Of a DNA stretch of 64,000 nucleotides, positions 1 to 64,000 are shown in pieces. The notes under the pieces were generated by a model that was not told where the DNA came from, searched no databases, and worked only from the letters and a program-made list of their open reading frames with translations. The stretch's first letter is position 1, and the number at the start of each line of letters is the position of its first letter. The DNA lies in the NCBI RefSeq assembly GCF_004359985.1, contig NZ_SMRO01000002.1, forward strand, positions 186,001-250,000, given 5' to 3'. The DNA comes from Paraburkholderia flava (GTDB taxonomy: Bacteria; Pseudomonadota; Gammaproteobacteria; Burkholderiales; Burkholderiaceae). Made by a program: the position numbers and the translations under genes.

Positions 1-68
1 GGGAGACGGCCGTAGCGCTGAACAAATCCGCCCCTGTTTTATGTGGCAGCTTACAATTTTGTCGTAAA

Positions 69-81
69 TCCCAATTTGGGA
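69..81. promoter_or_regulatory. Operator palindrome O1
   Basis: TCCCAATTTGGGA is a palindrome (TCCCAA, one central base, TTGGGA) lying just upstream of the -35 element. It shares its half-sites with the second palindrome at 113-129. It is a probable binding site for the XRE domain of the downstream antitoxin; that assignment is inference. Confidence 0.6.
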
Positions 82-83
82 AC

Positions 84-112
84 TTTACGCGCTGCTTTGT
101 TGTGTGTATAGT
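84..112 (+). promoter_or_regulatory. Promoter of the higB-higA-beta operon
   Basis: A sigma-70-like promoter is visible: TTTACG at 84-89, a 17-nt spacer, then TATAGT at 107-112. Transcription would begin near 119, before the ATG at 134. It is bracketed by two related palindromes (69-81 and 113-129), which fits autoregulation by the antitoxin. The GTG at 104 overlaps the -10 element, so it is unlikely to be the toxin start. Confidence 0.6.
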
Positions 113-129
113 GTTCCCAAATTGGGAAC
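113..129. promoter_or_regulatory. Operator palindrome O2
   Basis: GTTCCCAAATTGGGAAC is a perfect 17-bp palindrome with one central base, directly downstream of the -10 box and covering the likely transcription start. A repressor bound here and at 69-81 would sit on both sides of the promoter. Confidence 0.65.
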
Positions 130-133
130 AAAT

Positions 134-394
134 ATGCGGCTACTGGGTAAAGACAAGCTTCAGGTTGTTCTAGACAACGATGCTCGTATCTGGCTTCGTA
201 GCTGGATAGCGGAGTTGGCATCAGCGCACTGGAAAGAGGCGGGGGATGTTCTGGCGCAGTTTCCGCGTGCGACGTTGGTCTCTCCGGACACATTTATCTT
301 TCGCGTGGGAGGGGCCGTGTGGATCATCGAACTCGCGGTGCACTTCCCGCAGGGGATCGCATTGGTAGTGAGAATGGAACGAGCAGCATCATGA
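134..394 (+). CDS. higB: HigB-like toxin (RelE/ParE superfamily mRNA interferase)
   Basis: An 86-aa protein with the HigB-type pattern: a W..W segment followed by A.WK...DV..QFP, then the strand F.FRVGG and a C-terminal hydrophobic strand. HigB-family toxins cut mRNA on the ribosome and are neutralized by a partner antitoxin. The ATG at 134 was chosen because the upstream GTG at 104 lies inside the promoter. The stop TGA overlaps the ATG of the next gene (ATGA, 391-394), giving translational coupling in the toxin-first order typical of HigBA. The usual C-terminal THAEY-like tail is not recognisable, so activity is uncertain. Confidence 0.72.
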   Translation: MRLLGKDKLQVVLDNDARIWLRSWIAELASAHWKEAGDVLAQFPRATLVSPDTFIFRVGGAVWIIELAVHFPQGIALVVRMERAAS

Positions 395-1608
395 GCGACG
401 TAAAGGTAATTAAATCGGACGAGCAGTATCACGAGTATCTTGAAGCGGTTCATTCATTAATGCGGCGGCATCCCGCTCCAGGAAGCAATGATGCCGAGCG
501 ACTTGAATTGTTATCAGTATTGGTCGACTCGTATGAAGCATATAGATACCCTGTAGAGGCGCCTGATCCTGTGGACGCGATTCTATTTCGGATGCAGGAG
601 CGTGGGCTCAAGCAGTCCGATCTGGTGCCCTATTTTGGCACGCGCAGTAGGGTTTCGGAAGTTTTGGGGAGGAAGCGGCCGTTAACCGTGCCGATGATTA
701 GGGCATTGGCCGTAGGTCTTGGGATTTCCGCAGAGACCTTAATTGGGTTGGCATCGGCCAATGAAGAGAAGTCTGAGGAATCGGTTGACTGGTCGAAGTT
801 CCCGGTCAATGAAATGATCGCACGGGGCTGGTTGTCAAAATTTTCATCAAAGGCATCATCGGATGAAAACGACCTGGTGAAGAACTTTATTGCTGACGTT
901 GGCCTACAGTTTGGCAGCATGGCGTTTCGTCGCACGATAGGCGGGCAAGCATATTCGCCGACTACTAAATACGCACTTCATGCTTGGCTCGCGAGGGTCA
1001 TTCAGAAAGCGCGAGCCTTAAAGGATTCGTCGAGGTCGTTTTCAGCTGACGTCCTTTCGGCAGACTTCCTGCGCGAAATTGCGCAACTCAGCTGGTTTGA
1101 GCAGGGGCCGGTGTTGGCGGTTGAGTTTTTGGAAAAACACGGGATAGTTGTTGTGATGGAGCCGCAGTTAAAGGGCACAGCGCTTGACGGTGCTGCTTTG
1201 AAGGATGGTGATGGCACGCCGATCATTGCATTAACTTTGCGCCAAGATCGCCTCGACAACTTTTGGTTTACCTTGCTACATGAGGTGGCGCATCTATGGA
1301 AGCATGTGGGGCTGGATGAAACATTTCTCGACGATTTGGATGCATCAAGTGAGGATCGACGCGAGGTTGAGGCTAATAGATTGGCACGTGAGGCATTTAT
1401 TCCTCGCGTGAGCTGGAAACGCAGTGACGCATTTGTCTCGCCGAGCAAGGAGAATATAGATGCACTTGCTCGTGAATTGAAGATCAGCCCCGCAGTTATT
1501 GCAGGCCGACTGCGGCGAGAGTTGAATAACTATCAGCTCTTTAACGACATTGTCGGCTATGACCAAGTGAGGCGGCTTTTCGTAGGCCGTTTGGGACAGG
1601 GAGTATAA
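391..1608 (+). CDS. HigA-type antitoxin fused to an ImmA/IrrE metallopeptidase domain
   Basis: A 405-aa protein. Its N-terminal third matches the HigA/XRE style, with a helix-turn-helix around residues 68-110 (KQSDLVPYFGTRSRVSEVL). The C-terminal half carries an ImmA/IrrE-type zinc-peptidase site, HEVAH at residues 297-301, followed by acidic residues and an EANRLAREAFIP helix. The HTH should bind the two palindromes upstream. The peptidase domain may control antitoxin or partner stability, by analogy with ImmA cleaving ImmR. The start ATG overlaps the toxin stop; the open frame extends upstream to 319, but that part lies inside higB. The next gene begins two bases after the stop. Confidence 0.8.
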   Translation: MSDVKVIKSDEQYHEYLEAVHSLMRRHPAPGSNDAERLELLSVLVDSYEAYRYPVEAPDPVDAILFRMQERGLKQSDLVPYFGTRSRVSEVLGRKRPLTVPMIRALAVGLGISAETLIGLASANEEKSEESVDWSKFPVNEMIARGWLSKFSSKASSDENDLVKNFIADVGLQFGSMAFRRTIGGQAYSPTTKYALHAWLARVIQKARALKDSSRSFSADVLSADFLREIAQLSWFEQGPVLAVEFLEKHGIVVVMEPQLKGTALDGAALKDGDGTPIIALTLRQDRLDNFWFTLLHEVAHLWKHVGLDETFLDDLDASSEDRREVEANRLAREAFIPRVSWKRSDAFVSPSKENIDALARELKISPAVIAGRLRRELNNYQLFNDIVGYDQVRRLFVGRLGQGV

Positions 1609-1610
1609 AA

Positions 1611-2777
1611 ATGCTTACTTATGTACCTATTCTTCGAGCACGCGACGGCGAGTTTGAGGCATTGCGTCATATGCGTGATCTGGTAGCTCGGTCTGTAATG
1701 CCGCTGCTGGAGGTCCAAAAACAACCTTCTATAAAGCCGACCAAGCCGAAACCCCCACTGCCGGGCGCGAAGATCCGCAAGCCGCGAGCCCCGAAGCAGC
1801 CCAAATCGCTCCAAGACTACCTGAGCGAAGTTGCGGCCAAGCTGGCAGATGCGCATCGGGATCGCCCGTTTTTTGTAGATATGTATGCATTTGGTCCCAC
1901 GGATAGGGTAGAGAGTGGGGAGCATGTCTATACATACTTCTGCGGTGAGTTGCAATCTCTCGGCATGAACTTCCATGCCGTGGTCGGTGTCGATCGCTGG
2001 TCAGACGCAGAATACCGCGCGGCGATTGGGCGGGCTTTGCACATGAATGGTGGGAAAGCGCTTCTAAGACTTGAGGCAGAAGACCTTGAAGACATGGCCG
2101 ACGCGGAAATGTTCGATGACGTGCTTGGCGACGTAATGGATGAGTGCGGGTTAGTGGCTCAGAGCGTGCCTGTTTTAATCGACCTTGGTGACATTCGTGG
2201 GCGTCCACTGATGGACCTGTTACCGGACGTTTCCGCTGCTCTTGAGTTCCTCCGCACGCGAGGATTCGTTCAGGTTGTTATCGCAGGATCTTCGATGCCG
2301 ACGAGCATCAATGAAGCAGTGAAAAAGCAGAATTCCGCTGGATTCCTTCGGCGCGTTGAAATGATCCTGTGGAAAGCGCTGCTTCCGTCTACACCAGGGC
2401 TGCATGTCGTGTTTGGAGATTACGGAGTTCGCAACCCGCGATCAAACGACAATATCGCTCCAGACGCCAACGGCAAGATTCGCTACACCATCGCGAACGA
2501 ATTCTTCATCGTTCGCGGGCACTCGATGGCCGTGTACCCGAACGGGGAGCAAATGTGGGGGCTGGCGGATCAGATTGTCACATCACCGCATTATGCCAAG
2601 GAAGATTTCAGTTGGGGCGACGCGATGGTTAAAGTTTGCAGCGAACACATGATCAAAGGTAATTCGACACAATGGATCTCTTACGACACAAGCCATCACA
2701 TGGCTGCTGTTGTGGCCGAAGTATTCGAATACTCGCGAGCCACCACTGGCGTTAGCCTTTTGAACCGAGCGTACTGA
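1611..2777 (+). CDS. Beta family protein (T4 beta-protein-like), third gene of the TA operon
   Basis: A 388-aa protein starting MLTYVPILRARDGEFEAL, with internal LIDLGDI and a late FGDYG / ANEFFIVRG segment. This layout is characteristic of proteins annotated 'beta family protein' (Pfam Beta_protein), which recur next to ImmA/IrrE and XRE genes. A Lys/Pro-rich insertion (about residues 40-65) looks disordered. A Shine-Dalgarno-like AGGGAG precedes the ATG, and only two bases separate it from the previous stop, so it is in the same operon. Its biochemical role is not known to me. The toxin/antitoxin/third-protein arrangement suggests a tripartite defence or addiction module. Family call moderate; function inferred from context. 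Confidence 0.62.
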   Translation: MLTYVPILRARDGEFEALRHMRDLVARSVMPLLEVQKQPSIKPTKPKPPLPGAKIRKPRAPKQPKSLQDYLSEVAAKLADAHRDRPFFVDMYAFGPTDRVESGEHVYTYFCGELQSLGMNFHAVVGVDRWSDAEYRAAIGRALHMNGGKALLRLEAEDLEDMADAEMFDDVLGDVMDECGLVAQSVPVLIDLGDIRGRPLMDLLPDVSAALEFLRTRGFVQVVIAGSSMPTSINEAVKKQNSAGFLRRVEMILWKALLPSTPGLHVVFGDYGVRNPRSNDNIAPDANGKIRYTIANEFFIVRGHSMAVYPNGEQMWGLADQIVTSPHYAKEDFSWGDAMVKVCSEHMIKGNSTQWISYDTSHHMAAVVAEVFEYSRATTGVSLLNRAY

Positions 2778-2991
2778 GGGGAATTTCGCGCTGATAACTC
2801 TGTTTTTAAAACGACTTTAGATGGAATACACGTTTTTGCGGAGCAAATAATAGGGATCAATTGAGCCGTTATTCTGTTATAGATCTACCGCGCGAAAAGC
2901 TGTTGTACCTTGGAGTCTTCGATCAGGATACATCGATAGGTGGAAGCTCTACGTGAGCGTACCACGATGAATGCGTCCGAGATGCCAAGAG

Positions 2992-3011
2992 AAAACGCGC
3001 CTCACGGCGCG
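2992..3011 (-). terminator. Rho-independent terminator of the kinase-helicase operon
   Basis: On the minus strand CGCGCC, loop GTGA, GGCGCG form a 6-bp GC stem followed by TTTT. It lies 11 bases beyond the stop of the last minus-strand gene (3022). Confidence 0.6.
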
Positions 3012-3021
3012 CAGTTCCTTG

Positions 3022-4365
3022 CTACCGCCTCTGCCGTCGCTGTACGGCTACTTTATTATCTGCGCTGGATGGCTTACCTTGAATAACGCCGTATGCGTTT
3101 TCCAAGGCTCGCATGGCTGTTGCGAGGTTCTCACGTAGCAGCTCGTCACGCTCCGCGACGACGGACTCTTCTTCAGTTCTCTGCGATGCAGCCCTGCGTT
3201 TTGTCACGTTCCCGAAGCTGCCCGTAATCATTGGTGCAAGCTCCACATCAATGAGCCACGGTGAACGTGTCCGAAAGGGAATTGGTGCGCTCCGTCGAGA
3301 ATTATGGAGAATCTGCAGTTCGGAAATCGAAATATCCATGGGCATGTCGGCATTGAGCTGAAGGCCTTGATTCAGGACGGACCATCCAAAGCCATTAAAT
3401 GCTCGAAGTGCGTTGTCTTTGCCGAGAATTGCCGCACACAGACAATAAGCGATCGCAACTGTGCCATACGTATCAGCACTCTTTGCTAGCTCTAGAAATT
3501 CCAGCGAACCTGGCTCAATCAAGCTAATCAAGAACCCTTGCGCAAGTGGATTAAGCAATTCCTGTGATGGATGGCTGAGGGCCTCCATCACGATGTCGTA
3601 TCTTTGTTCTCGGCTGGTAACTTCCTCTAACATGTGTGCAATATCAGAAAGGCTATGAGCGAGAAAACTACGCTGATTCGTGTCAGCTTGCCTAAAGACC
3701 CAGCTTTGAACGTGATGCGCGAGTGGCGCCTGCGCGAAGTACTCAAGTTCGCGAAGGTCCGAGAGGGAGCGCACGAATTCGCACAAATCGGCTATCTGAC
3801 CGCGCGCAGGTAGGTTGACCTCATTCGCTGTCAATACGCTTGCCTCAAGCCACCGCTCAACCAGCGTGGTAAGCGACTTCCTTCTCCATCCCTTCATTAC
3901 GGCTTGAGCGCATACGAAAGATAACGTCCTACGGACACCATCCATTCCCATTAAGCGAAGATCTGCATCTGGACCGGCCGTTGTTATGAGTTCTCCAATG
4001 ATCAAACCGACAAACCCTAGCGCCACAAGATTGCTTAGTGGTTTTTCAGCGAAAACGTCGAGGTCGGTTACGTCATCTATACGCCATGTCTTCATAAAGG
4101 ACGTGACGGGGGTAGCAGCACCCGGGAGTGCCAACATTTTCGGCAGGAAGTTTGCTAAGGTGGTCTGCGAGCCAAGCAGGATCGACGGAAGGTCTACAGG
4201 CTGTGGGCTGCCGGTTGCCCATAGCACACGCACTTCATTGTCAGATAGCGGTTGCCCAAGGTCTTCTCCTTCGATTGTGCGTGCGCGCGTGCGCAGTTTC
4301 TCCAATCGCCCCAAGTTGCGAATCAGTTCTCCTGCATCGATGTCGAAACCTACAAACTCTCTCAT
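3022..4365 (-). CDS. Unknown protein, last gene of the kinase-helicase operon
   Basis: A 447-aa protein that I do not recognise. It is mostly predicted helical, with no signal peptide, no nucleotide-binding motif and no obvious nuclease motif. A moderately hydrophobic stretch lies near residues 112-125 (LVALGFVGLIIGEL). The C-terminal ~70 residues are charged, with an acidic/basic coiled-coil-like helix (EEESVVAERDELLRENL) and a basic tail. Its ATG overlaps the stop of the helicase gene (ATGA at 4362-4365), so the two are translationally coupled and probably made in fixed ratio. A terminator follows. It may be a scaffold or effector of the system; that is inference from context only. Confidence 0.75.
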   Translation of the reverse strand: MREFVGFDIDAGELIRNLGRLEKLRTRARTIEGEDLGQPLSDNEVRVLWATGSPQPVDLPSILLGSQTTLANFLPKMLALPGAATPVTSFMKTWRIDDVTDLDVFAEKPLSNLVALGFVGLIIGELITTAGPDADLRLMGMDGVRRTLSFVCAQAVMKGWRRKSLTTLVERWLEASVLTANEVNLPARGQIADLCEFVRSLSDLRELEYFAQAPLAHHVQSWVFRQADTNQRSFLAHSLSDIAHMLEEVTSREQRYDIVMEALSHPSQELLNPLAQGFLISLIEPGSLEFLELAKSADTYGTVAIAYCLCAAILGKDNALRAFNGFGWSVLNQGLQLNADMPMDISISELQILHNSRRSAPIPFRTRSPWLIDVELAPMITGSFGNVTKRRAASQRTEEESVVAERDELLRENLATAMRALENAYGVIQGKPSSADNKVAVQRRQRR

Positions 4366-5519
4366 GATGCTTTCCCAAATAAATTCGCAACGGTAACTTT
4401 CTCTACCCTTGGCTTAGCGAGTGCTGACGCAAAGAACGGATGTAAAGGTTGGTGGTGGTAGATAGTTAGCGCGGTTTTGGCTCTTGTAACTGCCATAAAC
4501 GCCACCCTTCGCTCATGCTTGTGAAAGTCTTTGAAAAGGTCCGCAGCAACAACGTGAGCACAACGAAACTCAAGTCCCTTGGACGAATGTACAGTGCTAA
4601 CCCATACGTGTAGTCCCGGGTCGAAGTCCCTAGACATTGCATTTGTAACCTGAGCAGCAATTTCAGGGGCTCCGGAAAGCATCTCCACGACGTGCTCAAC
4701 GTCCCGCCGATGCGGAACCAAAACGCCGATAACTTGGCCCGGATAGACCGCGAGTTGCTTGGCAAGCTTAGGGATCAACACCTTTATCTGATCGGCGAGT
4801 TCTTTGCCGTCCACGACCTCGACATTACCGGGGTCTCCCTTGTACTGATGAGTTTCGAGCATTGGTTTGTGCTCGAATTTTCCGGCCATGATTTTGTCGG
4901 CCACCTCAAGTATCGCCGGTGCTACACGGTGATGAAATTGCAGCGTAATTTTAGCGTCCCAAGCATGGCCATTAAGCCAAGATGTACCACTTGAACCGAC
5001 GTCGTAGATACCTTGGCGCAGATCGGCGGCGCAAGATAGATTCGTCGCAAGATATTCGAACATTGCGAGATCCTCACCCGAATAGTCCTGCGCCTCATCA
5101 ATGAAAAGTACTGGGTATGTGTTTTTGCCAGCTCCTGTCTTCATCATTGTTGTCATCGCTGACTTCAGCGATGACAATCGCTCATCAATGGGTTCGCCGG
5201 GATTCCGTTCCGGAAGAAATCCATGGTCACCCAGCACCTGCTCAAGCAACTTGTACTGCGTAATTATGCGATTTGCCGGAAATGAGTAGAGATCGGCGCC
5301 TGTCCGAATGAACTTTGCCAAAAGGCCAGTGAAGCAAATGATGTAGAACTCCGAATCAGCCGAAGTCAGCATCATGTGATTCGCACGTAACAGAAGGAGA
5401 TTTGTCTTGCCGCTTCCGGGTGGACCCGAAAGAATGAGATCTTCGGACAGATCCACTCCAAGCACGTCAAGCTGTTCGTCAAGCAAATCATCTTGATCAA
5501 CCCACCAAGTACCGGACAT
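4362..5519 (-). CDS. UvrD/Rep-like superfamily 1 ATPase (helicase)
   Basis: A 385-aa protein with the SF1 motifs in order: Walker A GPPGSGKT (32-39), Walker B with DEAQD (141-145), motif IV-like LQFHHR (193-198), HSSKGLEF (311-318, motif V region) and VTRAKTAL (344-351, motif VI with the arginine finger). It is much shorter than UvrD (about 720 aa), lacking the 1B/2B insertions, so it may be a translocase or signalling ATPase rather than a processive helicase. GGGAG precedes the ATG. It starts 17 bases after the kinase stop and overlaps the next gene by 4 bases. Function in the operon (sensing DNA or RNA ends, gated by the kinase) is inference. Confidence 0.85.
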   Translation of the reverse strand: MSGTWWVDQDDLLDEQLDVLGVDLSEDLILSGPPGSGKTNLLLLRANHMMLTSADSEFYIICFTGLLAKFIRTGADLYSFPANRIITQYKLLEQVLGDHGFLPERNPGEPIDERLSSLKSAMTTMMKTGAGKNTYPVLFIDEAQDYSGEDLAMFEYLATNLSCAADLRQGIYDVGSSGTSWLNGHAWDAKITLQFHHRVAPAILEVADKIMAGKFEHKPMLETHQYKGDPGNVEVVDGKELADQIKVLIPKLAKQLAVYPGQVIGVLVPHRRDVEHVVEMLSGAPEIAAQVTNAMSRDFDPGLHVWVSTVHSSKGLEFRCAHVVAADLFKDFHKHERRVAFMAVTRAKTALTIYHHQPLHPFFASALAKPRVEKVTVANLFGKAS

Positions 5520-5536
5520 TGCCGAGTCTCCCGCTT

Positions 5537-6886
5537 TTACTGTTCAAGTAGCTCTTCGATTATCGTGAGAATCCATTCCTGAAACTTCTCGGAGCAACCA
5601 TCAAGACTCTCTAAGGCCGGCCCGAGGTAATTCCAACCGACTTCCGTGTCTGTGCTGCCCTTCGAAGCTCTTGAATAAACATCGACAAGGCTGTCATTTT
5701 CGTGGAGAGCAATGGCAACTTGGATTCGAAACGACACTGCGAGACCGAAGTTTGGCGCAGCGACGAAGGTGTAGGTGAGGGCAGGAAGGGGGTGTGCCTC
5801 ACCATCAACGGATGTTGACCTTGTAGGCATAAGTGCGCCGAGTGCGGCAAGCGCATGGTCAAACTGACTCCTGGCAGATCGTACAATCGTTGAGAAGCGC
5901 CTATCCTTCAGCCGCCGCTCTTCTACACCCTCCATCGCATCGACCCGACCTAGGACCTTGCCGACACGACTCCGCCGCTGTAGTGCGTCTATACGTGACT
6001 GAAGTGAGGGCTTTTGCGTCGCACGATCCGAGAACATAAAGTCATCCCAGCGGACCAATTCCAGCCTCTCATTCGGACGCTTCAAAAGGCATCGGGTTGC
6101 TAGATTGCAGAGGTGTGGATCAACATCTTCGGCCGTCACATTGACAATGTCGCTATCGATGGCTGACACCAAGTCTGCATGCCGATTCGTTGCGTAATCG
6201 AAGATCGGTTTGCGGACGACCAGATCGTGCAAAACGGCCCCTATTTGATAGAACGTAATTGCTCGCCAGCTATCCAAAGTGTTTTCTTCTCGCCCATGAA
6301 TCATCTCGGGAGGGCTGTACTGATGCGTGCCAATGAAAGCCTTCGAGACTTGCAGATTTGTCGCAGAGTCGTCGCCATGCGGCTTCAGCACACCGAAGTC
6401 CAGCAACATCAACGACGTCAGGTCGTCGCTAACGTGAATGTTGTCAGGCTTTATGTCGCGATGCGTGAACCCCCAGTTCTCGAGTTGCATAGCTGCACGA
6501 GCAAGTTGCTCAATGAGCGTAACGATATTTGCGCGCGGAATGGAAGCGAGAAGTTTGGACAGCGGTTGCCCCGCCGCGACGTCCATCGCTACGAACAGGT
6601 GTTCGGTGACTGCGCAGCTGCCCGCTTCCAGAACACGAACAATATTTGGGTGATATTTATCAATGAGTTCCCGTTCGCGATTAACTCTGATTAGCTGTGC
6701 GTCGCGGCCATACTGTGCAACCAGGCCTGGATGAAAAACCTTGATGACCGCTTTTGTTTGATCGCGACGAGCGCCCATGATCACGGCCGACTTGCCGTGT
6801 GAGACGAATTCCAAGATATCCCAGCCTGCGAGAGAACCGCCGGCCAAGAGAGAATCTGAGAACACTTTGGCTTCAGCAAAATCCAT
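5537..6886 (-). CDS. Ser/Thr protein kinase
   Basis: A 449-aa eukaryotic-like kinase. Visible landmarks are the VIKVF lysine (K49), alpha-C glutamate region (71-73), catalytic loop HRDIKPDN (142-149, Asp144), DFG (163-165) and GTHQYSPPE of the activation/P+1 segment (186-194). The kinase domain ends near residue 280. The last ~160 residues form a separate domain with no recognised family and no membrane segment, so it is probably cytoplasmic. All catalytic residues look intact. GGAAG precedes the ATG. It sits 18 bases after the 159-aa gene and 17 before the helicase gene, in one operon. Bacterial kinases in such cassettes often act as infection sensors; its role here is inferred. Confidence 0.9.
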   Translation of the reverse strand: MDFAEAKVFSDSLLAGGSLAGWDILEFVSHGKSAVIMGARRDQTKAVIKVFHPGLVAQYGRDAQLIRVNRERELIDKYHPNIVRVLEAGSCAVTEHLFVAMDVAAGQPLSKLLASIPRANIVTLIEQLARAAMQLENWGFTHRDIKPDNIHVSDDLTSLMLLDFGVLKPHGDDSATNLQVSKAFIGTHQYSPPEMIHGREENTLDSWRAITFYQIGAVLHDLVVRKPIFDYATNRHADLVSAIDSDIVNVTAEDVDPHLCNLATRCLLKRPNERLELVRWDDFMFSDRATQKPSLQSRIDALQRRSRVGKVLGRVDAMEGVEERRLKDRRFSTIVRSARSQFDHALAALGALMPTRSTSVDGEAHPLPALTYTFVAAPNFGLAVSFRIQVAIALHENDSLVDVYSRASKGSTDTEVGWNYLGPALESLDGCSEKFQEWILTIIEELLEQ

Positions 6887-6904
6887 TGTGACTTCCAGAT
6901 ACGG

Positions 6905-7384
6905 CTAGCAAAGGTTATAACGGAAGCGCTCGGCCACTAGCATGACCTCATGCCCGCTCGTGGCCGCTTCCTTTAGGCCGCCATTGCTCTGATGAACAAA
7001 ATCAAGTGATTCCATATCAGCTTGGATTTTCTCAACAGTAGTATCTTCTTGGCTCCAATAGAACTGGTAGTGACCAAAAAGGTCCTTGCACTTCGTGCTG
7101 TAGCACACCGAATAGTCGCCAAGCGGCTCAATCGATATTAGCGATGAGGTTTTCGTTTTGTATCCGGCAGCGATTGAGGCATCACCTGTGCAGAAGAGTG
7201 AGCTCCCACGGTAGTCAACGCCGAAGCGATCCACGAACCATTCGCTCAGCGCCTGGTGGATGGCGAGTGGCATGTCTCGCGGCCTCCTTGCCCTGTGCAG
7301 ATTGGGGTTGGAGATAACTCCGGTCATGCCCGTGAGATATTTTGTCGAGTGCGCACGAAAGAGCGTTGGAACACTTGAGACCAT
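6905..7384 (-). CDS. Unknown 159-aa protein, first gene of the kinase-helicase operon (possible ADP-ribosyltransferase-like fold)
   Basis: A small soluble protein with the strong start signal GGAAGG a few bases before the ATG. I recognise no family with confidence. The pattern LFRAHS near the N terminus and GSSLFCTGDASIAAGY in the middle resembles the Arg strand and the 'F.T....A..Y' NAD-pocket segment of several ADP-ribosyltransferase-like toxins; no clear catalytic glutamate can be assigned by eye. Several Cys and His residues are present, but no CxxC. As promoter-proximal gene of the operon it may be sensor or effector. Function unproven. Confidence 0.65.
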   Translation of the reverse strand: MVSSVPTLFRAHSTKYLTGMTGVISNPNLHRARRPRDMPLAIHQALSEWFVDRFGVDYRGSSLFCTGDASIAAGYKTKTSSLISIEPLGDYSVCYSTKCKDLFGHYQFYWSQEDTTVEKIQADMESLDFVHQSNGGLKEAATSGHEVMLVAERFRYNLC

Positions 7385-7754
7385 TTCCCCTTCCTTGAAC
7401 CAGCGTCGTAAACTGACGGAGCTCTTCCACTCTCTTCGGCTTGGTGATGGCGAGCCTCAGGTTTCTTGCTTGCATAGCGCGCCACATAAGCGAAGTATTA
7501 TTGCATATATCGCTAACTGTTCAACCGGCTCGGCCATGCTGCGGAGCAGGCGGCTAGTGCCATATTGTCGATGACAACGGGGCGTGCTTGCCCTCATGGT
7601 GGGCGACTGCTGCTTCGGCCGAGCTATCTATCGCCAGACGGGGCGGAGCACAGCCGGAGCACTCCACAGCGCGGGTTAAGAAATGGTGGCGCTGTGCGCC
7701 GAAGGCGCGGTCTCAAAACTGATCGGGCGCTGCGTCGAGAACAGATTTGCTGGT
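7385..7754. other. Non-coding stretch between the kinase operon and the XRE/lipoprotein cargo
   Basis: About 370 bp without a convincing gene. It should hold the promoter of the minus-strand kinase operon at its left end. The short open frames here (for example 7565-7771) have Arg/Gly-rich shadow composition and no ribosome binding site. I see no repeat or att-like copy in it. Confidence 0.5.
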
Positions 7755-8105
7755 TCACTTCCCCAGACTGAGTCGGTCGGCGAACTCACCTAGCCACCTC
7801 ACCAGTAATTGTCTGTCAGCTAGCGGCACTCGCCCCAACATTTTTACGACTTCGGCAGCCTGATCCACCGTCACGGTTGACGACTCCATCAGCAGTTCAC
7901 CTGTGGGACAGCCAAACAGCTCGGCAAGCTCGGCCAGACGCACAACGGTCGGGATAGCGGTTCCTCTTTCTACCCGCGCGACAGCCTCCCGCTGCAATCC
8001 AAGCTTCTCGGCTACCTGTTCTTGGGTGAACCCAGCTTCGACACGCTTGCGGGCGATCGTTTTGCCTACAGCGTCAGCCAGCGCGGCTTCAGCAACCTTA
8101 TTCAT
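7755..8105 (-). CDS. XRE-family transcriptional regulator
   Basis: A 116-aa protein with an N-terminal helix-turn-helix (AGFTQEQVAEKLGLQREAVA, then RVERGTAIPTVVRLAELAELF) and a C-terminal helical segment probably used for dimerization. The ATG at 8105 is preferred over the longer frame to 8174 because AAGGAG lies at ideal spacing before it. It is divergent from the lipoprotein gene at 8269, with an imperfect palindrome at 8177-8191 between them. A related regulator with the same architecture sits at 37,658-38,116 in the other island, also divergent from a Gly-rich lipoprotein gene. Likely an autorepressor controlling the neighbouring cargo. Confidence 0.85.
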   Translation of the reverse strand: MNKVAEAALADAVGKTIARKRVEAGFTQEQVAEKLGLQREAVARVERGTAIPTVVRLAELAELFGCPTGELLMESSTVTVDQAAEVVKMLGRVPLADRQLLVRWLGEFADRLSLGK

Positions 8106-8176
8106 AGCGACTCCTTCTGCTACTTCAATGGTTGCAGCGCTACGTCTTGACAGGTAGTCTTTAATACGTTTCAATG

Positions 8177-8191
8177 CTACCTATTAAGTAG
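8177..8191. promoter_or_regulatory. Candidate operator between XRE gene and lipoprotein gene
   Basis: CTACCTATTAAGTAG is a 15-bp imperfect palindrome centred in the 163-bp divergent intergenic region. It is AT-rich relative to its surroundings. A binding site for the adjacent XRE protein is likely but inferred. Confidence 0.45.
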
Positions 8192-8268
8192 TATTCAGCC
8201 CTTTTTATTGACGTCTCGTGCCCCAAACGCCGGTAGTCCCTTAAAGCGCAACAAAACAGGAACCAGAA

Positions 8269-9111
8269 ATGAAGAAGTCGCTTGTAGCTGCCCTCAGTGT
8301 GTGTTCCGCCCTTGCGGCATGTGGCGGTGGAGGGGGAAATGACAGCAACAATTCGAACACTGCAAATACCTTACAGCCGTATTCGATAGCCTATGAAGAC
8401 TACAACGCAAGCGCTGGCATCTCAGGAACATCCTGGATTGGTGCCTCGTTCGTCGACAACATGCCGACGAAAACCAACACCCAGACGCTGACACAAAGCG
8501 GCTGGACCGGCCAGATCACCTATGGGGTATCGGGCAGCCCCAAGACCATTCAAGTCAACAACGCTGCGCTCGCGAACACGAGCCCTATCAGCGTCGTGGG
8601 CAGTTCGTCACCGCGCATCTTCGATCCTTATGGGGCAACAGGCACGTCGCTGGGCACGAACACCGAACCGAATCTCGACGGCGCATTGGAGATCTGCGGG
8701 GCAGCCCCTACCGGCAGCATCAGCGACAACGGCTATGCAGCCACCGACATTCTGATTACCGGTACTGCTACCCAAGTCACCGCTGTCAGCGAGTTGGCGG
8801 GGAAGAGCTTCGTCTTCAACCAATATTGCGACCCAATCAATCAAGCTCACCCGCAGACGCTGAGCTTCGATTCGGCGGGCAATGCAAATTTCGAGCTGTA
8901 CACGGGTTCGACGAACTCGGGACCTTTGACGGCGGTTCAGGTTCCCGCTGCCTCGTTTCAGGGCGCGATGAATGGCACGCCGTATGTCGACTCGCAGCAG
9001 GGGCAAACGCTCTGGACGGTGTACCGCTTCGTCACTGCGACGAGCACGTTGAGGTACGTCGTGGTGGAACGGGGAACTGCGGACGGCAACTATATTGGCA
9101 TGTGGTATTGA
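8269..9111 (+). CDS. Putative lipoprotein of unknown function
   Basis: A 280-aa protein. The N terminus MKKSLVAALSVCSALAAC is a lipoprotein signal with lipobox LAAC, cleaved before Cys18, followed by a Gly/Asn/Ser linker (GGGGGNDSNN). The mature part is rich in Ser, Thr, Gly and Asn with beta-strand character, consistent with an extracytoplasmic or surface protein. I recognise no enzymatic motif. It is divergent from the XRE gene and followed after 72 bases by another lipoprotein gene on the same strand. Similar Gly-rich lipoproteins in Burkholderiales are mostly uncharacterized. Possible roles as an exclusion or surface-masking factor are speculation. Confidence 0.8.
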   Translation: MKKSLVAALSVCSALAACGGGGGNDSNNSNTANTLQPYSIAYEDYNASAGISGTSWIGASFVDNMPTKTNTQTLTQSGWTGQITYGVSGSPKTIQVNNAALANTSPISVVGSSSPRIFDPYGATGTSLGTNTEPNLDGALEICGAAPTGSISDNGYAATDILITGTATQVTAVSELAGKSFVFNQYCDPINQAHPQTLSFDSAGNANFELYTGSTNSGPLTAVQVPAASFQGAMNGTPYVDSQQGQTLWTVYRFVTATSTLRYVVVERGTADGNYIGMWY

Positions 9112-9183
9112 CAGGGCGGGCGCGGGGATTCGAACGTGTCCTCGCGTCTGTTGGACGTTTTAGGGTGATGTGCTGGTTCAATC

Positions 9184-10035
9184 ATGAAAATCAAATTTGC
9201 TTCTATTCTGCCGGTCGCTGTGTTGATGGCCGCTTGCCATGAGCGCGTGGACAATGCAGCTCAATCGGCCGTCGCAGCTTCGGCCCCCACTTCGGCCACG
9301 ATTGCCGCGAGCCAGTCTGACGCGATCCTTTCAAGTGCGGACAAGGCAACGTACACACGCGAGCTAAATCTGAGCTTGAACAACGTGACCGAGGCCGACT
9401 GGAAGACCTATTACCAGACGACGTTGGACGCGATCTCGAACTCCAGTACCACGACAACGGATCAGTTAGCCGCAGTGAAATTTCCGGGCTACGCGAGCAT
9501 TCGGAATCCGTTTGACAAGCAGCAGTTTCAGGACGCGCACAAGTCGGATTTGAGCGTGACTGCGAAGACGCCCGCGAAGATCAAACTACTCTTCGATGGT
9601 CGTGGATTCGATCCGGTCCTTCTGAATGCTGGTGATCCGTTGAAGGGGCACTACGAGTGGCAAGGCTCCTTCCAGCAGATCATGGTCGGATATAGCTGGC
9701 AGGACGTCGCCCGGACAGTGGACAGCAAGGGCGTCCTTCGCGAAAAGAGCGTGACCACGACGATCCGCTATCACTTGAATTCATTCGCGCCATCTATCAA
9801 CCGCAAATATAAGCGAGACGTGTCGGCAGACGCCGCGAAGCGGATCGAATCTGAGCTGAGCCGAGATAACAACGGTAATGAAAATTTGCCGGCGATCGTC
9901 TACGCGACGGTTCAGTCGGTGCAGGTGACTGGCAGCGACGACCAATCGACGCATGCAATCGATGTGAATCTCGCTGTGGATGGGTTTGATGTGGCCGTTG
10001 GTAAGGGCAAGGATATCAAGCCGTTGTTCGATTGA
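9184..10035 (+). CDS. Putative lipoprotein of unknown function
   Basis: A 283-aa protein with signal MKIKFASILPVAVLMAAC (lipobox LMAAC, lipidation at Cys18). The mature protein begins with an Ala/Ser-rich segment and continues with charged, mixed alpha/beta sequence, including repeated Lys/Asp pairs and a VTTTIRYHLNSF strand. No family was recognised. It forms a same-strand cluster with the lipoprotein at 8269 and the membrane protein at 10,134, so the three may be a cargo operon acting at the envelope. Function unknown. Confidence 0.78.
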   Translation: MKIKFASILPVAVLMAACHERVDNAAQSAVAASAPTSATIAASQSDAILSSADKATYTRELNLSLNNVTEADWKTYYQTTLDAISNSSTTTTDQLAAVKFPGYASIRNPFDKQQFQDAHKSDLSVTAKTPAKIKLLFDGRGFDPVLLNAGDPLKGHYEWQGSFQQIMVGYSWQDVARTVDSKGVLREKSVTTTIRYHLNSFAPSINRKYKRDVSADAAKRIESELSRDNNGNENLPAIVYATVQSVQVTGSDDQSTHAIDVNLAVDGFDVAVGKGKDIKPLFD

Positions 10036-10133
10036 TTGCGTTAGGGGGCGTTTCCGTAGCCAACAGCCGATGTGGTAGAGCATTCGCAGTTGGCGACGTC
10101 ACACGATCCCCGTATACAAACCGGAAATTCAAT

Positions 10134-10856
10134 ATGAGTAACGATCCCAATAGTTCCACCCCTGCGCGCGGTCCGCTTGGCACTTTTAGCGACAACGTCA
10201 CCGGCGATATGTGGTCTGGCGGGAAGATTCACACCGCTGGTGAGCAGATTGCAGCGGGCATCAACGCATCGACTGACCGCACGACGGCGGAAATCATCAT
10301 GGCAACGACCTCGGTCGGCGCTGATCAGAGCGTTGGTCCTAACGGTGTAAAGGCGCTAGCAATCTTCGTCGCCATTTACTCTGTCGCATCGCTCATTCCT
10401 TACTCCCTCTACGTTCTCGACGTTCCAAATACCAGTTCGATTTTTATTCAGTACCTGGTGTTCGCGACCATTGCCGCATCGGTCGTCATCTTGATAAAAG
10501 GCGATTCGATCGGCTTGCGAGCCAAGCTCACAATAGTTGGAGGCCTGATCGTTGCACAGTCGGCATTCGGGTTTTACAACCTGATATCGGCCGCCTTCAC
10601 TGGATGGGCACTGACCGGGCTCGTTTTGAATGTCGCTCGACTTGCGATTGGCGTGGGCATAATCCGTGGTCGTGCTGTCGCCCGCCTCGGATTCGTTGTG
10701 CTTGCGGCAATTTCAGTCGTGTTGACATTGTTCGCTGTCAAATTTTCAGCTACCTGGTCCTATGTGATGCTGTTTCGGTCGCCGTTGAGCTTGCCATTTT
10801 CAGTAGTATTCACCTTCCTGCTTTTCGGTAGTGATCTACGATCCAGCTTCAAGTAG
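10134..10856 (+). CDS. Membrane protein of unknown function
   Basis: A 240-aa protein using the ATG at 10,134; the frame is open further up to 10,032, but that extension overlaps the preceding stop and looks non-coding. A hydrophilic N-terminal ~70 residues precedes about six hydrophobic segments (around residues 76-92, 104-122, 130-145, 150-168, 180-200, 205-230 of the mature frame). No transporter signature was recognised. It follows two lipoprotein genes on the same strand. No strong Shine-Dalgarno sequence is visible. Confidence 0.7.
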   Translation: MSNDPNSSTPARGPLGTFSDNVTGDMWSGGKIHTAGEQIAAGINASTDRTTAEIIMATTSVGADQSVGPNGVKALAIFVAIYSVASLIPYSLYVLDVPNTSSIFIQYLVFATIAASVVILIKGDSIGLRAKLTIVGGLIVAQSAFGFYNLISAAFTGWALTGLVLNVARLAIGVGIIRGRAVARLGFVVLAAISVVLTLFAVKFSATWSYVMLFRSPLSLPFSVVFTFLLFGSDLRSSFK

Positions 10857-10897
10857 ACTACGGCATCGAGGATCTCACGGCCGTTTCCAGTACATAT

Positions 10898-11188
10898 ATG
10901 CCAATCATTCCGCCCGATGCCGCGCCGTACGTCAACCGTCTAATTCGGTTGGGGTTTTTTAAAGAGCAAGTTGTGTCGGATGATTCGAACGGATTTGCTT
11001 CGTTCAAGCTGTACTTCACCCAATATGTCATCGATAGCTTGCTAATGGTCGAGGGGAGCTACATGGACTTCGACCTGAACAGTTTTGTCGGATTCGATAA
11101 CGACAATGACTTGGCGGTGAAGCTCTCCGTGATGATGGATGTTCCCGTAGAAAAGACAATGAAGGTTCTCAAAGACCTGGGAGCCTGA
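10898..11188 (+). CDS. Small acidic hypothetical protein
   Basis: A 96-aa protein with an alternating hydrophobic/acidic pattern (YMDFDLNSFVGFDNDNDLAV) and a final helix (EKTMKVLKDLG). No signal peptide or membrane segment. The 3' end overlaps the convergent relaxase gene by 20 bases. Coding potential is moderate; no family recognised. Confidence 0.5.
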   Translation: MPIIPPDAAPYVNRLIRLGFFKEQVVSDDSNGFASFKLYFTQYVIDSLLMVEGSYMDFDLNSFVGFDNDNDLAVKLSVMMDVPVEKTMKVLKDLGA

Positions 11189-12575
11189 GCGCGGATGACC
11201 GCCTACGGGGTGGCGCTTTGAGTTCGGCAAGGCGCTGTTCCTGTTCTCTGGTAACGGCTTGTCTCTTGATCTCGACGATACGCAGGTTCAGGGCCGTAAT
11301 TTGCCCCTGAATTTTTCCGGCCGCTACCGTATCGCCTTTTGCGCCTGCCACAACCAGTTGCGTTTCAAGCTGCCCGAGTTCGCCCTGTAACGATAGAAGG
11401 TCAACGCTTGCGATTGCACTGCTATGGCCGACAGGAGGCGAGGGCTCGTCGATGGCAGATCGATCGGTCGCAGTCGATTCAGTGAAATTTTCTGCCATAG
11501 ATCGACGAACGTGGGTGAGGAGATCACCGTTTGGCTCGGGTTGAGTCCGGGCTGAGGCGATTTCCGCACTGCGTAGCTCTTCGGTCTTTCGTTCAATGAC
11601 TTGGTTTAGTGTTGCATGATGCCCTGCTGTCATCGCACGCTTGGTCAAATCGATCTGGTTGCTGAACGCAGTTCTTCTGCTATGTTTATACCTCGCGGTA
11701 TTGAACTGCGCACGCTCGGCCGTGAATCCGTCGAGCTTTGCCCGTAACAGGTTGGCGTGTTGCTGGGTGAGAGTCGCATTCCCGATACGTTCGAGGCTGT
11801 AATTTTGCCCGCCGTTGTTTTCGTAGATATAGCCACGAAACCGAATAGCCCGGCCATTTTTTTGATTCTTGATGCTGAGATAGTCTGAACCGATACGCGT
11901 AAATTCGCAGCCGTGGTCGTGCAGGTACTGGATTAGCTCGGGCCGATTCCTGATTTTTCCTGCCTGGATTTTCTTCACCAGGTTGGCATGCCATTTAAGC
12001 TTCGACGCGTGCGAACCAGAGTCTAGAGCGGGGCTGTCGGTCAGGCCGCCATGTGCCTTGAGTTTGCGCACATGCTCGCTCTCATGCAATCGAGCGGGAT
12101 CGGGTACGACTTGCTCGTAGCCGAAGTGATGATTCATCACGGCCACGAACGTATTGTAGAACGCCAGATTCTTTGCCCCCGTCGGGTGAATGTTCATTGA
12201 CTTCTGCGTCGTCAGTTCGACGCGAGGCACAACGAAATTCAGTTCAACACGGCCTTTATCGCGATGTTCGACCCAGAGAATGTTGTACCGATCTGGAGTC
12301 AAGCCAGCGAGGAAGCTTTTTTCAAACTCGGCCATGATCTGGCGCTTCTGCAGTGTAGTGGGCTGCTCACTGGAGCGAAACGCAATGCAGCCCGCGACAT
12401 ATCGATGCTTGAATGGGAGACTGTCGATCAAGATGTCAGTGACGGCAGGGTTACCCGCAAGGATTTCGGGCTGGACAGATCGCAGTGCCTTGGTATGGTC
12501 GCGCTCGCTAAGGAGATATTGCACAGGGCCGACCGCGCTCAATTTCTGCGAGCGTCGAAAAATCTTGATCATCAT
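11169..12575 (-). CDS. Relaxase, ColE1 MbeA-type (HEN-motif MOBP)
   Basis: A 468-aa mobilization nuclease that would nick oriT and pilot the strand through a helper's conjugation channel. Key residues: Tyr20 in VQYLLS near the N terminus, the position of the catalytic Tyr in MbeA, and His104-Glu111-Asn113 in EHRDKGRVELNF. The spacing H-(+7)E-(+9)N is that of the MbeA triad (H97, E104, N106) rather than the three-histidine motif of most relaxases. The C-terminal ~200 residues are a hydrophilic helical extension. Its ATG overlaps the mobC stop (12,572-12,575). With mobC, the oriT-like region and a Rep gene, it forms a plasmid-type mobilization module inside an integrated element. Confidence 0.85.
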   Translation of the reverse strand: MMIKIFRRSQKLSAVGPVQYLLSERDHTKALRSVQPEILAGNPAVTDILIDSLPFKHRYVAGCIAFRSSEQPTTLQKRQIMAEFEKSFLAGLTPDRYNILWVEHRDKGRVELNFVVPRVELTTQKSMNIHPTGAKNLAFYNTFVAVMNHHFGYEQVVPDPARLHESEHVRKLKAHGGLTDSPALDSGSHASKLKWHANLVKKIQAGKIRNRPELIQYLHDHGCEFTRIGSDYLSIKNQKNGRAIRFRGYIYENNGGQNYSLERIGNATLTQQHANLLRAKLDGFTAERAQFNTARYKHSRRTAFSNQIDLTKRAMTAGHHATLNQVIERKTEELRSAEIASARTQPEPNGDLLTHVRRSMAENFTESTATDRSAIDEPSPPVGHSSAIASVDLLSLQGELGQLETQLVVAGAKGDTVAAGKIQGQITALNLRIVEIKRQAVTREQEQRLAELKAPPRRRSSALRLPGL

Positions 12576-12934
12576 GCTGGCAGATCGCCATCAAGTCCGC
12601 CACGACAAAAGAAATAATCACGGTGGGCGGACAGTTCGGCCTCGATACGTCGAAGTGCCTCGGTGGTCTGTAAGTCACAATTACCATGCGAGGCGATGGA
12701 CTCCAAACTCATTGCGATCTGCTGAATGCGCAGCACATATTCTGGAACCCATGACAACGAAAATGGACTGCGCCCGGATTTTGTACGTGCAGCAAGTGCG
12801 GATTGCTTCACGAATGTGCCAGGTGTTGAGGCTCCAGCGCGTACAGCCAGCGTGTGAAGGTGCAATAGCTCGTCGTCACTGAAGCACACTTCGATGCGGT
12901 TTCTTCGCTTTGTGGGGGATGATGCTTCGGGCAT
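12572..12934 (-). CDS. MobC-like mobilization accessory protein
   Basis: A 120-aa protein with a basic N terminus, a ribbon-helix-helix-like segment (RIEVCFSDDELLHLHTLAVR, then STPGTFVKQSAL) and a C-terminal helix. MobC proteins bind oriT and help the relaxase melt the nick region. The ATG at 12,934 is preceded by AAGGAGG at good spacing; the longer frame to 12,997 lacks this. It overlaps the relaxase gene by ATGA and lies immediately downstream of the oriT-like hairpins at 12,961-13,043. Confidence 0.8.
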   Translation of the reverse strand: MPEASSPTKRRNRIEVCFSDDELLHLHTLAVRAGASTPGTFVKQSALAARTKSGRSPFSLSWVPEYVLRIQQIAMSLESIASHGNCDLQTTEALRRIEAELSAHRDYFFCRGGLDGDLPA

Positions 12935-12960
12935 GTTTGCCTCCTTTATTATTGTTATAG

Positions 12961-13043
12961 ACGGGTGGAAACGGGTATCAGGGCAGCGCCCTGACAAGGT
13001 TCGTATTCTGGCGATAGCCGGAATGCGAGTAACCTTGCTGTTT
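12961..13043. other. Candidate oriT (transfer origin), ColE1/bom-like
   Basis: Intergenic region upstream of mobC with two hairpins: TCAGGGC, loop AGC, GCCCTGA (12,978-12,994), and TTCTGGC, loop GATA, GCCGGAA with one G-T pair (13,006-13,023), followed by TGCGAGTAACCTTGC. Order and sequence of these elements (GGGT.TC.GGGC, then GCGATAGC.GGA.TG) resemble the bom region of ColE1/pBR322 as I remember it, which fits the ColE1-type relaxase next door. No nick site is proven. Confidence 0.55.
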
Positions 13044-13375
13044 CAGGTCTGCGGATTTGTTGTGGTGGTTCCACGGCCTCCTTCGACGCTACCAATGCCG
13101 AGTTTTTCGCGCGCAGCGAATATCTTGGCAAGCACGCTAGGGGCTTGATATGTCTCCGGTTCGAAGGCTGAAAAATCTGCCACCAGCACATCGATTTCAG
13201 CCAGTCGGGCAAGCAGCGCGGCGGAATAAAAAAAGACTCGTTTAACGTTGTTGACGACAAGTGCGATGCACTTCTGGTTGCCGAGCACGATGATCGAAGC
13301 GTGGCTGACACTTCCTCTTTTGAGGATGGTTGGATTATTTAATGGTGTGGATTCCTGATTTGTATTTGCTGCCAT
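13043..13375 (-). CDS. Hypothetical protein upstream of the mobilization genes
   Basis: A 110-aa protein; GGAGG four bases before the ATG supports the start. The central part (SIIVLGNQKCIALVVNNVKRVFFY) is hydrophobic and beta-like, followed by an LLARLAEIDVL helix; the tail is Gly/Thr-rich. No family recognised. It sits between the Rep gene and mobC on the same strand and has its own promoter-like box (13,394-13,423), so it may be a replication or mobilization accessory factor. Confidence 0.65.
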   Translation of the reverse strand: MAANTNQESTPLNNPTILKRGSVSHASIIVLGNQKCIALVVNNVKRVFFYSAALLARLAEIDVLVADFSAFEPETYQAPSVLAKIFAAREKLGIGSVEGGRGTTTTNPQT

Positions 13376-13393
13376 AACGCCTCCATTTATCTT

Positions 13394-13423
13394 CAGGCTA
13401 ACGGAAAAAATTCGAAAGTCAAG
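13394..13423 (-). promoter_or_regulatory. Promoter/operator box P1 shared with the rep promoter
   Basis: On the minus strand TTGACT is followed by an A/T-rich spacer (TCGAATTTTTTCCG) and a weak TAGCCT. The 22-nt segment at 13,402-13,423 matches 14,867-14,888 at 19 of 22 positions. It lies about 25 bases upstream of the 110-aa gene. The rest of 13,376-13,640, downstream of rep, holds no gene I accept and is where a ColE2-type origin would be expected. Confidence 0.45.
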
Positions 13424-13640
13424 ACTACGCGATCAGAGTTTTGATTTCGCCCGTTTTTGTTTTCCCTATTTTTTGGCTTTTCGACAGATAGGTTGTCCAG
13501 ATCCCGAACAGGTTTTCCGGTCATGGGTTTTTCCTCTGCTGGCAAGGACCTTGCACGGGAGTGGCAGAAAAGCACAGCTTCGCTGATTACCTGATACACC
13601 GTCGTGACACGGCGACTCCCGCAAAGAAATCTCGTACCAC

Positions 13641-14774
13641 TTAAAGACCACGATTCAGGAGACGAACAAGATTCCAGTATTTTTTCACGGTGTTCCTGGA
13701 CAAACCCGATGCCTCGATCACGCTCATCTGGTCAACCATGTGACCTTGCTCTTTGAGCGCGATAACTGCATCCGATATTTTTTCTCTGGTACTGTCCGTG
13801 CGATGTGCATTGGTGATCTGTGCAGACTGGCTCTGTTTGTCCAGCAAGGGCAGGTTTTCGTCGATCTGCTCGCGATACGCGCCGCGATTGATGGTTTCTT
13901 CGGCCAGTGTGTCTCTGTGCTTCCATACCCACTGACCAACCGACTTGACGACGATCTTGACCTCGCTGTAGGGCAATGGAGTATCAAATCGGCCGTTGAC
14001 TTCGACAGCCATTGTTTCGACGGCACGCTGCCATGCTTCCTCTGTTGCTCCAAGAGGCGAAAAGATTGCACCGTAGGCCCACTGGCGTAGCGTTTCGAAC
14101 AGGGTGCAGTTACGGCTCCCGCGCTTTAATTCATCGGGGGGTAGGTGGGTCGCAAAGTGGTCTGCCGAGAATGAATTGATGCCTCGTGGATATTCGTCTC
14201 GGTCGAAGAAGCTTTCCAGGCTGCTGAGGGTATAGATCGCGTTTGTCACGATGACTTGGTGGCTGGCATGCAGCGGATTGCGTGCAAGGGCGCTGTGATA
14301 GTCTGGATCGCCTTCCAGTGTGATCGTTAGTGCGAGTTCGACCGCTTCAAAGTATTCCTGTATGCGCTTGCGCGCATTGTCGTGCCAGGCCACGGCGGTT
14401 TTGAGCTGGTAAAAGTATTGGCAATTGCCTGACTGCCTGTTGCGGACGATGAATGTCGGCTCGGGCATGTCTTTCTCGCTCCACATATCGAGCGAGCGCG
14501 TGCCCTGGTCAATGTCGATGACGATGAATTTTCGATAGGTCTGGTTGCGTTCGACATGCGTGTAGAAATTGCAGATGCCTTTCCATTCGCGTGTAGGGAC
14601 AGCAAGGCTGCCGCTTTCGTCCTTGCCGGGGGAAACCAGCGGACGAGGTCGCAGGCTGTCGTAATACGCCTGGATTGACGGCTGGTCGAGTAACCATCGA
14701 AGGTGAGATGCGCGCTCCTGCAAGGTGCGCGTGGTGCGCTGTACCAGGCGCATGAAATGGGGGGACTGTTTCAT
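13641..14774 (-). CDS. Plasmid replication initiation protein, ColE2-type replicase/primase
   Basis: A 377-aa Rep protein. The replicase-family signature is visible: IVIDIDQ with Asp87 and Asp89, a polar Q.GNCQYFYQL strand (about 113-124), and DPDYHSALARNPLH (about 157-169), matching the 'D..Y....KNP.H' motif. A helix-turn-helix lies at the C terminus (MSVIEASGLSRNTVKKYWNL). Such proteins prime leading-strand synthesis at a short origin, normally just downstream of rep. AGGAG precedes the ATG. Its presence in a chromosomally integrated, integrase-bearing element suggests replication after excision or a plasmid ancestry. Confidence 0.82.
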   Translation of the reverse strand: MKQSPHFMRLVQRTTRTLQERASHLRWLLDQPSIQAYYDSLRPRPLVSPGKDESGSLAVPTREWKGICNFYTHVERNQTYRKFIVIDIDQGTRSLDMWSEKDMPEPTFIVRNRQSGNCQYFYQLKTAVAWHDNARKRIQEYFEAVELALTITLEGDPDYHSALARNPLHASHQVIVTNAIYTLSSLESFFDRDEYPRGINSFSADHFATHLPPDELKRGSRNCTLFETLRQWAYGAIFSPLGATEEAWQRAVETMAVEVNGRFDTPLPYSEVKIVVKSVGQWVWKHRDTLAEETINRGAYREQIDENLPLLDKQSQSAQITNAHRTDSTREKISDAVIALKEQGHMVDQMSVIEASGLSRNTVKKYWNLVRLLNRGL

Positions 14775-14858
14775 CGTAGCTCCTGCTGTTGCGTGAGCTA
14801 CGACGACAATCAGGGTTGCTGTGTCTTACGGGACAGGCCCGGCACATAGTCACCCTAT

Positions 14859-14888
14859 TGATTTACCGGAAAAATTTCGATTGTCAAG
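14859..14888 (-). promoter_or_regulatory. Promoter/operator box P2 upstream of rep
   Basis: On the minus strand a consensus TTGACA (14,882-14,887) is followed at 16 bp by TAAATC. The spacer carries the same TCGAA.TTTTTCCG element as the box at 13,402-13,423. The pair suggests co-regulation of rep and the gene upstream of mobCA. Confidence 0.5.
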
Positions 14889-14899
14889 GCGCGGAAATG

Positions 14900-14924
14900 A
14901 AAAAACACCCGTGAGGGTGCTTTT
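14900..14924 (-). terminator. Terminator after the 66-aa gene
   Basis: CACCC, loop GTGA, GGGTG, flanked by A-run on the left and TTTT on the right, so it can work on either strand. On the minus strand it lies 30 bases past the stop of the small gene at 14,954. Confidence 0.6.
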
Positions 14925-14953
14925 GCGCGGGTGATTGCTTACCCAACTATCTC

Positions 14954-15154
14954 TTAACAGACCTTAAGCTGAACGCTTGAGCCAGACATCTGGTTCAACA
15001 TTTTGATAATGATTTTCGCAAGTTCCTCGGCAGCTGCTGCGCGGAAAATCTTTGACCAGCAAATGGGTTCTCCGTAATAAAGCTCGCATTTCTGCATGAG
15101 GTCCTTGAGTTCGGGTGTTACGCGAAAATGAAAATCCTCTGTAAGAATGGCCAT
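14954..15154 (-). CDS. Small protein, possible ribbon-helix-helix or excisionase-like regulator
   Basis: A 66-aa protein, MAILTEDFHFRVTPELKDL at its N terminus, which reads like a short beta strand followed by a helix as in ribbon-helix-helix proteins; the C-terminal half is helical (AAAAEELAKIIIKML). AGGAGA precedes the ATG. It lies between the Rep gene and the integrase, the usual place for a copy-control or excision factor. Function inferred from position. Confidence 0.62.
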   Translation of the reverse strand: MAILTEDFHFRVTPELKDLMQKCELYYGEPICWSKIFRAAAAEELAKIIIKMLNQMSGSSVQLKVC

Positions 15155-15359
15155 AATATTCTCCTGTAAAGTTTATGGTTTGTGTCGCCCTCCTTTCTGG
15201 TTAGTCGACGAATTGGATAATATCAAAATTAATAATTTAATGCAATAACTATTTACAAATAAATCCATTCATTATAATCTGTTTCAAAAAAACAACAACC
15301 CACTCGGTGCGTTTAAAAATAGCTTTTTATATTGGGTGGACTGATTTCGGCTTTGTGGA
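15155..15359. other. AT-rich intergenic region next to the integrase
   Basis: About 205 bp, clearly richer in A/T than its neighbours (runs such as TCAAAATTAATAATTTAATG at 15,222-15,241). It should carry the promoter of the 66-aa gene and may serve as an origin or IHF-bending region. No gene seen. Confidence 0.4.
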
Positions 15360-16802
15360 TTATTTCCCCGGGCTAGTGGGTGGGACTAAGCCGATCTTTT
15401 CGATAATGGCCTGATACGGTTCTAGGCCTTTTTCGACTATCGGGGCTAGGAAATTGTGGCTGTGCCTGAGCTTGGCATACACGGTCGCATTAATCTGGCC
15501 ATACGCCTGCCCCTGAATGGCTGAACGATGTTCCTCAGGGACGGCTGACATGCTGAGTATGTTGCTGAACGAATGGCGCAGGCTGTGGAAATAGCTCAAT
15601 GACGAATCCACAGGAATGATTTCGTTATTGATCAGTTCCTTTCGAGCCTCACTTCCCCACTTGGTAATCTTGTGACTCCATTTCACGAGTTTGTTCGCCT
15701 TGTCAATATAAGGCGTCCAGGCTAGTTCAAATGGGCGGGATGAACCTGCCTGTCTTTGCTTGTCCAGATAGGCAAGAAAGCCGAGCCGAATAAGGACACT
15801 GTGAATCGGTGTGTGTCGCCAGCTTGCATGGCGTTTGAGCGATTTACGAACAATGCCATCGTTATCTGGGTCTTCGTCGAATTTGACATACCAAACCCCT
15901 GTTTCCCCGTCTTGGAGCACATCGGTATGAAGGTTGATCTGTGCCAGTTCTTCGATGCGGCATCCGAAAAATGCCGCTACAAGCGTAGTCCAGAATTTAT
16001 GCGGCTCGGTGGTTTTGAATTTGGCTGCGTATTTGAACAGTTCTTCCAGTTGAACGAGTGAGTAAGCATCGCGATCGAGTGATGCGGGTTTGTCGCGCTT
16101 GGGTTTCAGGGTTGCAGCAGTGATCTGGGGCAGGCCCTTCCGAATGCGGTGCCAGTTAATGAATCCGCCAATGATCGTGATGTAGTCGCCGTTCGTTTTA
16201 TTCTCGCGGCTATCGTCTGCGGCAATTTCTTCTGCCAGCGCGGAGAAACGGGCTTGGTCGATGCTGGCGAATGGGGTATCTGCTCCGAGCTTGCTAACGA
16301 GGAATGTGAGCTTCGTCTTGTAGCTCTTGCGGCTTGTGGGCTTGACCTCGACCTTTTCCAGATACTCGCTGACGGCTTCTTGCAGGGTGGGGCCACTGAC
16401 AGCTTCTGGAGGCGAGGCAGGACTAGGAATAGGCTGTTTTGCAATGACAGTGACAGCTTCCTTGAACCTGCCAATGTGCTCGATGGCTTGCAGGGCCAGT
16501 GCGTGATCTTCTGGGCCATTGGCTTCGATTTCGAGCGAACCGTCGCCACCTCGGACGATGCGATAGTGGTCCAGGCTGCGCTGCACCAGGTCAAAGTCAG
16601 TGATTTTCGGTTTGCTCATCCCCATGCTCTCGATCTGCGTATTGAAATGGAGCGCCAGCAGCTTGGCTTGCTGGAAGTCTTTGGTCCCGAGGGACTTTCT
16701 GAACTCTACCTGTTTTGAGGTGCCGTGCAGAAACTTGGGGACAACAACACGCAGGTAGTAGGTACCAAAGCGGTTGCGAATCAGGCGGGGAATTTTGATC
16801 AT
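15360..16802 (-). CDS. Tyrosine recombinase (integrase) of island A
   Basis: A 480-aa integrase from the ATG at 16,802. The frame is open to 16,931, but that extension runs through a terminator hairpin and the att site and is rejected. The N terminus (RFGTYYLRVVVP, then RKSLGTKDFQQAKLLALHF) is the arm-binding/'YLR' type shared with the island B integrase. Catalytic residues: Arg in FFGCRIEELAQI, HSLRHS, and Tyr in NATVYAKL. It lies next to a 17-bp copy of the tRNA-Met 3' end (16,878-16,894), as expected for an element that integrates into that tRNA. Confidence 0.93.
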   Translation of the reverse strand: MIKIPRLIRNRFGTYYLRVVVPKFLHGTSKQVEFRKSLGTKDFQQAKLLALHFNTQIESMGMSKPKITDFDLVQRSLDHYRIVRGGDGSLEIEANGPEDHALALQAIEHIGRFKEAVTVIAKQPIPSPASPPEAVSGPTLQEAVSEYLEKVEVKPTSRKSYKTKLTFLVSKLGADTPFASIDQARFSALAEEIAADDSRENKTNGDYITIIGGFINWHRIRKGLPQITAATLKPKRDKPASLDRDAYSLVQLEELFKYAAKFKTTEPHKFWTTLVAAFFGCRIEELAQINLHTDVLQDGETGVWYVKFDEDPDNDGIVRKSLKRHASWRHTPIHSVLIRLGFLAYLDKQRQAGSSRPFELAWTPYIDKANKLVKWSHKITKWGSEARKELINNEIIPVDSSLSYFHSLRHSFSNILSMSAVPEEHRSAIQGQAYGQINATVYAKLRHSHNFLAPIVEKGLEPYQAIIEKIGLVPPTSPGK

Positions 16803-16833
16803 CTGGGTCACATGCTGTGACACCGGACAAAAG

Positions 16834-16870
16834 AAAAAGCCTTGCAAACCATTGATTTGCAAGGCTTTTT
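16834..16870. terminator. Bidirectional terminator between integrase A and its att site
   Basis: AAAAAGCCTTGCAAA, loop CCATTGA, TTTGCAAGGCTTTTT: a 15-bp perfect stem with A-run and T-run flanks. It would stop tRNA-side transcription from entering the integrase gene. Confidence 0.8.
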
Positions 16871-16877
16871 GACATGC

Positions 16878-16894
16878 TGGTGGCGAATCAGGGA
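16878..16894. repeat. Internal attachment site (17-bp copy of the tRNA-Met 3' end)
   Basis: TGGTGGCGAATCAGGGA is identical to 41,306-41,322, which encodes the 3' CCA end, discriminator, acceptor strand and part of the T arm of tRNA-Met. Flanking bases differ on both sides, so the core is exactly 17 bp. It marks the junction between islands A and B. Confidence 0.85.
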
Positions 16895-17061
16895 GGACAA
16901 CCCACTCCGCATGAAACACCAAGAAAATCAAAGCGTTGGCACAAGGCGAGCCAGGTTTTCGTATGAAGAACTAAGGCTCACTGATAGTATCACGATGCAC
17001 CGCACGCGCCCAAGAACGGCGTGCAACACTCGCTCACCCTCCGCAGAAAGGGACTGCTCGA

Positions 17062-17571
17062 ATGAAAATAGATAATGTTAAAAAGGCTGACATAGTTCTG
17101 AAGTGCATAACGATAGTTCTTGCTCTTCCACTTGGCTTTGTTCCTTTCGCGACGCCTGCGCCGGAAGCCACCGATGTATTAGCCTATTTTTCTTTCTTCT
17201 TGTCGGTGTTGGCGGCTCTATATGCTGGCCGCGGAGTCTTTTCGATCGGTGGTGGCACAAAAGAAGATCCTTCGAAAAATCAAGAATCTCATGCGCGAAG
17301 TTCTTTTATCGTCAGCGTTCTTTGGCTTTTCGGCGCGGCATTAATGCTGATTCCCATTGTTTTCAAGCAGACGAAGGGCGTTCTCCCTTGGTGTGGAATT
17401 GCTTTTATAGTGGCGTGCTTAATTTCAGCTTTAGTGTGCGTGCGGATGGATCATAAAAAGGAGGGGTGGCGATCTCCTCGCCTGTATATGCCAATCTTGC
17501 CGTTCGTGCTTTTGCTTGCGGCAGTTATCGGTTTTTCGGTCCGCTATGCGAGCATACTATCAAAATTTTAG
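17062..17571 (+). CDS. Small multi-pass membrane protein
   Basis: A 169-aa protein with about five hydrophobic segments (near residues 13-30, 38-56, 80-100, 112-128, 142-160) separated by short charged loops. AAGGGA precedes the ATG. It is the first gene inside island B after the internal att site. No family recognised; no partner gene is coupled to it. Confidence 0.7.
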   Translation: MKIDNVKKADIVLKCITIVLALPLGFVPFATPAPEATDVLAYFSFFLSVLAALYAGRGVFSIGGGTKEDPSKNQESHARSSFIVSVLWLFGAALMLIPIVFKQTKGVLPWCGIAFIVACLISALVCVRMDHKKEGWRSPRLYMPILPFVLLLAAVIGFSVRYASILSKF

Positions 17572-18187
17572 AATTAATCGATTCAGCCAATTCTCGAGAT
17601 TTTCATAGAGTTTTGGCCCAGCAACTTATAACAATTACGAGGCCACCCCAAACTAGGAGAAGATCGAATCGGGGGCTGAACAGAAATTTGATGAGCTGCT
17701 TTTTCATGCTGGATCTCCTCGGGGCAACGGCGGCACAACATAGCGGTTTTTTGCTCCGTGTCAACTGCCCTACTGAACGGTCAGTCCGCTGACACGGGGG
17801 CTATCGCAGAGTTTGAGCAGCGCATCGAGCCGCAGGGCGGGTGTCGCGCCGAGTCAGAAGGCGTCAGTCGACCAAGCCGTGCGGTGACGTCAATTCATCA
17901 TCGTTGACGCTGTCTAGCGGTAATTTGGGGCTCCCGAGAGCGCCGGCTGCCTATCGGTTTACAATGCGGCTCTTGCTTATGGGCGTGCCGGCTAGGATGC
18001 CGCCAGACCTAGTGGTGGATTTGCTCGGTCCTGGGCGCGGACGTTGACACTGTGTGCGGATATCTGCAGGCTTCCGTCGGTCGGTCGGTCGGTCGGTCGG
18101 TCGGTCGGTCGGTCGGTCGGTCGATCGATCGACAAATATCGACCATCGAGCGCGCCCGTCTTAGACGAACATAACCTGAGAAATACG
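17572..18187. other. Long intergenic region upstream of hsdM
   Basis: About 615 bp. The short frames here (for example 17,841-18,047) lack a start signal and look non-coding. It must hold the hsdM promoter; a TTGACA lies at 18,044-18,049 but I see no good -10 at the right distance. The last part contains the TCGG repeat tract (18,077-18,132). Confidence 0.5.
18077..18132. repeat. Tetranucleotide repeat (TCGG)11 followed by (TCGA)3
   Basis: Eleven perfect TCGG units (18,077-18,120) run into three TCGA units (18,121-18,132), 55 bases before the hsdM ATG. In this copy number the hsdM frame stays open through the repeat up to 18,044 (reading SVGR units). Loss or gain of one unit would shift any upstream-initiated frame or alter the leader and promoter spacing. 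Such tracts are the hallmark of slipped-strand phase variation. Confidence 0.85.
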
Positions 18188-20290
18188 ATGTCGCAGAAAA
18201 TTGGAGCGGCCCTGCTTTCCTATGCAGAGACTATTTGGAAGACGGCTGACACGCTACGAGGCGCGGGCATCAAGGAGGGAGACTTCCCCAGCTACATGAT
18301 GCCGTTTTTCGCATTGATGCTGCTCGAATCTCGCCTGCGCCGTTTTCGAGCGGAGAAGACCGCTCAATTTGAGCAAGCCATGGGCGCTGGTTTCGACTTC
18401 GACTCGCCTGAGCATTGCGAGTGGTTGGAGAGGTCTGCAAAAGCCGAGAACAAGGGTTTTCACCGAGAGTTGTTGCTGCTGGGGAAGGGGCTGCGCGAAA
18501 CCTGTGCTGTGCCGGGTGGCAACTTCAGAAGCCGCTTGCTTGCGCACTTGGAAGGCTATGACCTTGAGACGAAGAGGTTGCTGGGGCTGGGCTATCCGGA
18601 AGGAGCGCCAAAGTATCTGGATATTCAAGGTAAAGCGTCTGATCTGTTTTCGCGACCGAACAGCCCGCTTTATGCATTCGCGTCGCGCTGGGCGGCTATT
18701 GACCTTACCCCCTTTACGAACTCCGAAGTCACGACTATTGAGGAGCATATCAAGAGAAGGTGGGGCGACATCTCTGCCGAGACAGCAGGCGAGCAATACA
18801 CGCCCTCGGATGTCATCGATCTTGCTGCGGACCTTATCGTCAGCCTGCGCAAAGAGGGTAATCTTCACGACGGGGTCGCCGACGTTTACGACATGGCGTG
18901 CGGCGGCGGGAATTTTTTGTTCGCAACCGAAGATGCTTTGCGCAATGCTTTCCCCGACCTGTCGGTCCGCACTCGTGGTCAAGAAATCAATGACGCGTTG
19001 TATGCCTTGGCCGCTATCGAGGCAAGATTTCGGGACGACGCTCAGATCGAACACGAAAATACCCTAACTAACGATCTGTTTCTCGCAGAGAAATTTGATG
19101 TGATCGTCGCGAATCCACCCTATGGTAGCGATTGGAAAGACTTCAAATTCGCTGTGAGTTTGGACGCGTCGGGGCGTTTTTCGAGAGATCGTCTCCCGCC
19201 GATTTCGGACGGACAACTGCTGTTTTTGCAGCACGCAGCCTTCCACCTGGCCGAGCGTGGTGTCGCGACGATAATCCACAATGGTTCCACTCTGTTTTCT
19301 GGCGGGGCGGGAAGCGGCGAATCACAAACTCGATTGTGGATGTTGAAAGAACAAGATCTCGTTGAAGCCATCATTCAACTGCCAAGAGGCGAATTTTTTA
19401 ACACAGACATTTCCACATATATGTGGGTGCTTAACCGAGCCAAGCCAAAACATCGTGCAGGCAAGGTCATCTTCGTTAACGCGGAAGACTGTTGCGTGGA
19501 CCTGACGCGTAACCTCAACAAGAAAAATTGCGAGATCGACTCGGCCAGCCGAAAAGCAATCGTGCAAGCTTTTGAGGCATATCGAAACGGGCCGATTTCG
19601 AGGGTGTTGGAGGTCGACGAGTTGCTTTATAACGATGTCGAAATCGAGGTGCATCGGCATGACGAAGAGGGCCGAGCCGTCCAGGAGCCTTTGGAGCTGG
19701 ACTTTGACGAATTGGAGATCCAACTGGACGACCGGCGGATAACGACGAGTCGCGGTATCCTTAATGATGCGGCAGACGTCTCGCAAGATCTCGCGGCCGC
19801 TGCGGCGCGCGTTAACGATTGGGCGAAAGGTTGCGACTCTGTGCACCTGATCGCGTCTGATGGAAACAAATGGTCTTGGGACGCAGAAACGGGACGGCTA
19901 ATCAGTTTCGGTGGCTCGGGCCCCGAAAGTCTCGGCTTGGGGAGGGTTTCGGTAAAAGCGAAGGCCTCGAAAACAAAGAAAGGCAATTTCGTCAAAGTGT
20001 CGGTCGTGATCGGTCCGTTGCTTGAAAAAGATCATGAGTCGACCAGATTCTCGTCGGACCCGGTAGTTAATGATCGGTTGATTGAAGATTTCTTGAATTC
20101 TTGGGTGCGTGAACCCCGCAGACGCTTAGGTCGAAAGGTTGGCTGTGAAGTGAATTTCAACCGGATATTCCCGAAGCGCGCCGACATACCGAGTAGCGAG
20201 AAATTGGCCAAGGAGCTCGGCGTTTTGGCGCGGGAAATGGCCGCGCTGCAACAAGAGCTTGAGGCTGCAAGCGTTCGGGGGCGAGCGTGA
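18188..20290 (+). CDS. hsdM: Type I restriction-modification DNA methyltransferase subunit HsdM
   Basis: A 700-aa N6-adenine methyltransferase subunit. SAM-binding motif I is DMACGGGNFLF (about residue 235) and catalytic motif IV is NPPYGSDW (about 309). The N-terminal ~200 residues are the helical HsdM domain that contacts HsdS. The ATG at 18,188 gives the usual MSQKIGAALL start; the frame is also open upstream through the TCGG tract to TTG 18,044. The stop overlaps the GTG of hsdS. With HsdS it methylates a bipartite site; with HsdR it restricts unmodified DNA. The repeat tract suggests ON/OFF switching. Confidence 0.93.
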   Translation: MSQKIGAALLSYAETIWKTADTLRGAGIKEGDFPSYMMPFFALMLLESRLRRFRAEKTAQFEQAMGAGFDFDSPEHCEWLERSAKAENKGFHRELLLLGKGLRETCAVPGGNFRSRLLAHLEGYDLETKRLLGLGYPEGAPKYLDIQGKASDLFSRPNSPLYAFASRWAAIDLTPFTNSEVTTIEEHIKRRWGDISAETAGEQYTPSDVIDLAADLIVSLRKEGNLHDGVADVYDMACGGGNFLFATEDALRNAFPDLSVRTRGQEINDALYALAAIEARFRDDAQIEHENTLTNDLFLAEKFDVIVANPPYGSDWKDFKFAVSLDASGRFSRDRLPPISDGQLLFLQHAAFHLAERGVATIIHNGSTLFSGGAGSGESQTRLWMLKEQDLVEAIIQLPRGEFFNTDISTYMWVLNRAKPKHRAGKVIFVNAEDCCVDLTRNLNKKNCEIDSASRKAIVQAFEAYRNGPISRVLEVDELLYNDVEIEVHRHDEEGRAVQEPLELDFDELEIQLDDRRITTSRGILNDAADVSQDLAAAAARVNDWAKGCDSVHLIASDGNKWSWDAETGRLISFGGSGPESLGLGRVSVKAKASKTKKGNFVKVSVVIGPLLEKDHESTRFSSDPVVNDRLIEDFLNSWVREPRRRLGRKVGCEVNFNRIFPKRADIPSSEKLAKELGVLAREMAALQQELEAASVRGRA

Positions 20291-21585
20291 GCGGCCGACG
20301 ACGGGAACCGCTGCCGTCGTGGATGGATCCTCTGCCGGAGGGCTGGCTCGACGCCAGACTCAAGGATGCTGCTCACCTCCCGCGGGTGAAGAGCCGAATC
20401 GATCCGCAGCGCTACGTCGGCATGGAGCACGTTGAGGCGCGTCGTGGTGTGGCCACTCCTGTGGACCTACATCCAGAAGTATCAACCAGCAACTCTGTTC
20501 GTCCAGGAATAATTTGCTTTGGCAAGCTGCGGCCGTATTTGGCTAAGGCGTTCATTGCCCGCGAGCCCTTGGCCGTGTCGACCGAGTTCTTGCTTTTGGC
20601 ACCGAATATCGCAATAGCAGACCCTGAGTTTTTGGGATTTTTGCTCATTTCAAAAGGGTTCACCGACAGTCTGAGCGATCAGGTGTCGGGTGCAAAGATG
20701 CCGCGAGTTGACTGGGGAATCCTTTCCTCGCAGCGAATACCGCTCCCCGACCTGACTACACAAAAAAATATTGTTGAGAGTCTAAAGAAAGAGCTTGTGC
20801 TTATCGATCGACAAGCGGAGCTCTTAAAGCGTCGTCGCGACGTTATTGGAGATTTGAAGCGATCGCTTAGGGAGGAAGTTATATTTGCGCGCGGCTCAAC
20901 GCGTGGGCGGAAGCCGAATGTCGATTCCGCCTGGTATGGCCATGTGCCAGTTGGCTGGACCGTCGAGCGACTTGGCAATCTGTTTCGCCCGAGCGCACGT
21001 CTTGGTGGGGCCGGCTTGCCCATCTTGAGCGTATCGATTCACTCCGGGGTATCGGACAAGGAACTGACTGACGACCAGCAGGAAAGGAAAGTTGCGAGAA
21101 GTGAGGACCGGAGCGTCTACAAAAGAGTGAAACCCGGAGACATCGTCTACAACCAAATGCGTGCTTGGCAGGGCGGCTTCGGCGTGGTCAAGGTCGATGG
21201 TCTCGTGAGCCCGGCATATGTGGTCGCTAGGCCGAAAGCAAGGGTCGTCCCTGCTTTCGTTGAACACGTGCTTCGCACCTCGTCCGCGATTGAAGAGATT
21301 CGCACCTTGTCTCGGGGCATCATTGACTTTCGTTTGCGTCTCTATTGGGACAAGTTTAAGGACATTTGTATTCCCCTTCCTCCCGTTGATGTGCAGGAAA
21401 AGTTGGCTCGCGAATTGGATCATCGACTCCGAATCATTGATCAACAGTCCCAGGTGCTCGATCGAATTGAAGAATTACTCGCCCAACAGCGTAGAGCCCT
21501 GATTGACGAGGCGATTACCGGCAAGACAGCCGCCGCGAAAGCTAAGGCCAAAATGAGGCGCGAATCGGCAAAAGTGGCAGCCTAG
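20287..21585 (+). CDS. hsdS: Type I restriction-modification specificity subunit HsdS
   Basis: A 432-aa protein with two target-recognition domains. The first ends with a coiled segment around residues 155-185 (KELVLIDRQAELLKRRRDVI). The second begins near 216 (WYGHVPVGWTVERLGNLF) and ends with a similar conserved helix (LDHRLRIIDQQSQVLDRIEE). Each domain reads one half of the bipartite recognition site, and the helices set the spacer. It starts with GTG at 20,287, overlapping the hsdM stop by four bases. No frameshift or inverted repeats within the gene suggest shuffling. Confidence 0.93.
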   Translation: MSGRRREPLPSWMDPLPEGWLDARLKDAAHLPRVKSRIDPQRYVGMEHVEARRGVATPVDLHPEVSTSNSVRPGIICFGKLRPYLAKAFIAREPLAVSTEFLLLAPNIAIADPEFLGFLLISKGFTDSLSDQVSGAKMPRVDWGILSSQRIPLPDLTTQKNIVESLKKELVLIDRQAELLKRRRDVIGDLKRSLREEVIFARGSTRGRKPNVDSAWYGHVPVGWTVERLGNLFRPSARLGGAGLPILSVSIHSGVSDKELTDDQQERKVARSEDRSVYKRVKPGDIVYNQMRAWQGGFGVVKVDGLVSPAYVVARPKARVVPAFVEHVLRTSSAIEEIRTLSRGIIDFRLRLYWDKFKDICIPLPPVDVQEKLARELDHRLRIIDQQSQVLDRIEELLAQQRRALIDEAITGKTAAAKAKAKMRRESAKVAA

Positions 21586-21601
21586 AAAAAAGGAAAACGA
21601 G

Positions 21602-24600
21602 ATGGGGCACGGCTTCAAAGAAGAGGATTTCCAGCACGGTGTCTTTTTGCCGTTTTTGACGGGCCATGGTCATGACCAGCTTGGCTGGATATTGGGGAAG
21701 CCGTCTGACATCGATTCCGGCAATTGGGTCGTGCCAGTCGACCTGCTTAGCTTTCTTCGTGCGGGCAATCCGCTGAACGAAGCGGCGTTCGAAAAAGTGG
21801 TCGGGGAATTTGCATCCGACGACGAATGTGCGCAGGCTTTCATTGAGGAAGCGTTGCTCCCAAAGATCGCCGCACTGCCAAACGCGGCGTTCGTTCTTCG
21901 AGAATCAATTGTGTTTCGCGCTCAGTCATTTTCTCTCTGGAATGAGGAGCCTCGTGCTGGTGCGGAGGAGGCTGCGACTACCTTGTTCGCTCGCAACGCG
22001 ATGCGAGTCATCCCAGAAGCGACATTCGAGCGTTTATTCCCTCTAACGGGAAAGCGCATTCGGCGCAGGCCGGATTGTGTGTTCTTTGTCAACGGAGTGT
22101 ATTTCGCATACGCTGAGCTTAAAACGGCTCAGACAGGGCAAACTGCCGCGACGCACGGCCGCAAGAAGATTGCTCACAATTGCGTGGAGGCGGCCCTGGC
22201 CGTTCTCGGCGAAGCGAGGGAGCGATGGGCTGAATCCGGCGGGAAGTGGCCCGGTTTCCGGAGCCGGTCGATGCCTGCGGCCGAAAAGAATCGCATTAGG
22301 CAGGATGTCTGCCTGTATGAGAAACCAGTCCATATAAGCTGTCTTGACATGGGCAGCTTAATGCTCCTGCAAGACCTTGAATGGTTGCTGCCCGAGGTGG
22401 ACGACGCGATAGAGCGCAATGATCGCATCGCCATCGAAGCCGGCATACCGGATCGCCTTGTCGATTCCTTCGCGCGCGCAGCTGATATGCGCGAGAAGTC
22501 TCCGAGCGCCGCTTTGGCAGACCATTTGGCATCGCTTTTCGCCGCAGGCGACGGCGTTGACCGCGAGATGTTCTTTTTCAACCAAAGTCGGACGAGTCGC
22601 ACCACCACCGGCATAGAGCTCCTATTGCCGCGCCCGGCACAGAGGGCCATGCTGTTCCAAACCATACGCCGCGTTCGTGAGCTCTACCGCGAAGAAGATC
22701 AGCCGAAGATTAGCGAAGCGGTGGTTCGCGCGCGATTGACCGTCGACCTCCCCGATCTCAATCCAGCAAAAATCGAACAGATAGTCAACGAGACGTCGTT
22801 GTATCGGAATGGTGCGGAGTCCCATTCCGTGTTATTGCAGGGAGCGGCGGGCCTTGGCAAGACCAACGTGATTGTTTGGTTAGCCCAGGCGTTGGCGGAC
22901 ATGCTTGATCCGCGCAGCAAGGCCTCCGCGCCACTATTTGACCTTTGTGTCTTGCTGACTGACCGGACGGAGCTTCGAAAGAACGTTGCGGAGGAAGCCG
23001 GTCGACTCCGCGCCACTAAGGAAATAGTCGCCGAGGCAGAGACATTCGAGCAACTTCGCTCGGCGTTGGTGGGCGGCACGAGAGTTGTCGTCGTTAACAT
23101 CCACAAATTTCCGTCAGTGCAACGGCTCGCGAAGGACGACCCGGCGCTCAATGAATTGCTTCAACGCAAACGTGTCGCGTTCGTGATTGACGAGGTTCAT
23201 CGCTCGCAAAGCGGCGTTTTGCACGACGCGACCGTTGAGGTTTTCGATCAATGGGGGACGATTCGGCCGGTCGGTGCAAAGCGCAATCTTCTCATCGGAC
23301 TTACGGCGACTCCGAAAGACGAGATTCTTGCGCGCATTGGCGAATGGCGCGCACCAAGCGGCCCAGGCGACGACATTCGATGGGCACCTTACTTTGCCTA
23401 TACGATGACCCAAGCGATTCGCGATAAGGTAATCCTGAATCCAATCCAAAACGTCGTGCGTTTCGACGACCATGTGGTCTACGCCATAACAGACTCGATT
23501 TCAAAAATCGGACAAGGAGTCGAGCTGCGCGCTCCTTCCGCTGATGAGATTTACGAAAACCCGAACCGCCAAAGGCTCGTTGCGAAGAAAGCGGCGCTCG
23601 TGTTTGCCGCGAAGACGATGATGGCTGTCCGTCCGGTTGGCGGTCGCACCCTCGGGGAGGGCAAGGCGCTATTTGCGTCCTACTCCATTAGAGCGGCGAT
23701 CGCTTATCAAGTGTTGATCAAAGAGGAACTTGAGGCACTAGCGTCCGACGCTCGGTTCTCTGAGCACGCCGAGACGTTGAGGAGCATGCCCGTTTTGGTT
23801 CTATACACGGACAAGCAAGGCGAACCTAGCTGCGCCTCAAAAAACGAAGGCAGAAATCAAGAGCAAATCATTGATGAGTTTAGGCGAAAAGGCATCGAGA
23901 GCGTCGCTGGCCTGAAGATTCGAAACTCAATCGTGGTTGTTGTCGACAAGCTTTTGACAGGATTTGACGAGCCCACGTTACATACCGTGTTCATTGACCG
24001 GGGCATGGACGACGTTCTCTTGTTTCAGACCGCGTGCCGAGTGAATCGCATGCGAAAATGGAAAAATGATTGCTTGATTGTGGATTTTTCACACGACGGA
24101 GTCGTATCAAAAAACTTGCCTAAGGTCTTCGCCAAATATGGAGGAATCGCGGTGTCGGATCTGGATGCGATGGATCTGATGGAGAAAATGAACGCGGCCT
24201 ATTGCGGATTCTTCAAAGATCGCGACCTTGAATTGCACTGGAAGACATGGAAAGCAACGTTGGCCGGGGGCAAGGATGCGACCGGGGCAAAGGGACTTTC
24301 TGATTTCTTGGATCAACTGGCAGCGAGCGATATTGTTCGCGCAGCCCATCTACGAAAAATGGGCACCGCCTGGCTGTCGAGCCGGTTGAGGTTGCGTGGC
24401 ATTCTTGATTTCGATCGAGCTGAATTGAAGAGGCATAACGACGATCTTAGAGTTGCTTTTGCCGAGCAAGTAGTCAGTCATCTATACGCGAAAACGAAAG
24501 ACGCGGACGAGCGCGTTGGAGCGGTCTTCGACATTGATATGGTTGAGGAGTCGGAGGGGTGGGGTCTCGATGAAATTCCAGAAAACAAGAAAAAGGAGCG

Positions 24601-25027
24601 CCTCAAAGATCTCGCGGCAAGAAATAACCTGCCTCAATCGGTTGCGGCGATCGCCCAGTCCTTGGATGCGTTGGAGTTGCTCGTAGCCCTGCAGCTCACC
24701 GAAGAGCAAAAGCTTGACTTGATCGAAAAACTTAAAGATTTCTTGCTGGCGTTGTTTGGTGCAATGGATGCCGTGGGAGAGAAAAAGAACAAGGATGTTC
24801 ATCGGAAGCTGATCGAAGCGATGGCTTTGAATGGGGACGATTACTCATGGGAGGATCGCTTTTCCAAGTTCAAGGAGTTGCTCGACGGCGCCGTTTTGCA
24901 GCCGAAAATCTATGCACACCCGAATCGGAAAGCTTTTATGGGGCCGCTCATGCGTCGTGCGGAGTTGGTGATGGCTGACTATGAAGAATGGATCGTGAGG
25001 GGTGGTAGCCGACTCGCCGCAGGCTAG
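21602..25027 (+). CDS. hsdR: Type I restriction endonuclease/translocase subunit HsdR
   Basis: An 1141-aa protein. The N-terminal nuclease has a PD-(D/E)xK core: RRRPDCVFF (about residue 153) and ELK (about 172). SF2 translocase motifs follow: Walker A GAAGLGKT (about 413), DEVH (about 528), LTATP, and a later RVNRMRK-type motif VI. The C terminus is helical and would dock onto the methylase. It starts 16 bases after hsdS and completes the operon. All key residues look intact, so the complex is probably functional. The sequence to its right changes character, which may mark a module border. Confidence 0.93.
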   Translation: MGHGFKEEDFQHGVFLPFLTGHGHDQLGWILGKPSDIDSGNWVVPVDLLSFLRAGNPLNEAAFEKVVGEFASDDECAQAFIEEALLPKIAALPNAAFVLRESIVFRAQSFSLWNEEPRAGAEEAATTLFARNAMRVIPEATFERLFPLTGKRIRRRPDCVFFVNGVYFAYAELKTAQTGQTAATHGRKKIAHNCVEAALAVLGEARERWAESGGKWPGFRSRSMPAAEKNRIRQDVCLYEKPVHISCLDMGSLMLLQDLEWLLPEVDDAIERNDRIAIEAGIPDRLVDSFARAADMREKSPSAALADHLASLFAAGDGVDREMFFFNQSRTSRTTTGIELLLPRPAQRAMLFQTIRRVRELYREEDQPKISEAVVRARLTVDLPDLNPAKIEQIVNETSLYRNGAESHSVLLQGAAGLGKTNVIVWLAQALADMLDPRSKASAPLFDLCVLLTDRTELRKNVAEEAGRLRATKEIVAEAETFEQLRSALVGGTRVVVVNIHKFPSVQRLAKDDPALNELLQRKRVAFVIDEVHRSQSGVLHDATVEVFDQWGTIRPVGAKRNLLIGLTATPKDEILARIGEWRAPSGPGDDIRWAPYFAYTMTQAIRDKVILNPIQNVVRFDDHVVYAITDSISKIGQGVELRAPSADEIYENPNRQRLVAKKAALVFAAKTMMAVRPVGGRTLGEGKALFASYSIRAAIAYQVLIKEELEALASDARFSEHAETLRSMPVLVLYTDKQGEPSCASKNEGRNQEQIIDEFRRKGIESVAGLKIRNSIVVVVDKLLTGFDEPTLHTVFIDRGMDDVLLFQTACRVNRMRKWKNDCLIVDFSHDGVVSKNLPKVFAKYGGIAVSDLDAMDLMEKMNAAYCGFFKDRDLELHWKTWKATLAGGKDATGAKGLSDFLDQLAASDIVRAAHLRKMGTAWLSSRLRLRGILDFDRAELKRHNDDLRVAFAEQVVSHLYAKTKDADERVGAVFDIDMVEESEGWGLDEIPENKKKERLKDLAARNNLPQSVAAIAQSLDALELLVALQLTEEQKLDLIEKLKDFLLALFGAMDAVGEKKNKDVHRKLIEAMALNGDDYSWEDRFSKFKELLDGAVLQPKIYAHPNRKAFMGPLMRRAELVMADYEEWIVRGGSRLAAG

Positions 25028-25469
25028 ACGATACATTGCCGTCGATTGCCTTCGAGAGAGATCTGTTGGGCTGACGAGGGGCGGTTTCGCGAATGCTGAT
25101 CTTCCTTGTGGGTGCGCCGAAGCAGCGCGTGCATTAAGTCGCCGCTTCTCATCGCCAGAGGGCTAGGAGGCTCGCAGACTTGGATTTGCGATGTCATCGA
25201 CCGAGTGATCTCGATTGCGCCGACGAGTTATTGCCCTTGACCCAATCATGGTGCATGAGGCCAGCGGGTGAATATCCCAGAATGCCAGCCTGTCGAGATG
25301 CTTCTTCTGGCGAGATGCCAATAGCTACGCAGGGCTGGGGCATTGTGTTGTCTTGACTTATTGCTCGTTTCAATCTCTTTTTTCGTTTATACACCCGACG
25401 CACCGTTTTCACGGTGAAAACCCACCGGGCGCGTTCGCCCTAGAAACGGCTGACCATGTCGGCCGACCA
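25028..25469. other. Intergenic module border between the R-M operon and the MOBF module
   Basis: About 440 bp without a convincing gene (the 72-aa minus frame at 25,194-25,412 lacks a ribosome site). Near the right end lie GTTTTCACGGTGAAAAC, a perfect palindrome with one central base, and GGGCG-CGTT-CGCCC, a hairpin suited to ending the minus-strand relaxase operon. Base composition shifts to very G/C-rich to the right. Confidence 0.45.
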
Positions 25470-26246
25470 TCAAGCGCGGAACGACGCAATTGCGTCGCCG
25501 GTCGCGCCGGCCTGGTCGGCGATATGAGCGTCAACGGCCCAACGGCCGTCGCTTGAAGGGCGGCACAAAAAGCAAACCGCTTGGCCGCGATCGAGCCGAG
25601 AGAGCGCGCGGTTCGCTTCAACGTCTGAGACGAAGATCGGGCCAGGCGGCAGTGCGTCACGGATCGCGCGGCCATCGACCTCCGACAAGATCGCGTCGAA
25701 CCGCGTTGCCGACGACGGCCCGGAATAGCGCGAAGCCGAGCGGACGGTTGCTCGAACAACGGTCACTTCTTTCGCCGTTGCTCCGGCCACCGCGAGCCGA
25801 ACCCGCAGCCATTGGCCGATGTCTTCGCTTGTGTCGCCGTTCGCGCTTTCGTCGGTTTGTCCTTCGAAATCCAACGAGCCCGCCGCGAGCGTTGACGAAC
25901 TCGACGCGAGCGCCAGTTCGAGAACGTGGTCGACGGCCACCGCGAGACGGTCGAGCTTCGCGGAGAGAACTCGCTCGGACCTGGCCGCGATCGCGGCGAG
26001 CCTCGCCTCCATCGGGGCGATCTGTTCGGCGACTTGGGCCGGCTCGGTTTCGTCAGCCAAGGCGCCAGGGCGCGGAGCAAAGATCGGGGCTGTCGCAAGA
26101 TCGAGAGCCCGATCGATCGCGTCGAGCGGCGTCGCTCCGGGCGGCAGCGTCGCCGCGATTCTTCGCAGTTTGTCGAGGCGACGTCGCGAGAGCCACAGGC
26201 TCAATTGCGTTTGGCCCCATCGAGAAGCGGGTCGGTCGTTTGTCAT
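25470..26246 (-). CDS. Unknown protein coupled to the MOBF relaxase
   Basis: A 258-aa protein of high Ala/Arg content. Two helical parts are visible: an N-terminal RRRLDKLRRIAATLP segment and a central coiled-coil-like EARLAAIAARSERVLSAKL. The C terminus ends DAHIADQAGATGDAIASFRA. No family recognised. Its start overlaps the relaxase stop (26,243-26,246), so it is translated with the relaxase and probably belongs to the transfer apparatus, perhaps as an accessory oriT-binding protein. That role is inferred. Confidence 0.75.
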   Translation of the reverse strand: MTNDRPASRWGQTQLSLWLSRRRLDKLRRIAATLPPGATPLDAIDRALDLATAPIFAPRPGALADETEPAQVAEQIAPMEARLAAIAARSERVLSAKLDRLAVAVDHVLELALASSSSTLAAGSLDFEGQTDESANGDTSEDIGQWLRVRLAVAGATAKEVTVVRATVRSASRYSGPSSATRFDAILSEVDGRAIRDALPPGPIFVSDVEANRALSRLDRGQAVCFLCRPSSDGRWAVDAHIADQAGATGDAIASFRA

Positions 26247-29200
26247 CTCCGCGCCTCCGGTTGGCGGTCCAGTGATTGCGTCGTGCGCGGGCGCCTTGGC
26301 CGCGCTGTCGGCGCGACCGCGTTCGTCGCTGTGGTGTGCTGCTGCTGGTCAAGCGTCGACGCTTCCCGTTCTTGCTGAGCAGCTATGTCGGCGCGTCCGT
26401 CTTCGCCCGGCGCAACGGCGTAGTCGAGCGTCGTTCCCTTCGCGCGACTGCGGCTCATCGAGCGCGCCAAGCATTCGATCGCAGCCGCGCGATCGAGCTG
26501 CGTGGCGTTCGGCTGCAAATGCGACTCGGGATCGGCGGAGAGGATCGCGCCGCGATCGACGTGCAGCGTCGTCGCGAAGCGAGACCGGCTCGACGCGACG
26601 TAAATCCATTCGCGATCGGCCGTCGCTGGATTCACCAACACATACGCGCTGCTCAGTGTGCGGCCTTGGCTTTTGTGGTTCGTCAGGCAATATGCGTGGT
26701 CAAAGCGGCCGAAGGAGGCGGGCACGCGCGCGGTCGTCTCGCCGCGCTCGTTCGGTGTGTCCAGTTCAACGATCAGAGCTGGACCGCTCGCGGCGCGTTG
26801 GATTTTTTGAATTGTGCCCGTCGAGCCGTTCGCGACGCCGAGCGTCCGGTCATTCTTGGTGAACACGACGCGGTCGCCAGGAGCAAAGCGTTTTGGCTCC
26901 TTCGATTCGTCTCGATGCGTGATTTCCAGCTCCACGCCCTTGGAGTCGAGCACGACCCCGTGCTCGACAAGGCGCGTTCGCGCGCGGGCGTTGAGGTCCG
27001 CGACTTCCGCGCGCGTCGCCGCGATCATGATCTTCTCCGTCAACGGTGTTTTGTCTGCCGCCCACCCGTCGAGCAGCGTTTCGACGGTCGCGAGGGGGCC
27101 GTCGCTGAGCCGGAGCCGTTGGTGGGCGTCGAGCAGTCGGAGCGCGGGCAGCGCCGCGCCGATGGCGAACGACTCGACGGCGTCCCGCATCCATTCATGG
27201 TCGTAGCGCGATCGCCATGCGAGAAAGCCTCGGCGCAACGTCGGGTCGGCCGAGCAGTGCGCCTCAGCCGCGCGCATCTTTGCGTCCTCAGGCAGCGAGC
27301 GCAGCGCATCGAGCCGTTCAAGCTCGACGGCGGCGCTCGCCAGGTCGGCCGCGCCATCGCGCGCGCGATCGGCCAGCCAGTCGAGCAGCGGCCCAAAGTC
27401 AGTGCGTTGACGGCGGATCGTCGAGATTTCGGCGGCTCCGTGCTCGCGGACCAGCGCTCGGAAAATGCCGCCGGCTTCTATTGGCTGCAACTGTTTGGAG
27501 TCGCCGACCGCGATCAGCTTCGCGCCCGCGTCGACGACGGCTTGCTGAACGAGCGCGAATTCGCGAGAGCCGACCATGCCCGCCTCATCCAACACCAACA
27601 CGGTGCGATTGTTCAACGTCTGGCGCCCAGACTGGATCGCGAGCAGCAAGCTGGCGATCGTGCGCGACGGGACGCTCGTCTCGCGAGAGAGGGTTTGCGT
27701 TGCCGACGCGGACTGAGCGCAGCCCAAAACGGAGAAGCCCGATTCTTTGTAGGCATCCGCGAGCGCGCGCAGCAAGGTTGTTTTGCCGGTGCCTGCCCAG
27801 CCCTCGACAAACGCATGGTTGCCCGTTTCGCTCGCGATGTGAAGCGCGGCGGCCCGCTGTTCGTCGAGAGAAACCGCCGCGCCGAGCTTGGCGCCAAGGT
27901 CCGCCTCCAACGCGTCGAACCGCTTGTTGACGGTCGAGGCGGAGAGTCGATGCCGGAGATCCGTCTTGCCGTCTTGAACCGTTCGCGTGGTTCTCTCCTC
28001 CATGCCAAACGTCGCGCGCGAAGTGAAAACCGGCGCCAATGTTTCTGTCTCGCCCAGGGCCAAAGGATGCTCTGACGCCATGAAGCGGTCGAGTTCGTCG
28101 AGGCAGCGCGCGGCGTCCCATTGGCCCATCGCCGCTTCGCAAATGAGAGCCAACGCGTCTTGCGGCGTGGCGCACGACTGGTGCTCGGTCAGCTTGGCAA
28201 GCAGCGCGGCGTGGTCGAGCGCGAATTCGGGTGAGCGGGCCGCAATGACGATCATCTGCTCCGCCAGCTCGGAAGCGGCCGGCTGATTCATCGAGGCGTT
28301 GGCCTGAGTGGCGAGCGTCGGATCGCGCATGCGCGACACCGCTTCGGGCGTAAGTCCGAGTGCCGCCGTTTGGCGAGCGAATCGGTCCAGCAATTCAGGC
28401 AACGGCGGCTCAGACTTGGCCGAGCGCGTGTTGATCGCGGCGACGTCTTTCGCGGCCTCTCCATGCTCGCCGACGTCGCCCATCTCCGAGACCTGTTCGG
28501 CGATCTCGCGGCTGCGTGTCGAAAGCGCTTCGCGCTGCTCGTCGCTGACTCCGACGATTTGGAAGTAAGGGCCGGTCGGCTCGATCGCGAACCCCATCGC
28601 GCGCAGGCGCGCGGCCAGTTCGACGCGGAACAGCGCGCCGGTCGCCATTTTGCGGTCAAACTGCGCCTTGTGTTCGAGCGCGCTCCACTCGTCCGCGCCT
28701 GCTCGCTCGCCCACGTTGAACATGAATGCGTGAACGTGGAGCTGGGGATCGAGCGCGCGGCTCGCGAAATGCGTGTAGCAGGCGGCGACGGCGGCCTCGG
28801 CCTTCTTTTTCGTGCGTCCTCCGTGGCCGTGCCGAGTGACCGCGTGCGCTTCGGCGTGCGCGAGCGCGGCGCGGACGGCGTCATGCAAGCAATCGAGAAT
28901 CTGCGCCTGAGTCGCCCGGTCGGCCGCCGCGAAGATCGCGGAGACGTCTTTCGGCGCGGAAAATGTCATGTCCACGCCCATGACATGCGATTCCCCCGCG
29001 CCCTCGACGAGCGCTTGGCCGGTGAGCGGATGAAAGCCGCGCGCGAGCCGTTCGACATGCTCTGTGTTTGCTGGGTGGCTTTGGTCGAGGCCGAGCAAGG
29101 ATGGCCCGGCGCATGCCCAGAAGGGAGCGGGGCCGAGCCCAGAGCGATCGTTTCCACGCGCGTAGTCGTCGAAGTCGCCTCGCTGCCGAGTCGACGGCGC

Positions 29201-29278
29201 GCCCAAATAAGCGAGGTATCCCTCGCTGCCCTGAGCCGCTTGGTTCTTCGCTGAGTTGATTTTGACGATCGAAAGCAT
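26243..29278 (-). CDS. MOBF-type conjugative relaxase/helicase (TrwC/TraI/TraA-like)
   Basis: A 1011-aa protein with an N-terminal relaxase domain: Tyr21 and Tyr24 (EGYLAYLG) as nicking-tyrosine candidates, and the metal site H170...LDPQLHVHAF with His181 and His183. A C-terminal SF1 helicase follows: Walker A EGWAGTGKTT (about residue 505), LVLDEAGMVG, GDSKQLQPI, and a late CLTNHKSQG. It would nick oriT, remain attached to the 5' end and unwind the strand. No mating-pair formation genes accompany it in the window, so it depends on a helper. Its stop overlaps the start of the 258-aa gene. Confidence 0.93.
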   Translation of the reverse strand: MLSIVKINSAKNQAAQGSEGYLAYLGAPSTRQRGDFDDYARGNDRSGLGPAPFWACAGPSLLGLDQSHPANTEHVERLARGFHPLTGQALVEGAGESHVMGVDMTFSAPKDVSAIFAAADRATQAQILDCLHDAVRAALAHAEAHAVTRHGHGGRTKKKAEAAVAACYTHFASRALDPQLHVHAFMFNVGERAGADEWSALEHKAQFDRKMATGALFRVELAARLRAMGFAIEPTGPYFQIVGVSDEQREALSTRSREIAEQVSEMGDVGEHGEAAKDVAAINTRSAKSEPPLPELLDRFARQTAALGLTPEAVSRMRDPTLATQANASMNQPAASELAEQMIVIAARSPEFALDHAALLAKLTEHQSCATPQDALALICEAAMGQWDAARCLDELDRFMASEHPLALGETETLAPVFTSRATFGMEERTTRTVQDGKTDLRHRLSASTVNKRFDALEADLGAKLGAAVSLDEQRAAALHIASETGNHAFVEGWAGTGKTTLLRALADAYKESGFSVLGCAQSASATQTLSRETSVPSRTIASLLLAIQSGRQTLNNRTVLVLDEAGMVGSREFALVQQAVVDAGAKLIAVGDSKQLQPIEAGGIFRALVREHGAAEISTIRRQRTDFGPLLDWLADRARDGAADLASAAVELERLDALRSLPEDAKMRAAEAHCSADPTLRRGFLAWRSRYDHEWMRDAVESFAIGAALPALRLLDAHQRLRLSDGPLATVETLLDGWAADKTPLTEKIMIAATRAEVADLNARARTRLVEHGVVLDSKGVELEITHRDESKEPKRFAPGDRVVFTKNDRTLGVANGSTGTIQKIQRAASGPALIVELDTPNERGETTARVPASFGRFDHAYCLTNHKSQGRTLSSAYVLVNPATADREWIYVASSRSRFATTLHVDRGAILSADPESHLQPNATQLDRAAAIECLARSMSRSRAKGTTLDYAVAPGEDGRADIAAQQEREASTLDQQQHTTATNAVAPTARPRRPRTTQSLDRQPEARR

Positions 29279-29296
29279 GGGCGGCGAGCGAGAAAT

Positions 29297-29322
29297 GGCG
29301 GCCCCGGATCACAGGGGCCGCC
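29297..29322. other. Strong hairpin between integrase and MOBF relaxase
   Basis: GGCGGCCCC, 8-nt loop, GGGGCCGCC: a perfect 9-bp stem in the 62-bp gap between the recombinase stop (29,341) and relaxase start (29,278), both minus strand. It is followed on the minus strand only by ATTTCT, so it may be a weak terminator or part of an oriT. Confidence 0.5.
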
Positions 29323-29340
29323 GTCCAGCAATGCGCGGAA

Positions 29341-30411
29341 TCAGCGCATGCGCGACGCGACTTCTTTGGTGTGCAGCTCCACGTAAGCGCGCGTTTGTTC
29401 GATCGAACTGTGGCCGACGATCACCATGATTTCGTGCTCAGTGAGCTTCCCTTGCAGATACATCCGGCTCACTGCTTCGTGCCGGAAATCATGGAACCGG
29501 AAGCCAACGACGCCGGACGCTCGCGCGATCTTGCGGAATTGCTGCGAGCAGGCGCTAGGCGTGCCCATGGTGTGGAACACGCGCGCGCTGTCAGGGTCTC
29601 TTCTGTTGTGCAGGAGGCGCATGATGAGACGGGCGCGACTGCCAAGCGGAATGACGCGATCTTGCCTGGTCTTGCATCGATGGGCGGGCACTGTCCACTG
29701 GCACTCTTCAAGCTCGAAGTCGGCCCACTCGGCGAGCGCAACCTCTTGCAGCCTCGCGCCCGTGAGCAGAGCCAAGCGGGCCATCAGCCACCAGTGGTCG
29801 CGGCGAGCGCCGTCGAATTTCCGAAATGCGCCAAACAGCGCGCGTTGCTCTTTCGGTTTCAAACGCCGCTTGCGCGGAGCGTCCCATCCCTTCGGAAACA
29901 TCGAATTGCGGAAGGGGAACGGAGGACGAGGAACCCGCAGATCGCGCGCCCGAACGCGGATCGACTTCTTGATCAGAAAGATCTGTTTGCGAATCGTGTC
30001 ATAGGCGTAAGGCTCGTCGCGGTTGCTTTTGGTGGCCCGGGCGTTCGCAATGTAGTCCTCGATCCAATACTCGTCGATGTCGCAGACGCGGCTGTTTCCG
30101 ACGAGCCGCATCACGACTTTGTGATTGCGTCGCTCTCGCGCAGATGCGCCGCCGGACACGACGAAGGAGCCGATGAGGTCGGCGATCCGGTCTTTCAAGA
30201 GATTGCCTTTGGGTGGCGACGCCTTGATCGGACGGCTCGGGCTGTCAAGCTTCCGCTGACTCTTGAAGTCCGCTTCTTGCGCTTGGCCGAATTTTTCGGC
30301 TTCTTCCTTGGTCGGGAACGTGGCGGTGATCCGGGGGAACCCCGTCATCGTCACGAACACCTGCCATGAACATCCACCGTCTTTCAACGGCTTCTTGATG
30401 ATGCTTGCCAT
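29341..30411 (-). CDS. Second tyrosine recombinase inside island B
   Basis: A 356-aa integrase-family protein from the ATG at 30,411, preceded by AGGGAGAG; the frame is open to 30,468 without a start signal. Catalytic residues: Arg in TGARLQEVALAEW, HDFRHEA, GHSS and Tyr in TRAYVELH. It is shorter and of a different subfamily from the two tRNA-linked integrases and lies upstream of the relaxase on the same strand. It may resolve or excise a nested element, or serve as a plasmid-type resolvase. Its target site is unknown. Confidence 0.9.
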   Translation of the reverse strand: MASIIKKPLKDGGCSWQVFVTMTGFPRITATFPTKEEAEKFGQAQEADFKSQRKLDSPSRPIKASPPKGNLLKDRIADLIGSFVVSGGASARERRNHKVVMRLVGNSRVCDIDEYWIEDYIANARATKSNRDEPYAYDTIRKQIFLIKKSIRVRARDLRVPRPPFPFRNSMFPKGWDAPRKRRLKPKEQRALFGAFRKFDGARRDHWWLMARLALLTGARLQEVALAEWADFELEECQWTVPAHRCKTRQDRVIPLGSRARLIMRLLHNRRDPDSARVFHTMGTPSACSQQFRKIARASGVVGFRFHDFRHEAVSRMYLQGKLTEHEIMVIVGHSSIEQTRAYVELHTKEVASRMR

Positions 30412-30936
30412 CTGCTCTCTCCCTGTTTGCGTTTGCGCTCCCGCGCATATTGGTAGGGCGGCGGCCACGAGATTTCGGACGCCGAACGGCGCGCAGTTGC
30501 ACAGGCTAAAACGCGGGCGTTGTGCAATGTCGCGCGCCGATGGCGGGCGTCATCTCGTAAACAGCCTTGCCCCGCAAGGGGCCGAGGCAGGCGAGAGGGG
30601 AAGAGAGCAGGGACTAAGAAAAGAACACAGAGGGCGCTTATCTCGTTCCTTATACGAGCACTAGGGACGCAAACACGACGAATTCGGCCCGCAACTGAAA
30701 GTTGTCGGGCCGTTTGTCTTGCAACCAGTCAACAATCGAGCATTGGGAAAATTGAAGGAATGAGCGAAATGCAACGTTGCACGGATTAAAAAAGCAGACG
30801 AACGGCATGAAAGACGCGAAGCGACACGGTTTGGCGAGGATGCTTCGAACTGAATCTCGCGCCAAATCGCAAACAAATTTTCGTGGCGTTCGCCCTCACT
30901 ATTGACGACGCATTTCGCGTCGATTGAGAGGACGAA
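30412..30936. other. Intergenic region with inverted repeats between divergent integrase and HTH genes
   Basis: About 525 bp without an accepted gene. It contains the inverted repeat TTGCACA / TGTGCAA (30,497-30,503 and 30,521-30,527) and the perfect 12-bp palindrome TGCAACGTTGCA (30,770-30,781), which share the TGCA core. These are candidate operators for the divergent genes, or part of a transfer origin. A GGAC-type start signal precedes the ATG at 30,937. Confidence 0.45.
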
Positions 30937-31404
30937 ATGAGCGAAGCCAATATTGCGGTGGATGATTTGCCCAGGCCGCCGGGCGAGAGCGAAAGCGAGG
31001 CAAGCGAACGCGTTCGTGTCCAGGAGCATTTGCGCGAGGCTTACGGAGTCGAGTCGATGTTCGTGCGCGTCAAAACGCTGTCGCGAATTTTGGGGATCGC
31101 CCCGGCCACACTCCGCGCTTCGATGAGGGCTGGACGCTTCACGCTGCCCCACGTTGTGGTTTGCTCCGCGCCACTGGTGAGAACCGACCAGTTGATCGAT
31201 TGGATTCTTGCCCTGAACGCTGGCGCGCGAGCGCCGGCCCCGTCATCGACTGATGACGAGGGCGAGCAGGCCGGAGACAGCTATCGCGATTCGCTCGACG
31301 TCGGGGCATCGGGTCGAACCAACATGCGAAGACTTCGAAAACGCTTGGTCGCGGAAACCTTGGCGAAGATGCGGCAAGAGACCTTGGAGCGGCCACAGAA
31401 TTGA
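30937..31404 (+). CDS. Putative helix-turn-helix DNA-binding protein
   Basis: A 155-aa protein. The middle (VRVKTLSRILGIAPATLRAS, then MRAGRFTLP and a RTDQLIDWI helix) reads like an AlpA/excisionase-type winged helix-turn-helix. Both ends are charged and probably disordered. GAGGACGAA precedes the ATG. It is divergent from the recombinase gene and followed by a strong terminator. It may regulate excision or transfer; function inferred from position. Confidence 0.65.
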   Translation: MSEANIAVDDLPRPPGESESEASERVRVQEHLREAYGVESMFVRVKTLSRILGIAPATLRASMRAGRFTLPHVVVCSAPLVRTDQLIDWILALNAGARAPAPSSTDDEGEQAGDSYRDSLDVGASGRTNMRRLRKRLVAETLAKMRQETLERPQN

Positions 31405-31406
31405 AA

Positions 31407-31434
31407 AAGCGCGCATGCGTGAGCATGCGCGCTT
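31407..31434. terminator. Bidirectional terminator
   Basis: AAGCGCGCATGC, loop GTGA, GCATGCGCGCTT: a 12-bp perfect stem with an A-run to the left, directly after the stop at 31,404. It separates the HTH gene from the convergent sigma-like gene. Confidence 0.8.
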
Positions 31435-31462
31435 GATTTGAGGATATCTGCGCGAGGCCGGG

Positions 31463-32107
31463 CTATCTCTTCAACTTGCCTCTCGATCGCGAAGCGCTGG
31501 GCAGGGTTTGACACGGTTTGCCCGTTGGGGCGGCGCGTTGCTCCTCGCGCTGCTTGATGATCTCGACGGCGTCGCGAAGCCTGCGTCCCGCTCGTTGACG
31601 CGCGGCGTCAAAGTCGCGTTCGCTGATTCCGAGCGTCGCCCGCGTTTCTCTCGGAAGCGCATCCCACACGATTCCGTCGATGACGCCCTGGGCGGCGAAA
31701 TCCTCTCCCAGCGCCTCGCGCGCAAGCGCCACCGCCTCATGCGCCTGCTGCAAGCGCTCCAACGCGAGCAGCCGGATCTCGACAGGCGATCCGGTTTCGG
31801 CGTCAGCCAGTCGCTTCTCAATGTCGAAATCCTCTGGCATCGGGACGATGAGGCGCTTGTCGCGTTGCGCCCACTGCGCTTGGGCGATCGAGCGCATGGC
31901 GAGGCGGAGGAACACGCCGAAAGGCGCTCTCAATGGCCACTTCCGAGAGCCGGCCAAAACACGCGTCATGGTCTCTTGGATGAGGTCATCGGGTTCTGCG
32001 AACGAAGTGCCGCGAATGTGCCTCGCGGCGTAGTCCTGAATCGACTCGAAGTCGTCTTCGATCAGTATTTTGTATGCGCTGATGATGTCATCCCACGTTG
32101 CATGCAT
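31463..32107 (-). CDS. Sigma-70-like (ECF-type) RNA polymerase sigma factor
   Basis: A 214-aa protein from the ATG at 32,107, preceded by GAGG at good spacing. A sigma region 2-like part is visible at about residues 20-75 (IQDYAARHIRG, EPDDLIQETMTRVLAGSRKW, FLRLAMRSIAQAQW). The C-terminal part has a helix-turn-helix-like helix pair (LPRETRATLGISERDFDAAR) resembling region 4. Sigma factors in a transfer module are unusual and may redirect polymerase to element promoters. The frame is open upstream to 32,404, over the coupling-protein promoter region, and that extension is not accepted. Confidence 0.7.
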   Translation of the reverse strand: MHATWDDIISAYKILIEDDFESIQDYAARHIRGTSFAEPDDLIQETMTRVLAGSRKWPLRAPFGVFLRLAMRSIAQAQWAQRDKRLIVPMPEDFDIEKRLADAETGSPVEIRLLALERLQQAHEAVALAREALGEDFAAQGVIDGIVWDALPRETRATLGISERDFDAARQRAGRRLRDAVEIIKQREEQRAAPTGKPCQTLPSASRSRGKLKR

Positions 32108-32321
32108 TTGCGATTCCTCACTTCCATGGTTAAAGGCCGCTTCTCCCATCCGCCTTCGCGGAGGGACGCGGATATTTCGGAAGGGCGAGGCTGGCGAGAG
32201 AATTGTTCTCTTTTCGTCAGATGAATAGACGAGTGGTCGGTATAACCGTTTGTCGGCTCGGCGAACAGAAGGGCTGACGTGGTCGCCCTTGCCTGGTGTG
32301 CAGACACCGGAGGCGACCGCC

Positions 32322-34238
32322 ATGCGACAAAGATCCAGTTCAGCGTTTCCAGCTTCATTTCCCCGCAAAGACGTGCCCGGTTGGCTCGTTGCGAGCGCAA
32401 CCATTGGGGCTGCGGCGGGTGCCGCAGCCTTGTGGGCGCTTTGGCGACCGCTTCCGTTTCTTTCGGCTCCTGCGGGAACGCTTGGCGAGCACGCGGGCTA
32501 TTGGGTGAAGCTCGCGGCGCATCATTTGCTGCCGTCAGCTTATGAAGGTCCGTCGGCGCGTTACGTTCGCTGGTGGGACGGCCTGGACGCTCCGGCGCGT
32601 GCCGGAATCGAGCTGCGCCTTGGCCTCTCCGCGCTTGCGGCGCTCGCGCCCTTCGGCTTGTTCGCGAAGCCCTATTTGAAGGCTCGCGATCAGTTCCTTT
32701 TCGTGCGCGGCGCGCGGCGGCATGAAGGGAAAGAGGCGACTCGGCGTTTGCGCGCGCTTTCTCGCCGGGTCGCCGCGCGGCAGCCGGAGCACAATCTGGC
32801 GCCGAATGTGCCTTGGCCGTCGAGCATGTGGACGAGGCACACGCTCATGGTCGGCGGCGTTGGCTCCGGCAAGTCGACGGCGCTGCGGCCCTTGGTCCGC
32901 GACATCGTCAAAGCGGACGAGCAACTGTTTCTGTTCGATCCCAAAGGCGAGTTCACGGCCGCTTTCGAAAGGGCCGCCATCGTCGCGCCATGGGACAGCA
33001 GAAGCCACGCGTGGGACCTAGCGAAAGACCTGCGCAACGTGCAGGACATGAGGCGCTTCGCAAGCTCGACGATCAAAGACAGCCACGACCCGATGTGGTC
33101 AAACGCTGCGCGCCAGCTCCTGGTCGGGCTGCTTGTCCATCTCAGAAAGACGCGCGGGGCGGGGTGGGGTTGGAGAGAACTGTCCGATCTCGTGTCTCTT
33201 CCGCAGCCGGCGCTGCTCTCGATCATGTCGACATGCCACCGCGAAGCGATTCGCGCTGTCGAGGAAGCATCGGTCACGACAAAGGGCGTGCTCATCAACC
33301 TGTCGGCTTTCTGTTCGCCGATCCACGATCTCGCGGAGGCTTGGGGAGACACGCCGCCGGAGCGGCGCGTCAGCGTCATCGCATGGGCGCGAGGCGCGAC
33401 GGAGCCCCGTCAATTGATCCTGCAAGGTCACTCTGGATATGGCGAGCTGACGAGATGCTACGTCGAAGGCATGGCGGCGGTCTTCGCGACGCTCGTCAAC
33501 AGCGTGGAGTTCGACGACAACCTGTCTCGCAAGATTTGGTTTGTGGCCGATGAATTCCCGCAAGCAGGAAAGCTGCCGGTGCGCTCGCTGTTTGAAGTGG
33601 GGCGATCGAGAGGCGTTCGATGCGTGGTCGTCTGCCAGGACTTCGCGCAGCTTGTCGAGGTTTATGGCGAGAGCTTCGTCCAGGCGTTACTGTCCATGTG
33701 CGGAACGCTGATCGTCGGGCAAGTCATGCCTGGCGAGACGGCCGAGCGGCTGTGCAAAGTCTTCGGCTCGCGCGAGGTCGAGAGGCCCAACGTGTCCGAG
33801 ACGCAGAGCGCCAAACCCGGCTCGTCGACCCTGTCATACAGCCGCGAAGAGATCGCCCTCTACAAACCGTCCGAGCTGGCCTCCCGCCTTGGCCTGACCG
33901 CTGACAAGAAGGGCGTGCGGATGATCGTGTTCGTGGGCGGCGAGACGCATGAGATCGTTTGGCCGATTTGCGCGTTGCCAATCGTTCGCCCCAGCCATGA
34001 GCCAGCGGACTGGACGATAGACCACGAGGACGCGCATCTCCAATCGACGTTGCGGGAAGCGAACGACCAAGAGGACCCAAGCGCGGCGGCCTACATCAAT
34101 GAGATGCGGGAGACATGGTGGAGGGAGCAGCTGCGCTGGTTGCCGCCCGTGTTGCAGGAGGCGTTCATCCACTCGCGGCGCAAGGCCCTTCGGGCGTCAT
34201 CCCGCGTAGCAGCCGTTTGTTTTCGGATACCCCGATAG
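32322..34238 (+). CDS. VirD4/TraG/TrwB-type coupling protein (T4CP)
   Basis: A 638-aa protein from the ATG at 32,322 (GGAGG nine bases before). Two hydrophobic N-terminal segments (about residues 20-40 and 100-125) anchor it in the inner membrane. Walker A is VGGVGSGKST, Walker B IWFVADEFPQAG, and later RGVRCVVVCQDFAQL and VGQVMPGETA fit TraG/VirD4 sensor motifs. It would pass the relaxase-DNA complex to a type IV secretion channel. No virB-like genes are present in the window, so the channel must come from a helper. Divergent from the sigma-like gene. Confidence 0.92.
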   Translation: MRQRSSSAFPASFPRKDVPGWLVASATIGAAAGAAALWALWRPLPFLSAPAGTLGEHAGYWVKLAAHHLLPSAYEGPSARYVRWWDGLDAPARAGIELRLGLSALAALAPFGLFAKPYLKARDQFLFVRGARRHEGKEATRRLRALSRRVAARQPEHNLAPNVPWPSSMWTRHTLMVGGVGSGKSTALRPLVRDIVKADEQLFLFDPKGEFTAAFERAAIVAPWDSRSHAWDLAKDLRNVQDMRRFASSTIKDSHDPMWSNAARQLLVGLLVHLRKTRGAGWGWRELSDLVSLPQPALLSIMSTCHREAIRAVEEASVTTKGVLINLSAFCSPIHDLAEAWGDTPPERRVSVIAWARGATEPRQLILQGHSGYGELTRCYVEGMAAVFATLVNSVEFDDNLSRKIWFVADEFPQAGKLPVRSLFEVGRSRGVRCVVVCQDFAQLVEVYGESFVQALLSMCGTLIVGQVMPGETAERLCKVFGSREVERPNVSETQSAKPGSSTLSYSREEIALYKPSELASRLGLTADKKGVRMIVFVGGETHEIVWPICALPIVRPSHEPADWTIDHEDAHLQSTLREANDQEDPSAAAYINEMRETWWREQLRWLPPVLQEAFIHSRRKALRASSRVAAVCFRIPR

Positions 34239-34392
34239 GAGCGAAGCGCGCCTAAGCGCAGGGGCCGCGACGCGAAAGGCCATCTCCGCTCGCCACGAAA
34301 AAACGCCCTCCCCGGAGGGAGCCGCCATCGCATGGCCGACAGCCCTTCGAATCGCTGACGCGAGGCGAAGGGCGTCCATTGAGGATCAAAGC

Positions 34393-34794
34393 ATGAAGAA
34401 GAAAAAATCGGCGATTGAACAGATCGAACGCATGAACCGGCTTGACGACGAGCTTCGTCGAGCCGCGGGGAGGGGAGACGCGGAGGCTGCGCGAGCCTTG
34501 ATCGATCAAGGCGCGAGGGCCGACAACGCCGACGAGATCGGATGGACGCCGCTGATGCACGCGTCGGCGTCGGGAACAGCGGAGTGCGTGGAAATGCTGT
34601 TGCCCTTGTCGGACGTCAAGGCGACCGACTTGGAAGGCAAGGCCGCGTTCGACGCGGCGGCGGATCGCGACGACGAAGACGGCGAGCGCATACGCCGGGC
34701 GCTGCGCAGGGCGATCGCCGAGCGCGAAGCGCGCGAGATCGCGGAGAGCGCCGGAGGAAGGGTGTTGCCGCGCCGGCCCCCGCGCAGGCTTTGA
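34393..34794 (+). CDS. Ankyrin-repeat protein
   Basis: A 133-aa protein. About two ankyrin repeats are visible: DDELRRAAGRGDAEAARALI, and GWTPLMHASASGTAECVEML. The basic C-terminal tail (LRRAIAEREAREIAE, then RPPRRL) may bind nucleic acid or protein. GAGG precedes the ATG. It follows the coupling-protein gene on the same strand. Ankyrin proteins mediate protein contacts; no partner is identifiable here. Confidence 0.8.
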   Translation: MKKKKSAIEQIERMNRLDDELRRAAGRGDAEAARALIDQGARADNADEIGWTPLMHASASGTAECVEMLLPLSDVKATDLEGKAAFDAAADRDDEDGERIRRALRRAIAEREAREIAESAGGRVLPRRPPRRL

Positions 34795-34797
34795 TCT

Positions 34798-34838
34798 AAA
34801 AAAAGCCGCTTTCGCGGCCAAACCGGGCGTTGCGCCCG
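34798..34838 (-). terminator. Terminator of the 125-aa membrane-protein gene
   Basis: On the minus strand, the hairpin GCCGC-GAAA-GCGGC (34,805-34,818) is followed by TTTTTTT. A second hairpin (CGGGCG/CGCCCG, 34,824-34,838) lies just before it. It sits immediately after the convergent ankyrin gene. Confidence 0.65.
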
Positions 34839-34865
34839 TCCGAGGCTGATGGTTGACGCGCCGGC

Positions 34866-35243
34866 TCAGGCTTGGCCGGCGGGTTTGAGCAAGTGCGAGA
34901 GCTTGCCGCCAACGATGAAGACCGCGACGCAGATGTTCAGCACGAACTCTAAGAAGAAGCCAGTTTTCATGCCCGCTGACGTCGGGCCGTCGCAAAGCGC
35001 GGGAAGGAAAAAGCCGAACATGCACACAGCCGCTCCGACGAGCAGCCACGACAAATCCGCTGCCCGCTGCGCACTGGCGGCGATGATCTTCATCGCGAAG
35101 AAAATCACTATGAACATGCCGACGATTGCATTGATCAACGGAATCAACATGAACATTGAAAAACCTAGCACTCCGAAGAACTTTGCGAAAACCAGGCCGC
35201 GCTTCTCTTGAATTTGCTCGCTGACGAGTTTTGACTTTTGCAT
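34866..35243 (-). CDS. Small membrane protein
   Basis: A 125-aa protein with four hydrophobic segments (near residues 17-33, 35-53, 65-85, 95-113) and a charged N terminus. GGAG lies five bases before the ATG. Size and topology resemble small inner-membrane proteins of transfer regions, but no family is recognised. A terminator follows. Confidence 0.7.
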   Translation of the reverse strand: MQKSKLVSEQIQEKRGLVFAKFFGVLGFSMFMLIPLINAIVGMFIVIFFAMKIIAASAQRAADLSWLLVGAAVCMFGFFLPALCDGPTSAGMKTGFFLEFVLNICVAVFIVGGKLSHLLKPAGQA

Positions 35244-35318
35244 ACACGCTCCACTGAAAAAGCGCTGGCGCGCGCGATTTGCAGACGCGCCAGCGAAAGG
35301 GGCTGACTTTGAAGGAAT

Positions 35319-35951
35319 CTATTGAGGCTTGGAGAATTTGAGCAATTCGACGTGAGTGGGCGTCGGCGCGCCGTGCGAGGGTCGGTCGAAGTAGTCCATC
35401 TTGATAACTCGCCCAACCGATGGCGCATACCAATCTGTCTCGCGAGAGGTTCCCTCGCCGCGATTGCCCTCTGTGCCCGACCAACTGGCCGTCATCTCGA
35501 TTCTGAACGCCGCAAAAACTCCTGCCGGGGTGTTCACTTGCTCGACGCCGACGACTTTCGCTTTGCGCTCGACGTCAGACGCCCAAGCTCCGGATCGATA
35601 GACGCCCGAAGACGACCAGGTCTTGCCGACCGACATCGGAAATTGAAGTTTCCCGTCGCTCGGTTCGAATGTGCCGGTGGCTGTTTTGACGTTGTTGCCG
35701 CCCGAGTCGAGAACGATCAATCCGCCATTGACCTCTGTGCGTCCGCCCTCCACGCGCGAGACGGTTTGCGCGAATGTTGAGTTTTTGGTCGGTTCAAGAT
35801 CGTTGGTGTAGCGGAAGGTCCATTGCTCGCCGACGATGTAGACGGGTGCATCAGCTTGCGCCGGCAGGGCGGGCTGCGCGACGGGCGGGGGCAAGCTGGC
35901 GGCGGACGTAGCTATCGCGGCGGAGGCAGCGACGAGTGATGAAAGATCCAT
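35319..35951 (-). CDS. Putative exported protein of unknown function
   Basis: A 210-aa protein. The first ~35 residues are Ala/Ser/Pro-rich and signal-like (SLVAASAAIATSAASLPPPV) but lack basic residues, so secretion is uncertain. The rest is beta-rich, with a WTFRYTNDL strand, SVGKTW and WYAPSVGRVIKMDYFDRP segment, as in bacterial beta-sandwich proteins of unknown function. It is the promoter-distal neighbour of two lipoprotein genes on the same strand. Confidence 0.7.
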   Translation of the reverse strand: MDLSSLVAASAAIATSAASLPPPVAQPALPAQADAPVYIVGEQWTFRYTNDLEPTKNSTFAQTVSRVEGGRTEVNGGLIVLDSGGNNVKTATGTFEPSDGKLQFPMSVGKTWSSSGVYRSGAWASDVERKAKVVGVEQVNTPAGVFAAFRIEMTASWSGTEGNRGEGTSRETDWYAPSVGRVIKMDYFDRPSHGAPTPTHVELLKFSKPQ

Positions 35952-36046
35952 GGTTGTCTTCGTGTGGATATTGGTCGGCCGCGAAGGTTGGCGCGGCGAC
36001 AGCCGCGCGCCCTGACGGATTGGTCAACGGGTGGCGGCTTGGCGCC

Positions 36047-36397
36047 TTAGCCTTTGTCCGCGTCGGCGGCGAGCCAGCCGTCCGCGCCTTTGAGCATGCG
36101 AATGCGCGCGGCGCCCGCTTTCCCCTGGATGTCGCACACGTAAGCTTTCTCGCCATCGGACTTGCAGCCAATCAACTTCACTTCGGAGACGGCCTTTTTC
36201 TGCTCAGCAACCTGTTGGTCGACGAACGAGTTCTTGCCGGCGAATTGCTCCGCTTGCTGTCGCCCGACGTCGACTTGTTTCTCCAAGGCGGCGCGAACGT
36301 CGCCTTCGCTCGGCGAGCCGCCGCAGGCGGACAAAAGCGTCGACACGGCGAGCGCGAGGACGAGGGCAATCTTGTTTCGTTGGATTCGCTGACTCAT
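36047..36397 (-). CDS. Small lipoprotein
   Basis: A 116-aa protein from the ATG at 36,397; the frame extends to 36,640 but there it overlaps the upstream lipoprotein gene antiparallel to nothing sensible. The signal VLALAVSTLLSAC gives lipidation at the Cys of LSACGG. The mature part is charged and helical, then has a pair of Cys (IGCKSDGEKAYVCDI) that may form a disulfide. It starts eight bases after the stop of the CAP-domain gene, so the two are co-transcribed. Function unknown. Confidence 0.75.
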   Translation of the reverse strand: MSQRIQRNKIALVLALAVSTLLSACGGSPSEGDVRAALEKQVDVGRQQAEQFAGKNSFVDQQVAEQKKAVSEVKLIGCKSDGEKAYVCDIQGKAGAARIRMLKGADGWLAADADKG

Positions 36398-36405
36398 AGA
36401 AGCTC

Positions 36406-37500
36406 TCAATTGAGGATGACGCGGCGTGGCGTGATTTGCTCGAACGCGCGAGCGCCGCTCGCGGTTTGCTTGTTTGCGGATGTCGATGTCGGCGCGCCGA
36501 TCGGCGTGTTGTCCGTCGCCGCCGTCGTGAACGTCCAGCTCAGGGCGAACGGCGTGGCGGCGAGCGTCGTGTTCGACAGCGAGCCCGAGACCTTGACCGT
36601 GTAGGTTGTGTTGGTCTTCAGCTTCGCGGTCGGCACGCACATCGCCAGGCGCGTCGCCTCAGCGTTGTTCGAGCTGTCCGTCTCGATGCAGGGCGCGTTG
36701 GCGCCCGACGCGTCGGCGATCGTGAACGAGACGTTCGAGAACGCCGCGTTGCCGCCGCCCGAGAGCGTCACCGGGTAGCCGACCACCGTGCCTTCGAGGC
36801 TCGGCTGCGCCGCGACCGGATTCGGGCTTTCGTTCGCGACCCAGCCCGTGTTGACGCCCGTCATGCCGTTGTAGGGCCATGCGATGAGCTGGCTGTCCTG
36901 GATGAACGGCTTGTTGTCGGCGAAATCGACCGTCAGCGTCGAGAGCTTCGACGGGTCCGTGGTCGCCGCGACGCCCGGACCGGCGTAGACGGAGTCGAAC
37001 AAGGCGATCGCGCGGTGGAACGGAGCGTCGAACAGCGCTTGGATCGCTTCGGTCGAGCTCGCGAACGGGCCCGAGAAGCCCGCGGTGATTTCGCCGACCG
37101 ACGCGCTCTTGTAAAACATGTTCACGCGATCCGACGGGGTCGCCGCCGTGTAGCCTGGCTGGCCCGCGGTTTCGACGTGTCCGATCGTGTTGTTGTCTTG
37201 CTCCCAAAGCGAGTGATTCGTCGCCGCTTGCGCCACGCTCGAATTGAACGACAGGGCCGGCAGGCCGATCTGCGCGCGCTGGTGGTTGATATACCCCAGC
37301 GTGTCGTCAGCGACGTCGCCCGTCGCCGTGAAGGAGCCCGCGCTCGCGCCCGGAGCCGCGATCAGCGAAATCGTCGCCGCCGCCGTGCTGCCGCCGGAGC
37401 CCGTGCCCGTCGAAGCTGCGCCACCGCCCGAACTGCCGCCCCCGCCCCCGCAGCCAGCAAGAACCCCCGCAGCCAAGGCCGCAACAATTGTTTTCTTCAT
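36406..37500 (-). CDS. CAP/SCP-domain lipoprotein
   Basis: A 364-aa protein. Signal MKKTIVAALAAGVLAGC with lipobox LAGC and a long Gly/Ser linker. A CAP (cysteine-rich secretory/SCP) domain spans about residues 62-210: LGYINHQRAQIGLPALSFN, AATNHSLW, GHVETAGQPGY, and a FHRAIALFD segment. A C-terminal Ig-like beta domain (VSFTIADASG, TYTVKVSGSL, LSWTFTT) follows. It is divergent from an XRE gene, mirroring the XRE/lipoprotein pair of island A. CAP proteins have varied extracellular roles, so the function is open. Confidence 0.8.
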   Translation of the reverse strand: MKKTIVAALAAGVLAGCGGGGGSSGGGAASTGTGSGGSTAAATISLIAAPGASAGSFTATGDVADDTLGYINHQRAQIGLPALSFNSSVAQAATNHSLWEQDNNTIGHVETAGQPGYTAATPSDRVNMFYKSASVGEITAGFSGPFASSTEAIQALFDAPFHRAIALFDSVYAGPGVAATTDPSKLSTLTVDFADNKPFIQDSQLIAWPYNGMTGVNTGWVANESPNPVAAQPSLEGTVVGYPVTLSGGGNAAFSNVSFTIADASGANAPCIETDSSNNAEATRLAMCVPTAKLKTNTTYTVKVSGSLSNTTLAATPFALSWTFTTAATDNTPIGAPTSTSANKQTASGARAFEQITPRRVILN

Positions 37501-37586
37501 GTTGTCTCTCTAATCGTTGAACAAAGGCCGAGCAAAACGGCCAACCGACTAAAAAATGATCTAAGGCGTTCACATCGTAACGTAAC

Positions 37587-37633
37587 ACGTCAATTTATGA
37601 ACGTCGTGCGTTGAGAGAATGACGTGAAACGTC
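37587..37633. promoter_or_regulatory. Cluster of ACGTC boxes in the divergent intergenic region
   Basis: ACGTC occurs at 37,587-37,591, 37,601-37,605 and 37,629-37,633; the last forms the palindrome GACGT-GAA-ACGTC with 37,621-37,625. The cluster lies between the divergent CAP-lipoprotein and XRE genes and is a candidate operator array. Confidence 0.45.
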
Positions 37634-37657
37634 GTTTTTTTGCCGCGCGGAGGGTGT

Positions 37658-38116
37658 ATGAGGAGCGAGAGCGTTGGCGAAGAGCTCGCCAAAAGGGTGG
37701 GGAGCGCGATAGCCGCGCAGCGCAAAGCCGCCGGCTTCACGCAGGCGCGGGTCGGGGATGCGTTGGGGTTGGAAAAGGAGACGGTGTCCAGGCTAGAAAC
37801 TGGGGCCATAACGCCGACGCTATTCCGCATCGCTCAATTCGCAGAATTGTTCGCGTGCCCGATAAGCGCGTTGTTTGGCGAATACAGAGGAAAAGTCGGA
37901 GAAGATAGCGCGGAAATTGCCAGCCTGATCGCCGGCCTGTCGCCAGAGGCGCGACGATCCGCGCTGCGGATGCTTTCAGAGTTCGCGACGGTCGCTCGGG
38001 AGCGCGAAGAGCTGCGCGAGCAAGTCGACAGGCTGCGCGCAGAGTTGGAGCGCCGGGTTTTGTCAGAGTCGCTGCCGCATGCGCCGGTCAAAAGCTGGCA
38101 ACGCGGGAAGCTTTGA
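37658..38116 (+). CDS. XRE-family transcriptional regulator
   Basis: A 152-aa protein with an N-terminal helix-turn-helix (AGFTQARVGDALGLEKETVS, then RLETGAITPTLFRIAQFAELF) followed by a C-terminal coiled coil (EREELREQVDRLRAELE). GGAGGG precedes the ATG. It resembles the regulator at 7755-8105 across the whole HTH region (AGFTQ...LGL...V.R.E.G...PT..R.A..AELF.CP). The coiled coil suggests dimerization. A strong terminator follows. Confidence 0.85.
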   Translation: MRSESVGEELAKRVGSAIAAQRKAAGFTQARVGDALGLEKETVSRLETGAITPTLFRIAQFAELFACPISALFGEYRGKVGEDSAEIASLIAGLSPEARRSALRMLSEFATVAREREELREQVDRLRAELERRVLSESLPHAPVKSWQRGKL

Positions 38117-38154
38117 CTTGATGGAGGCGGCTCTCAGCGTCAAAGCGGTTTTCC

Positions 38155-38191
38155 AAGGTTGTGGGCGAAAGAGCGTCGCCCACAACCTTTT
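38155..38191 (+). terminator. Rho-independent terminator after the XRE gene
   Basis: AAGGTTGTGGGCGA, 7-nt loop, TCGCCCACAACCTT, then TT: a 14-bp perfect stem 38 bases after the stop. The rest of 38,117-38,410 shows no gene. Confidence 0.8.
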
Positions 38192-38410
38192 GCCATTGTC
38201 CGCAGCCCGGCGCGTCAAGGGTGCGCTGCGCCGAGCGCTCGCGCTCGCCCTTGACCCGGAAGGGCGACGCGGGGGCGCGAGCCGCGTCAGAGCGGATTTG
38301 GCAGGGCGTTGGAGGACGTGAGCGGAGGCCTGTCCTCGCACGGGGATTTGCCATCGACATGGTTGTGAGGCGATCGCATAGGTTTTCGCTGCCGCGACCG
38401 GCGAACGATG

Positions 38411-39277
38411 TCAGTCGGCTGGCCGCTTTGAGTTTGACACGAAGTGGCTTTTGGACAGCGCCGACTCGTAATAGTCTTCGTCGAGAAATTTCAGCAGCTT
38501 TCGGAGTTCCGCTTTGTCGGTCGGCAAAACGATCCGGTCGTCTCCGTCGATTCGGACTTGCAGATTGAACTGTCGCGCGGCGCTGGCGATTTGGCGGCCC
38601 GTGTGGGAGTCGAGAATGCCTGATTGTGAAATGAAAGATATTTTCTTTCGGATGAGTGGGCCGGCCGTCGCGACGAAGGCGTCAGCGTCCTCCACCACAA
38701 TATTGTCGTGCGCGACGAACGCTTCCACTTCTTCGTTGGTGGCCTCGCGGTAGTGTTCGCTCAGGTCGAACACGCGACGCAGAAAATGGAAGCTCTTGAA
38801 CGTGATCGTGCCGTTTTCGAGCACGGCCAGCAGATGGCTGTCGAGCGTCAAGCCGTCTTCTTGAATGCGCTGGAAAGTGTCGCCGGAGAATAGCATCGAA
38901 AGCGTCTTCTTTGAGATCAGGCGACGTCGCTCGAAGCTCTGGATCAACGCCGCCTGGTGCCCATTGCGGCGATGGCCCAAAAACAGCGCCTTGACGTTTT
39001 CAAGTGAATGCTGGCGCGAATCGAACAACTCGACTCGCATCGGCCGCTCGATCGCGTCGATGATGCCGTCGACATCTTGGAACTGGTCGATGGCGATCGC
39101 TTCATCCTCTTCCGGCATGTATCGCCCGTCAAATGCCAAGACGTGCTCGACGCCTCTCTCGAAAGCCGCCAACTGATCAACGAATGTCCTGGCGACTTCT
39201 CGCCTTAGCTCCGCGGTGAGCGGTATGCGCAGGATCGGAGGCTGCTCTTCCCCTCGGGACAGCGCGAACAGGTTCAT
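38411..39277 (-). CDS. kwaB: Kiwa defence protein KwaB (DUF4868-like)
   Basis: A 288-aa protein of the DUF4868 type that partners KwaA in the Kiwa antiphage system. The N terminus (MNLFALSRGEEQPPILRIPL) and the conserved middle (FDGRYMPEEDEAIAIDQF, RVFDLSEHYREATNEEV) match the family as I know it. No catalytic motif is evident. It is soluble with basic and acidic patches and is thought to bind DNA. Its ATG overlaps the KwaA stop (39,274-39,277), giving a tight two-gene operon beside the island integrase. Family call from memory of the family. Confidence 0.78.
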   Translation of the reverse strand: MNLFALSRGEEQPPILRIPLTAELRREVARTFVDQLAAFERGVEHVLAFDGRYMPEEDEAIAIDQFQDVDGIIDAIERPMRVELFDSRQHSLENVKALFLGHRRNGHQAALIQSFERRRLISKKTLSMLFSGDTFQRIQEDGLTLDSHLLAVLENGTITFKSFHFLRRVFDLSEHYREATNEEVEAFVAHDNIVVEDADAFVATAGPLIRKKISFISQSGILDSHTGRQIASAARQFNLQVRIDGDDRIVLPTDKAELRKLLKFLDEDYYESALSKSHFVSNSKRPAD

Positions 39278-39816
39278 TTTTCTTTTCCTTGTGCTGAATC
39301 GCCCGCTTCCAAGATGCCAAACTCACTGAGTTGGACGATTTTCTTAATGGTCAAAACGTTGTTGATGCGACGCCTCGTGATCATAAGATAAGTGATGCCT
39401 CCGTCGGTCTCCACCTCATAAAAGTGAAAGCCGAGCACGCCTAAAACCGGGTTCACCTGCGTGCTTTGCGTGCCCCACAGCACGAACAACAGCATGCCGG
39501 CCGCGAAGAGCCACGCGGTCAAATCTGGCGAAGCTGGCTGACCGCGGAAAATCATCGGAAGGGCGTAGGCGACAAAAAATCCGATGACCTCCTTGTCTGC
39601 GCTCTTCGCTTTTAAAATTTTGGCCGACAGAGGCTCCAAACGGGAAGACGCGAGGCTGATGATCAATCGAGCCAACAACCCAAGACACAGGCATAGGGCG
39701 AACGCGCCCCCGGCCCAGAGATAATTTTTAGATCGCGCAAATTGAAAAGCAAGCGAGATCGACAAAGGCGCGATCGCCGTCAGGGCGAGCAATACACGGA
39801 CAAGACGGCTAAGCAT
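39274..39816 (-). CDS. kwaA: Kiwa defence membrane protein KwaA
   Basis: A 180-aa protein with four transmembrane segments (about residues 5-26, 32-56, 75-90, 98-114) and a C-terminal cytoplasmic region (FHFYEVETDGGITYLMITRR). Size, topology and overlap with a DUF4868 gene fit KwaA, the membrane sensor of Kiwa. It is the first gene of the operon and starts near the integrase stop (57 bases away). AGGAAA precedes the ATG. The upstream promoter is not obvious. Confidence 0.75.
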   Translation of the reverse strand: MLSRLVRVLLALTAIAPLSISLAFQFARSKNYLWAGGAFALCLCLGLLARLIISLASSRLEPLSAKILKAKSADKEVIGFFVAYALPMIFRGQPASPDLTAWLFAAGMLLFVLWGTQSTQVNPVLGVLGFHFYEVETDGGITYLMITRRRINNVLTIKKIVQLSEFGILEAGDSAQGKEK

Positions 39817-39873
39817 TTTCCTGGGTCGTTTTTCAGGGACGCGGCGCTATATTTGGCAGGGTTGGCCGAAGCG

Positions 39874-41220
39874 TCAGAACGGAAGGGCTAGCTTAACGTC
39901 GAAGCGATCGAGTGTCGATTTTAGTTCGGCCAAAGGCTTCGCGTGCTGGTAGTTCGCGAAATGGGGTGAACTGAAATCGACCTTAGCTTGGTCATAGTGT
40001 CCCACGAGCGCCATCAACATTGCCGGGTGGACATTGAGCTCGGTCATCCTGCTTATGAACGTATGCCGAAACGAGTGAAAGACCTTGCGATCATCAGTTA
40101 TTTTTCGTTCATCAAGATAGTCGGCGAACCTGCGAGTGACGTTTTTCCCGTATCCGTTTGCCCCTGGTTTGAGCTCGGGAAAGAGCTGGGTCGCGCCGCG
40201 CTCGCGCAAGTCTTCGACGTAGGCTAGAAAGCCAGATTCGACGACGATCCGGTGAAGGGGAATCCGGCGCTGAGAGTTCGCGTTCTTCGCCTTCTCAACG
40301 TCGAAGAACCAGACCTCGCCCTCGCGCTGGACTTGGTCAAGCCGAAGGCTCGCGAGTTCTTCGAGCCGCGCGCCAGAATACAGTGCCAAAAACGGCAGCC
40401 AGCGATACGCGGGTTTATCCATCCGCGTGTAGGCCGCCGGGTCGAATATGGCGTCCAAGTCGTCCGCCGAGAACGGTTTGTAGGAGCGCTTCTGTTGTTC
40501 AAGCTTCGATTTCGACGAGACTTTGACGCTCTCGAAGGGATTCGCCTCTGTCCGCAAGCCATTCGCCAAGGCGTAGGCGAACAGGTCGCGCAGGAACGAG
40601 AGTTTCGCGTTGATGCGGCTGGCGCTGCCGCCCGCGTCGATGAGCTTGTTCTTGTAGGAGACCGCGTCCTCGATCGAATAGGCGTCGATCGGCCGCGAGC
40701 CGATTTGCTTCTCGAAGTCCGCGAAGGCCCTCTCTTTGGCCGTGATCGTGCGCGTTGTGTTGTCCAGCGTCTTCTCTTTCTTGTAGAGCTTCGCGACGTC
40801 CGCGAACGGCTTGGCCTTGCGCTTCGTCTCCCGCTTGGCTTTCTGAGCGGCGATTGTAGCCGCGACGGTCGGCGAGAAGGCGGGCAGATCGAGAGCGGGA
40901 GTCGCGGCGGCGAATCGCTCGCCGAACAGATCTTTGGCGCGGCGCACGTCGTCGTCGCTGTTAATGTCGCGAACCTGTGTGCCATCCGGGAACACGACAT
41001 CGAGCCGTTTGAGCGATTCGGCGTCGAGGTTGAAGTCTGCGGCCTTCGGCTTGTTGTCCGGCGTTTTCATAGCGAGTTCGAGATTGAACGCGAGCGCCAA
41101 CAGTCTAGCTTGCCGGAAGTCTTTCGTGCGCAGCGAGCGCTTGACCTCCTGGCCGCCGCGAGCGAGCCGGAGGTAGAACACGCCGTGGCGCGATTGGAAC
41201 AGGTGGGGCAACTTGTGCAT
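39874..41220 (-). CDS. Tyrosine recombinase (integrase) of island B
   Basis: A 448-aa integrase. Its N terminus (RHGVFYLRLARGGQEVKRSL, then RTKDFRQARLLALAFN) matches the island A integrase pattern closely, so the two share an arm-binding domain. Catalytic residues: Arg in SGARLEELASLRL, HSFRHT, GHYDQ, and a Tyr in SPHFANYQHA. The gene starts 86 bases from the tRNA-Met att core. It would integrate and excise at 41,306-41,322. Confidence 0.93.
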   Translation of the reverse strand: MHKLPHLFQSRHGVFYLRLARGGQEVKRSLRTKDFRQARLLALAFNLELAMKTPDNKPKAADFNLDAESLKRLDVVFPDGTQVRDINSDDDVRRAKDLFGERFAAATPALDLPAFSPTVAATIAAQKAKRETKRKAKPFADVAKLYKKEKTLDNTTRTITAKERAFADFEKQIGSRPIDAYSIEDAVSYKNKLIDAGGSASRINAKLSFLRDLFAYALANGLRTEANPFESVKVSSKSKLEQQKRSYKPFSADDLDAIFDPAAYTRMDKPAYRWLPFLALYSGARLEELASLRLDQVQREGEVWFFDVEKAKNANSQRRIPLHRIVVESGFLAYVEDLRERGATQLFPELKPGANGYGKNVTRRFADYLDERKITDDRKVFHSFRHTFISRMTELNVHPAMLMALVGHYDQAKVDFSSPHFANYQHAKPLAELKSTLDRFDVKLALPF

Positions 41221-41262
41221 CGGGCGGATGGCTCACCAAGTGGCTCACCGCGCGCCAAAACG

Positions 41263-41291
41263 AAAAAGCCCGCACTCGTGAGAGTGCGGGC
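41263..41291 (-). terminator. Terminator between tRNA-Met and integrase B
   Basis: On the minus strand GCCCGCACTC, loop TCAC, GAGTGCGGGC, followed by TTTTT. It lies 15 bases beyond the tRNA 3' end, inside island B, and would end the tRNA transcript before the integrase gene. Confidence 0.75.
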
Positions 41292-41305
41292 CTTCGCGTT
41301 GAATA

Positions 41306-41382
<77 letters not shown>

Positions 41383-41475
41383 AAAGAGGGCAAATTATGA
41401 AGATGACGCCGGGGGCTGTCAACCCCCGGGCGTCACATTTGCTGCGGACTCCAGGTATCGTCTGCGGCCGCGACG

Positions 41476-43134
41476 TCAGTCGCTGGCGTAGATGTTGGAG
41501 TCTTTGGTCTCCTTCACGAACAACATGCCGATCACGAAAGTCGCCAGCGCGATCACGATCGGATACCACAGCCCCGAGTAGATGTTGCCCTTCGCCGCGA
41601 CGATCGCGAACGCGGTCGCGGGCAGGAAGCCGCCGAACCATCCGTTACCGATGTGATAGGGCAGCGACATCGACGTATAGCGGATCCGCGTCGGGAACAT
41701 TTCCACCAGCATCGCCGCTATCGGTCCATACACCATCGTCACGAAAATCACGAGGATCGTCAGGATTACCACGGTCATCGGCCAGTTCAACTGCGCGGGG
41801 TCGGCCTTCGCTGGATAGCCGGCCGCTTTCAGTGTCGTGCCGAGCGTCTTGTCGAATGCCTTGAGCTGGTCCTTCGCATCGGCGGCCTTGCCGTCGTATG
41901 TATTGACGACCGTATCGCCCACCTTGATCTGCGCGGGTGTGCCTGCCGGCGCCGCGACGTTTTCATAGTTCAGGCCGGCCTTCGACAGCGCCCCCTTTGC
42001 GATGTCGCACGACGACGTGAACTTGGCGGTACCGACCGGGTTGAACTGGAACGAGCACTCCGACGGATCCGCGATCACGACGATCGGCGACTTCTGCGTC
42101 GCGGCCTCGAGAGCCGGGTTCGCGTAGTGCGTCAACGCCTTGAACAGCGGGAAGTACGTGAGCGCCGCGATCAGGCAGCCGGCCATGATGATCGGCTTGC
42201 GGCCGATCCGGTCCGACAGCGAGCCGAAGAACACGAAGAACGGCGTGCCGATCAGCAGACCCAGCGCAATCAGGATGTTCGCGCTGGTCCCGTCTACCTT
42301 GAGCGTCTGCGTCAGGAAGAACAGCGCGTAGAACTGACCCGTGTACCAGACGACAGCCTGGCCCGCGGTCAACCCGACCAGCGCGAGGATCACGATCTTC
42401 AGGTTCTTCCATTGACCGAACGCTTCGGTCAGCGGTGCCTTCGACGTCTTGCCTTCGGCCTTGATCCGCGCGAACGCCGGCGATTCGTTCAGTTGCATCC
42501 GGATCCACACGGAAACAGCCAGCAGCAGGATCGACGCGATGAACGGGATACGCCAGCCCCATGCGCCGAACGTATCTTCGCCGAGCGAGCTGCGTACGCC
42601 GACGATCACGAGCAGCGACAGGAACAGACCGAGCGTCGCTGTCGTCTGGATCCATGACGTGTAGAAGCCGCGACGGTTCGCGGGCGCGTGTTCGGCGACG
42701 TAGGTCGCGGCGCCGCCGTATTCGCCGCCGAGCGCGAGACCCTGCAGCAGTCGCATCGCGATGAAGATCACCGGCGACGCGATCCCGATTGTCGCGTAGC
42801 CGGGCAGGAAGCCGACCACGAAGGTCGACAGGCCCATGATGACGATCGTCACGAGGAACGTGTACTTGCGCCCGACCATGTCGCCGAGCCGGCCGAATAC
42901 GATCGCGCCGAACGGCCGCACGGCGAAGCCGGCTGCGAAGCCGAGCAGCGTGAAGATGAACGCGGCGGTGGGATTGACCCCGGAGAAGAAGCTCTTGCTG
43001 ATATAGGACGCAAGCGATCCGGCCAGATAAAAGTCGTACCACTCGAATACAGTGCCTAGCGACGATGCGAAGATCACCCGCTTCTCATCGTGCGTCATCG
43101 GCGCGTGTGCGATTTGCCCGCCAACGGTAGCCAT
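41476..43134 (-). CDS. MFS transporter, metabolite:H+ symporter (MHS) family
   Basis: A 552-aa inner-membrane transporter. The MHS-type start (FASSLGTVFEWYDFYLAGSL), the GRLGDMVGRK loop between TM2 and TM3, and LQGLALGGEYGGAATYVAEH are diagnostic of the ProP/KgtP/ShiA group. About twelve transmembrane segments. A hydrophilic insertion of roughly 100 residues (about 345-440: PSECSFQFNPVGTAKFTSSC and on) interrupts the C-terminal half and carries two Cys; this is longer than usual. The substrate is not evident, probably an organic acid or osmolyte. First chromosomal gene after the tRNA; the 237-bp gap upstream should hold its promoter. Confidence 0.88.
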   Translation of the reverse strand: MATVGGQIAHAPMTHDEKRVIFASSLGTVFEWYDFYLAGSLASYISKSFFSGVNPTAAFIFTLLGFAAGFAVRPFGAIVFGRLGDMVGRKYTFLVTIVIMGLSTFVVGFLPGYATIGIASPVIFIAMRLLQGLALGGEYGGAATYVAEHAPANRRGFYTSWIQTTATLGLFLSLLVIVGVRSSLGEDTFGAWGWRIPFIASILLLAVSVWIRMQLNESPAFARIKAEGKTSKAPLTEAFGQWKNLKIVILALVGLTAGQAVVWYTGQFYALFFLTQTLKVDGTSANILIALGLLIGTPFFVFFGSLSDRIGRKPIIMAGCLIAALTYFPLFKALTHYANPALEAATQKSPIVVIADPSECSFQFNPVGTAKFTSSCDIAKGALSKAGLNYENVAAPAGTPAQIKVGDTVVNTYDGKAADAKDQLKAFDKTLGTTLKAAGYPAKADPAQLNWPMTVVILTILVIFVTMVYGPIAAMLVEMFPTRIRYTSMSLPYHIGNGWFGGFLPATAFAIVAAKGNIYSGLWYPIVIALATFVIGMLFVKETKDSNIYASD

Positions 43135-43371
43135 GTGTCGTCTCCATTTTGATATGCATGCGGGCGCGCCCGGTCAGCGCGTCCCGTGCACGGATTATTG
43201 GAGTGGAAACTTACGGCCTACTGACGCGTTATCGCGAAATTTTCAGCGGGTGTTCGGACGGGCCGGCTTCGCTAAATTCCGCTATCTCTCGCGATAGCCC
43301 GGCGAAGCGGCCGGTATTGCCGCGAAGTACCCGAGCAGCATGTTTCGGGCGTGGGGCGTGGACGTCGCGTA

Positions 43372-44916
43372 TCAGGGTAAGTCCCGTGCCGGTTCGAGCG
43401 TGCGCAAGCTGACACGCACCAGCGTGCCGGCGAGGTGCGGCGACGTCTGGTACACGTGATCCTCGATCGCGAGGGTGCCGCCATGCATCGTAGCGATCTC
43501 GCGGACGATCGCGAGGCCGAGTCCGCTGCCGTCGCCGTCGCGTCCGAGAATCCGGTAGAACCGTTCGACCACGCGCTCGCGTTCGGCTGAAGGAATGCCG
43601 ATACCGGTGTCCTCGACTTCCACATGCACGAGGCTTGCCGCGGGTTCAGGCCGCACGCGCACGGTGATGCGGCCGCCGGCCGGCGTGTAGCGGATCGCGT
43701 TGTCGATCAGGTTGGACAGCATCTCGCGCAGCATCACGAGATTGCCTTCGACGTCGATCGCTTCGTTTGATTCGTCCGGGCCTTCGTAGCCGAGGTCCAT
43801 CTGCTTCGCGAGCGCGGGCTGCACCCAGTCGCGCACCGCGTGCCGCGCGACGTCGTTCACCGCGACCCGCGCGAAAATCTGCCCCGACATGCGGTTTTCC
43901 GCACGCGCGAGCGCGAGCAGCTGCGTGACGAGCCGCGCCGCGTGTTCGGAACTCGTCGCGATCTGTTCGAGCGAGCGATGCACTTCGGCGGGCGCGTCCT
44001 GGCGCAGCGCCAGTTCGGCCTGGGTGCGCAATCCGGCGAGCGGCGTTTTCATCTGATGCGCGGCATCGGCGATGAAGCGCTTCTGCAGTTGCATGTTCTG
44101 CTCGAGACGCGTCAGCAGATCGTTGAACGACGTGACGAGCGGCTCGATCTCCGGTGGCGCGCGACGTGCTTCGAGCGGCGACAGATCGTCGGGGCGGCGC
44201 GCGCGGATGTGCGACTGCAGCGCATGCAGCGGCGCGAGTCCGCGCGACAGTCCGAACCACACCAGCAGGATCGCGAGCGGCAGGATCACGAACTGCGGCA
44301 GGATCACGCCTTTGATGATGTCGTTCGCGAGCTGGCTGCGCTTGTCGAGCGTCTCGCCGACCTGCACGAGCACGGCCTGCGCGCCGGGCGTCTGCGGAAA
44401 CTCGACGGTCGTGTACGCGACGCGGATGTCGTTGCCGCGCAGCATGTCGTCGCGAAACTCGACGATGCCCGGCTGCGGCCGGTCCTCTTCATGCGGCAAC
44501 GGCATGTCGCGATCGCCGCCGACGAGTTCGCCGCGCGTGCCGAGTACCTGGAAGAATACGGTATCGACGTTGTCCGCGCGCAGGAAGTCGAGCGTCGAAC
44601 TGGCCAGCGACAGTTCGGCGACGCCGTTCACCGGATGGATCTGTCGGGCCAACACATAGGCATCGGTTTCGAGCGCGCGATCGAACGGTCCGTTGGCAAT
44701 CGACTTCGCGACCAGATACGTAACCGCGATACTCATCGGCCACAGCAGCAGCAGCGGCGCCAGCATCCAGTCGAGAATCTCGCCGAACAGCGAGCGCGGA
44801 CGCGCGTCGGCGGCGGCTTCGGTTTCGTCGGGCGGTGCGAACGGATTCTCGTAGCTGGCGTCGCGCGCCGTGTCGAAATCGGCCGGCGCGGAGGCCGGTT
44901 CTGCGCGGGCGCGCAT
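43372..44916 (-). CDS. Sensor histidine kinase, TctE-like
   Basis: A 514-aa kinase from the ATG at 44,916. Two transmembrane segments (LLLLWPMSIAVTYLVAKS near residue 60 and VILPQFVILPLAILLVWF near 210) flank a periplasmic sensor. Cytoplasmic motifs: H-box AHQMKTPLAGL, N-box NLIDNAIRYTPAGG, and G boxes DTGIGIP and GSGLGLAIV. The layout is that of TctE/QseC-type kinases. It starts 14 bases after the response-regulator stop, so the pair is one operon. The signal is unknown; TctE relatives sense organic acids. Confidence 0.88.
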   Translation of the reverse strand: MRARAEPASAPADFDTARDASYENPFAPPDETEAAADARPRSLFGEILDWMLAPLLLLWPMSIAVTYLVAKSIANGPFDRALETDAYVLARQIHPVNGVAELSLASSTLDFLRADNVDTVFFQVLGTRGELVGGDRDMPLPHEEDRPQPGIVEFRDDMLRGNDIRVAYTTVEFPQTPGAQAVLVQVGETLDKRSQLANDIIKGVILPQFVILPLAILLVWFGLSRGLAPLHALQSHIRARRPDDLSPLEARRAPPEIEPLVTSFNDLLTRLEQNMQLQKRFIADAAHQMKTPLAGLRTQAELALRQDAPAEVHRSLEQIATSSEHAARLVTQLLALARAENRMSGQIFARVAVNDVARHAVRDWVQPALAKQMDLGYEGPDESNEAIDVEGNLVMLREMLSNLIDNAIRYTPAGGRITVRVRPEPAASLVHVEVEDTGIGIPSAERERVVERFYRILGRDGDGSGLGLAIVREIATMHGGTLAIEDHVYQTSPHLAGTLVRVSLRTLEPARDLP

Positions 44917-44930
44917 CGCGGACGTGCCGT

Positions 44931-45668
44931 CTATTTGTAGTGGTGGCTCGCGGGCATGCCGCCCGAAGCCGGTGCTGGTGGTCGCGTCACATCGGCGGCA
45001 GGTGCCGCTTTCTCGAGGCAGTAACCCAGCCCGCGAACCGTCGCGATGCGCACGCCGCCCGGCTCGAGTTTCTTGCGCAGCCGATGCACGTAGACTTCGA
45101 TCGCGTTGTTGCTGACCTCTTCGCCCCACTCGCACAGATGATCGACGAGCTGTTCTTTCGAGACGAGCCGGCCGATCCGCTGCAGCAGCACTTCGAGTAG
45201 TCCGAGTTCGCGCGCCGACAGATCGATCACCTGCTCATTGATGCACGCGACGCGACCGACCTGATCGAACGACAGCGCGCCATGCCGCACCATGGTCGGA
45301 CCACCGCCCGCGCCGCGTCGCGTGAGTGCGCGCACGCGCGCTTCGAGTTCGTCGAGCACGAACGGTTTGGCCATGTAGTCGTCGGCGCCGAGGTCGAGGC
45401 CTTTTACGCGTTCCTCGATGCTGTCGGCGGCGGTGAGGATCAGCACCGGCAGGTTCGAATTGCGCGCGCGCAGGCGGCGCAGTACCTCGAGTCCGGCCAT
45501 GCGCGGCAGGCCGAGATCGAGGATCAGCAGGTCGAAACTTTGCATCGACAGCGCGGTGTCGGCATCGACGCCGTTCTTGACGTGATCGACGGCATAGGCC
45601 GATTGGCGGAGTGATCGGACGAGACCGTCCGCGAGTATGCTGTCGTCTTCGGCAATCAGAATTCGCAT
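44931..45668 (-). CDS. OmpR-family response regulator, TctD-like
   Basis: A 245-aa regulator starting MRILIAEDDSILADGL (ATG at 45,668; the frame runs on to 45,761 without need). Receiver: acidic pair EDD, phospho-acceptor Asp in LLILDLGLPRMAGL, Lys in MAKPFVLDEL. C-terminal winged helix: VIDLSARELGLLEVLLQ, LVDHLCEWGEEVSNNAIEVY and VRGLGYCLE. Partner of the adjacent kinase. A Pro/Ala tail ends the protein. Confidence 0.9.
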   Translation of the reverse strand: MRILIAEDDSILADGLVRSLRQSAYAVDHVKNGVDADTALSMQSFDLLILDLGLPRMAGLEVLRRLRARNSNLPVLILTAADSIEERVKGLDLGADDYMAKPFVLDELEARVRALTRRGAGGGPTMVRHGALSFDQVGRVACINEQVIDLSARELGLLEVLLQRIGRLVSKEQLVDHLCEWGEEVSNNAIEVYVHRLRKKLEPGGVRIATVRGLGYCLEKAAPAADVTRPPAPASGGMPASHHYK

Positions 45669-45768
45669 GGGGCGCCCAGCGTGACATTGCCGGCACCGCG
45701 GGGTCGCCCGGCGCGCAGCGGTCTCCAGAAAATTTGTGGGTAGAGATGGCGAAACCCGCATTCCGGGC

Positions 45769-45797
45769 TTGCCAAAACTACTGTTTTTTTATACAGT
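45769..45797 (+). promoter_or_regulatory. recA promoter with overlapping LexA (SOS) box
   Basis: TTGCCA (45,769-45,774), 17-bp spacer, TACAGT (45,792-45,797). The LexA-type box CTGTTTTTTTATACAG (45,781-45,796, CTG-N10-CAG) overlaps the spacer and -10, so LexA would block polymerase. Confidence 0.85.
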
Positions 45798-45876
45798 ACC
45801 TGCGTTTGGTGTGCAGCTTGATGAAACCGGCTGCTCTACCGCCTCAGACGCCGTTCATCATAGCAAAGGACGATTC

Positions 45877-46950
45877 ATGGAAGAAAGCAAGAAAGGCGCG
45901 GCTGGACTGACTGCTGAGAAGAGCAAGGCGCTTGCCGCCGCTCTCGCGCAGATCGAAAAGCAGTTCGGCAAGGGGGCGGTCATGCGTCTCGGCGCAGGGG
46001 AAGCGGTCGAGGACATCCAGGTGGTGTCCACGGGTTCGCTGGGTCTCGACATCGCGCTGGGCGTCGGCGGTTTGCCGCGCGGCCGGGTGGTCGAAATCTA
46101 CGGTCCGGAATCGTCGGGCAAGACCACGCTGACGCTGCAGGTCGTCGCGGAAATGCAGAAGCTCGGCGGTACGGCGGCGTTCATCGACGCGGAACACGCG
46201 CTGGATATCCAGTACGCCGGCAAGCTCGGCGTGAATGTATCGGACCTGCTCGTTTCACAGCCGGACACTGGCGAACAGGCGCTCGAAATCGCAGACGCAC
46301 TCGTGCGTTCGGGTTCGATCGACATGATCGTGATCGACTCGGTCGCGGCGCTCGTGCCGAAGGCCGAAATCGAAGGCGAAATGGGCGACTCGCTGCCGGG
46401 CCTGCAAGCACGGCTGATGTCGCAGGCACTGCGCAAGCTCACCGGTACGATCAAGCGTACGAACTGCCTCGTCATCTTCATCAACCAGATCCGGATGAAG
46501 ATCGGCGTGATGTTCGGCAACCCGGAAACCACGACGGGCGGTAACGCGCTGAAGTTCTACGCATCGGTGCGTCTGGACATCCGCCGTATCGGTTCGATCA
46601 AGAAGAACGACGAAGTGATTGGCAACGAGACCCGCGTAAAGGTGGTCAAGAACAAGGTCGCGCCGCCGTTCCGCGAAGCGATTTTCGACATCCTCTACGG
46701 CGAAGGTATCTCGCGTCAGGGCGAAGTTATCGACCTCGGCGTGCAGGCCAAGATCGTCGACAAGGCCGGCGCCTGGTACAGCTACAACGGCGAACGGATC
46801 GGTCAGGGCAAGGACAACGCGCGGGAATTCCTGCGTGAGAATCCGGAGATCGCGCGCGAGATCGAAAACCGCATCCGCGAATCGCTGGGCGTGAACGCGA
46901 TGCCGACCGATGTGCCGGTCGGCGCCGAAGTCGCGGGCGAAGAAGAGTAA
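45877..46950 (+). CDS. recA: Recombinase A
   Basis: A 357-aa RecA from ATG 45,877; the open frame extends to 45,736 through the promoter and is rejected. Walker [10 protein letters not shown] lies at about residues 75-83, followed by [29 protein letters not shown] (loop L1 region) and [20 protein letters not shown] (loop L2). It forms the filament for homologous recombination and triggers LexA self-cleavage. Regulated by the SOS box upstream and followed by recX on the same strand. Confidence 0.98.
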
Positions 46951-46957
46951 TCGTCGC

Positions 46958-47722
46958 GTGATACGCAAGGGTCGGCCCGTGTCCGATGTCAGACGGGACG
47001 CGGGCGGACCGTCCAGCGGCCCGTTTGATGGCGAACCGCGCCGCACAGTTGGCGCGGGTTCGTCGAGAACGCCGAAGCCAGCCGCCGATCCCGCAGATTC
47101 GTTCGATCCATTCGAATCGTTCGACGAGCATGACCGCGCAGCCGGCATCGCGTCACCACACGGCGAGAGCGCGTTTGAGAAGAAGCAGGACGGCGCCGCA
47201 ACGGAAGCCGTCTATAGCCGTTCACGTCGCCCCCGCGACGAACCCGGCGCGTCAACCGAAGACCCCTCCCGCTCCAAACGTCCCGGCCGTTCATTGAAGG
47301 GACGCGCACTCGGTTATCTCTCTCGCCGCGAGTACAGCCGCGCCGAACTGTCCCGCAAGCTGATGCCGTTCGCCGACGAAGCGAACCCGCTCGAAGCGCT
47401 GCTCGATACGTTGGAGCGCGAAGGCTGGCTATCCGACTCGCGGTTTGCCGAAAGCCTTATCCATCGACGTGCGTCGCGTCTCGGCACGAGCCGGATCGTC
47501 GGTGAGTTGAAGCGACACGCAGTCAGCCAGACGCTGATCGAAGAGACCGGCGCGCAACTACGCGAAACCGAGCTGGCTCGAGCCCAGGCGGTCTGGAGCA
47601 AGAAGTACGGCGAGCTTCCGCAGACGCTGACCGAGCGCGCGAGGCAGGCGCGCTTTCTCGCGGCACGTGGGTTCTCGCAGGGCGTCATCGGCAAGATACT
47701 GAAGGGTATCGAAGACGAGTGA
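46958..47722 (+). CDS. recX: RecX regulatory protein
   Basis: RecX modulates RecA filaments. The C-terminal ~160 residues carry the helical repeats of the family: LKGRALGYLSRREYSRAELS, LEREGWLSDSRFAESLIHRR, ILKGIEDE at the end. The N-terminal ~85 residues are Asp/Pro/Ser-rich and likely disordered, longer than in E. coli RecX (166 aa), as in other Burkholderiales. Start uncertain: GTG at 46,958 is seven bases after recA, and GTG at 46,979 is an alternative with AAGGGT before it. Probably co-transcribed with recA. Confidence 0.88.
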   Translation: MIRKGRPVSDVRRDAGGPSSGPFDGEPRRTVGAGSSRTPKPAADPADSFDPFESFDEHDRAAGIASPHGESAFEKKQDGAATEAVYSRSRRPRDEPGASTEDPSRSKRPGRSLKGRALGYLSRREYSRAELSRKLMPFADEANPLEALLDTLEREGWLSDSRFAESLIHRRASRLGTSRIVGELKRHAVSQTLIEETGAQLRETELARAQAVWSKKYGELPQTLTERARQARFLAARGFSQGVIGKILKGIEDE

Positions 47723-47946
47723 GGCGGGGACTAACCGCAGCACGAATCGCAGCACCAATCACGCAGGCCGTAGCAACGCATCCGCAGCCCCACGACCGCC
47801 CCACAGCAAAAAGCCCACAGCGAGCCCACAGCCCGACATGCGTGCAGCCGTATGTTGCACCGCGGCGCCCATGACTGTCGCTGGACTGTCTCAAATACTC
47901 GGTATGCTAAAATCAGGCGGTTTTCCAATCCGGCCTTCCGTCTCGC

Positions 47947-48663
47947 ATGCCGCTTTCCACGCCCGTCTCCCGCCAGTTGCGCCATCGTCGCGCAATCCAC
48001 GCGGAAGCCTATGAGCGCACAGATGGCCTGTGGGATATCGAGGCGTGCCTGACCGACCAGAAGCCACGCGATGTGGCGCTTGCGTCGGGTGTCCGGCCCA
48101 ACGGCCTGCCGATCCATGAACTCTGGCTCCGCATCACGATCGATCGCAAGCTCACCGTCGTCGACGCCGAAGCGTCGTCCGACTGGGTGCCGTATCCTGG
48201 TCAATGCGAAGCCTCCAATCCCGCCTACCGTTCCCTCATCGGCCTCAACCTGCTCAGTAATTTCCGACGCGATACCGCGCGCCTGTTCGGCGGCATCGGC
48301 GGCTGCACACATCTCACCGAGCTGTGTGCCGTGCTGCCGACCGCCGCGATCCAGGCGTTCGCAGGCGACGTATGGAATACCGGCAGCGGCGGGCCCGGCG
48401 AGAGTCGACCGGCGGGCAATGCATCCGATGACGGAGTCGCAGGCACAGCCAGCGACGCCCGTCGTTCGACCGACCAACCTCCTTTCCAGCTGGGTCGCTG
48501 CCACGCGCTGCGGTTCGATGGCGAGGCTGTTCGACAGTTCTATCCGCGCTGGCACGGCCACGCGCCGCGTTCCGCCGAGAGGGCGGGCGCAGCGGGCGAA
48601 ACCAGTGAGTCCGGCGGAAATCAAGTTCAATCCAACTCTCAGACTGAAGGGAATCACGCATGA
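47947..48663 (+). CDS. DUF2889-like protein
   Basis: A 238-aa protein with the DUF2889 layout: [20 protein letters not shown] (N-terminal), [20 protein letters not shown], and a [19 protein letters not shown] core ahead of a disordered Ser/Gly-rich tail. His and Cys residues in [12 protein letters not shown] could bind metal. Role unknown. Its stop overlaps the sucC ATG (48,660-48,663), so it is translationally coupled to succinyl-CoA synthetase. Confidence 0.78.
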
Positions 48664-49829
48664 AGATTCACGAGTACCAGGGTAAGGAAATCCTGCGGAA
48701 ATTCGGTGTCGCGGTACCGCGCGGCACACCGGTCTTCACGGTGGATGACGCGGTCAAGGCCGCTGAAGAGCTGGGCGGCCCGGTCTGGGTCGTGAAGGCT
48801 CAGATCCACGCGGGTGGCCGTGGCAAGGGCGGCGGCGTGAAGGTCGCCAAGTCGCTGGATCAGGTTCGCGAGTACTCGAACCAGATCCTCGGCATGCAGC
48901 TCGTCACGCACCAGACCGGTCCGGAAGGCCAGAAGGTCAATCGCCTGCTGATCGAAGAAGGCGCCGACATCAAGAAGGAACTGTACGTCGGCCTCGTGAT
49001 CGATCGCGTGTCGCAGAAGATCGTCGTGATGGCATCGAGCGAAGGCGGCATGGACGTCGAAGAAGTCGCTGAAAAGACGCCCGAGCTGATCCACAAGATC
49101 GCCGTCGATCCGTCGACGGGTCTGAAAGACGCCGAAGCCGACGAGCTCGCGACGAAGATCGGCGTGCCCGCCGCTTCGCTGCCGCAAGCGCGCGCGATCC
49201 TGCAAGGCCTGTACAAGGCGTTCTGGGAAACCGACGCATCGCTCGCCGAAATCAACCCGCTGATCCTGACCGGCGACGGCAAGGTCATCGCACTCGACGC
49301 GAAGTTCAACTTCGATTCGAACGCGCTGTTCCGTCATCCGGAAATCGTCGCGTACCGCGATCTGGACGAAGAAGATCCGGCTGAAGTCGAAGCGTCGAAG
49401 TTCGACCTCGCGTACATCTCGCTCGACGGCAACATCGGCTGTCTCGTGAACGGCGCAGGCCTCGCGATGGCGACGATGGACACGATCAAGCTGTTCGGCG
49501 GCGAGCCGGCGAACTTCCTCGACGTCGGCGGTGGCGCGACGACCGAGAAGGTCACCGAAGCGTTCAAGATCATGCTGAAGAATCCGAACCTGACGGCGAT
49601 TCTCGTCAACATCTTCGGCGGCATCATGCGCTGCGACGTGATCGCGGAAGGCGTGATCGCGGCATCGAAGGCGGTGTCGCTGAAGGTGCCGCTCGTGGTG
49701 CGCATGAAAGGCACGAACGAAGACCTGGGCAAGAAGATGCTCGCCGATTCCGGTCTGCCGATCATTGCGGCGGACAGCATGGAAGAGGCTGCGCAGAAGG
49801 TCGTCGCGGCTGCTTCGGGCAAGGCTTAA
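48660..49829 (+). CDS. sucC: Succinyl-CoA synthetase subunit beta
   Basis: A 389-aa ATP-grasp subunit. [20 protein letters not shown] is the family N terminus; nucleotide-binding [20 protein letters not shown] lies near residue 45, and [11 protein letters not shown] plus [12 protein letters not shown] near the C-terminal half. With SucD it makes succinate and ATP from succinyl-CoA in the TCA cycle. The ATG overlaps the preceding stop; sucD follows after 118 bases. Confidence 0.97.
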
Positions 49830-49947
49830 CCGGCCCGGCGCCTATCACCGGATTACGAATGGCGGCGCGAACGCGGCGCCGGCGAGCAGCATCGCCGTGC
49901 CCGCGTAACGCCAAACGGCGCGACGCCAAACGAACAGAGGTCAATAC

Positions 49948-50829
49948 ATGTCGATTCTGATCAACAAAGACACGAAGGTCATCACGCAGGGCATCACCGG
50001 CAAGACCGGTCAGTTCCATACGCGCGCCTGCCGTGAATATGCAAACGGCCGCGAAGCCTACGTCGCGGGCGTGAACCCGAAGAAAGCCGGCGAAAATTTC
50101 GAAGGCATTCCGATCTACGCGAGCGTCAAGGAAGCGAAGGCCGAAACCGGCGCGACCGTGTCGGTCATCTACGTGCCGCCCGCAGGCGCGGCAGCGGCAA
50201 TCTGGGAAGCGGTCGAAGCCGACCTCGATCTCGCGATCTGCATCACGGAAGGCATTCCGGTTCGCGACATGATCGAGATCAAGAACCGCATGCGTCTCGA
50301 GAACCGCAAGACGCTGCTGCTCGGACCGAACTGCCCAGGCACGATCACGCCGGACGAACTGAAGATCGGCATCATGCCGGGTCACATCCACCGCAAGGGC
50401 CGCATCGGCGTCGTGTCGCGTTCGGGCACGCTGACGTATGAAGCAGTCGGCCAGCTGACCGCGATCGGCCTCGGCCAGTCGTCGGCAGTCGGTATCGGCG
50501 GCGATCCGATCAACGGTCTGAAGCACATCGACGTGATGAAGATGTTCAACGACGATCCGGATACGGACGCCGTCATCATGATCGGCGAGATCGGCGGTCC
50601 GGACGAAGCGAATGCAGCTGAGTGGATCAAGGGCAACATGAAGAAGCCGGTGGTCGGCTTCATCGCGGGCGTCACGGCGCCTCCGGGCAAGCGCATGGGC
50701 CACGCCGGCGCGCTGATCTCGGGCGGTGCGGATACGGCCGAAGCGAAGCTGGAAATCATGGACGCGTGCGGCATCAAGGTCACGAAGAACCCGTCGGAAA
50801 TGGCGCGTCTTCTGAAGGCGATGCTGTAA
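49948..50829 (+). CDS. sucD: Succinyl-CoA synthetase subunit alpha
   Basis: A 293-aa CoA-binding subunit. [20 protein letters not shown] and [11 protein letters not shown] are typical, as is the [13 protein letters not shown] segment. The phosphorylated active-site His lies in [10 protein letters not shown] (about residue 250). It completes the sucCD operon and is followed by two terminators. Confidence 0.97.
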
Positions 50830-50837
50830 GTCGAAAT

Positions 50838-50863
50838 AGGCCGGTCAGCCCGGCCTGTTTTTG
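50838..50863 (+). terminator. Terminator of sucCD
   Basis: AGGCCGG, loop TCAGC, CCGGCCT, then GTTTTTG. It starts nine bases past the sucD stop. Confidence 0.85.
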
Positions 50864-50900
50864 ATACTCTTACGGAATCCTTTCGTAAGAGCGAGGTTCT

Positions 50901-50938
50901 AAAGCGAGGGAGCGAGCGATTGCTTCCTCGCTTTTTTT
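50901..50938 (+). terminator. Second terminator downstream of sucD
   Basis: AAAGCGAGG ... CCTCGCTTT with a T7 run and 16-base loop. It lies just before the TerC-family gene and may help insulate it. Confidence 0.7.
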
Positions 50939-50988
50939 GTTGCGCTTTTCTGTTGTCTTCGTTCGCCGCTTCCTTTTATTCTCCCGCC

Positions 50989-51717
50989 ATGCTCGAATTC
51001 TTCGCGACGCTCCATTGGGGCGCAGTCATCCAGATCATCGTGATCGACATCCTGCTCGGCGGCGACAACGCGGTCGTCATCGCGCTGGCCTGTCGCAATC
51101 TGCCGGTGCAGCAGCGCACGCGCGGGATCCTGTGGGGCACGGTCGGCGCGATCGTGCTGCGGGTGGCGTTGATTGCGTTCGCGGTCGTGCTGCTCGACGT
51201 GCCGCTGCTGAAATTCGCGGGCGGCATCCTGCTGCTGTGGATCGGCGTGCGCCTGATGGCCCCGGCCGACGACGCGCACGCGAACGTCAAACCCGCCGAC
51301 AAACTCGTCACGGCGATCAAGACGATCATCGTCGCCGATGCGGTGATGAGCCTCGACAACGTGATCGCGATTGCCGGCGCGGCCGAGCAGGCCGATCCGG
51401 AGCATCGCATCGCACTGGTGATCTTTGGCCTGCTCGTAAGCATTCCGTTGATCGTCTGGGGCAGCCAGCTCGTGCTGAAACTGCTCGACCGCTTCCCGGT
51501 CGTCGTCACGCTCGGTGCGGCGCTGCTCGGCTGGATCGCGGGCGGGCTGATCATCAACGATCCGGCCGGCGATCGCTGGCCCGCGCTCGATGCGCCTGCC
51601 GCGATCTATGGGATGGAAATCGCGGGAGCGCTGTTCGTCGTGATCTTGGGTTATCTGCTGAAACGTCGCAATGCGCAGCGCGCGGCGACGCGTATGCCGC
51701 CTCCGGGCACTCATTGA
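50989..51717 (+). CDS. TerC-family integral membrane protein
   Basis: A 242-aa protein from the ATG at 50,989, with seven to eight transmembrane helices. Signature acidic residues are present: [20 protein letters not shown] in the first helices, and [20 protein letters not shown] in the middle. The family exports metals (for example Mn2+) or acts in tellurite resistance; no specific substrate can be assigned. It is a conserved neighbour of sucCD and recA in Burkholderia-type genomes. Confidence 0.9.
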
Positions 51718-51783
51718 AGGTGTAGAGGCTGCCAGGCCATTCGGCCGACTGCGCAGGCCGCACGCGGCTCGCTACGATCGAAG

Positions 51784-51814
51784 CGCCCGTTCCCAATCGA
51801 GGGGCGGGCGTTTT
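51784..51814 (+). terminator. Terminator downstream of TerC gene
   Basis: CGCCCG ... CGGGCG with TTTT, plus inner CCC/GGG pairing and an AATCGA loop. Confidence 0.6.
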
Positions 51815-51832
51815 CGTTTCAGGAGCCTGCCG

Positions 51833-52432
51833 ATGACCGTTTCCGTTTTTCTTCCTCCAGTGTTTCCATCGAGGCCGCGTTGGTCCGCCCGCGTCGCGCG
51901 CTTCACCGCATCGGCGCGAACCATCGGCTTCACGCTGATCGAACTGATGATCGTGCTCGCGATCGTCGGTGTAATCGCCGCGTATGCGATCCCTGCGTAT
52001 CAGGACTATCTCGCGCGTAGCCGGGTCGGCGAGGGGCTCGCGCTCGCGGCAGCCGCGCGGCTCACCGTCGCCGAGAACGCGGCGAGCGGCAATGCGTTCG
52101 GCGCGGGGTATGCGTCGCCGCCGTCCACGCGCAACGTCGAGTCGCTCGCCGTCGACGACGCGAATGGCCAGATCACGATCACCTTCACGTCCCGCGTGTC
52201 GGCTGCGGGCGCGAATACGCTGACGCTCGTGCCGTCGGTGCCCGACAACGCCGACACGCCGACCGCGCGTGTCGGCCTCGCGCGCGGCACGGTAGCGGCC
52301 GGCACGATGACGTGGGAGTGCTTCACGGCGGGCAAGACCGCGTCGTCGTTGCCTGCACCGGGCGCAGGCCCGATGCCCGCCGATGCACCGACGCTGCCGT
52401 CGAATCTCGCACCGCCCGAGTGTCGGGCGTAG
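51833..52432 (+). CDS. pilA: Type IV pilin (PilA-like)
   Basis: A 199-aa prepilin from the ATG at 51,833 (AGGAG seven bases upstream). The cleavage/methylation site is [18 protein letters not shown], with Glu5 of the mature pilin and a hydrophobic N-terminal helix. The leader of 32 residues is unusually long. The C terminus has two Cys (WECFTAG... and PECRA) that can form the usual disulfide loop. The following gene encodes a PglL-type O-oligosaccharyltransferase, so the pilin is probably glycosylated. Confidence 0.88.
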
Positions 52433-52591
52433 TGCGCTGAGGTGCGTACAAAGCGCGTGCGAAGGGAACGCATGAAAAGCGAACGCAGTGCACGGGTTAC
52501 AGTGGCGTAATCTGATCGATTTCAGCCATACGGCGCACAGCAGGGGGATTTTTTTGTATAGTGCGCCGGTTGCTGACGCCCCCGGTTACTC

Positions 52592-54376
52592 ATGCCCACC
52601 CCATTCGCGCGTTCCCTGTCTCTCGTCCTGCTGGCTGTCGCGTTGATCCTGCCGTACGCGGTCGTCAACCATACCTATCCGATTCCGACGTTCTACGCGG
52701 AGTACACCGCGCTGGCGCTGTATCTGCTGATGGGGGCGGCCGTCGCGCTGCTCTTTGCGACCGCACGGCCGCGCATCCGGTTCTCGTCGCCGGTCGTCTC
52801 GCTGGTGCCGCTCGCATTCGGCGCGTTGCTGGTGCTGCAATCGCTGACGCTGCCGGTTGCACAACCGTCGATGAACTGGCTCGGTGCCGGCTTCCTGCTC
52901 GCCGCGTTCATGACGACGCACGCGGGCTACGGCTTCACGCGCGCGCAGATGTCGGAGACGGTGCTGCGCGTCGCGGCGGTGGCGCTGATCGTCGGTGGGC
53001 TGTTCGCGGTGTTCTGCCAGGTCATCCAGCTCTTTCACCTCGAAGTGAAGGTGACGCCGTTCGTCGTCGCGTACAACGTGCTGACGGACCGCAGACCGTT
53101 CGGCAACATGGCGCAGGCAAACCATCTCGCGACGTACATCGCGTTCGCGATGGCCGGTGCGCTGTTCCTCGTGCAGATCCGGCGGCTGCCCGTGACGATC
53201 TGGCTACTGCTGTCTATCGTGTATGCGACCGGACTGGCGTTGACCGTTTCGCGCGGACCGTGGCTGCAGATGGGCGTGATCGTCGTCGCGGGTTTCTGGA
53301 TGGCGTTCGTCGAATCGCGTCGCAACGAAGGGTCGTCGAGCAGCCGTCGCTTGTGGCTGATGCCGGTTGTGCTCGCCGTACTGTTCGTCGCGGTGAACGC
53401 GGCGGTGCGCTGGGCCAACGTGCACTATCAACTCGAACTCGCGCAGTCGGCAGCGGATCGCTTCAAGGATGCCGGCCAGATCGCGCCGCGCATCGCGCTG
53501 TGGAAATACGGCTGGACGATGTTCCGGCAGCATCCGCTGCTCGGCGTCGGCTGGGGCGAGTTTCCGCGCTATCAGTTCGACCTCGTGCGGCAACTGGGCG
53601 GCGTCGAGATCGCGAACAACTCGCACGACATTTTCATCGACCTGCTCGCGAAGACCGGCCTGATCGGTCTGGCGGTCGTGCTGCTGGGGCTCGTCGCGTG
53701 GCTGATTCGCGCGTTGCGCGCACCGCAGACTGCTGCGCGCGTATTCGGTATCGCGCTGATCGGCGTGCTCGTGATGCACGCGCTCGTCGAATACCCGCAG
53801 CAGTACATGTTCTTCCTGCTGCCGGCGATGTTCGTGTTCGGTCTGCTGGAGACGAAGTCGCTGCGCTTCGTGCCGACGAGACTGTCGTTCGGTGTCTATA
53901 CGCTGATCGCGCTTGGCGGGATTGCGGCGCTGTATCCGGTGTATCGCGATTACGCGCGTGCCGAGGTGCTGTACTACGGGTCGCGACCCGCCGAGCAGTA
54001 TCGCGACGATCCGTCGTTCCTGTTCCGCGCGTGGGGCGAATACGGCTACGCGACGCTGCTGCCGATGAACGCGATGAACCTGCAGTACAAGCTCGACATG
54101 CATCGGCAGGCGATCGCGCTATTGCCCGGTGAGACCGTGCTGCGTCGCTATGCGGTGCTGCAGGCATTGAATAACGATACCGATGCCGCGTTGGATACCG
54201 TCGAACGGCTGAAGATATTCGCCGAAGAACTGCACGACTGGCCGTCGCAACTGGGCTATCTGTACGAGCTGTGCGACGAGCAGAAAACGTTGGGTGGTTT
54301 CAAGGCGGCGCTCGTGAAGAAGTATGGGACGCCGCCGAAGGATGTTAATGACGATGACGATAGCGACGATGAGTGA
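52592..54376 (+). CDS. pglL: PglL/PilO-type O-oligosaccharyltransferase
   Basis: A 594-aa polytopic membrane protein with about twelve helices. Wzy_C/PglL motifs: ALTVSRGPWLQM, HPLLGVGWGEFPRYQ, and NNSHDIFIDLLAKTGLIG. The C-terminal soluble part (about 480-594) has Wzy_C_2-like helices and an acidic tail. It transfers lipid-linked glycan to Ser of pilin in the periplasm. Downstream of the pilin on the same strand, with TATAGT (52,557-52,562) as a possible -10. Confidence 0.9.
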   Translation: MPTPFARSLSLVLLAVALILPYAVVNHTYPIPTFYAEYTALALYLLMGAAVALLFATARPRIRFSSPVVSLVPLAFGALLVLQSLTLPVAQPSMNWLGAGFLLAAFMTTHAGYGFTRAQMSETVLRVAAVALIVGGLFAVFCQVIQLFHLEVKVTPFVVAYNVLTDRRPFGNMAQANHLATYIAFAMAGALFLVQIRRLPVTIWLLLSIVYATGLALTVSRGPWLQMGVIVVAGFWMAFVESRRNEGSSSSRRLWLMPVVLAVLFVAVNAAVRWANVHYQLELAQSAADRFKDAGQIAPRIALWKYGWTMFRQHPLLGVGWGEFPRYQFDLVRQLGGVEIANNSHDIFIDLLAKTGLIGLAVVLLGLVAWLIRALRAPQTAARVFGIALIGVLVMHALVEYPQQYMFFLLPAMFVFGLLETKSLRFVPTRLSFGVYTLIALGGIAALYPVYRDYARAEVLYYGSRPAEQYRDDPSFLFRAWGEYGYATLLPMNAMNLQYKLDMHRQAIALLPGETVLRRYAVLQALNNDTDAALDTVERLKIFAEELHDWPSQLGYLYELCDEQKTLGGFKAALVKKYGTPPKDVNDDDDSDDE

Positions 54377-54414
54377 CGTCGCGTGAGATTTGCTCGGTGG
54401 CGGCTACTCAGTGA

Positions 54415-54894
54415 CTATTCAGTCGCCACCCAATCCCCCGACTTCCCCCCATGCTTCTCCATCACCTTAACCTCGGTGATAACCATCCCCCGATCCACCG
54501 CCTTGCACATGTCGTACACGGTCAGCAGACCGACCTGCACGGCGGTCAGCGCTTCCATCTCGACACCCGTCCGCCCGAAAGTCTCGACCTGCACCGTGCA
54601 GTGGACGCCGGGCAGCGTTTCATCGAGCGTGAAATCGACGGCGACGCGCGTCAGCGCGAGCGGATGACACAGCGGGATCAGATCCGCGGTACGCTTCGCG
54701 CCCTGGATCGCGGCGATCCGCGCAACGCCGATCACGTCTCCCTTCTTTGCGTGACCGTCGCGGATCAGCGCGAACGTGTCGGGCAGCATCCGGATCGAGC
54801 CGCGCGCGACCGCGATGCGCTTCGTTTCCTGCTTGCCGCCGACGTCCACCATATGCGCCTGTCCGGCGGCGTCGAAGTGTGTGAGTTCGGGCAT
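54415..54894 (-). CDS. moaC: Molybdenum cofactor biosynthesis protein C (cyclic pyranopterin monophosphate synthase)
   Basis: A 159-aa protein. [20 protein letters not shown] and [20 protein letters not shown], with the catalytic Asp/Lys of MoaC in [10 protein letters not shown]...[11 protein letters not shown], are diagnostic. It converts the MoaA product to cPMP. Divergent from the M48 protease gene; the 216-bp gap contains TACAAT at 55,031-55,036 as a possible -10 for the rightward gene. Confidence 0.95.
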
Positions 54895-55110
54895 GATCGG
54901 GCTCCTTCAGAGGGCGCTAATCATACAGCGCCCATAACGTTGCGACACGCTCGGCGACAGACCAAGTAGGCGCGAGCAAAGCCGGCTGACGCAACCGCTT
55001 GCTCAACACAAATACAGTCGGCACGCTGGGTACAATAACAGCCGGTCCACTGCACCGCACAGCACAGTGGCGCAGCGGACCCGCCTTCATCCCGCCCAAA
55101 CGAATCCGCA

Positions 55111-56838
55111 ATGCGTCGAAGCCGGTTTGTCGCCGTCTGTCTGTCCGTCGCGCTCGCCGCGCCGCCTGGCGCGTTTGCGCAGCGTGGCCCATCGCCGGCT
55201 CAAGCCGCGAGCGATGCATCGGTCGACAAAGACAAAGGCCCGCCGCTCGACATCGGTCCGCTGAACGCATACGTCGTGCCCATCACGCCGCCGTCGATTG
55301 CCGATGGCGTCTTCGGCACCTACGGCGGCGCCGAGAGCCGCTTCGCCGGCAAGCCCGGCGCGATGGTCAGTTTGCGCGCGCCGCTCGTCAACCAGCAACT
55401 GCCCGATCTCGGCGACGGCTCCGGCGGTTCGCTCACGCCGCAGGCGGAGCGCAAACTCGGCGAGCGTCTGATGCGCGACGTACGCCGCGACCCCGACTAT
55501 CTCGACGACTGGCTCGTACGCGACTACCTGAACTCGGTCGCCACGAAGCTCGCGACTGCCGCGAGCGCGCAGTACATCGGCGGCTATCGTCCGGACTTCG
55601 ATCTGTTCGCCGTGCGCGATCCGCAGATCAATGCGTTCTCGATGCCCGGTGGTTTCATCGGCGTGAACACGGGGCTGATCGTCACGACGCAGACGGAATC
55701 GGAACTCGCGTCGGTGCTCGGTCACGAGATGGGGCACGTGCTGCAGCGACACATCGCGCGGATGATCGTCGCCGGTGAGCGCAGCAGTTACGCGGCGCTC
55801 GCGGGGCTGCTGTTCGGCGTGCTCGCGGGGGTGGTCGCGCGCAGCGGCGATCTGGGCAGCGCGATCGCGCTGGGCGGCCAGGCGTATGCGGTCGACAGTC
55901 AGTTGCGCTTCTCGCGTTCCGCCGAACACGAGGCCGACCGGATCGGCTTCCAGTTGCTCGCCGGCGCGGGCTACGATCCGTACGGGATGCCGTCGTTCTT
56001 CGAGCGGCTCGATCGCGCGTCGATGGGCGACGCGGGCGTGCCGCCGTATGCGCGCACGCACCCGCTCACCGGCGAGCGCATCGCCGACATGGAGGATCGC
56101 GCCCGCCGCGCGCCGTACCGGCAGCCGCGGCAGGCGCCCGAATACGGCTTCGTCCGTGCGCGCGTGCGCGTGTTGCAGCAGCGTTCGCGCAGCGACTACG
56201 CGGACGAGCTGTCGCGGATGCGTTCGGAAATCGAGGACCGCACCGCGCTGAACGTCGCGGCGAACTGGTACGGCATCGCGTTTGCGCAGATGCTGCTCGA
56301 ACGCTACGACGATGCAAGCGCGTCGCTTGCCACCGCGCGTCAGCGCTTCGACGAGATGCAGGCAAGCGAGGGCGACGCGACGCGCAGTTCGCCGAGTCTC
56401 GATCTGCTCGCCGTCGACATCGCGCGCCGCTCGGGTCATGACGACGACGCGCTGCGTCTCGCCGAGCTCGCGCAGAAGCGCTGGCCGCAATCGAACGCGG
56501 CAATCGACATGCATCTGCAGACGCTGCTCACCGCAAAGCGCTTCGCGCCGGCGCAGGTGCTCGCGACTAAGGAGACCCGTCTCGATCCGCAGCAGCCCGC
56601 ATGGTGGCGTTATCTCGCGCAGGCGAGCGTCGGCAGCGGCGATGCACTGGTGCAGCATCGCGCGCTCGCAGAGGCGTTCGCGCTGGAAGGCGCGTGGCCG
56701 TCGGCGATCCGGCAGTTGAAGGAGGCACGCGACATCAAGACGGTCGGCTACTACGACCTGTCGACGATCGATGCGCGGCTGCACGACTTCGAGGCGCGCT
56801 ACAAGGAAGAGCGCGAGGACGAGAAGGACAACAGCTAA
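55111..56838 (+). CDS. M48-family metalloprotease with TPR-like repeats (BepA/YfgC type)
   Basis: A 575-aa periplasmic protein. Signal peptide MRRSRFVAVCLSVALAAPPG... cleaved near AFAQ. Zinc site HEMGH in LGHEMGHVLQRH (about residues 206-210) and the third ligand in SAEHEADRIGF. The C-terminal ~250 residues are helical repeats of TPR type. BepA-like proteases degrade or assist assembly of outer-membrane proteins. Size and layout match BepA (about 490 aa) with a longer N-terminal linker. Confidence 0.9.
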   Translation: MRRSRFVAVCLSVALAAPPGAFAQRGPSPAQAASDASVDKDKGPPLDIGPLNAYVVPITPPSIADGVFGTYGGAESRFAGKPGAMVSLRAPLVNQQLPDLGDGSGGSLTPQAERKLGERLMRDVRRDPDYLDDWLVRDYLNSVATKLATAASAQYIGGYRPDFDLFAVRDPQINAFSMPGGFIGVNTGLIVTTQTESELASVLGHEMGHVLQRHIARMIVAGERSSYAALAGLLFGVLAGVVARSGDLGSAIALGGQAYAVDSQLRFSRSAEHEADRIGFQLLAGAGYDPYGMPSFFERLDRASMGDAGVPPYARTHPLTGERIADMEDRARRAPYRQPRQAPEYGFVRARVRVLQQRSRSDYADELSRMRSEIEDRTALNVAANWYGIAFAQMLLERYDDASASLATARQRFDEMQASEGDATRSSPSLDLLAVDIARRSGHDDDALRLAELAQKRWPQSNAAIDMHLQTLLTAKRFAPAQVLATKETRLDPQQPAWWRYLAQASVGSGDALVQHRALAEAFALEGAWPSAIRQLKEARDIKTVGYYDLSTIDARLHDFEARYKEEREDEKDNS

Positions 56839-56856
56839 CAGCCAGGCGGCGGCCTG

Positions 56857-57456
56857 TCACGCGTCTTTCGCGGCAGCAGTGCTGGCAGGACCATGAGCAG
56901 GACTCGCGATAAAACCGAACCGTCGCGCGACCTCCGTCCGTTGCATCGGCTGCAACGCCAACGCGACACCATCGCGCCACGCGAAGTCACCGCCGCGACC
57001 TTCGTCGTCGAGCGACGCATGCGTCGCGAACAGATCGAGATCGTGATCGTGCAGCACCGCGACGCGCGCCGGTGTCGACGTGTCGCTGAACAGCACGCCG
57101 CCTTCGTCGTCGAGCCATGCGGCGGCAGGATCGAACGCGTTGCCCGCGTGATCGGTCAACGCAAGCTGTCCGCTTTCATCGACCGACAGCCGCACGATCC
57201 ACGGCGTATAACCCAGCTCGACATACACGCGCTGCGGCCCGTTCTGAAAAAACCACTGGCCGTGCTCGTCGCAGTCGTAATTGCGGTTGATGAAGCCGAG
57301 CAGCGCCACATGACGAATCGGCTCGCCGCTCGCGCCGCGCGCCTGCGCCGCTTCGTCGCGCATGCGCCAGTTGCCGCGCCGGTCGAGCAGCAGCCAGCCA
57401 GTGCAATGCGGGACGTTGGGCCATTTGGCGAGCGCCTGGCGAACGATTTCATCCAT
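56857..57456 (-). CDS. Hypothetical protein of a conserved Burkholderiales family
   Basis: A 199-aa protein (MDEIVRQALAKWPNVPHCTGW start, W/Y/F-rich middle VYVELGYTPWIVRLSVDESG). It looks like a single-domain conserved protein that is consistently linked to the YheT hydrolase gene. Its ATG lies eight bases inside the end of that gene (57,449-57,456), so the two are translationally coupled. Function unknown. Confidence 0.75.
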   Translation of the reverse strand: MDEIVRQALAKWPNVPHCTGWLLLDRRGNWRMRDEAAQARGASGEPIRHVALLGFINRNYDCDEHGQWFFQNGPQRVYVELGYTPWIVRLSVDESGQLALTDHAGNAFDPAAAWLDDEGGVLFSDTSTPARVAVLHDHDLDLFATHASLDDEGRGGDFAWRDGVALALQPMQRTEVARRFGFIASPAHGPASTAAAKDA

Positions 57457-58513
57457 GATCGGCGAACGGTGCGAGGTAGCCGAACACGCGACGCGACAGC
57501 CAGTCGGTGCGTCCGGGAAACGGTCCCGTCATGAAGCCGACGTGACCACCGTGTGCAGGCTGATCGAGCTCAACCGTCGACGACACCTGATGCGCCGCAG
57601 GCAGCGCGGTATCGGGCAGGAACGGATCGTTGCGCGCGTTCAGCACGAGCGTCGGCGTGACGATCTCGCCGAGCAGCGGACGCACGGTCGCGCAGGTCCA
57701 GTAGTCGTCGGCGTTGCGAAAGCCGTGCAGCGGCGCGGTGACGACGTTGTCGAAGTCGTACATCGTGCGGCTCGCGAGCATCGTGTCGCGATCGAACAAC
57801 CCCGGATATTGATCGAGTTTCAGCAGCGACTTCTGCTTCAGCGTCTTCAGGAAGCTGCGCGTGTAGACCATCCCGAAGCCCTGCATCAGCATGCTGCCGC
57901 CCGCATGCACGTCGAGCGGCGCGGAGATCGCGGCCGCTGCCGCGACGAACGACGTATCCTCGCGCCGCTCGCCGAGCCAGTGCAGCAGCACGTTACCGCC
58001 GAGCGATACGCCGGCGGCCACGATCGGCCCGGCATGACGTTCGCGCAGCCGGCGCAGCACCCAGTCGACTTCGTTGCTGTCCGCGAGATGGTAGAAGCGC
58101 GGCAGCAGATTGAGCGGGCCGCTGCAGCTACGAAAATGCGGGACGACGCCGTGCCACCCGCGCGCCTGTGCACCGTACATCAGCAAACGCGCGTAGTGCG
58201 ATGCGCTGCTGCCTTCGAGACCGTGGAACAGCACGAAGAGCGGCGCATCCGCGGCGGGTTCGTGCGGATGATGCGGACCGGGCGCGGCCCAGTCGAGTTC
58301 GATGAAGTCGCCGTCGGGTGTATCCCAGCGTTCGCGTCGATAGACGACGGGCGGCGTGCGCCCGAACAGCGCGGGCACGATGGTCTGCGCATGGCCGCCG
58401 GGTAACCACAGCGGCGTGCGATACAGGCGATCGAGCTGATTGACCGATGCATCGGCAGCCGTGCGGCTGTCGTGTGGATCGGAAGAAGGCGGGTGATCGT
58501 GCGTCGTGCTCAT
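57449..58513 (-). CDS. Alpha/beta hydrolase, YheT family
   Basis: A 354-aa hydrolase. RTPLWLPGGHAQTIVPALFG is a YheT-type N terminus; the nucleophile elbow is GVSLGGN (nucleophilic Ser in VAAGVSLGGNVLLHW), with a later Asp (ARNDPFLPD) and His (PAHGGHVGF) completing the triad. Substrate unknown. Overlaps the 199-aa gene at its 3' end. Confidence 0.9.
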   Translation of the reverse strand: MSTTHDHPPSSDPHDSRTAADASVNQLDRLYRTPLWLPGGHAQTIVPALFGRTPPVVYRRERWDTPDGDFIELDWAAPGPHHPHEPAADAPLFVLFHGLEGSSASHYARLLMYGAQARGWHGVVPHFRSCSGPLNLLPRFYHLADSNEVDWVLRRLRERHAGPIVAAGVSLGGNVLLHWLGERREDTSFVAAAAAISAPLDVHAGGSMLMQGFGMVYTRSFLKTLKQKSLLKLDQYPGLFDRDTMLASRTMYDFDNVVTAPLHGFRNADDYWTCATVRPLLGEIVTPTLVLNARNDPFLPDTALPAAHQVSSTVELDQPAHGGHVGFMTGPFPGRTDWLSRRVFGYLAPFADHG

Positions 58514-58584
58514 CGCGGTACCGGAACCGTTATGTCGCTCGTATCGCGTTCGCGTGCATGACTGGCTGCCGTTCGGTCAGTCGA

Positions 58585-59031
58585 TCAGTGCAGCGGCCCC
58601 TGGCCGTGGCGCATTTTTGCGGCGAACTGGCTCGCCGCTTCGTTCGGCATCGCGCTCGCGTGGATGTGCGCGATGCGCCATTCGCCGCGCTCGTGAACCA
58701 TCACGTAAGTGGTGAAGACCATCGCCGGCGTCGCGGTCGGATCGGCCGGGCGATGCGCTTCCGCAATCGCGTAGACGACGGTGCCGAGGCTGTCGTACAC
58801 GCGGATGTCGAGCGGTTCGATCGATACCCGCGACGCTTCGAGTTGCACCGCCAGCCCCGCGCGAATGCTGTCGAGCCCATGCAGATGCGAGCCGTCCGCG
58901 CAGATGCAGCTGACGAATTCCTCGTCGATCCACAGGCCCATCAAGCTGTCGATGTTGACCTCCGCGACCGCCTGGTAATAGGCGTTCAGGGTGTCGGCGG
59001 CGGCTTCGAAGATGTGGGCGAAACGTGGCAT
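58585..59031 (-). CDS. NTF2/SnoaL-like protein
   Basis: A 148-aa protein from the ATG at 59,031. The alpha/beta cone-fold pattern is visible: FEAAADTLNAYYQAVAEVNI, LMGLWIDEEFVSCICADGS, GLDSIRAGLA, and a final WRIAHIHASA strand. Ligand or reaction unknown. It lies between waaF and the hydrolase gene on the same strand; the frame open to 59,277 upstream is not accepted. Confidence 0.85.
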   Translation of the reverse strand: MPRFAHIFEAAADTLNAYYQAVAEVNIDSLMGLWIDEEFVSCICADGSHLHGLDSIRAGLAVQLEASRVSIEPLDIRVYDSLGTVVYAIAEAHRPADPTATPAMVFTTYVMVHERGEWRIAHIHASAMPNEAASQFAAKMRHGQGPLH

Positions 59032-59162
59032 GGCGGGTCGGTCTCTTGTGCGCGGCGCGCAGTTGCGTTCCAGTGGTCGGAGCAGTCGGCGGACTTCCGC
59101 GACGATGCCCGCGCCGTGAGGCGAGGGCATGACGTTGCGTGACGAAGCAGCCGCGGTCGCGT

Positions 59163-60188
59163 TCAGCGTTGCGCGACGAGCATGCCGCGCAGATCGCCGA
59201 ATACCTGCTCGGCGCCCAGTTGCCGCAGGCAGTTCAGATGGCCGAGCGGACATTCGCGCTGGAAACAGGGACTGCATTCAAGATGCAGCCATTGTACCTT
59301 CGCGAGGTCCGACAGGGGCGGCGTGTGGCGCGGATCGGTCGAACCGTACACCGCGACGAGCGGCCGGCGCAGCGCTGCCGCGACGTGCATCAGCCCCGAG
59401 TCGTTGCAGACCACCGCGTTCGCGCGCGCGATCAGCGCGCACGCTTCGCCGAGCGCGGTCTGGCCGCACAGGTTGCGCACGTTCGGCGCGCGGTCGGCGA
59501 TGGCCTGCGCGACCGGCGCATCTTTCGGCGAACCGAGTGCGACGATCTGCGTGTATGGAAACGACTGCCCGACCATCTGCGCGAGCGCCGCGAAATGCTC
59601 GGGCGGCCAGCGTTTCGCGGGACCGTATTCCGCGCCCGGACAGAACACGAGCAGTGGCACGCGCGTATCGAGATTGAAGCGCGCCGACACGCGTGCCGCT
59701 TCGTTCAGATCGGCGTCGAGACGTGGCACCGGGAGATCGGCGGGCACCTTCGCGCCGGGTGCATACGCGAGCGCCGCGTAATGGCCGACCATCGGCGGAC
59801 GCTCGTCCTTGCGCGGATTCGCGTGACGCACGTTCAACAGGCCGAAGCGATTCTCGCCGCTATAGCCGATGCGCAGCGGAATGCCGGCCATCCACGGAAT
59901 CAGCGCGGATTTCAGGGAATTGGGCAGCACGTAGGCCGCGTCGTAACCGACGTCGCGCAAGTCGCTCGCGAGTTGCCAGCGGCGCCACAGCTGCAGCTTG
60001 CCGTGGGCGAGATCGGTCGCATAGACGTCGCGGATCTCGGGCATGCGTTCGAGCACGGGCGCGACCCACGAGGGCGCGACCGCATCGATCGCAATACGCG
60101 GATGCAGTTTCACGAGGCGCGCGAACAGCGGCTGCGCCATCAAGGCGTCGCCGATCCAGTTCGGTGCGATAACCAGCGCACGGCGCAT
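59163..60188 (-). CDS. waaF: ADP-heptose:LPS heptosyltransferase II
   Basis: A 341-aa GT9 glycosyltransferase of the LPS inner core. APNWIGDALMAQPLF is the WaaF N terminus, and the C-terminal nucleotide site is LFCPGAEYGPAKRWP and NDSGLMHVAAALRRPLVAVYGSTDP. It adds the second heptose on the inner-membrane inner face. Spacing suggests an operon with ilvE and the zinc-ribbon gene upstream. Confidence 0.95.
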   Translation of the reverse strand: MRRALVIAPNWIGDALMAQPLFARLVKLHPRIAIDAVAPSWVAPVLERMPEIRDVYATDLAHGKLQLWRRWQLASDLRDVGYDAAYVLPNSLKSALIPWMAGIPLRIGYSGENRFGLLNVRHANPRKDERPPMVGHYAALAYAPGAKVPADLPVPRLDADLNEAARVSARFNLDTRVPLLVFCPGAEYGPAKRWPPEHFAALAQMVGQSFPYTQIVALGSPKDAPVAQAIADRAPNVRNLCGQTALGEACALIARANAVVCNDSGLMHVAAALRRPLVAVYGSTDPRHTPPLSDLAKVQWLHLECSPCFQRECPLGHLNCLRQLGAEQVFGDLRGMLVAQR

Positions 60189-60330
60189 CAGGGGTAGAGT
60201 CCGGAATGAAAGTGAAGCACCACGGAAAGCGCCGCGCGCGACAGCGCACGGCGTCCGGAAGGTGACGGGGAAACAGGCCGCGACGATCGCGGGCGTGCCG
60301 CGATCGGGGCCTCACGATGGCGCGCGATGC

Positions 60331-60525
60331 TCAGTGGCCCTTGACTACTTCGCCGTCGCGCAGCTTGTAGCGCGTGCCGCAATACGGGCAGCGCGCTTCG
60401 CCGTGCGTCACGTCGATGAAGACGCGCGGGTGCGTGCTCCAGCGCGGCATCGACGGGTTCGGGCAGTATGCCGGGAGGTCTTTTGCCGTCAGTTCGACCA
60501 GCGGCATTTCCTTGATTTCGCTCAT
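60331..60525 (-). CDS. Zinc-ribbon (zinc-finger) protein
   Basis: A 64-aa protein from the ATG at 60,525. A Cys motif CPYCGTRYKL in the C-terminal half, plus the upstream Cys of AYCPNPSM and a His, can coordinate zinc. Small, conserved between ilvE and waaF. Similar proteins in mitochondria are complex I accessory-type; here function is unknown. Confidence 0.85.
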   Translation of the reverse strand: MSEIKEMPLVELTAKDLPAYCPNPSMPRWSTHPRVFIDVTHGEARCPYCGTRYKLRDGEVVKGH

Positions 60526-60574
60526 GAGGACATTCTCTTTGTAGAACACGCGACACAGTGGCCGCGCGCCCGGT

Positions 60575-61495
60575 TCAGATCTTCGCCAGCCAGTGGGCGT
60601 ACTTCGGGTTCTTGCCTGCGACGACGTCGAAGAACGCCGACTGCAGTTTTTCGGTGATCGGGCCACGTGCGCCGTTGCCGATCGTCCGGTTGTCGAGTTC
60701 GCGGATCGGCGTGACTTCGGCGGCGGTGCCGGTGAAGAACGCTTCGTCGGCGGTGTAGACCTCGTCGCGCGTGATGCGCTTCTCGATCACTTCGATGCCC
60801 GCATCGCGCGCGAACGTGATGACGCTGTCACGCGTAATGCCGTCGAGGCACGACGCGAGATCCGGCGTATAGAGCTTGCCGTTGTTCACGAGGAAGAAGT
60901 TTTCGCCGGAGCCTTCCGACACGTAGCCGTCGACGTCGAGCAGCAGCGCTTCGTCGTAGCCGTCGGCGGTCGCTTCCTGGTTTGCGAGGATCGAGTTCAC
61001 GTACCAGCCCGATGCCTTCGCGCGCACCATCGACACGTTCACGTGATGGCGCGTGAACGACGACGTCTTCACGCGGATACCCTTGTTGAGGCCGTCTTCA
61101 CCGAGGTACGCGCCCCACGGCCACGCGGCGATCGCGACGTGAATCGTGTTGTTCTTCGCCGACACGCCGAGCGCTTCGGAGCCGATCCAGATCAGCGGAC
61201 GGATGTAGCAGCTTTCGAGCTTGTTTTCGCGGACCACTTCGAGCTGCGCAGCGGCGAGCGTTTCGTGGTCGAACGGCACGTTCATCTGGAAGATCTTCGC
61301 CGAATTGAGCAGGCGCTTCGTGTGTTCCTTCAGACGGAAGATCGCGGTGCCATTGACCGTCTTGTAGGCACGCACGCCTTCGAATACGCCCATCCCGTAG
61401 TGCAGCGTGTGGGTGAGGACGTGGATGTTGGCGTCGCGCCAGTCGATGAGCTTGCCATCCATCCAGATCTTGCCGTCGCGGTCGGCCATTGACAT
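60575..61495 (-). CDS. ilvE: Branched-chain amino acid aminotransferase
   Basis: A 306-aa class IV PLP aminotransferase from the ATG at 61,495. [19 protein letters not shown] is family-typical; the PLP-region Lys is expected in the [14 protein letters not shown] stretch, and [15 protein letters not shown] binds the cofactor phosphate. It transaminates Leu, Ile and Val with 2-oxoglutarate. The frame open to 61,684 is not used. Divergent from azlC with a ~320-bp gap. Confidence 0.95.
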
Positions 61496-61813
61496 ACGAT
61501 TCTCCAGGCGGTGCGGTTGTCGGTGTATGCGGGGTGTCCCCGCGCCGCTGCGCACACGTGTGGCCCCTTGCGTGTGCGGCGCGCCGGGGGCTGACCGGCA
61601 GGCGCTGCGCGAGAGGCCGCGACGCAGATGCGGCGAGCGGCGAAAGACCGCCATTTTAGCGTCTTTTGCACACGGAACGGGCATTCAAACCGCTTTCAGG
61701 CGCTATAATTCGGCGCACACATAAATACGAATCCGGAGACGCCAGCGGGTGTTCACCGCCGTCGGGTAACGCGGCGCCGACTTCCGCTGTCCTCGCGTCG
61801 ATTGCGCCGGTTC
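61496..61813. other. Divergent intergenic region ilvE-azlC
   Basis: About 318 bp. It holds a -10-like TATAAT at 61,704-61,709 for the rightward azlCD genes; a good -35 is not seen. The leftward ilvE promoter should also lie here. No leader peptide or riboswitch was recognised. Confidence 0.45.
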
Positions 61814-62599
61814 ATGCTGGTCACTTCTCCGATGCTCGCCCGCTTCACTGCACAACTCACCGCACACGACCGCCTCGCTCTGCGTCAGGGCATGCGCGAC
61901 TATTCGCCGACGCTGATGGCGATCCTGTCGTGGGGGCTCGTCACCGGTATCGCAATGAGCAAGTCGGTGCTGACGGTGCCGCAGGCGCTCGGCATGTCGG
62001 TGCTGGTCTACGCGGGCTCGTCGCAGCTCGCGGTGCTGCCGCTCTTCGCCGCGCATCTGCCGATCTGGACGATCCTGCTCACCGCCGCGATGGTGAATAC
62101 GCGTTTCGTGATCTTCAGCGCGGGGCTCGCGCCGCATTTCGCCGGGTTGCCGCTGTGGCGCCGTCTGCTGATCGGCTATTTCAACGGCGACGTGATCTAT
62201 CTGCTGTTCCAGAAGAAGGCGTTCGCGACGACCCACGTGCCCGGCAAGGAAGCGTATTTCTGGGGCATGGCGATCGCGAGCTGGCTGTCGTGGCAGATCT
62301 CGTCGATCGTCGGCATCCTGCTCGCGAGCCTGTTTCCCGACAACTGGGGCCTCGCGCTCGCGGGTACGCTCGCGCTGATTCCGATCATGGTGTCGGCGAT
62401 CGCGACGCGCTCGACGCTCGTCGCGGTCAGCATCGCGGGCGTGGTCGCGCTGCTCGCATTCGATCTACCGTACCGTCTCGCGTTGCCGCTCGCGGTGATC
62501 ACCGCGATTGCCGCCGGCAGTGCCGCCGATCTGCTGATCGAGCGCGCGGACCTGCGCCGCATCCGTCAACAAACCGAACGCAGTGGAGATTCCCGATGA
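61814..62599 (+). CDS. azlC: Branched-chain amino acid exporter large subunit AzlC
   Basis: A 261-aa membrane protein with about eight helices; ATG 61,814 chosen, with TTG at 61,802 or ATG 61,832 as alternatives. The family pattern is clear: LRQGMRDYSPTLMAILSWGL, then LVYAGSSQLAVLPLF and AAMVNTRFVIFSAGLAPHF. AzlC with AzlD exports branched-chain amino acids. The stop overlaps the azlD ATG. Confidence 0.92.
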   Translation: MLVTSPMLARFTAQLTAHDRLALRQGMRDYSPTLMAILSWGLVTGIAMSKSVLTVPQALGMSVLVYAGSSQLAVLPLFAAHLPIWTILLTAAMVNTRFVIFSAGLAPHFAGLPLWRRLLIGYFNGDVIYLLFQKKAFATTHVPGKEAYFWGMAIASWLSWQISSIVGILLASLFPDNWGLALAGTLALIPIMVSAIATRSTLVAVSIAGVVALLAFDLPYRLALPLAVITAIAAGSAADLLIERADLRRIRQQTERSGDSR

Positions 62600-62919
62600 G
62601 CGCCACGGAGATCTGGCTCGCCATTCTCGGCATGACCGTCGTCACGGCGGTCACGCGCGCGATGTTCCTGATCGGCGGCGAGCGCACGGTGCTGCCGGAA
62701 CGCGTGCAGCGGATGCTGCGTTACGCACCGGCCGCGGCGCTCGCCGCGGTCGTTCTTCCCGACGTGCTGGCGACGCCCGAAGGTCTGTCGTTCGCGCCGT
62801 CGAATCACGATTTCTACGCGACGCTTGCCGGCCTCGGCTGGTTTCTCTGGCGTCGCAACATGCTCGGCACGATCGTCGTCGGCATGCTCGTCTATACGGT
62901 GCTGCGCTTCGTCCTGTAG
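62596..62919 (+). CDS. azlD: Branched-chain amino acid exporter small subunit AzlD
   Basis: A 107-aa membrane protein starting [20 protein letters not shown] at 62,596, with ATGA overlap to the azlC stop. Three to four hydrophobic segments; [20 protein letters not shown] is the AzlD signature. It is easy to miss because the same frame is open far upstream. It forms the exporter with AzlC, next to ilvE. Confidence 0.92.
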
Positions 62920-62993
62920 CGTCGCGCGCCGCCTCGGCTGCGGCAGTGCGACAGGCGCGCGGTTCGAATACGGGACATTCGCGCCGACACGGG

Positions 62994-63021
62994 TTAGAAC
63001 GCCATGGGTATCGGTTAAAAT
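62994..63021 (+). promoter_or_regulatory. Putative pgk promoter
   Basis: TTAGAA, 16-bp spacer, TAAAAT, about 205 bases before the pgk ATG in the 307-bp intergenic region (62,920-63,226). Nothing else recognised in that region. Confidence 0.45.
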
Positions 63022-63226
63022 AGCGGTTCTCCGGATTGCTGCGCGCGCCGTCGTCACGAGCGTCGGCCGCGGCGCCACCGGGAGAAGCGTTTCAAACGCC
63101 GGCGCCCGATGCCGGTCGCGCACGTTGCGCGCAGCCGGGTCGGCCGTTCCACGCGCGAAGCCAACCGGCCTGCCGTGCACCCGGTTCGCAACCGCCTTCC
63201 ACTCCTCAACCCGCATACGAACGCCC

Positions 63227-64000
63227 ATGAACCAGGTATCGAACGTCTCGCAGGTAGTACGTCTCACCGATCTGATCGCCGAAGGCAAACTGTCCGGCAA
63301 ACGCGTGTTTATCCGCGCCGATCTGAACGTACCGCAGGACGACCAGGGCAACATCACCGAAGACACCCGTATCCGTGCTTCGGTGCCGGCGATCAAGGAC
63401 GCGCTGGATGCCGGCGCCGCTGTGATGGTCACGTCGCATCTGGGCCGTCCCACCGAAGGCGAGTTCAAGCCGGAAGACTCGCTCGCGCCGGTCGCGAAGC
63501 GGCTCGCCGAGCTGCTGGGCCGCGACGTGCCGCTCATCGCGAACTGGGTCGAGAACGGTGTGAACGTCGCACCCGGCCAGATCGTGCTGCTCGAGAACTG
63601 CCGCGTGAACAAGGGCGAGAAGAAGAATTCCGACGAGCTCGCGCAGAAAATGGCGAAGCTCTGCGACATCTACGTGAACGACGCGTTCGGCACCGCGCAC
63701 CGCGCGGAAGCGACCACGCACGGCATCGCGAAATACGCGCCGATCGCGTGCGCGGGTCCGCTGCTCGCCGCCGAACTCGATGCGCTCGGCAAGGCGCTCG
63801 GCGCGCCGAAGCGTCCGCTGGTGGCGATCGTCGCCGGCTCGAAGGTGTCGACCAAGCTGACCATCCTGAAATCGCTCGCCGAGAAGGTCGACCAGCTGAT
63901 CGTCGGTGGCGGTATTGCGAACACGTTCATGCTGGCTGCTGGCCTGAAGATCGGCAAGTCGCTTGCGGAAGCCGATCTCGTCGCCGACGCGAAAGCGATC
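63227..64000 (+). CDS. pgk: Phosphoglycerate kinase (5' part, runs off the window)
   Basis: The first 258 codons of Pgk from ATG 63,227 to the window end. [15 protein letters not shown] (substrate Arg-Asp-Asn motif), [33 protein letters not shown] and [19 protein letters not shown] are family-defining. It makes 3-phosphoglycerate and ATP in glycolysis. The remaining ~140 residues, including most of the nucleotide domain, lie beyond 64,000. Confidence 0.96.

Follow-up and report, generated by a model that had tools for sequence, protein, structure and literature searches.

The genes described here occupy positions 7384-3022 on the minus strand of the window, by which we mean the whole 64,000-nucleotide stretch of Paraburkholderia flava DNA that was analysed. 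With the features that adjoin and bound them, they are:

6905-7384, minus: p159, 159 aa, gene 1 of the operon; accessory component, predicted ADP-ribosyltransferase (ART)-superfamily protein
5537-6886, minus: Ser/Thr kinase, 449 aa; core component
4362-5519, minus: SF1 (UvrD/HelD-like) mini-ATPase, 385 aa; core component
3022-4365, minus: p447, fast-diverging and mainly helical; core component
2995-3012, minus: terminator-like hairpin, 3' of the last gene, p447
104-2777, plus: PD-Lambda-2 system, a neighbour outside the operon (PADLOC; A 104-394, B 319-1608, C 1611-2777)
16878-16893, plus: 16-bp copy of the 3' end of tRNA-Met that marks the inner boundary of the operon-bearing element

The open reading frame coordinates set the intergenic gaps at 18, 17 and -4 nt, and the hairpin at 3012-2995 consists of a 7-pair stem followed by TTTCTCTTGG. 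Terminator-like sites are not in excess in this region (6 versus 5.3 in shuffles), so the case for a terminator is made by the position of the hairpin after the last gene and not by site count. Promoter-like sites are no commoner than chance (3 versus 3.8); one of them lies upstream of the operon at 7524-7497. An earlier, sequence-only reading had described these four minus-strand genes and their terminator as one operon; coordinates, lengths and hairpin position all agree, and the four-gene operon is real. No Rfam family reached the gathering threshold in positions 1-17500.

The same reading had placed the operon in an integrative element beside a toxin-antitoxin module. The element is borne out: the 16-bp tRNA-Met copy at 16878-16893 marks the inner boundary of an integrative element of 17.1 kb, and two more copies lie at -180 (beyond the window) and 41306. 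The neighbour was misnamed, since positions 104-2777 match all three PD-Lambda-2 genes (PADLOC E-values 1.7e-29 for A, 2.9e-186 for B and 1.4e-141 for C); PD-Lambda-2 is itself a defence system.

Conservation of the operon across loci

All ten compared loci, which include a Rhizobium plasmid, a Cupriavidus plasmid and two prophages, carry kinase, SF1 mini-ATPase and p447 together. p159 was detected in four of the ten, all on a single branch, where it lies directly upstream of the core in 4/4 loci; the remaining six (L084, L085, L089, L090, L091 and L115) carry the triad without a detected p159. The same four-gene order was found in Achromobacter, Herbaspirillum and Pseudomonas; of the loci with an ATPase at least 67% identical (L002-L004), 3/3 have it, at 48-73% identity per gene. 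Because p159 was detected in only four loci of one branch, we corrected the unit from four genes to three. The conserved core is kinase, ATPase and p447, joined by p159 in one branch; the claim that the genes travel together holds for the core across the ten loci and for all four in that branch.

Core genes diverge congruently across the ten loci (Mantel r 0.962-0.982; 0 of 2000 permutations), with p447 diverging fastest. Within the fetched loci, tblastn linked the window p447 to distant p447s (L115, 8.5e-9; L090, 1.3e-5), and the Rhizobium p447 to those of L089, L090 and L091 (9e-11 to 1e-13). Database entries number 54 for p447, its own included, and 48 for p159, counting the window's own and one entry without a length. 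For 21 of these 48, the longest contig is equal in length to that of some p447 entry, which hints indirectly that the two genes are linked.

The search for relatives kept 80 loci from 315 relatives. Most of them (77/80; L005-L081, mostly Bacillales) match the ATPase alone, at 23-30%, and we infer that these are HelD; kinase, p447 and p159 were sought by tblastn in 37 of them (L005-L041) and none was found. G329 was rejected as a further locus, its frames resembling histidine-kinase genes and no kinase-ATPase-p447 set being seen. Scans of viral contigs for p447 and p159 gave no matches, and a search for p447 among plasmids returned nothing, although diverged plasmid copies exist. The sequence defines a rare, widely scattered three-gene core, represented in Rhizobium, Cupriavidus, Achromobacter, Herbaspirillum, Pseudomonas and prophages.

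Known defence genes adjoin five of the ten loci. The window has PD-Lambda-2 ABC together with a type I RM; L002 also has a type I RM, L004 has AbiEi and IetAS, L084 has HamA and HamB (Hachiman), and L085 has RmrT and RmrA (RmrTA). Prophage structural or lysis genes flank both sides in L089 and L090, where the core is prophage cargo. Seven of the ten loci therefore lie in a defence neighbourhood or a prophage, and neither known defence neighbours nor prophage genes were seen at three. Synteny of all four genes in separate defence islands had been named as supporting evidence; it is found for the core, with defence neighbours at those five loci, and p159 was detected in 4/10.

Predicted properties of the four proteins

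The kinase matches Pfam Pkinase (3.7e-22), and K49, E71, H142-R143-D144, N149 and D163 are invariant in the ten loci, in agreement with the catalytic residues read earlier (K49, D144, DFG). Its glycine-rich loop is HGKSAV, as against the usual GxGxxG. PD-T4-6 models are its top PADLOC matches (6.1e-29); mad6 (6.5e-20), MkoA (5.2e-14) and PglW (5.1e-11) match more weakly, and all of these are confined to the kinase domain.

The ATPase matches UvrD_C_2 (4.3e-12), Gabija GajB (2.9e-14, PADLOC) and, as its top NCBIfam match, HelD (7.1e-15), the last over only the C-terminal part of a 779-position model. Invariant in the ten loci are Q16, G32-T39 (S36 variable), D141-Y146, D166, Q169, R198, K314-E317, R319, T345, R346, K348 and T349. 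Key residues of motifs I to VI are included, as expected from the Walker A/B and motif VI reported for this 385-aa protein. Judged by length, it appears to be a bare motor core without the 2B domain of UvrD.

Both p159 and p447 had been called unrecognised, and for each the description holds at the level of family models while predicted structure offers a lead. No PADLOC 2023, NCBIfam or Pfam model matched p159, and a sequence search of PDB gave no match. Its predicted structure resembles ADP-ribosyltransferases (Arr, DarT, RES), a reading given by 10 of 12 VIA-align entries. The lead is moderate and sequence methods did not confirm it; on the model, p159 is probably an ART-fold enzyme. Three putative catalytic positions are invariant in 34/34 sequences of alignment A1, which comprises the window p159 and 33 of the 48 p159 hits and omits P0064 and 14 short entries:

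7355-7357, minus: Arg10, putative first ART catalytic position
7187-7189, minus: Thr66 (LFCTG), putative second ART catalytic position
6947-6949, minus: Glu146, putative catalytic Glu starting the last strand (146-158 in the model)

Phages encode relatives of p159 by structure (E 2e-12, TM 0.71) and by sequence (tblastn 3e-4), and p159 matches a PHROG profile of unknown function (2.6e-13). Phage protein AUZ95167.1 keeps FCTG (p159 Thr66) in the profile alignment. Its YRG, at a place like that of Arg10, was paired by eye, as the profile alignment begins at residue 21, and its NEIM falls opposite Glu146 in a second, weak stretch alone (i-Evalue 0.01), whereas the main one pairs a different Glu. 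We also considered p159 as an FRG protein (Pfam PF08867) and found no support for this: 0/34 members match in Pfam, and hhalign with 11 FRG proteins gave E 0.44. FRG is itself assigned to the ART superfamily in PMC9503650, and an FRG-domain gene fragment overlaps the end of p447 at the Rhizobium locus.

No significant family was found for p447 in Pfam, PADLOC, NCBIfam or PHROGs, and a sequence search of PDB gave one chance-level match only; it represents a fast-diverging family outside all four model libraries. One part of its AF2 model (pLDDT 82) recalls a known fold:

3352-4038, minus: p447 residues 110-338, predicted shape like ADP-ribosylglycohydrolases (ARH3/DraG)

Structural matches include PDB entry 6dre, titled as an ART toxin/immunity pair, which we take to be Tre1-Tri1. 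This too is a moderate lead that sequence methods did not confirm, and whether p447 truly has the ARH fold seems to us evenly balanced. TDDT-like and DTDT-like aspartate motifs were found in 1/40 and 0/40 sequences of alignment A2 (the window p447 and 39 of the 54 p447 hits) and in 0/15 and 0/15 of A5; ARH proteins chosen by reading frame alone have them in 7/7 and 5/7. We rejected p447 as a working ADP-ribosylglycohydrolase because the motifs are absent and the profile comparison was not significant; the ARH-shaped domain is probably non-catalytic. In one short A2 stretch, GFVGLIIGELITT fell opposite the GDAxG helix of ARH proteins (E 0.27), a pairing given no weight because A5 aligned elsewhere.

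Comparison with known defence systems

At E<=1, neither p159 nor p447 matched any family in PADLOC-DB 2023, and no description of this gene set was found in openly licensed papers (preprints excluded). A match to a named system with the same four components would have undercut the claim of an undescribed system; in PADLOC 2023, p159 and p447 have no model. Going by sequence, the component set matches no named system among those testable, which supports the claim apart from its unit of four genes.

PD-T4-6 is a stand-alone, single-gene kinase defence and supplies the closest PADLOC kinase models, but the kinase here is followed by the ATPase and p447 in 10/10 loci. Mokosh, BREX PglW and MADS mad6 also have a kinase in a defence operon, some with a nucleic-acid motor, in other domain fusions; among the matches listed, similarity is in the kinase or ATPase domain only, with the flanks partly scanned. 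The ATPase shares SF1 motor motifs with Gabija GajB and HelD, yet it is a bare 385-aa core with other partners, and GajA was absent from the best 25 of 34 PADLOC models for the kinase and the best 25 of 48 for the ATPase. Our kinase also matches PADLOC candidate C3a189 (kinase; 5.4e-13) and our ATPase matches C3a187 (NERD+UvrD; 3.8e-10). The two have neighbouring accessions and may belong to a single candidate system that shares the kinase-UvrD pairing. However, their models span 840 and 559 positions, the NERD domain was not seen here, and neither p447 nor p159 has a model there. DarTG, DraT-DraG and Tre1-Tri1 pair an ART with a macrodomain or ARH partner, and the likeness is an ART-like enzyme encoded beside an ADP-ribose-hydrolase-shaped protein; p447, however, has no ARH motifs and is retained where no p159 was detected, and the kinase and ATPase are extra.

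CmdTAC is likewise a multi-gene defence whose held-back ADP-ribosyltransferase is freed upon infection, but there the enzyme is partnered by an antitoxin and by a chaperone responding to capsid protein, and the abstract names no kinase or SF1 ATPase (PMC11618068); p159 has no PADLOC match. An ADP-ribosylglycohydrolase theme in a conflict operon is shared with the ARG-centred operons that Iyer et al. 2022 described (PMC9503650); these carry Nudix/WYL regulators as well as phosphatases and chaperones, none of which was seen among the four proteins here. CapK/CapS, treated in PMC13373217, are unrelated to this operon.

Defence reading and its alternatives

On sequence grounds we consider a defence role likely, because the core occurs together in 10/10 loci, diverges in step and lies in defence neighbourhoods or prophages in 7/10. 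An undescribed anti-phage or anti-mobile-element system is the most likely explanation of the operon, and the chances seem about equal that it is right in the form given here, a conserved three-protein switch with an ADP-ribosylating effector in this lineage. In the mechanism we propose, the ATPase would engage a nucleic-acid structure or a transcription or replication complex formed in infection and switch the kinase on, with p447 as a fast-evolving scaffold or sensor. The kinase would phosphorylate a partner, leading to release of p159 from silencing by p447, and p159 would modify a host or phage target, or consume NAD+, and so stop infection. Lineages without p159 might use the kinase as output, or an exchanged effector such as an FRG-domain gene, a fragment of which lies beside the Rhizobium copy. 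This order of steps is tentative. Equally speculative is a fuller picture, a new class of bacterial immune complex that would use Ser/Thr phosphorylation to gate ADP-ribosylation: the SF1 motor senses, the kinase relays, a dead ARH-shaped p447 acts as ADP-ribose sensor or leash, the ART-superfamily effectors (p159, FRG) are exchangeable, and p159 shares ancestry with jumbo-phage proteins. If true, phosphorylation and ADP-ribosylation would be joined in one immune switch, and a family of uncharacterised jumbo-phage proteins would be suggested as ART-like; two unknown proteins, p159 and p447, gain testable identities.

The operon might instead be an addiction module stabilising its element rather than an anti-phage system, with p159 a toxic ART neutralised by p447 and/or the kinase. 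An ART-like first gene, the ARH-like shape of p447 with its 6dre match, and carriage by the 17.1-kb element would fit, but the presumed antitoxin genes are retained without a detected p159 in 6/10 loci, a conserved ATPase is superfluous for a plain toxin-antitoxin pair, and p447 lacks ARH motifs; we think this unlikely. We give no more credence to the kinase as effector, with the ATPase and p447 as sensor and regulator and p159 as passenger or helper. The PD-T4-6 matches and the six p159-less loci agree with it, yet those matches are limited to a domain common to many kinases, and p159 lies directly upstream in every locus of its branch. A regulatory or stress operon without a defence role (prophage or element maintenance, or a HelD-like RNA-polymerase-recycling ATPase) is less probable still: the top HelD match, the siting in prophages and an integrative element, and the three loci without a known defence neighbour are set against defence genes adjoining five loci, the partial coverage of the HelD model and the fast divergence of p447. 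Least probable is that p447 removes or senses ADP-ribose that phage ARTs have attached to host proteins, a role proposed for different ARG-centred operons (PMC9503650, section 3.8). In its favour p447 is ARH-like in shape and phages encode p159 relatives, but p447 lacks the ARH aspartate motifs, one branch of the operon encodes an ART-like protein itself, and Nudix, WYL and phosphatase domains were not seen in the four operon proteins.

A conserved kinase-ATPase-p447 core

Four open reading frames lie on the minus strand at the positions proposed from the sequence alone, separated by 18, 17 and -4 nt:
6905-7384, minus strand: p159, 159-aa first gene, predicted ADP-ribosyltransferase (ART)-like
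5537-6886, minus strand: protein kinase
4362-5519, minus strand: SF1 (UvrD/HelD-like) mini-ATPase
3022-4365, minus strand: p447, fast-diverging 447-aa protein

The terminator expected after the last gene corresponds to a terminator-like hairpin at 3012-2995, 3' of p447. Pfam detects a protein kinase domain in the kinase gene (3.7e-22) and UvrD-type motor domains in the ATPase gene (UvrD_C_2, 4.3e-12). Neither p159 nor p447 matches anything in Pfam, or any family in PADLOC-DB and NCBIfam at E<=1.

All four genes occur in the same order, at 48-73% identity per gene, in Achromobacter kerstersii (L002), Herbaspirillum huttiense (L003) and Pseudomonas fluorescens (L004). Additionally, 21 of 48 p159 matches, the window pair included, share their longest-contig size with one of 54 p447 matches, an indirect sign of linkage between both genes. 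When plasmids were searched with the ATPase, copies of 33-34% identity turned up in one Cupriavidus and two Rhizobium leguminosarum records; in all three, the ATPase gene is immediately preceded by a kinase gene and immediately followed by a p447-like one. The same kinase-ATPase-p447 order was found in two prophages from a viral-contig scan (L089, L090) and in two genomes of one genus from genome scans (L091, L115). The resulting 10-locus set omits the second Rhizobium record, a near copy. The proposal that the four genes travel together holds for L002-L004; p159 was not detected in six of the 10 loci (Rhizobium L084, Cupriavidus L085, L089, L090, L091 and L115), where a strongly diverged copy could escape. 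Pairwise identities of the core genes are nearly proportional across the 10 loci (Mantel r 0.982, 0.982 and 0.962; 0 of 2000 permutations in each test). Identity between the three branches is 15-22% for p447, 30-38% for the kinase and 28-37% for the ATPase. Given this proportionality, the presence of kinase, ATPase and p447 at every locus, and the six loci with p159 undetected, the three core genes form a unit and the fourth is lineage-specific.

The catalytic residues attributed to the kinase were borne out by the 10-locus alignments, in which K49, E71, H142-R143-D144, N149 and D163 are invariant; HGKSAV is an unusual sequence for its glycine-rich loop. Invariant in the ATPase are Q16, G32-T39 except S36, D141-Y146, D166, Q169, R198, K314-E317, R319, T345, R346, K348 and T349. 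At 382-387 aa the ATPase is reduced to a bare core, and this length suggests that the 1B/2B insertions of UvrD are missing. Fifteen residues of p447 are invariant across the 10 loci, among them W172, R252-E253-x-R255, D344 and E349.

The p447 profile, built mainly on the window's branch, matches only the window's genome in sets of 399, 369 and 144 genomes; one further match was dropped as chance. ATPase profile matches occur in 2/398 and 2/248 genomes. The operon has no name in PADLOC 2023, NCBIfam 2026, Pfam, PHROGs and the literature searched (coverage incomplete). Its ATPase and kinase match, by domain, the PADLOC candidates C3a187 (NERD+UvrD) and C3a189 (kinase), respectively. The models for these candidates, PDLC01087 and PDLC01088, have neighbouring accessions.

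Predicted ART-like features of p159

The window's p159 is 122 aa in its database entry (P0061), and 14 of 48 p159 entries measure 104-130 aa. The first 37 residues are conserved among 34 aligned proteins, which points to the 159-aa start as the correct one; a shorter start would lose the invariant Arg10.

The AlphaFold2 model of p159 (mean pLDDT 89) has no significant Foldseek match in the PDB. VIA-align returned 12 entries, ten of which we take, in part from their titles, to be ADP-ribosyltransferases: Arr (5.1 and 4.5), DarT/DarTG (4.3, 4.1, 3.6, 3.3), VPA0770 (2.8), EcPltA (2.7), RES-Xre (2.5) and a diphtheria-toxin homologue (2.2). The others are 2aua, of unknown function (7.9), and an unrelated entry (2.1).

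Predicted viral structures gave better matches (17 at E<=1e-3; best 2e-12, TM 0.71). These are uncharacterised phage proteins, three different ones coming from jumbo phage Atu_ph07. One of these, AUZ95167.1, also matches p159 by sequence (tblastn 3e-4; profile match 2e-18, five proteins searched); a Salicola phage match was not significant (E 0.6). AUZ95167.1 carries YRG, FCTG and NEIM against FRA, FCTG and HEVM in p159. FCTG pairs in the main profile alignment and YRG by eye, while NEIM pairs only in a weak second stretch, the main stretch pairing a different Glu. We propose R10, T66 and E146 as the putative catalytic set of p159. PHROG 11975 and 15932 probably represent an ART-like protein family in phages. 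An uncharacterised protein with the p159 fold and motifs is encoded at 6875-7651 of L113 (Agrobacterium phage Atu_ph07), and further such phage proteins are in the viral structure library.

In Rhizobium, the last 5 nt of p447 are overlapped by an FRG-domain fragment (PF08867, 1.7e-5, profile positions 50-83 of 94), whose other end is overlapped by an IS3 transposase gene in one strain. The fragment is short in the sister strain too, where no neighbour is listed as a transposase. In PMC9503650, FRG is assigned to the ART superfamily. This single degraded fragment is only a hint of effector exchange. Predicted structures give moderate support to an ADP-ribosylation reading of the operon, which sequence methods do not confirm, and the order of events in the suggested mechanism is a proposal.

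Apparent carrier element and defence neighbourhood

Across the 104 kb searched, the tRNA-Met 3' end is repeated in exact 16-bp copies at -180 (outside the window), 16878 and 41306. The last two adjoin an integrase or integrase-like gene:
15360-16931: DUF6538 protein, integrase-like by position, whose longest frame overlaps the middle copy
39874-41220: phage-type integrase, adjoining the copy at 41306

Because of these copies and adjoining genes, the operon appears to be carried on a 17.1-kb element between -180 and 16878, as its suspected integrative location implied, in tandem with a second element of about 24.4 kb. Relaxase and replicase genes lie on the operon's element; a type I RM system and a TrwC-type relaxase (26243-29278) lie on the second.

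The supposed toxin-antitoxin module beside the operon (104-2777, plus strand) proved to be all three genes of the PD-Lambda-2 defence system. Among the chosen flanking proteins scanned, known defence genes occur at 5 of 10 loci. None was found among 11 proteins tested from L003, L091 and L115, where matches to an ABC-type ATPase (L091) and, weakly, to mad2 (L115) are left out of the count. A defence role of the operon is likely.

Defence genes and setting of the loci
Window: PD-Lambda-2 A/B/C, 244 nt from the operon; type I RM at 18.0-25.0 kb
L002: type I RM in flank
L004: AbiEi and IetAS in flank
L084: HamAB in flank
L085: RmrT and RmrA in flank
L089: prophage cargo, between neck/tail-completion and endolysin genes
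L090, 7035-13487: prophage cargo, triad on the opposite strand in the head-gene cluster, flanked by the genes for the head maturation protease and the minor head protein

An AAA/STAND-type ATPase without a PADLOC match lies 3' of the Cupriavidus p447 (L085, 10606-11994). HamA of Hachiman measures 330 aa in one Rhizobium strain (L118, 3166-4158); in its sister strain (L084, 4503-6158) it is shorter, ~238 aa, and borders an IS481 element. A tRNA-Gln, possibly an integration site, lies ~440 bp from the triad in genome G1464 (L115, 5549-5622).
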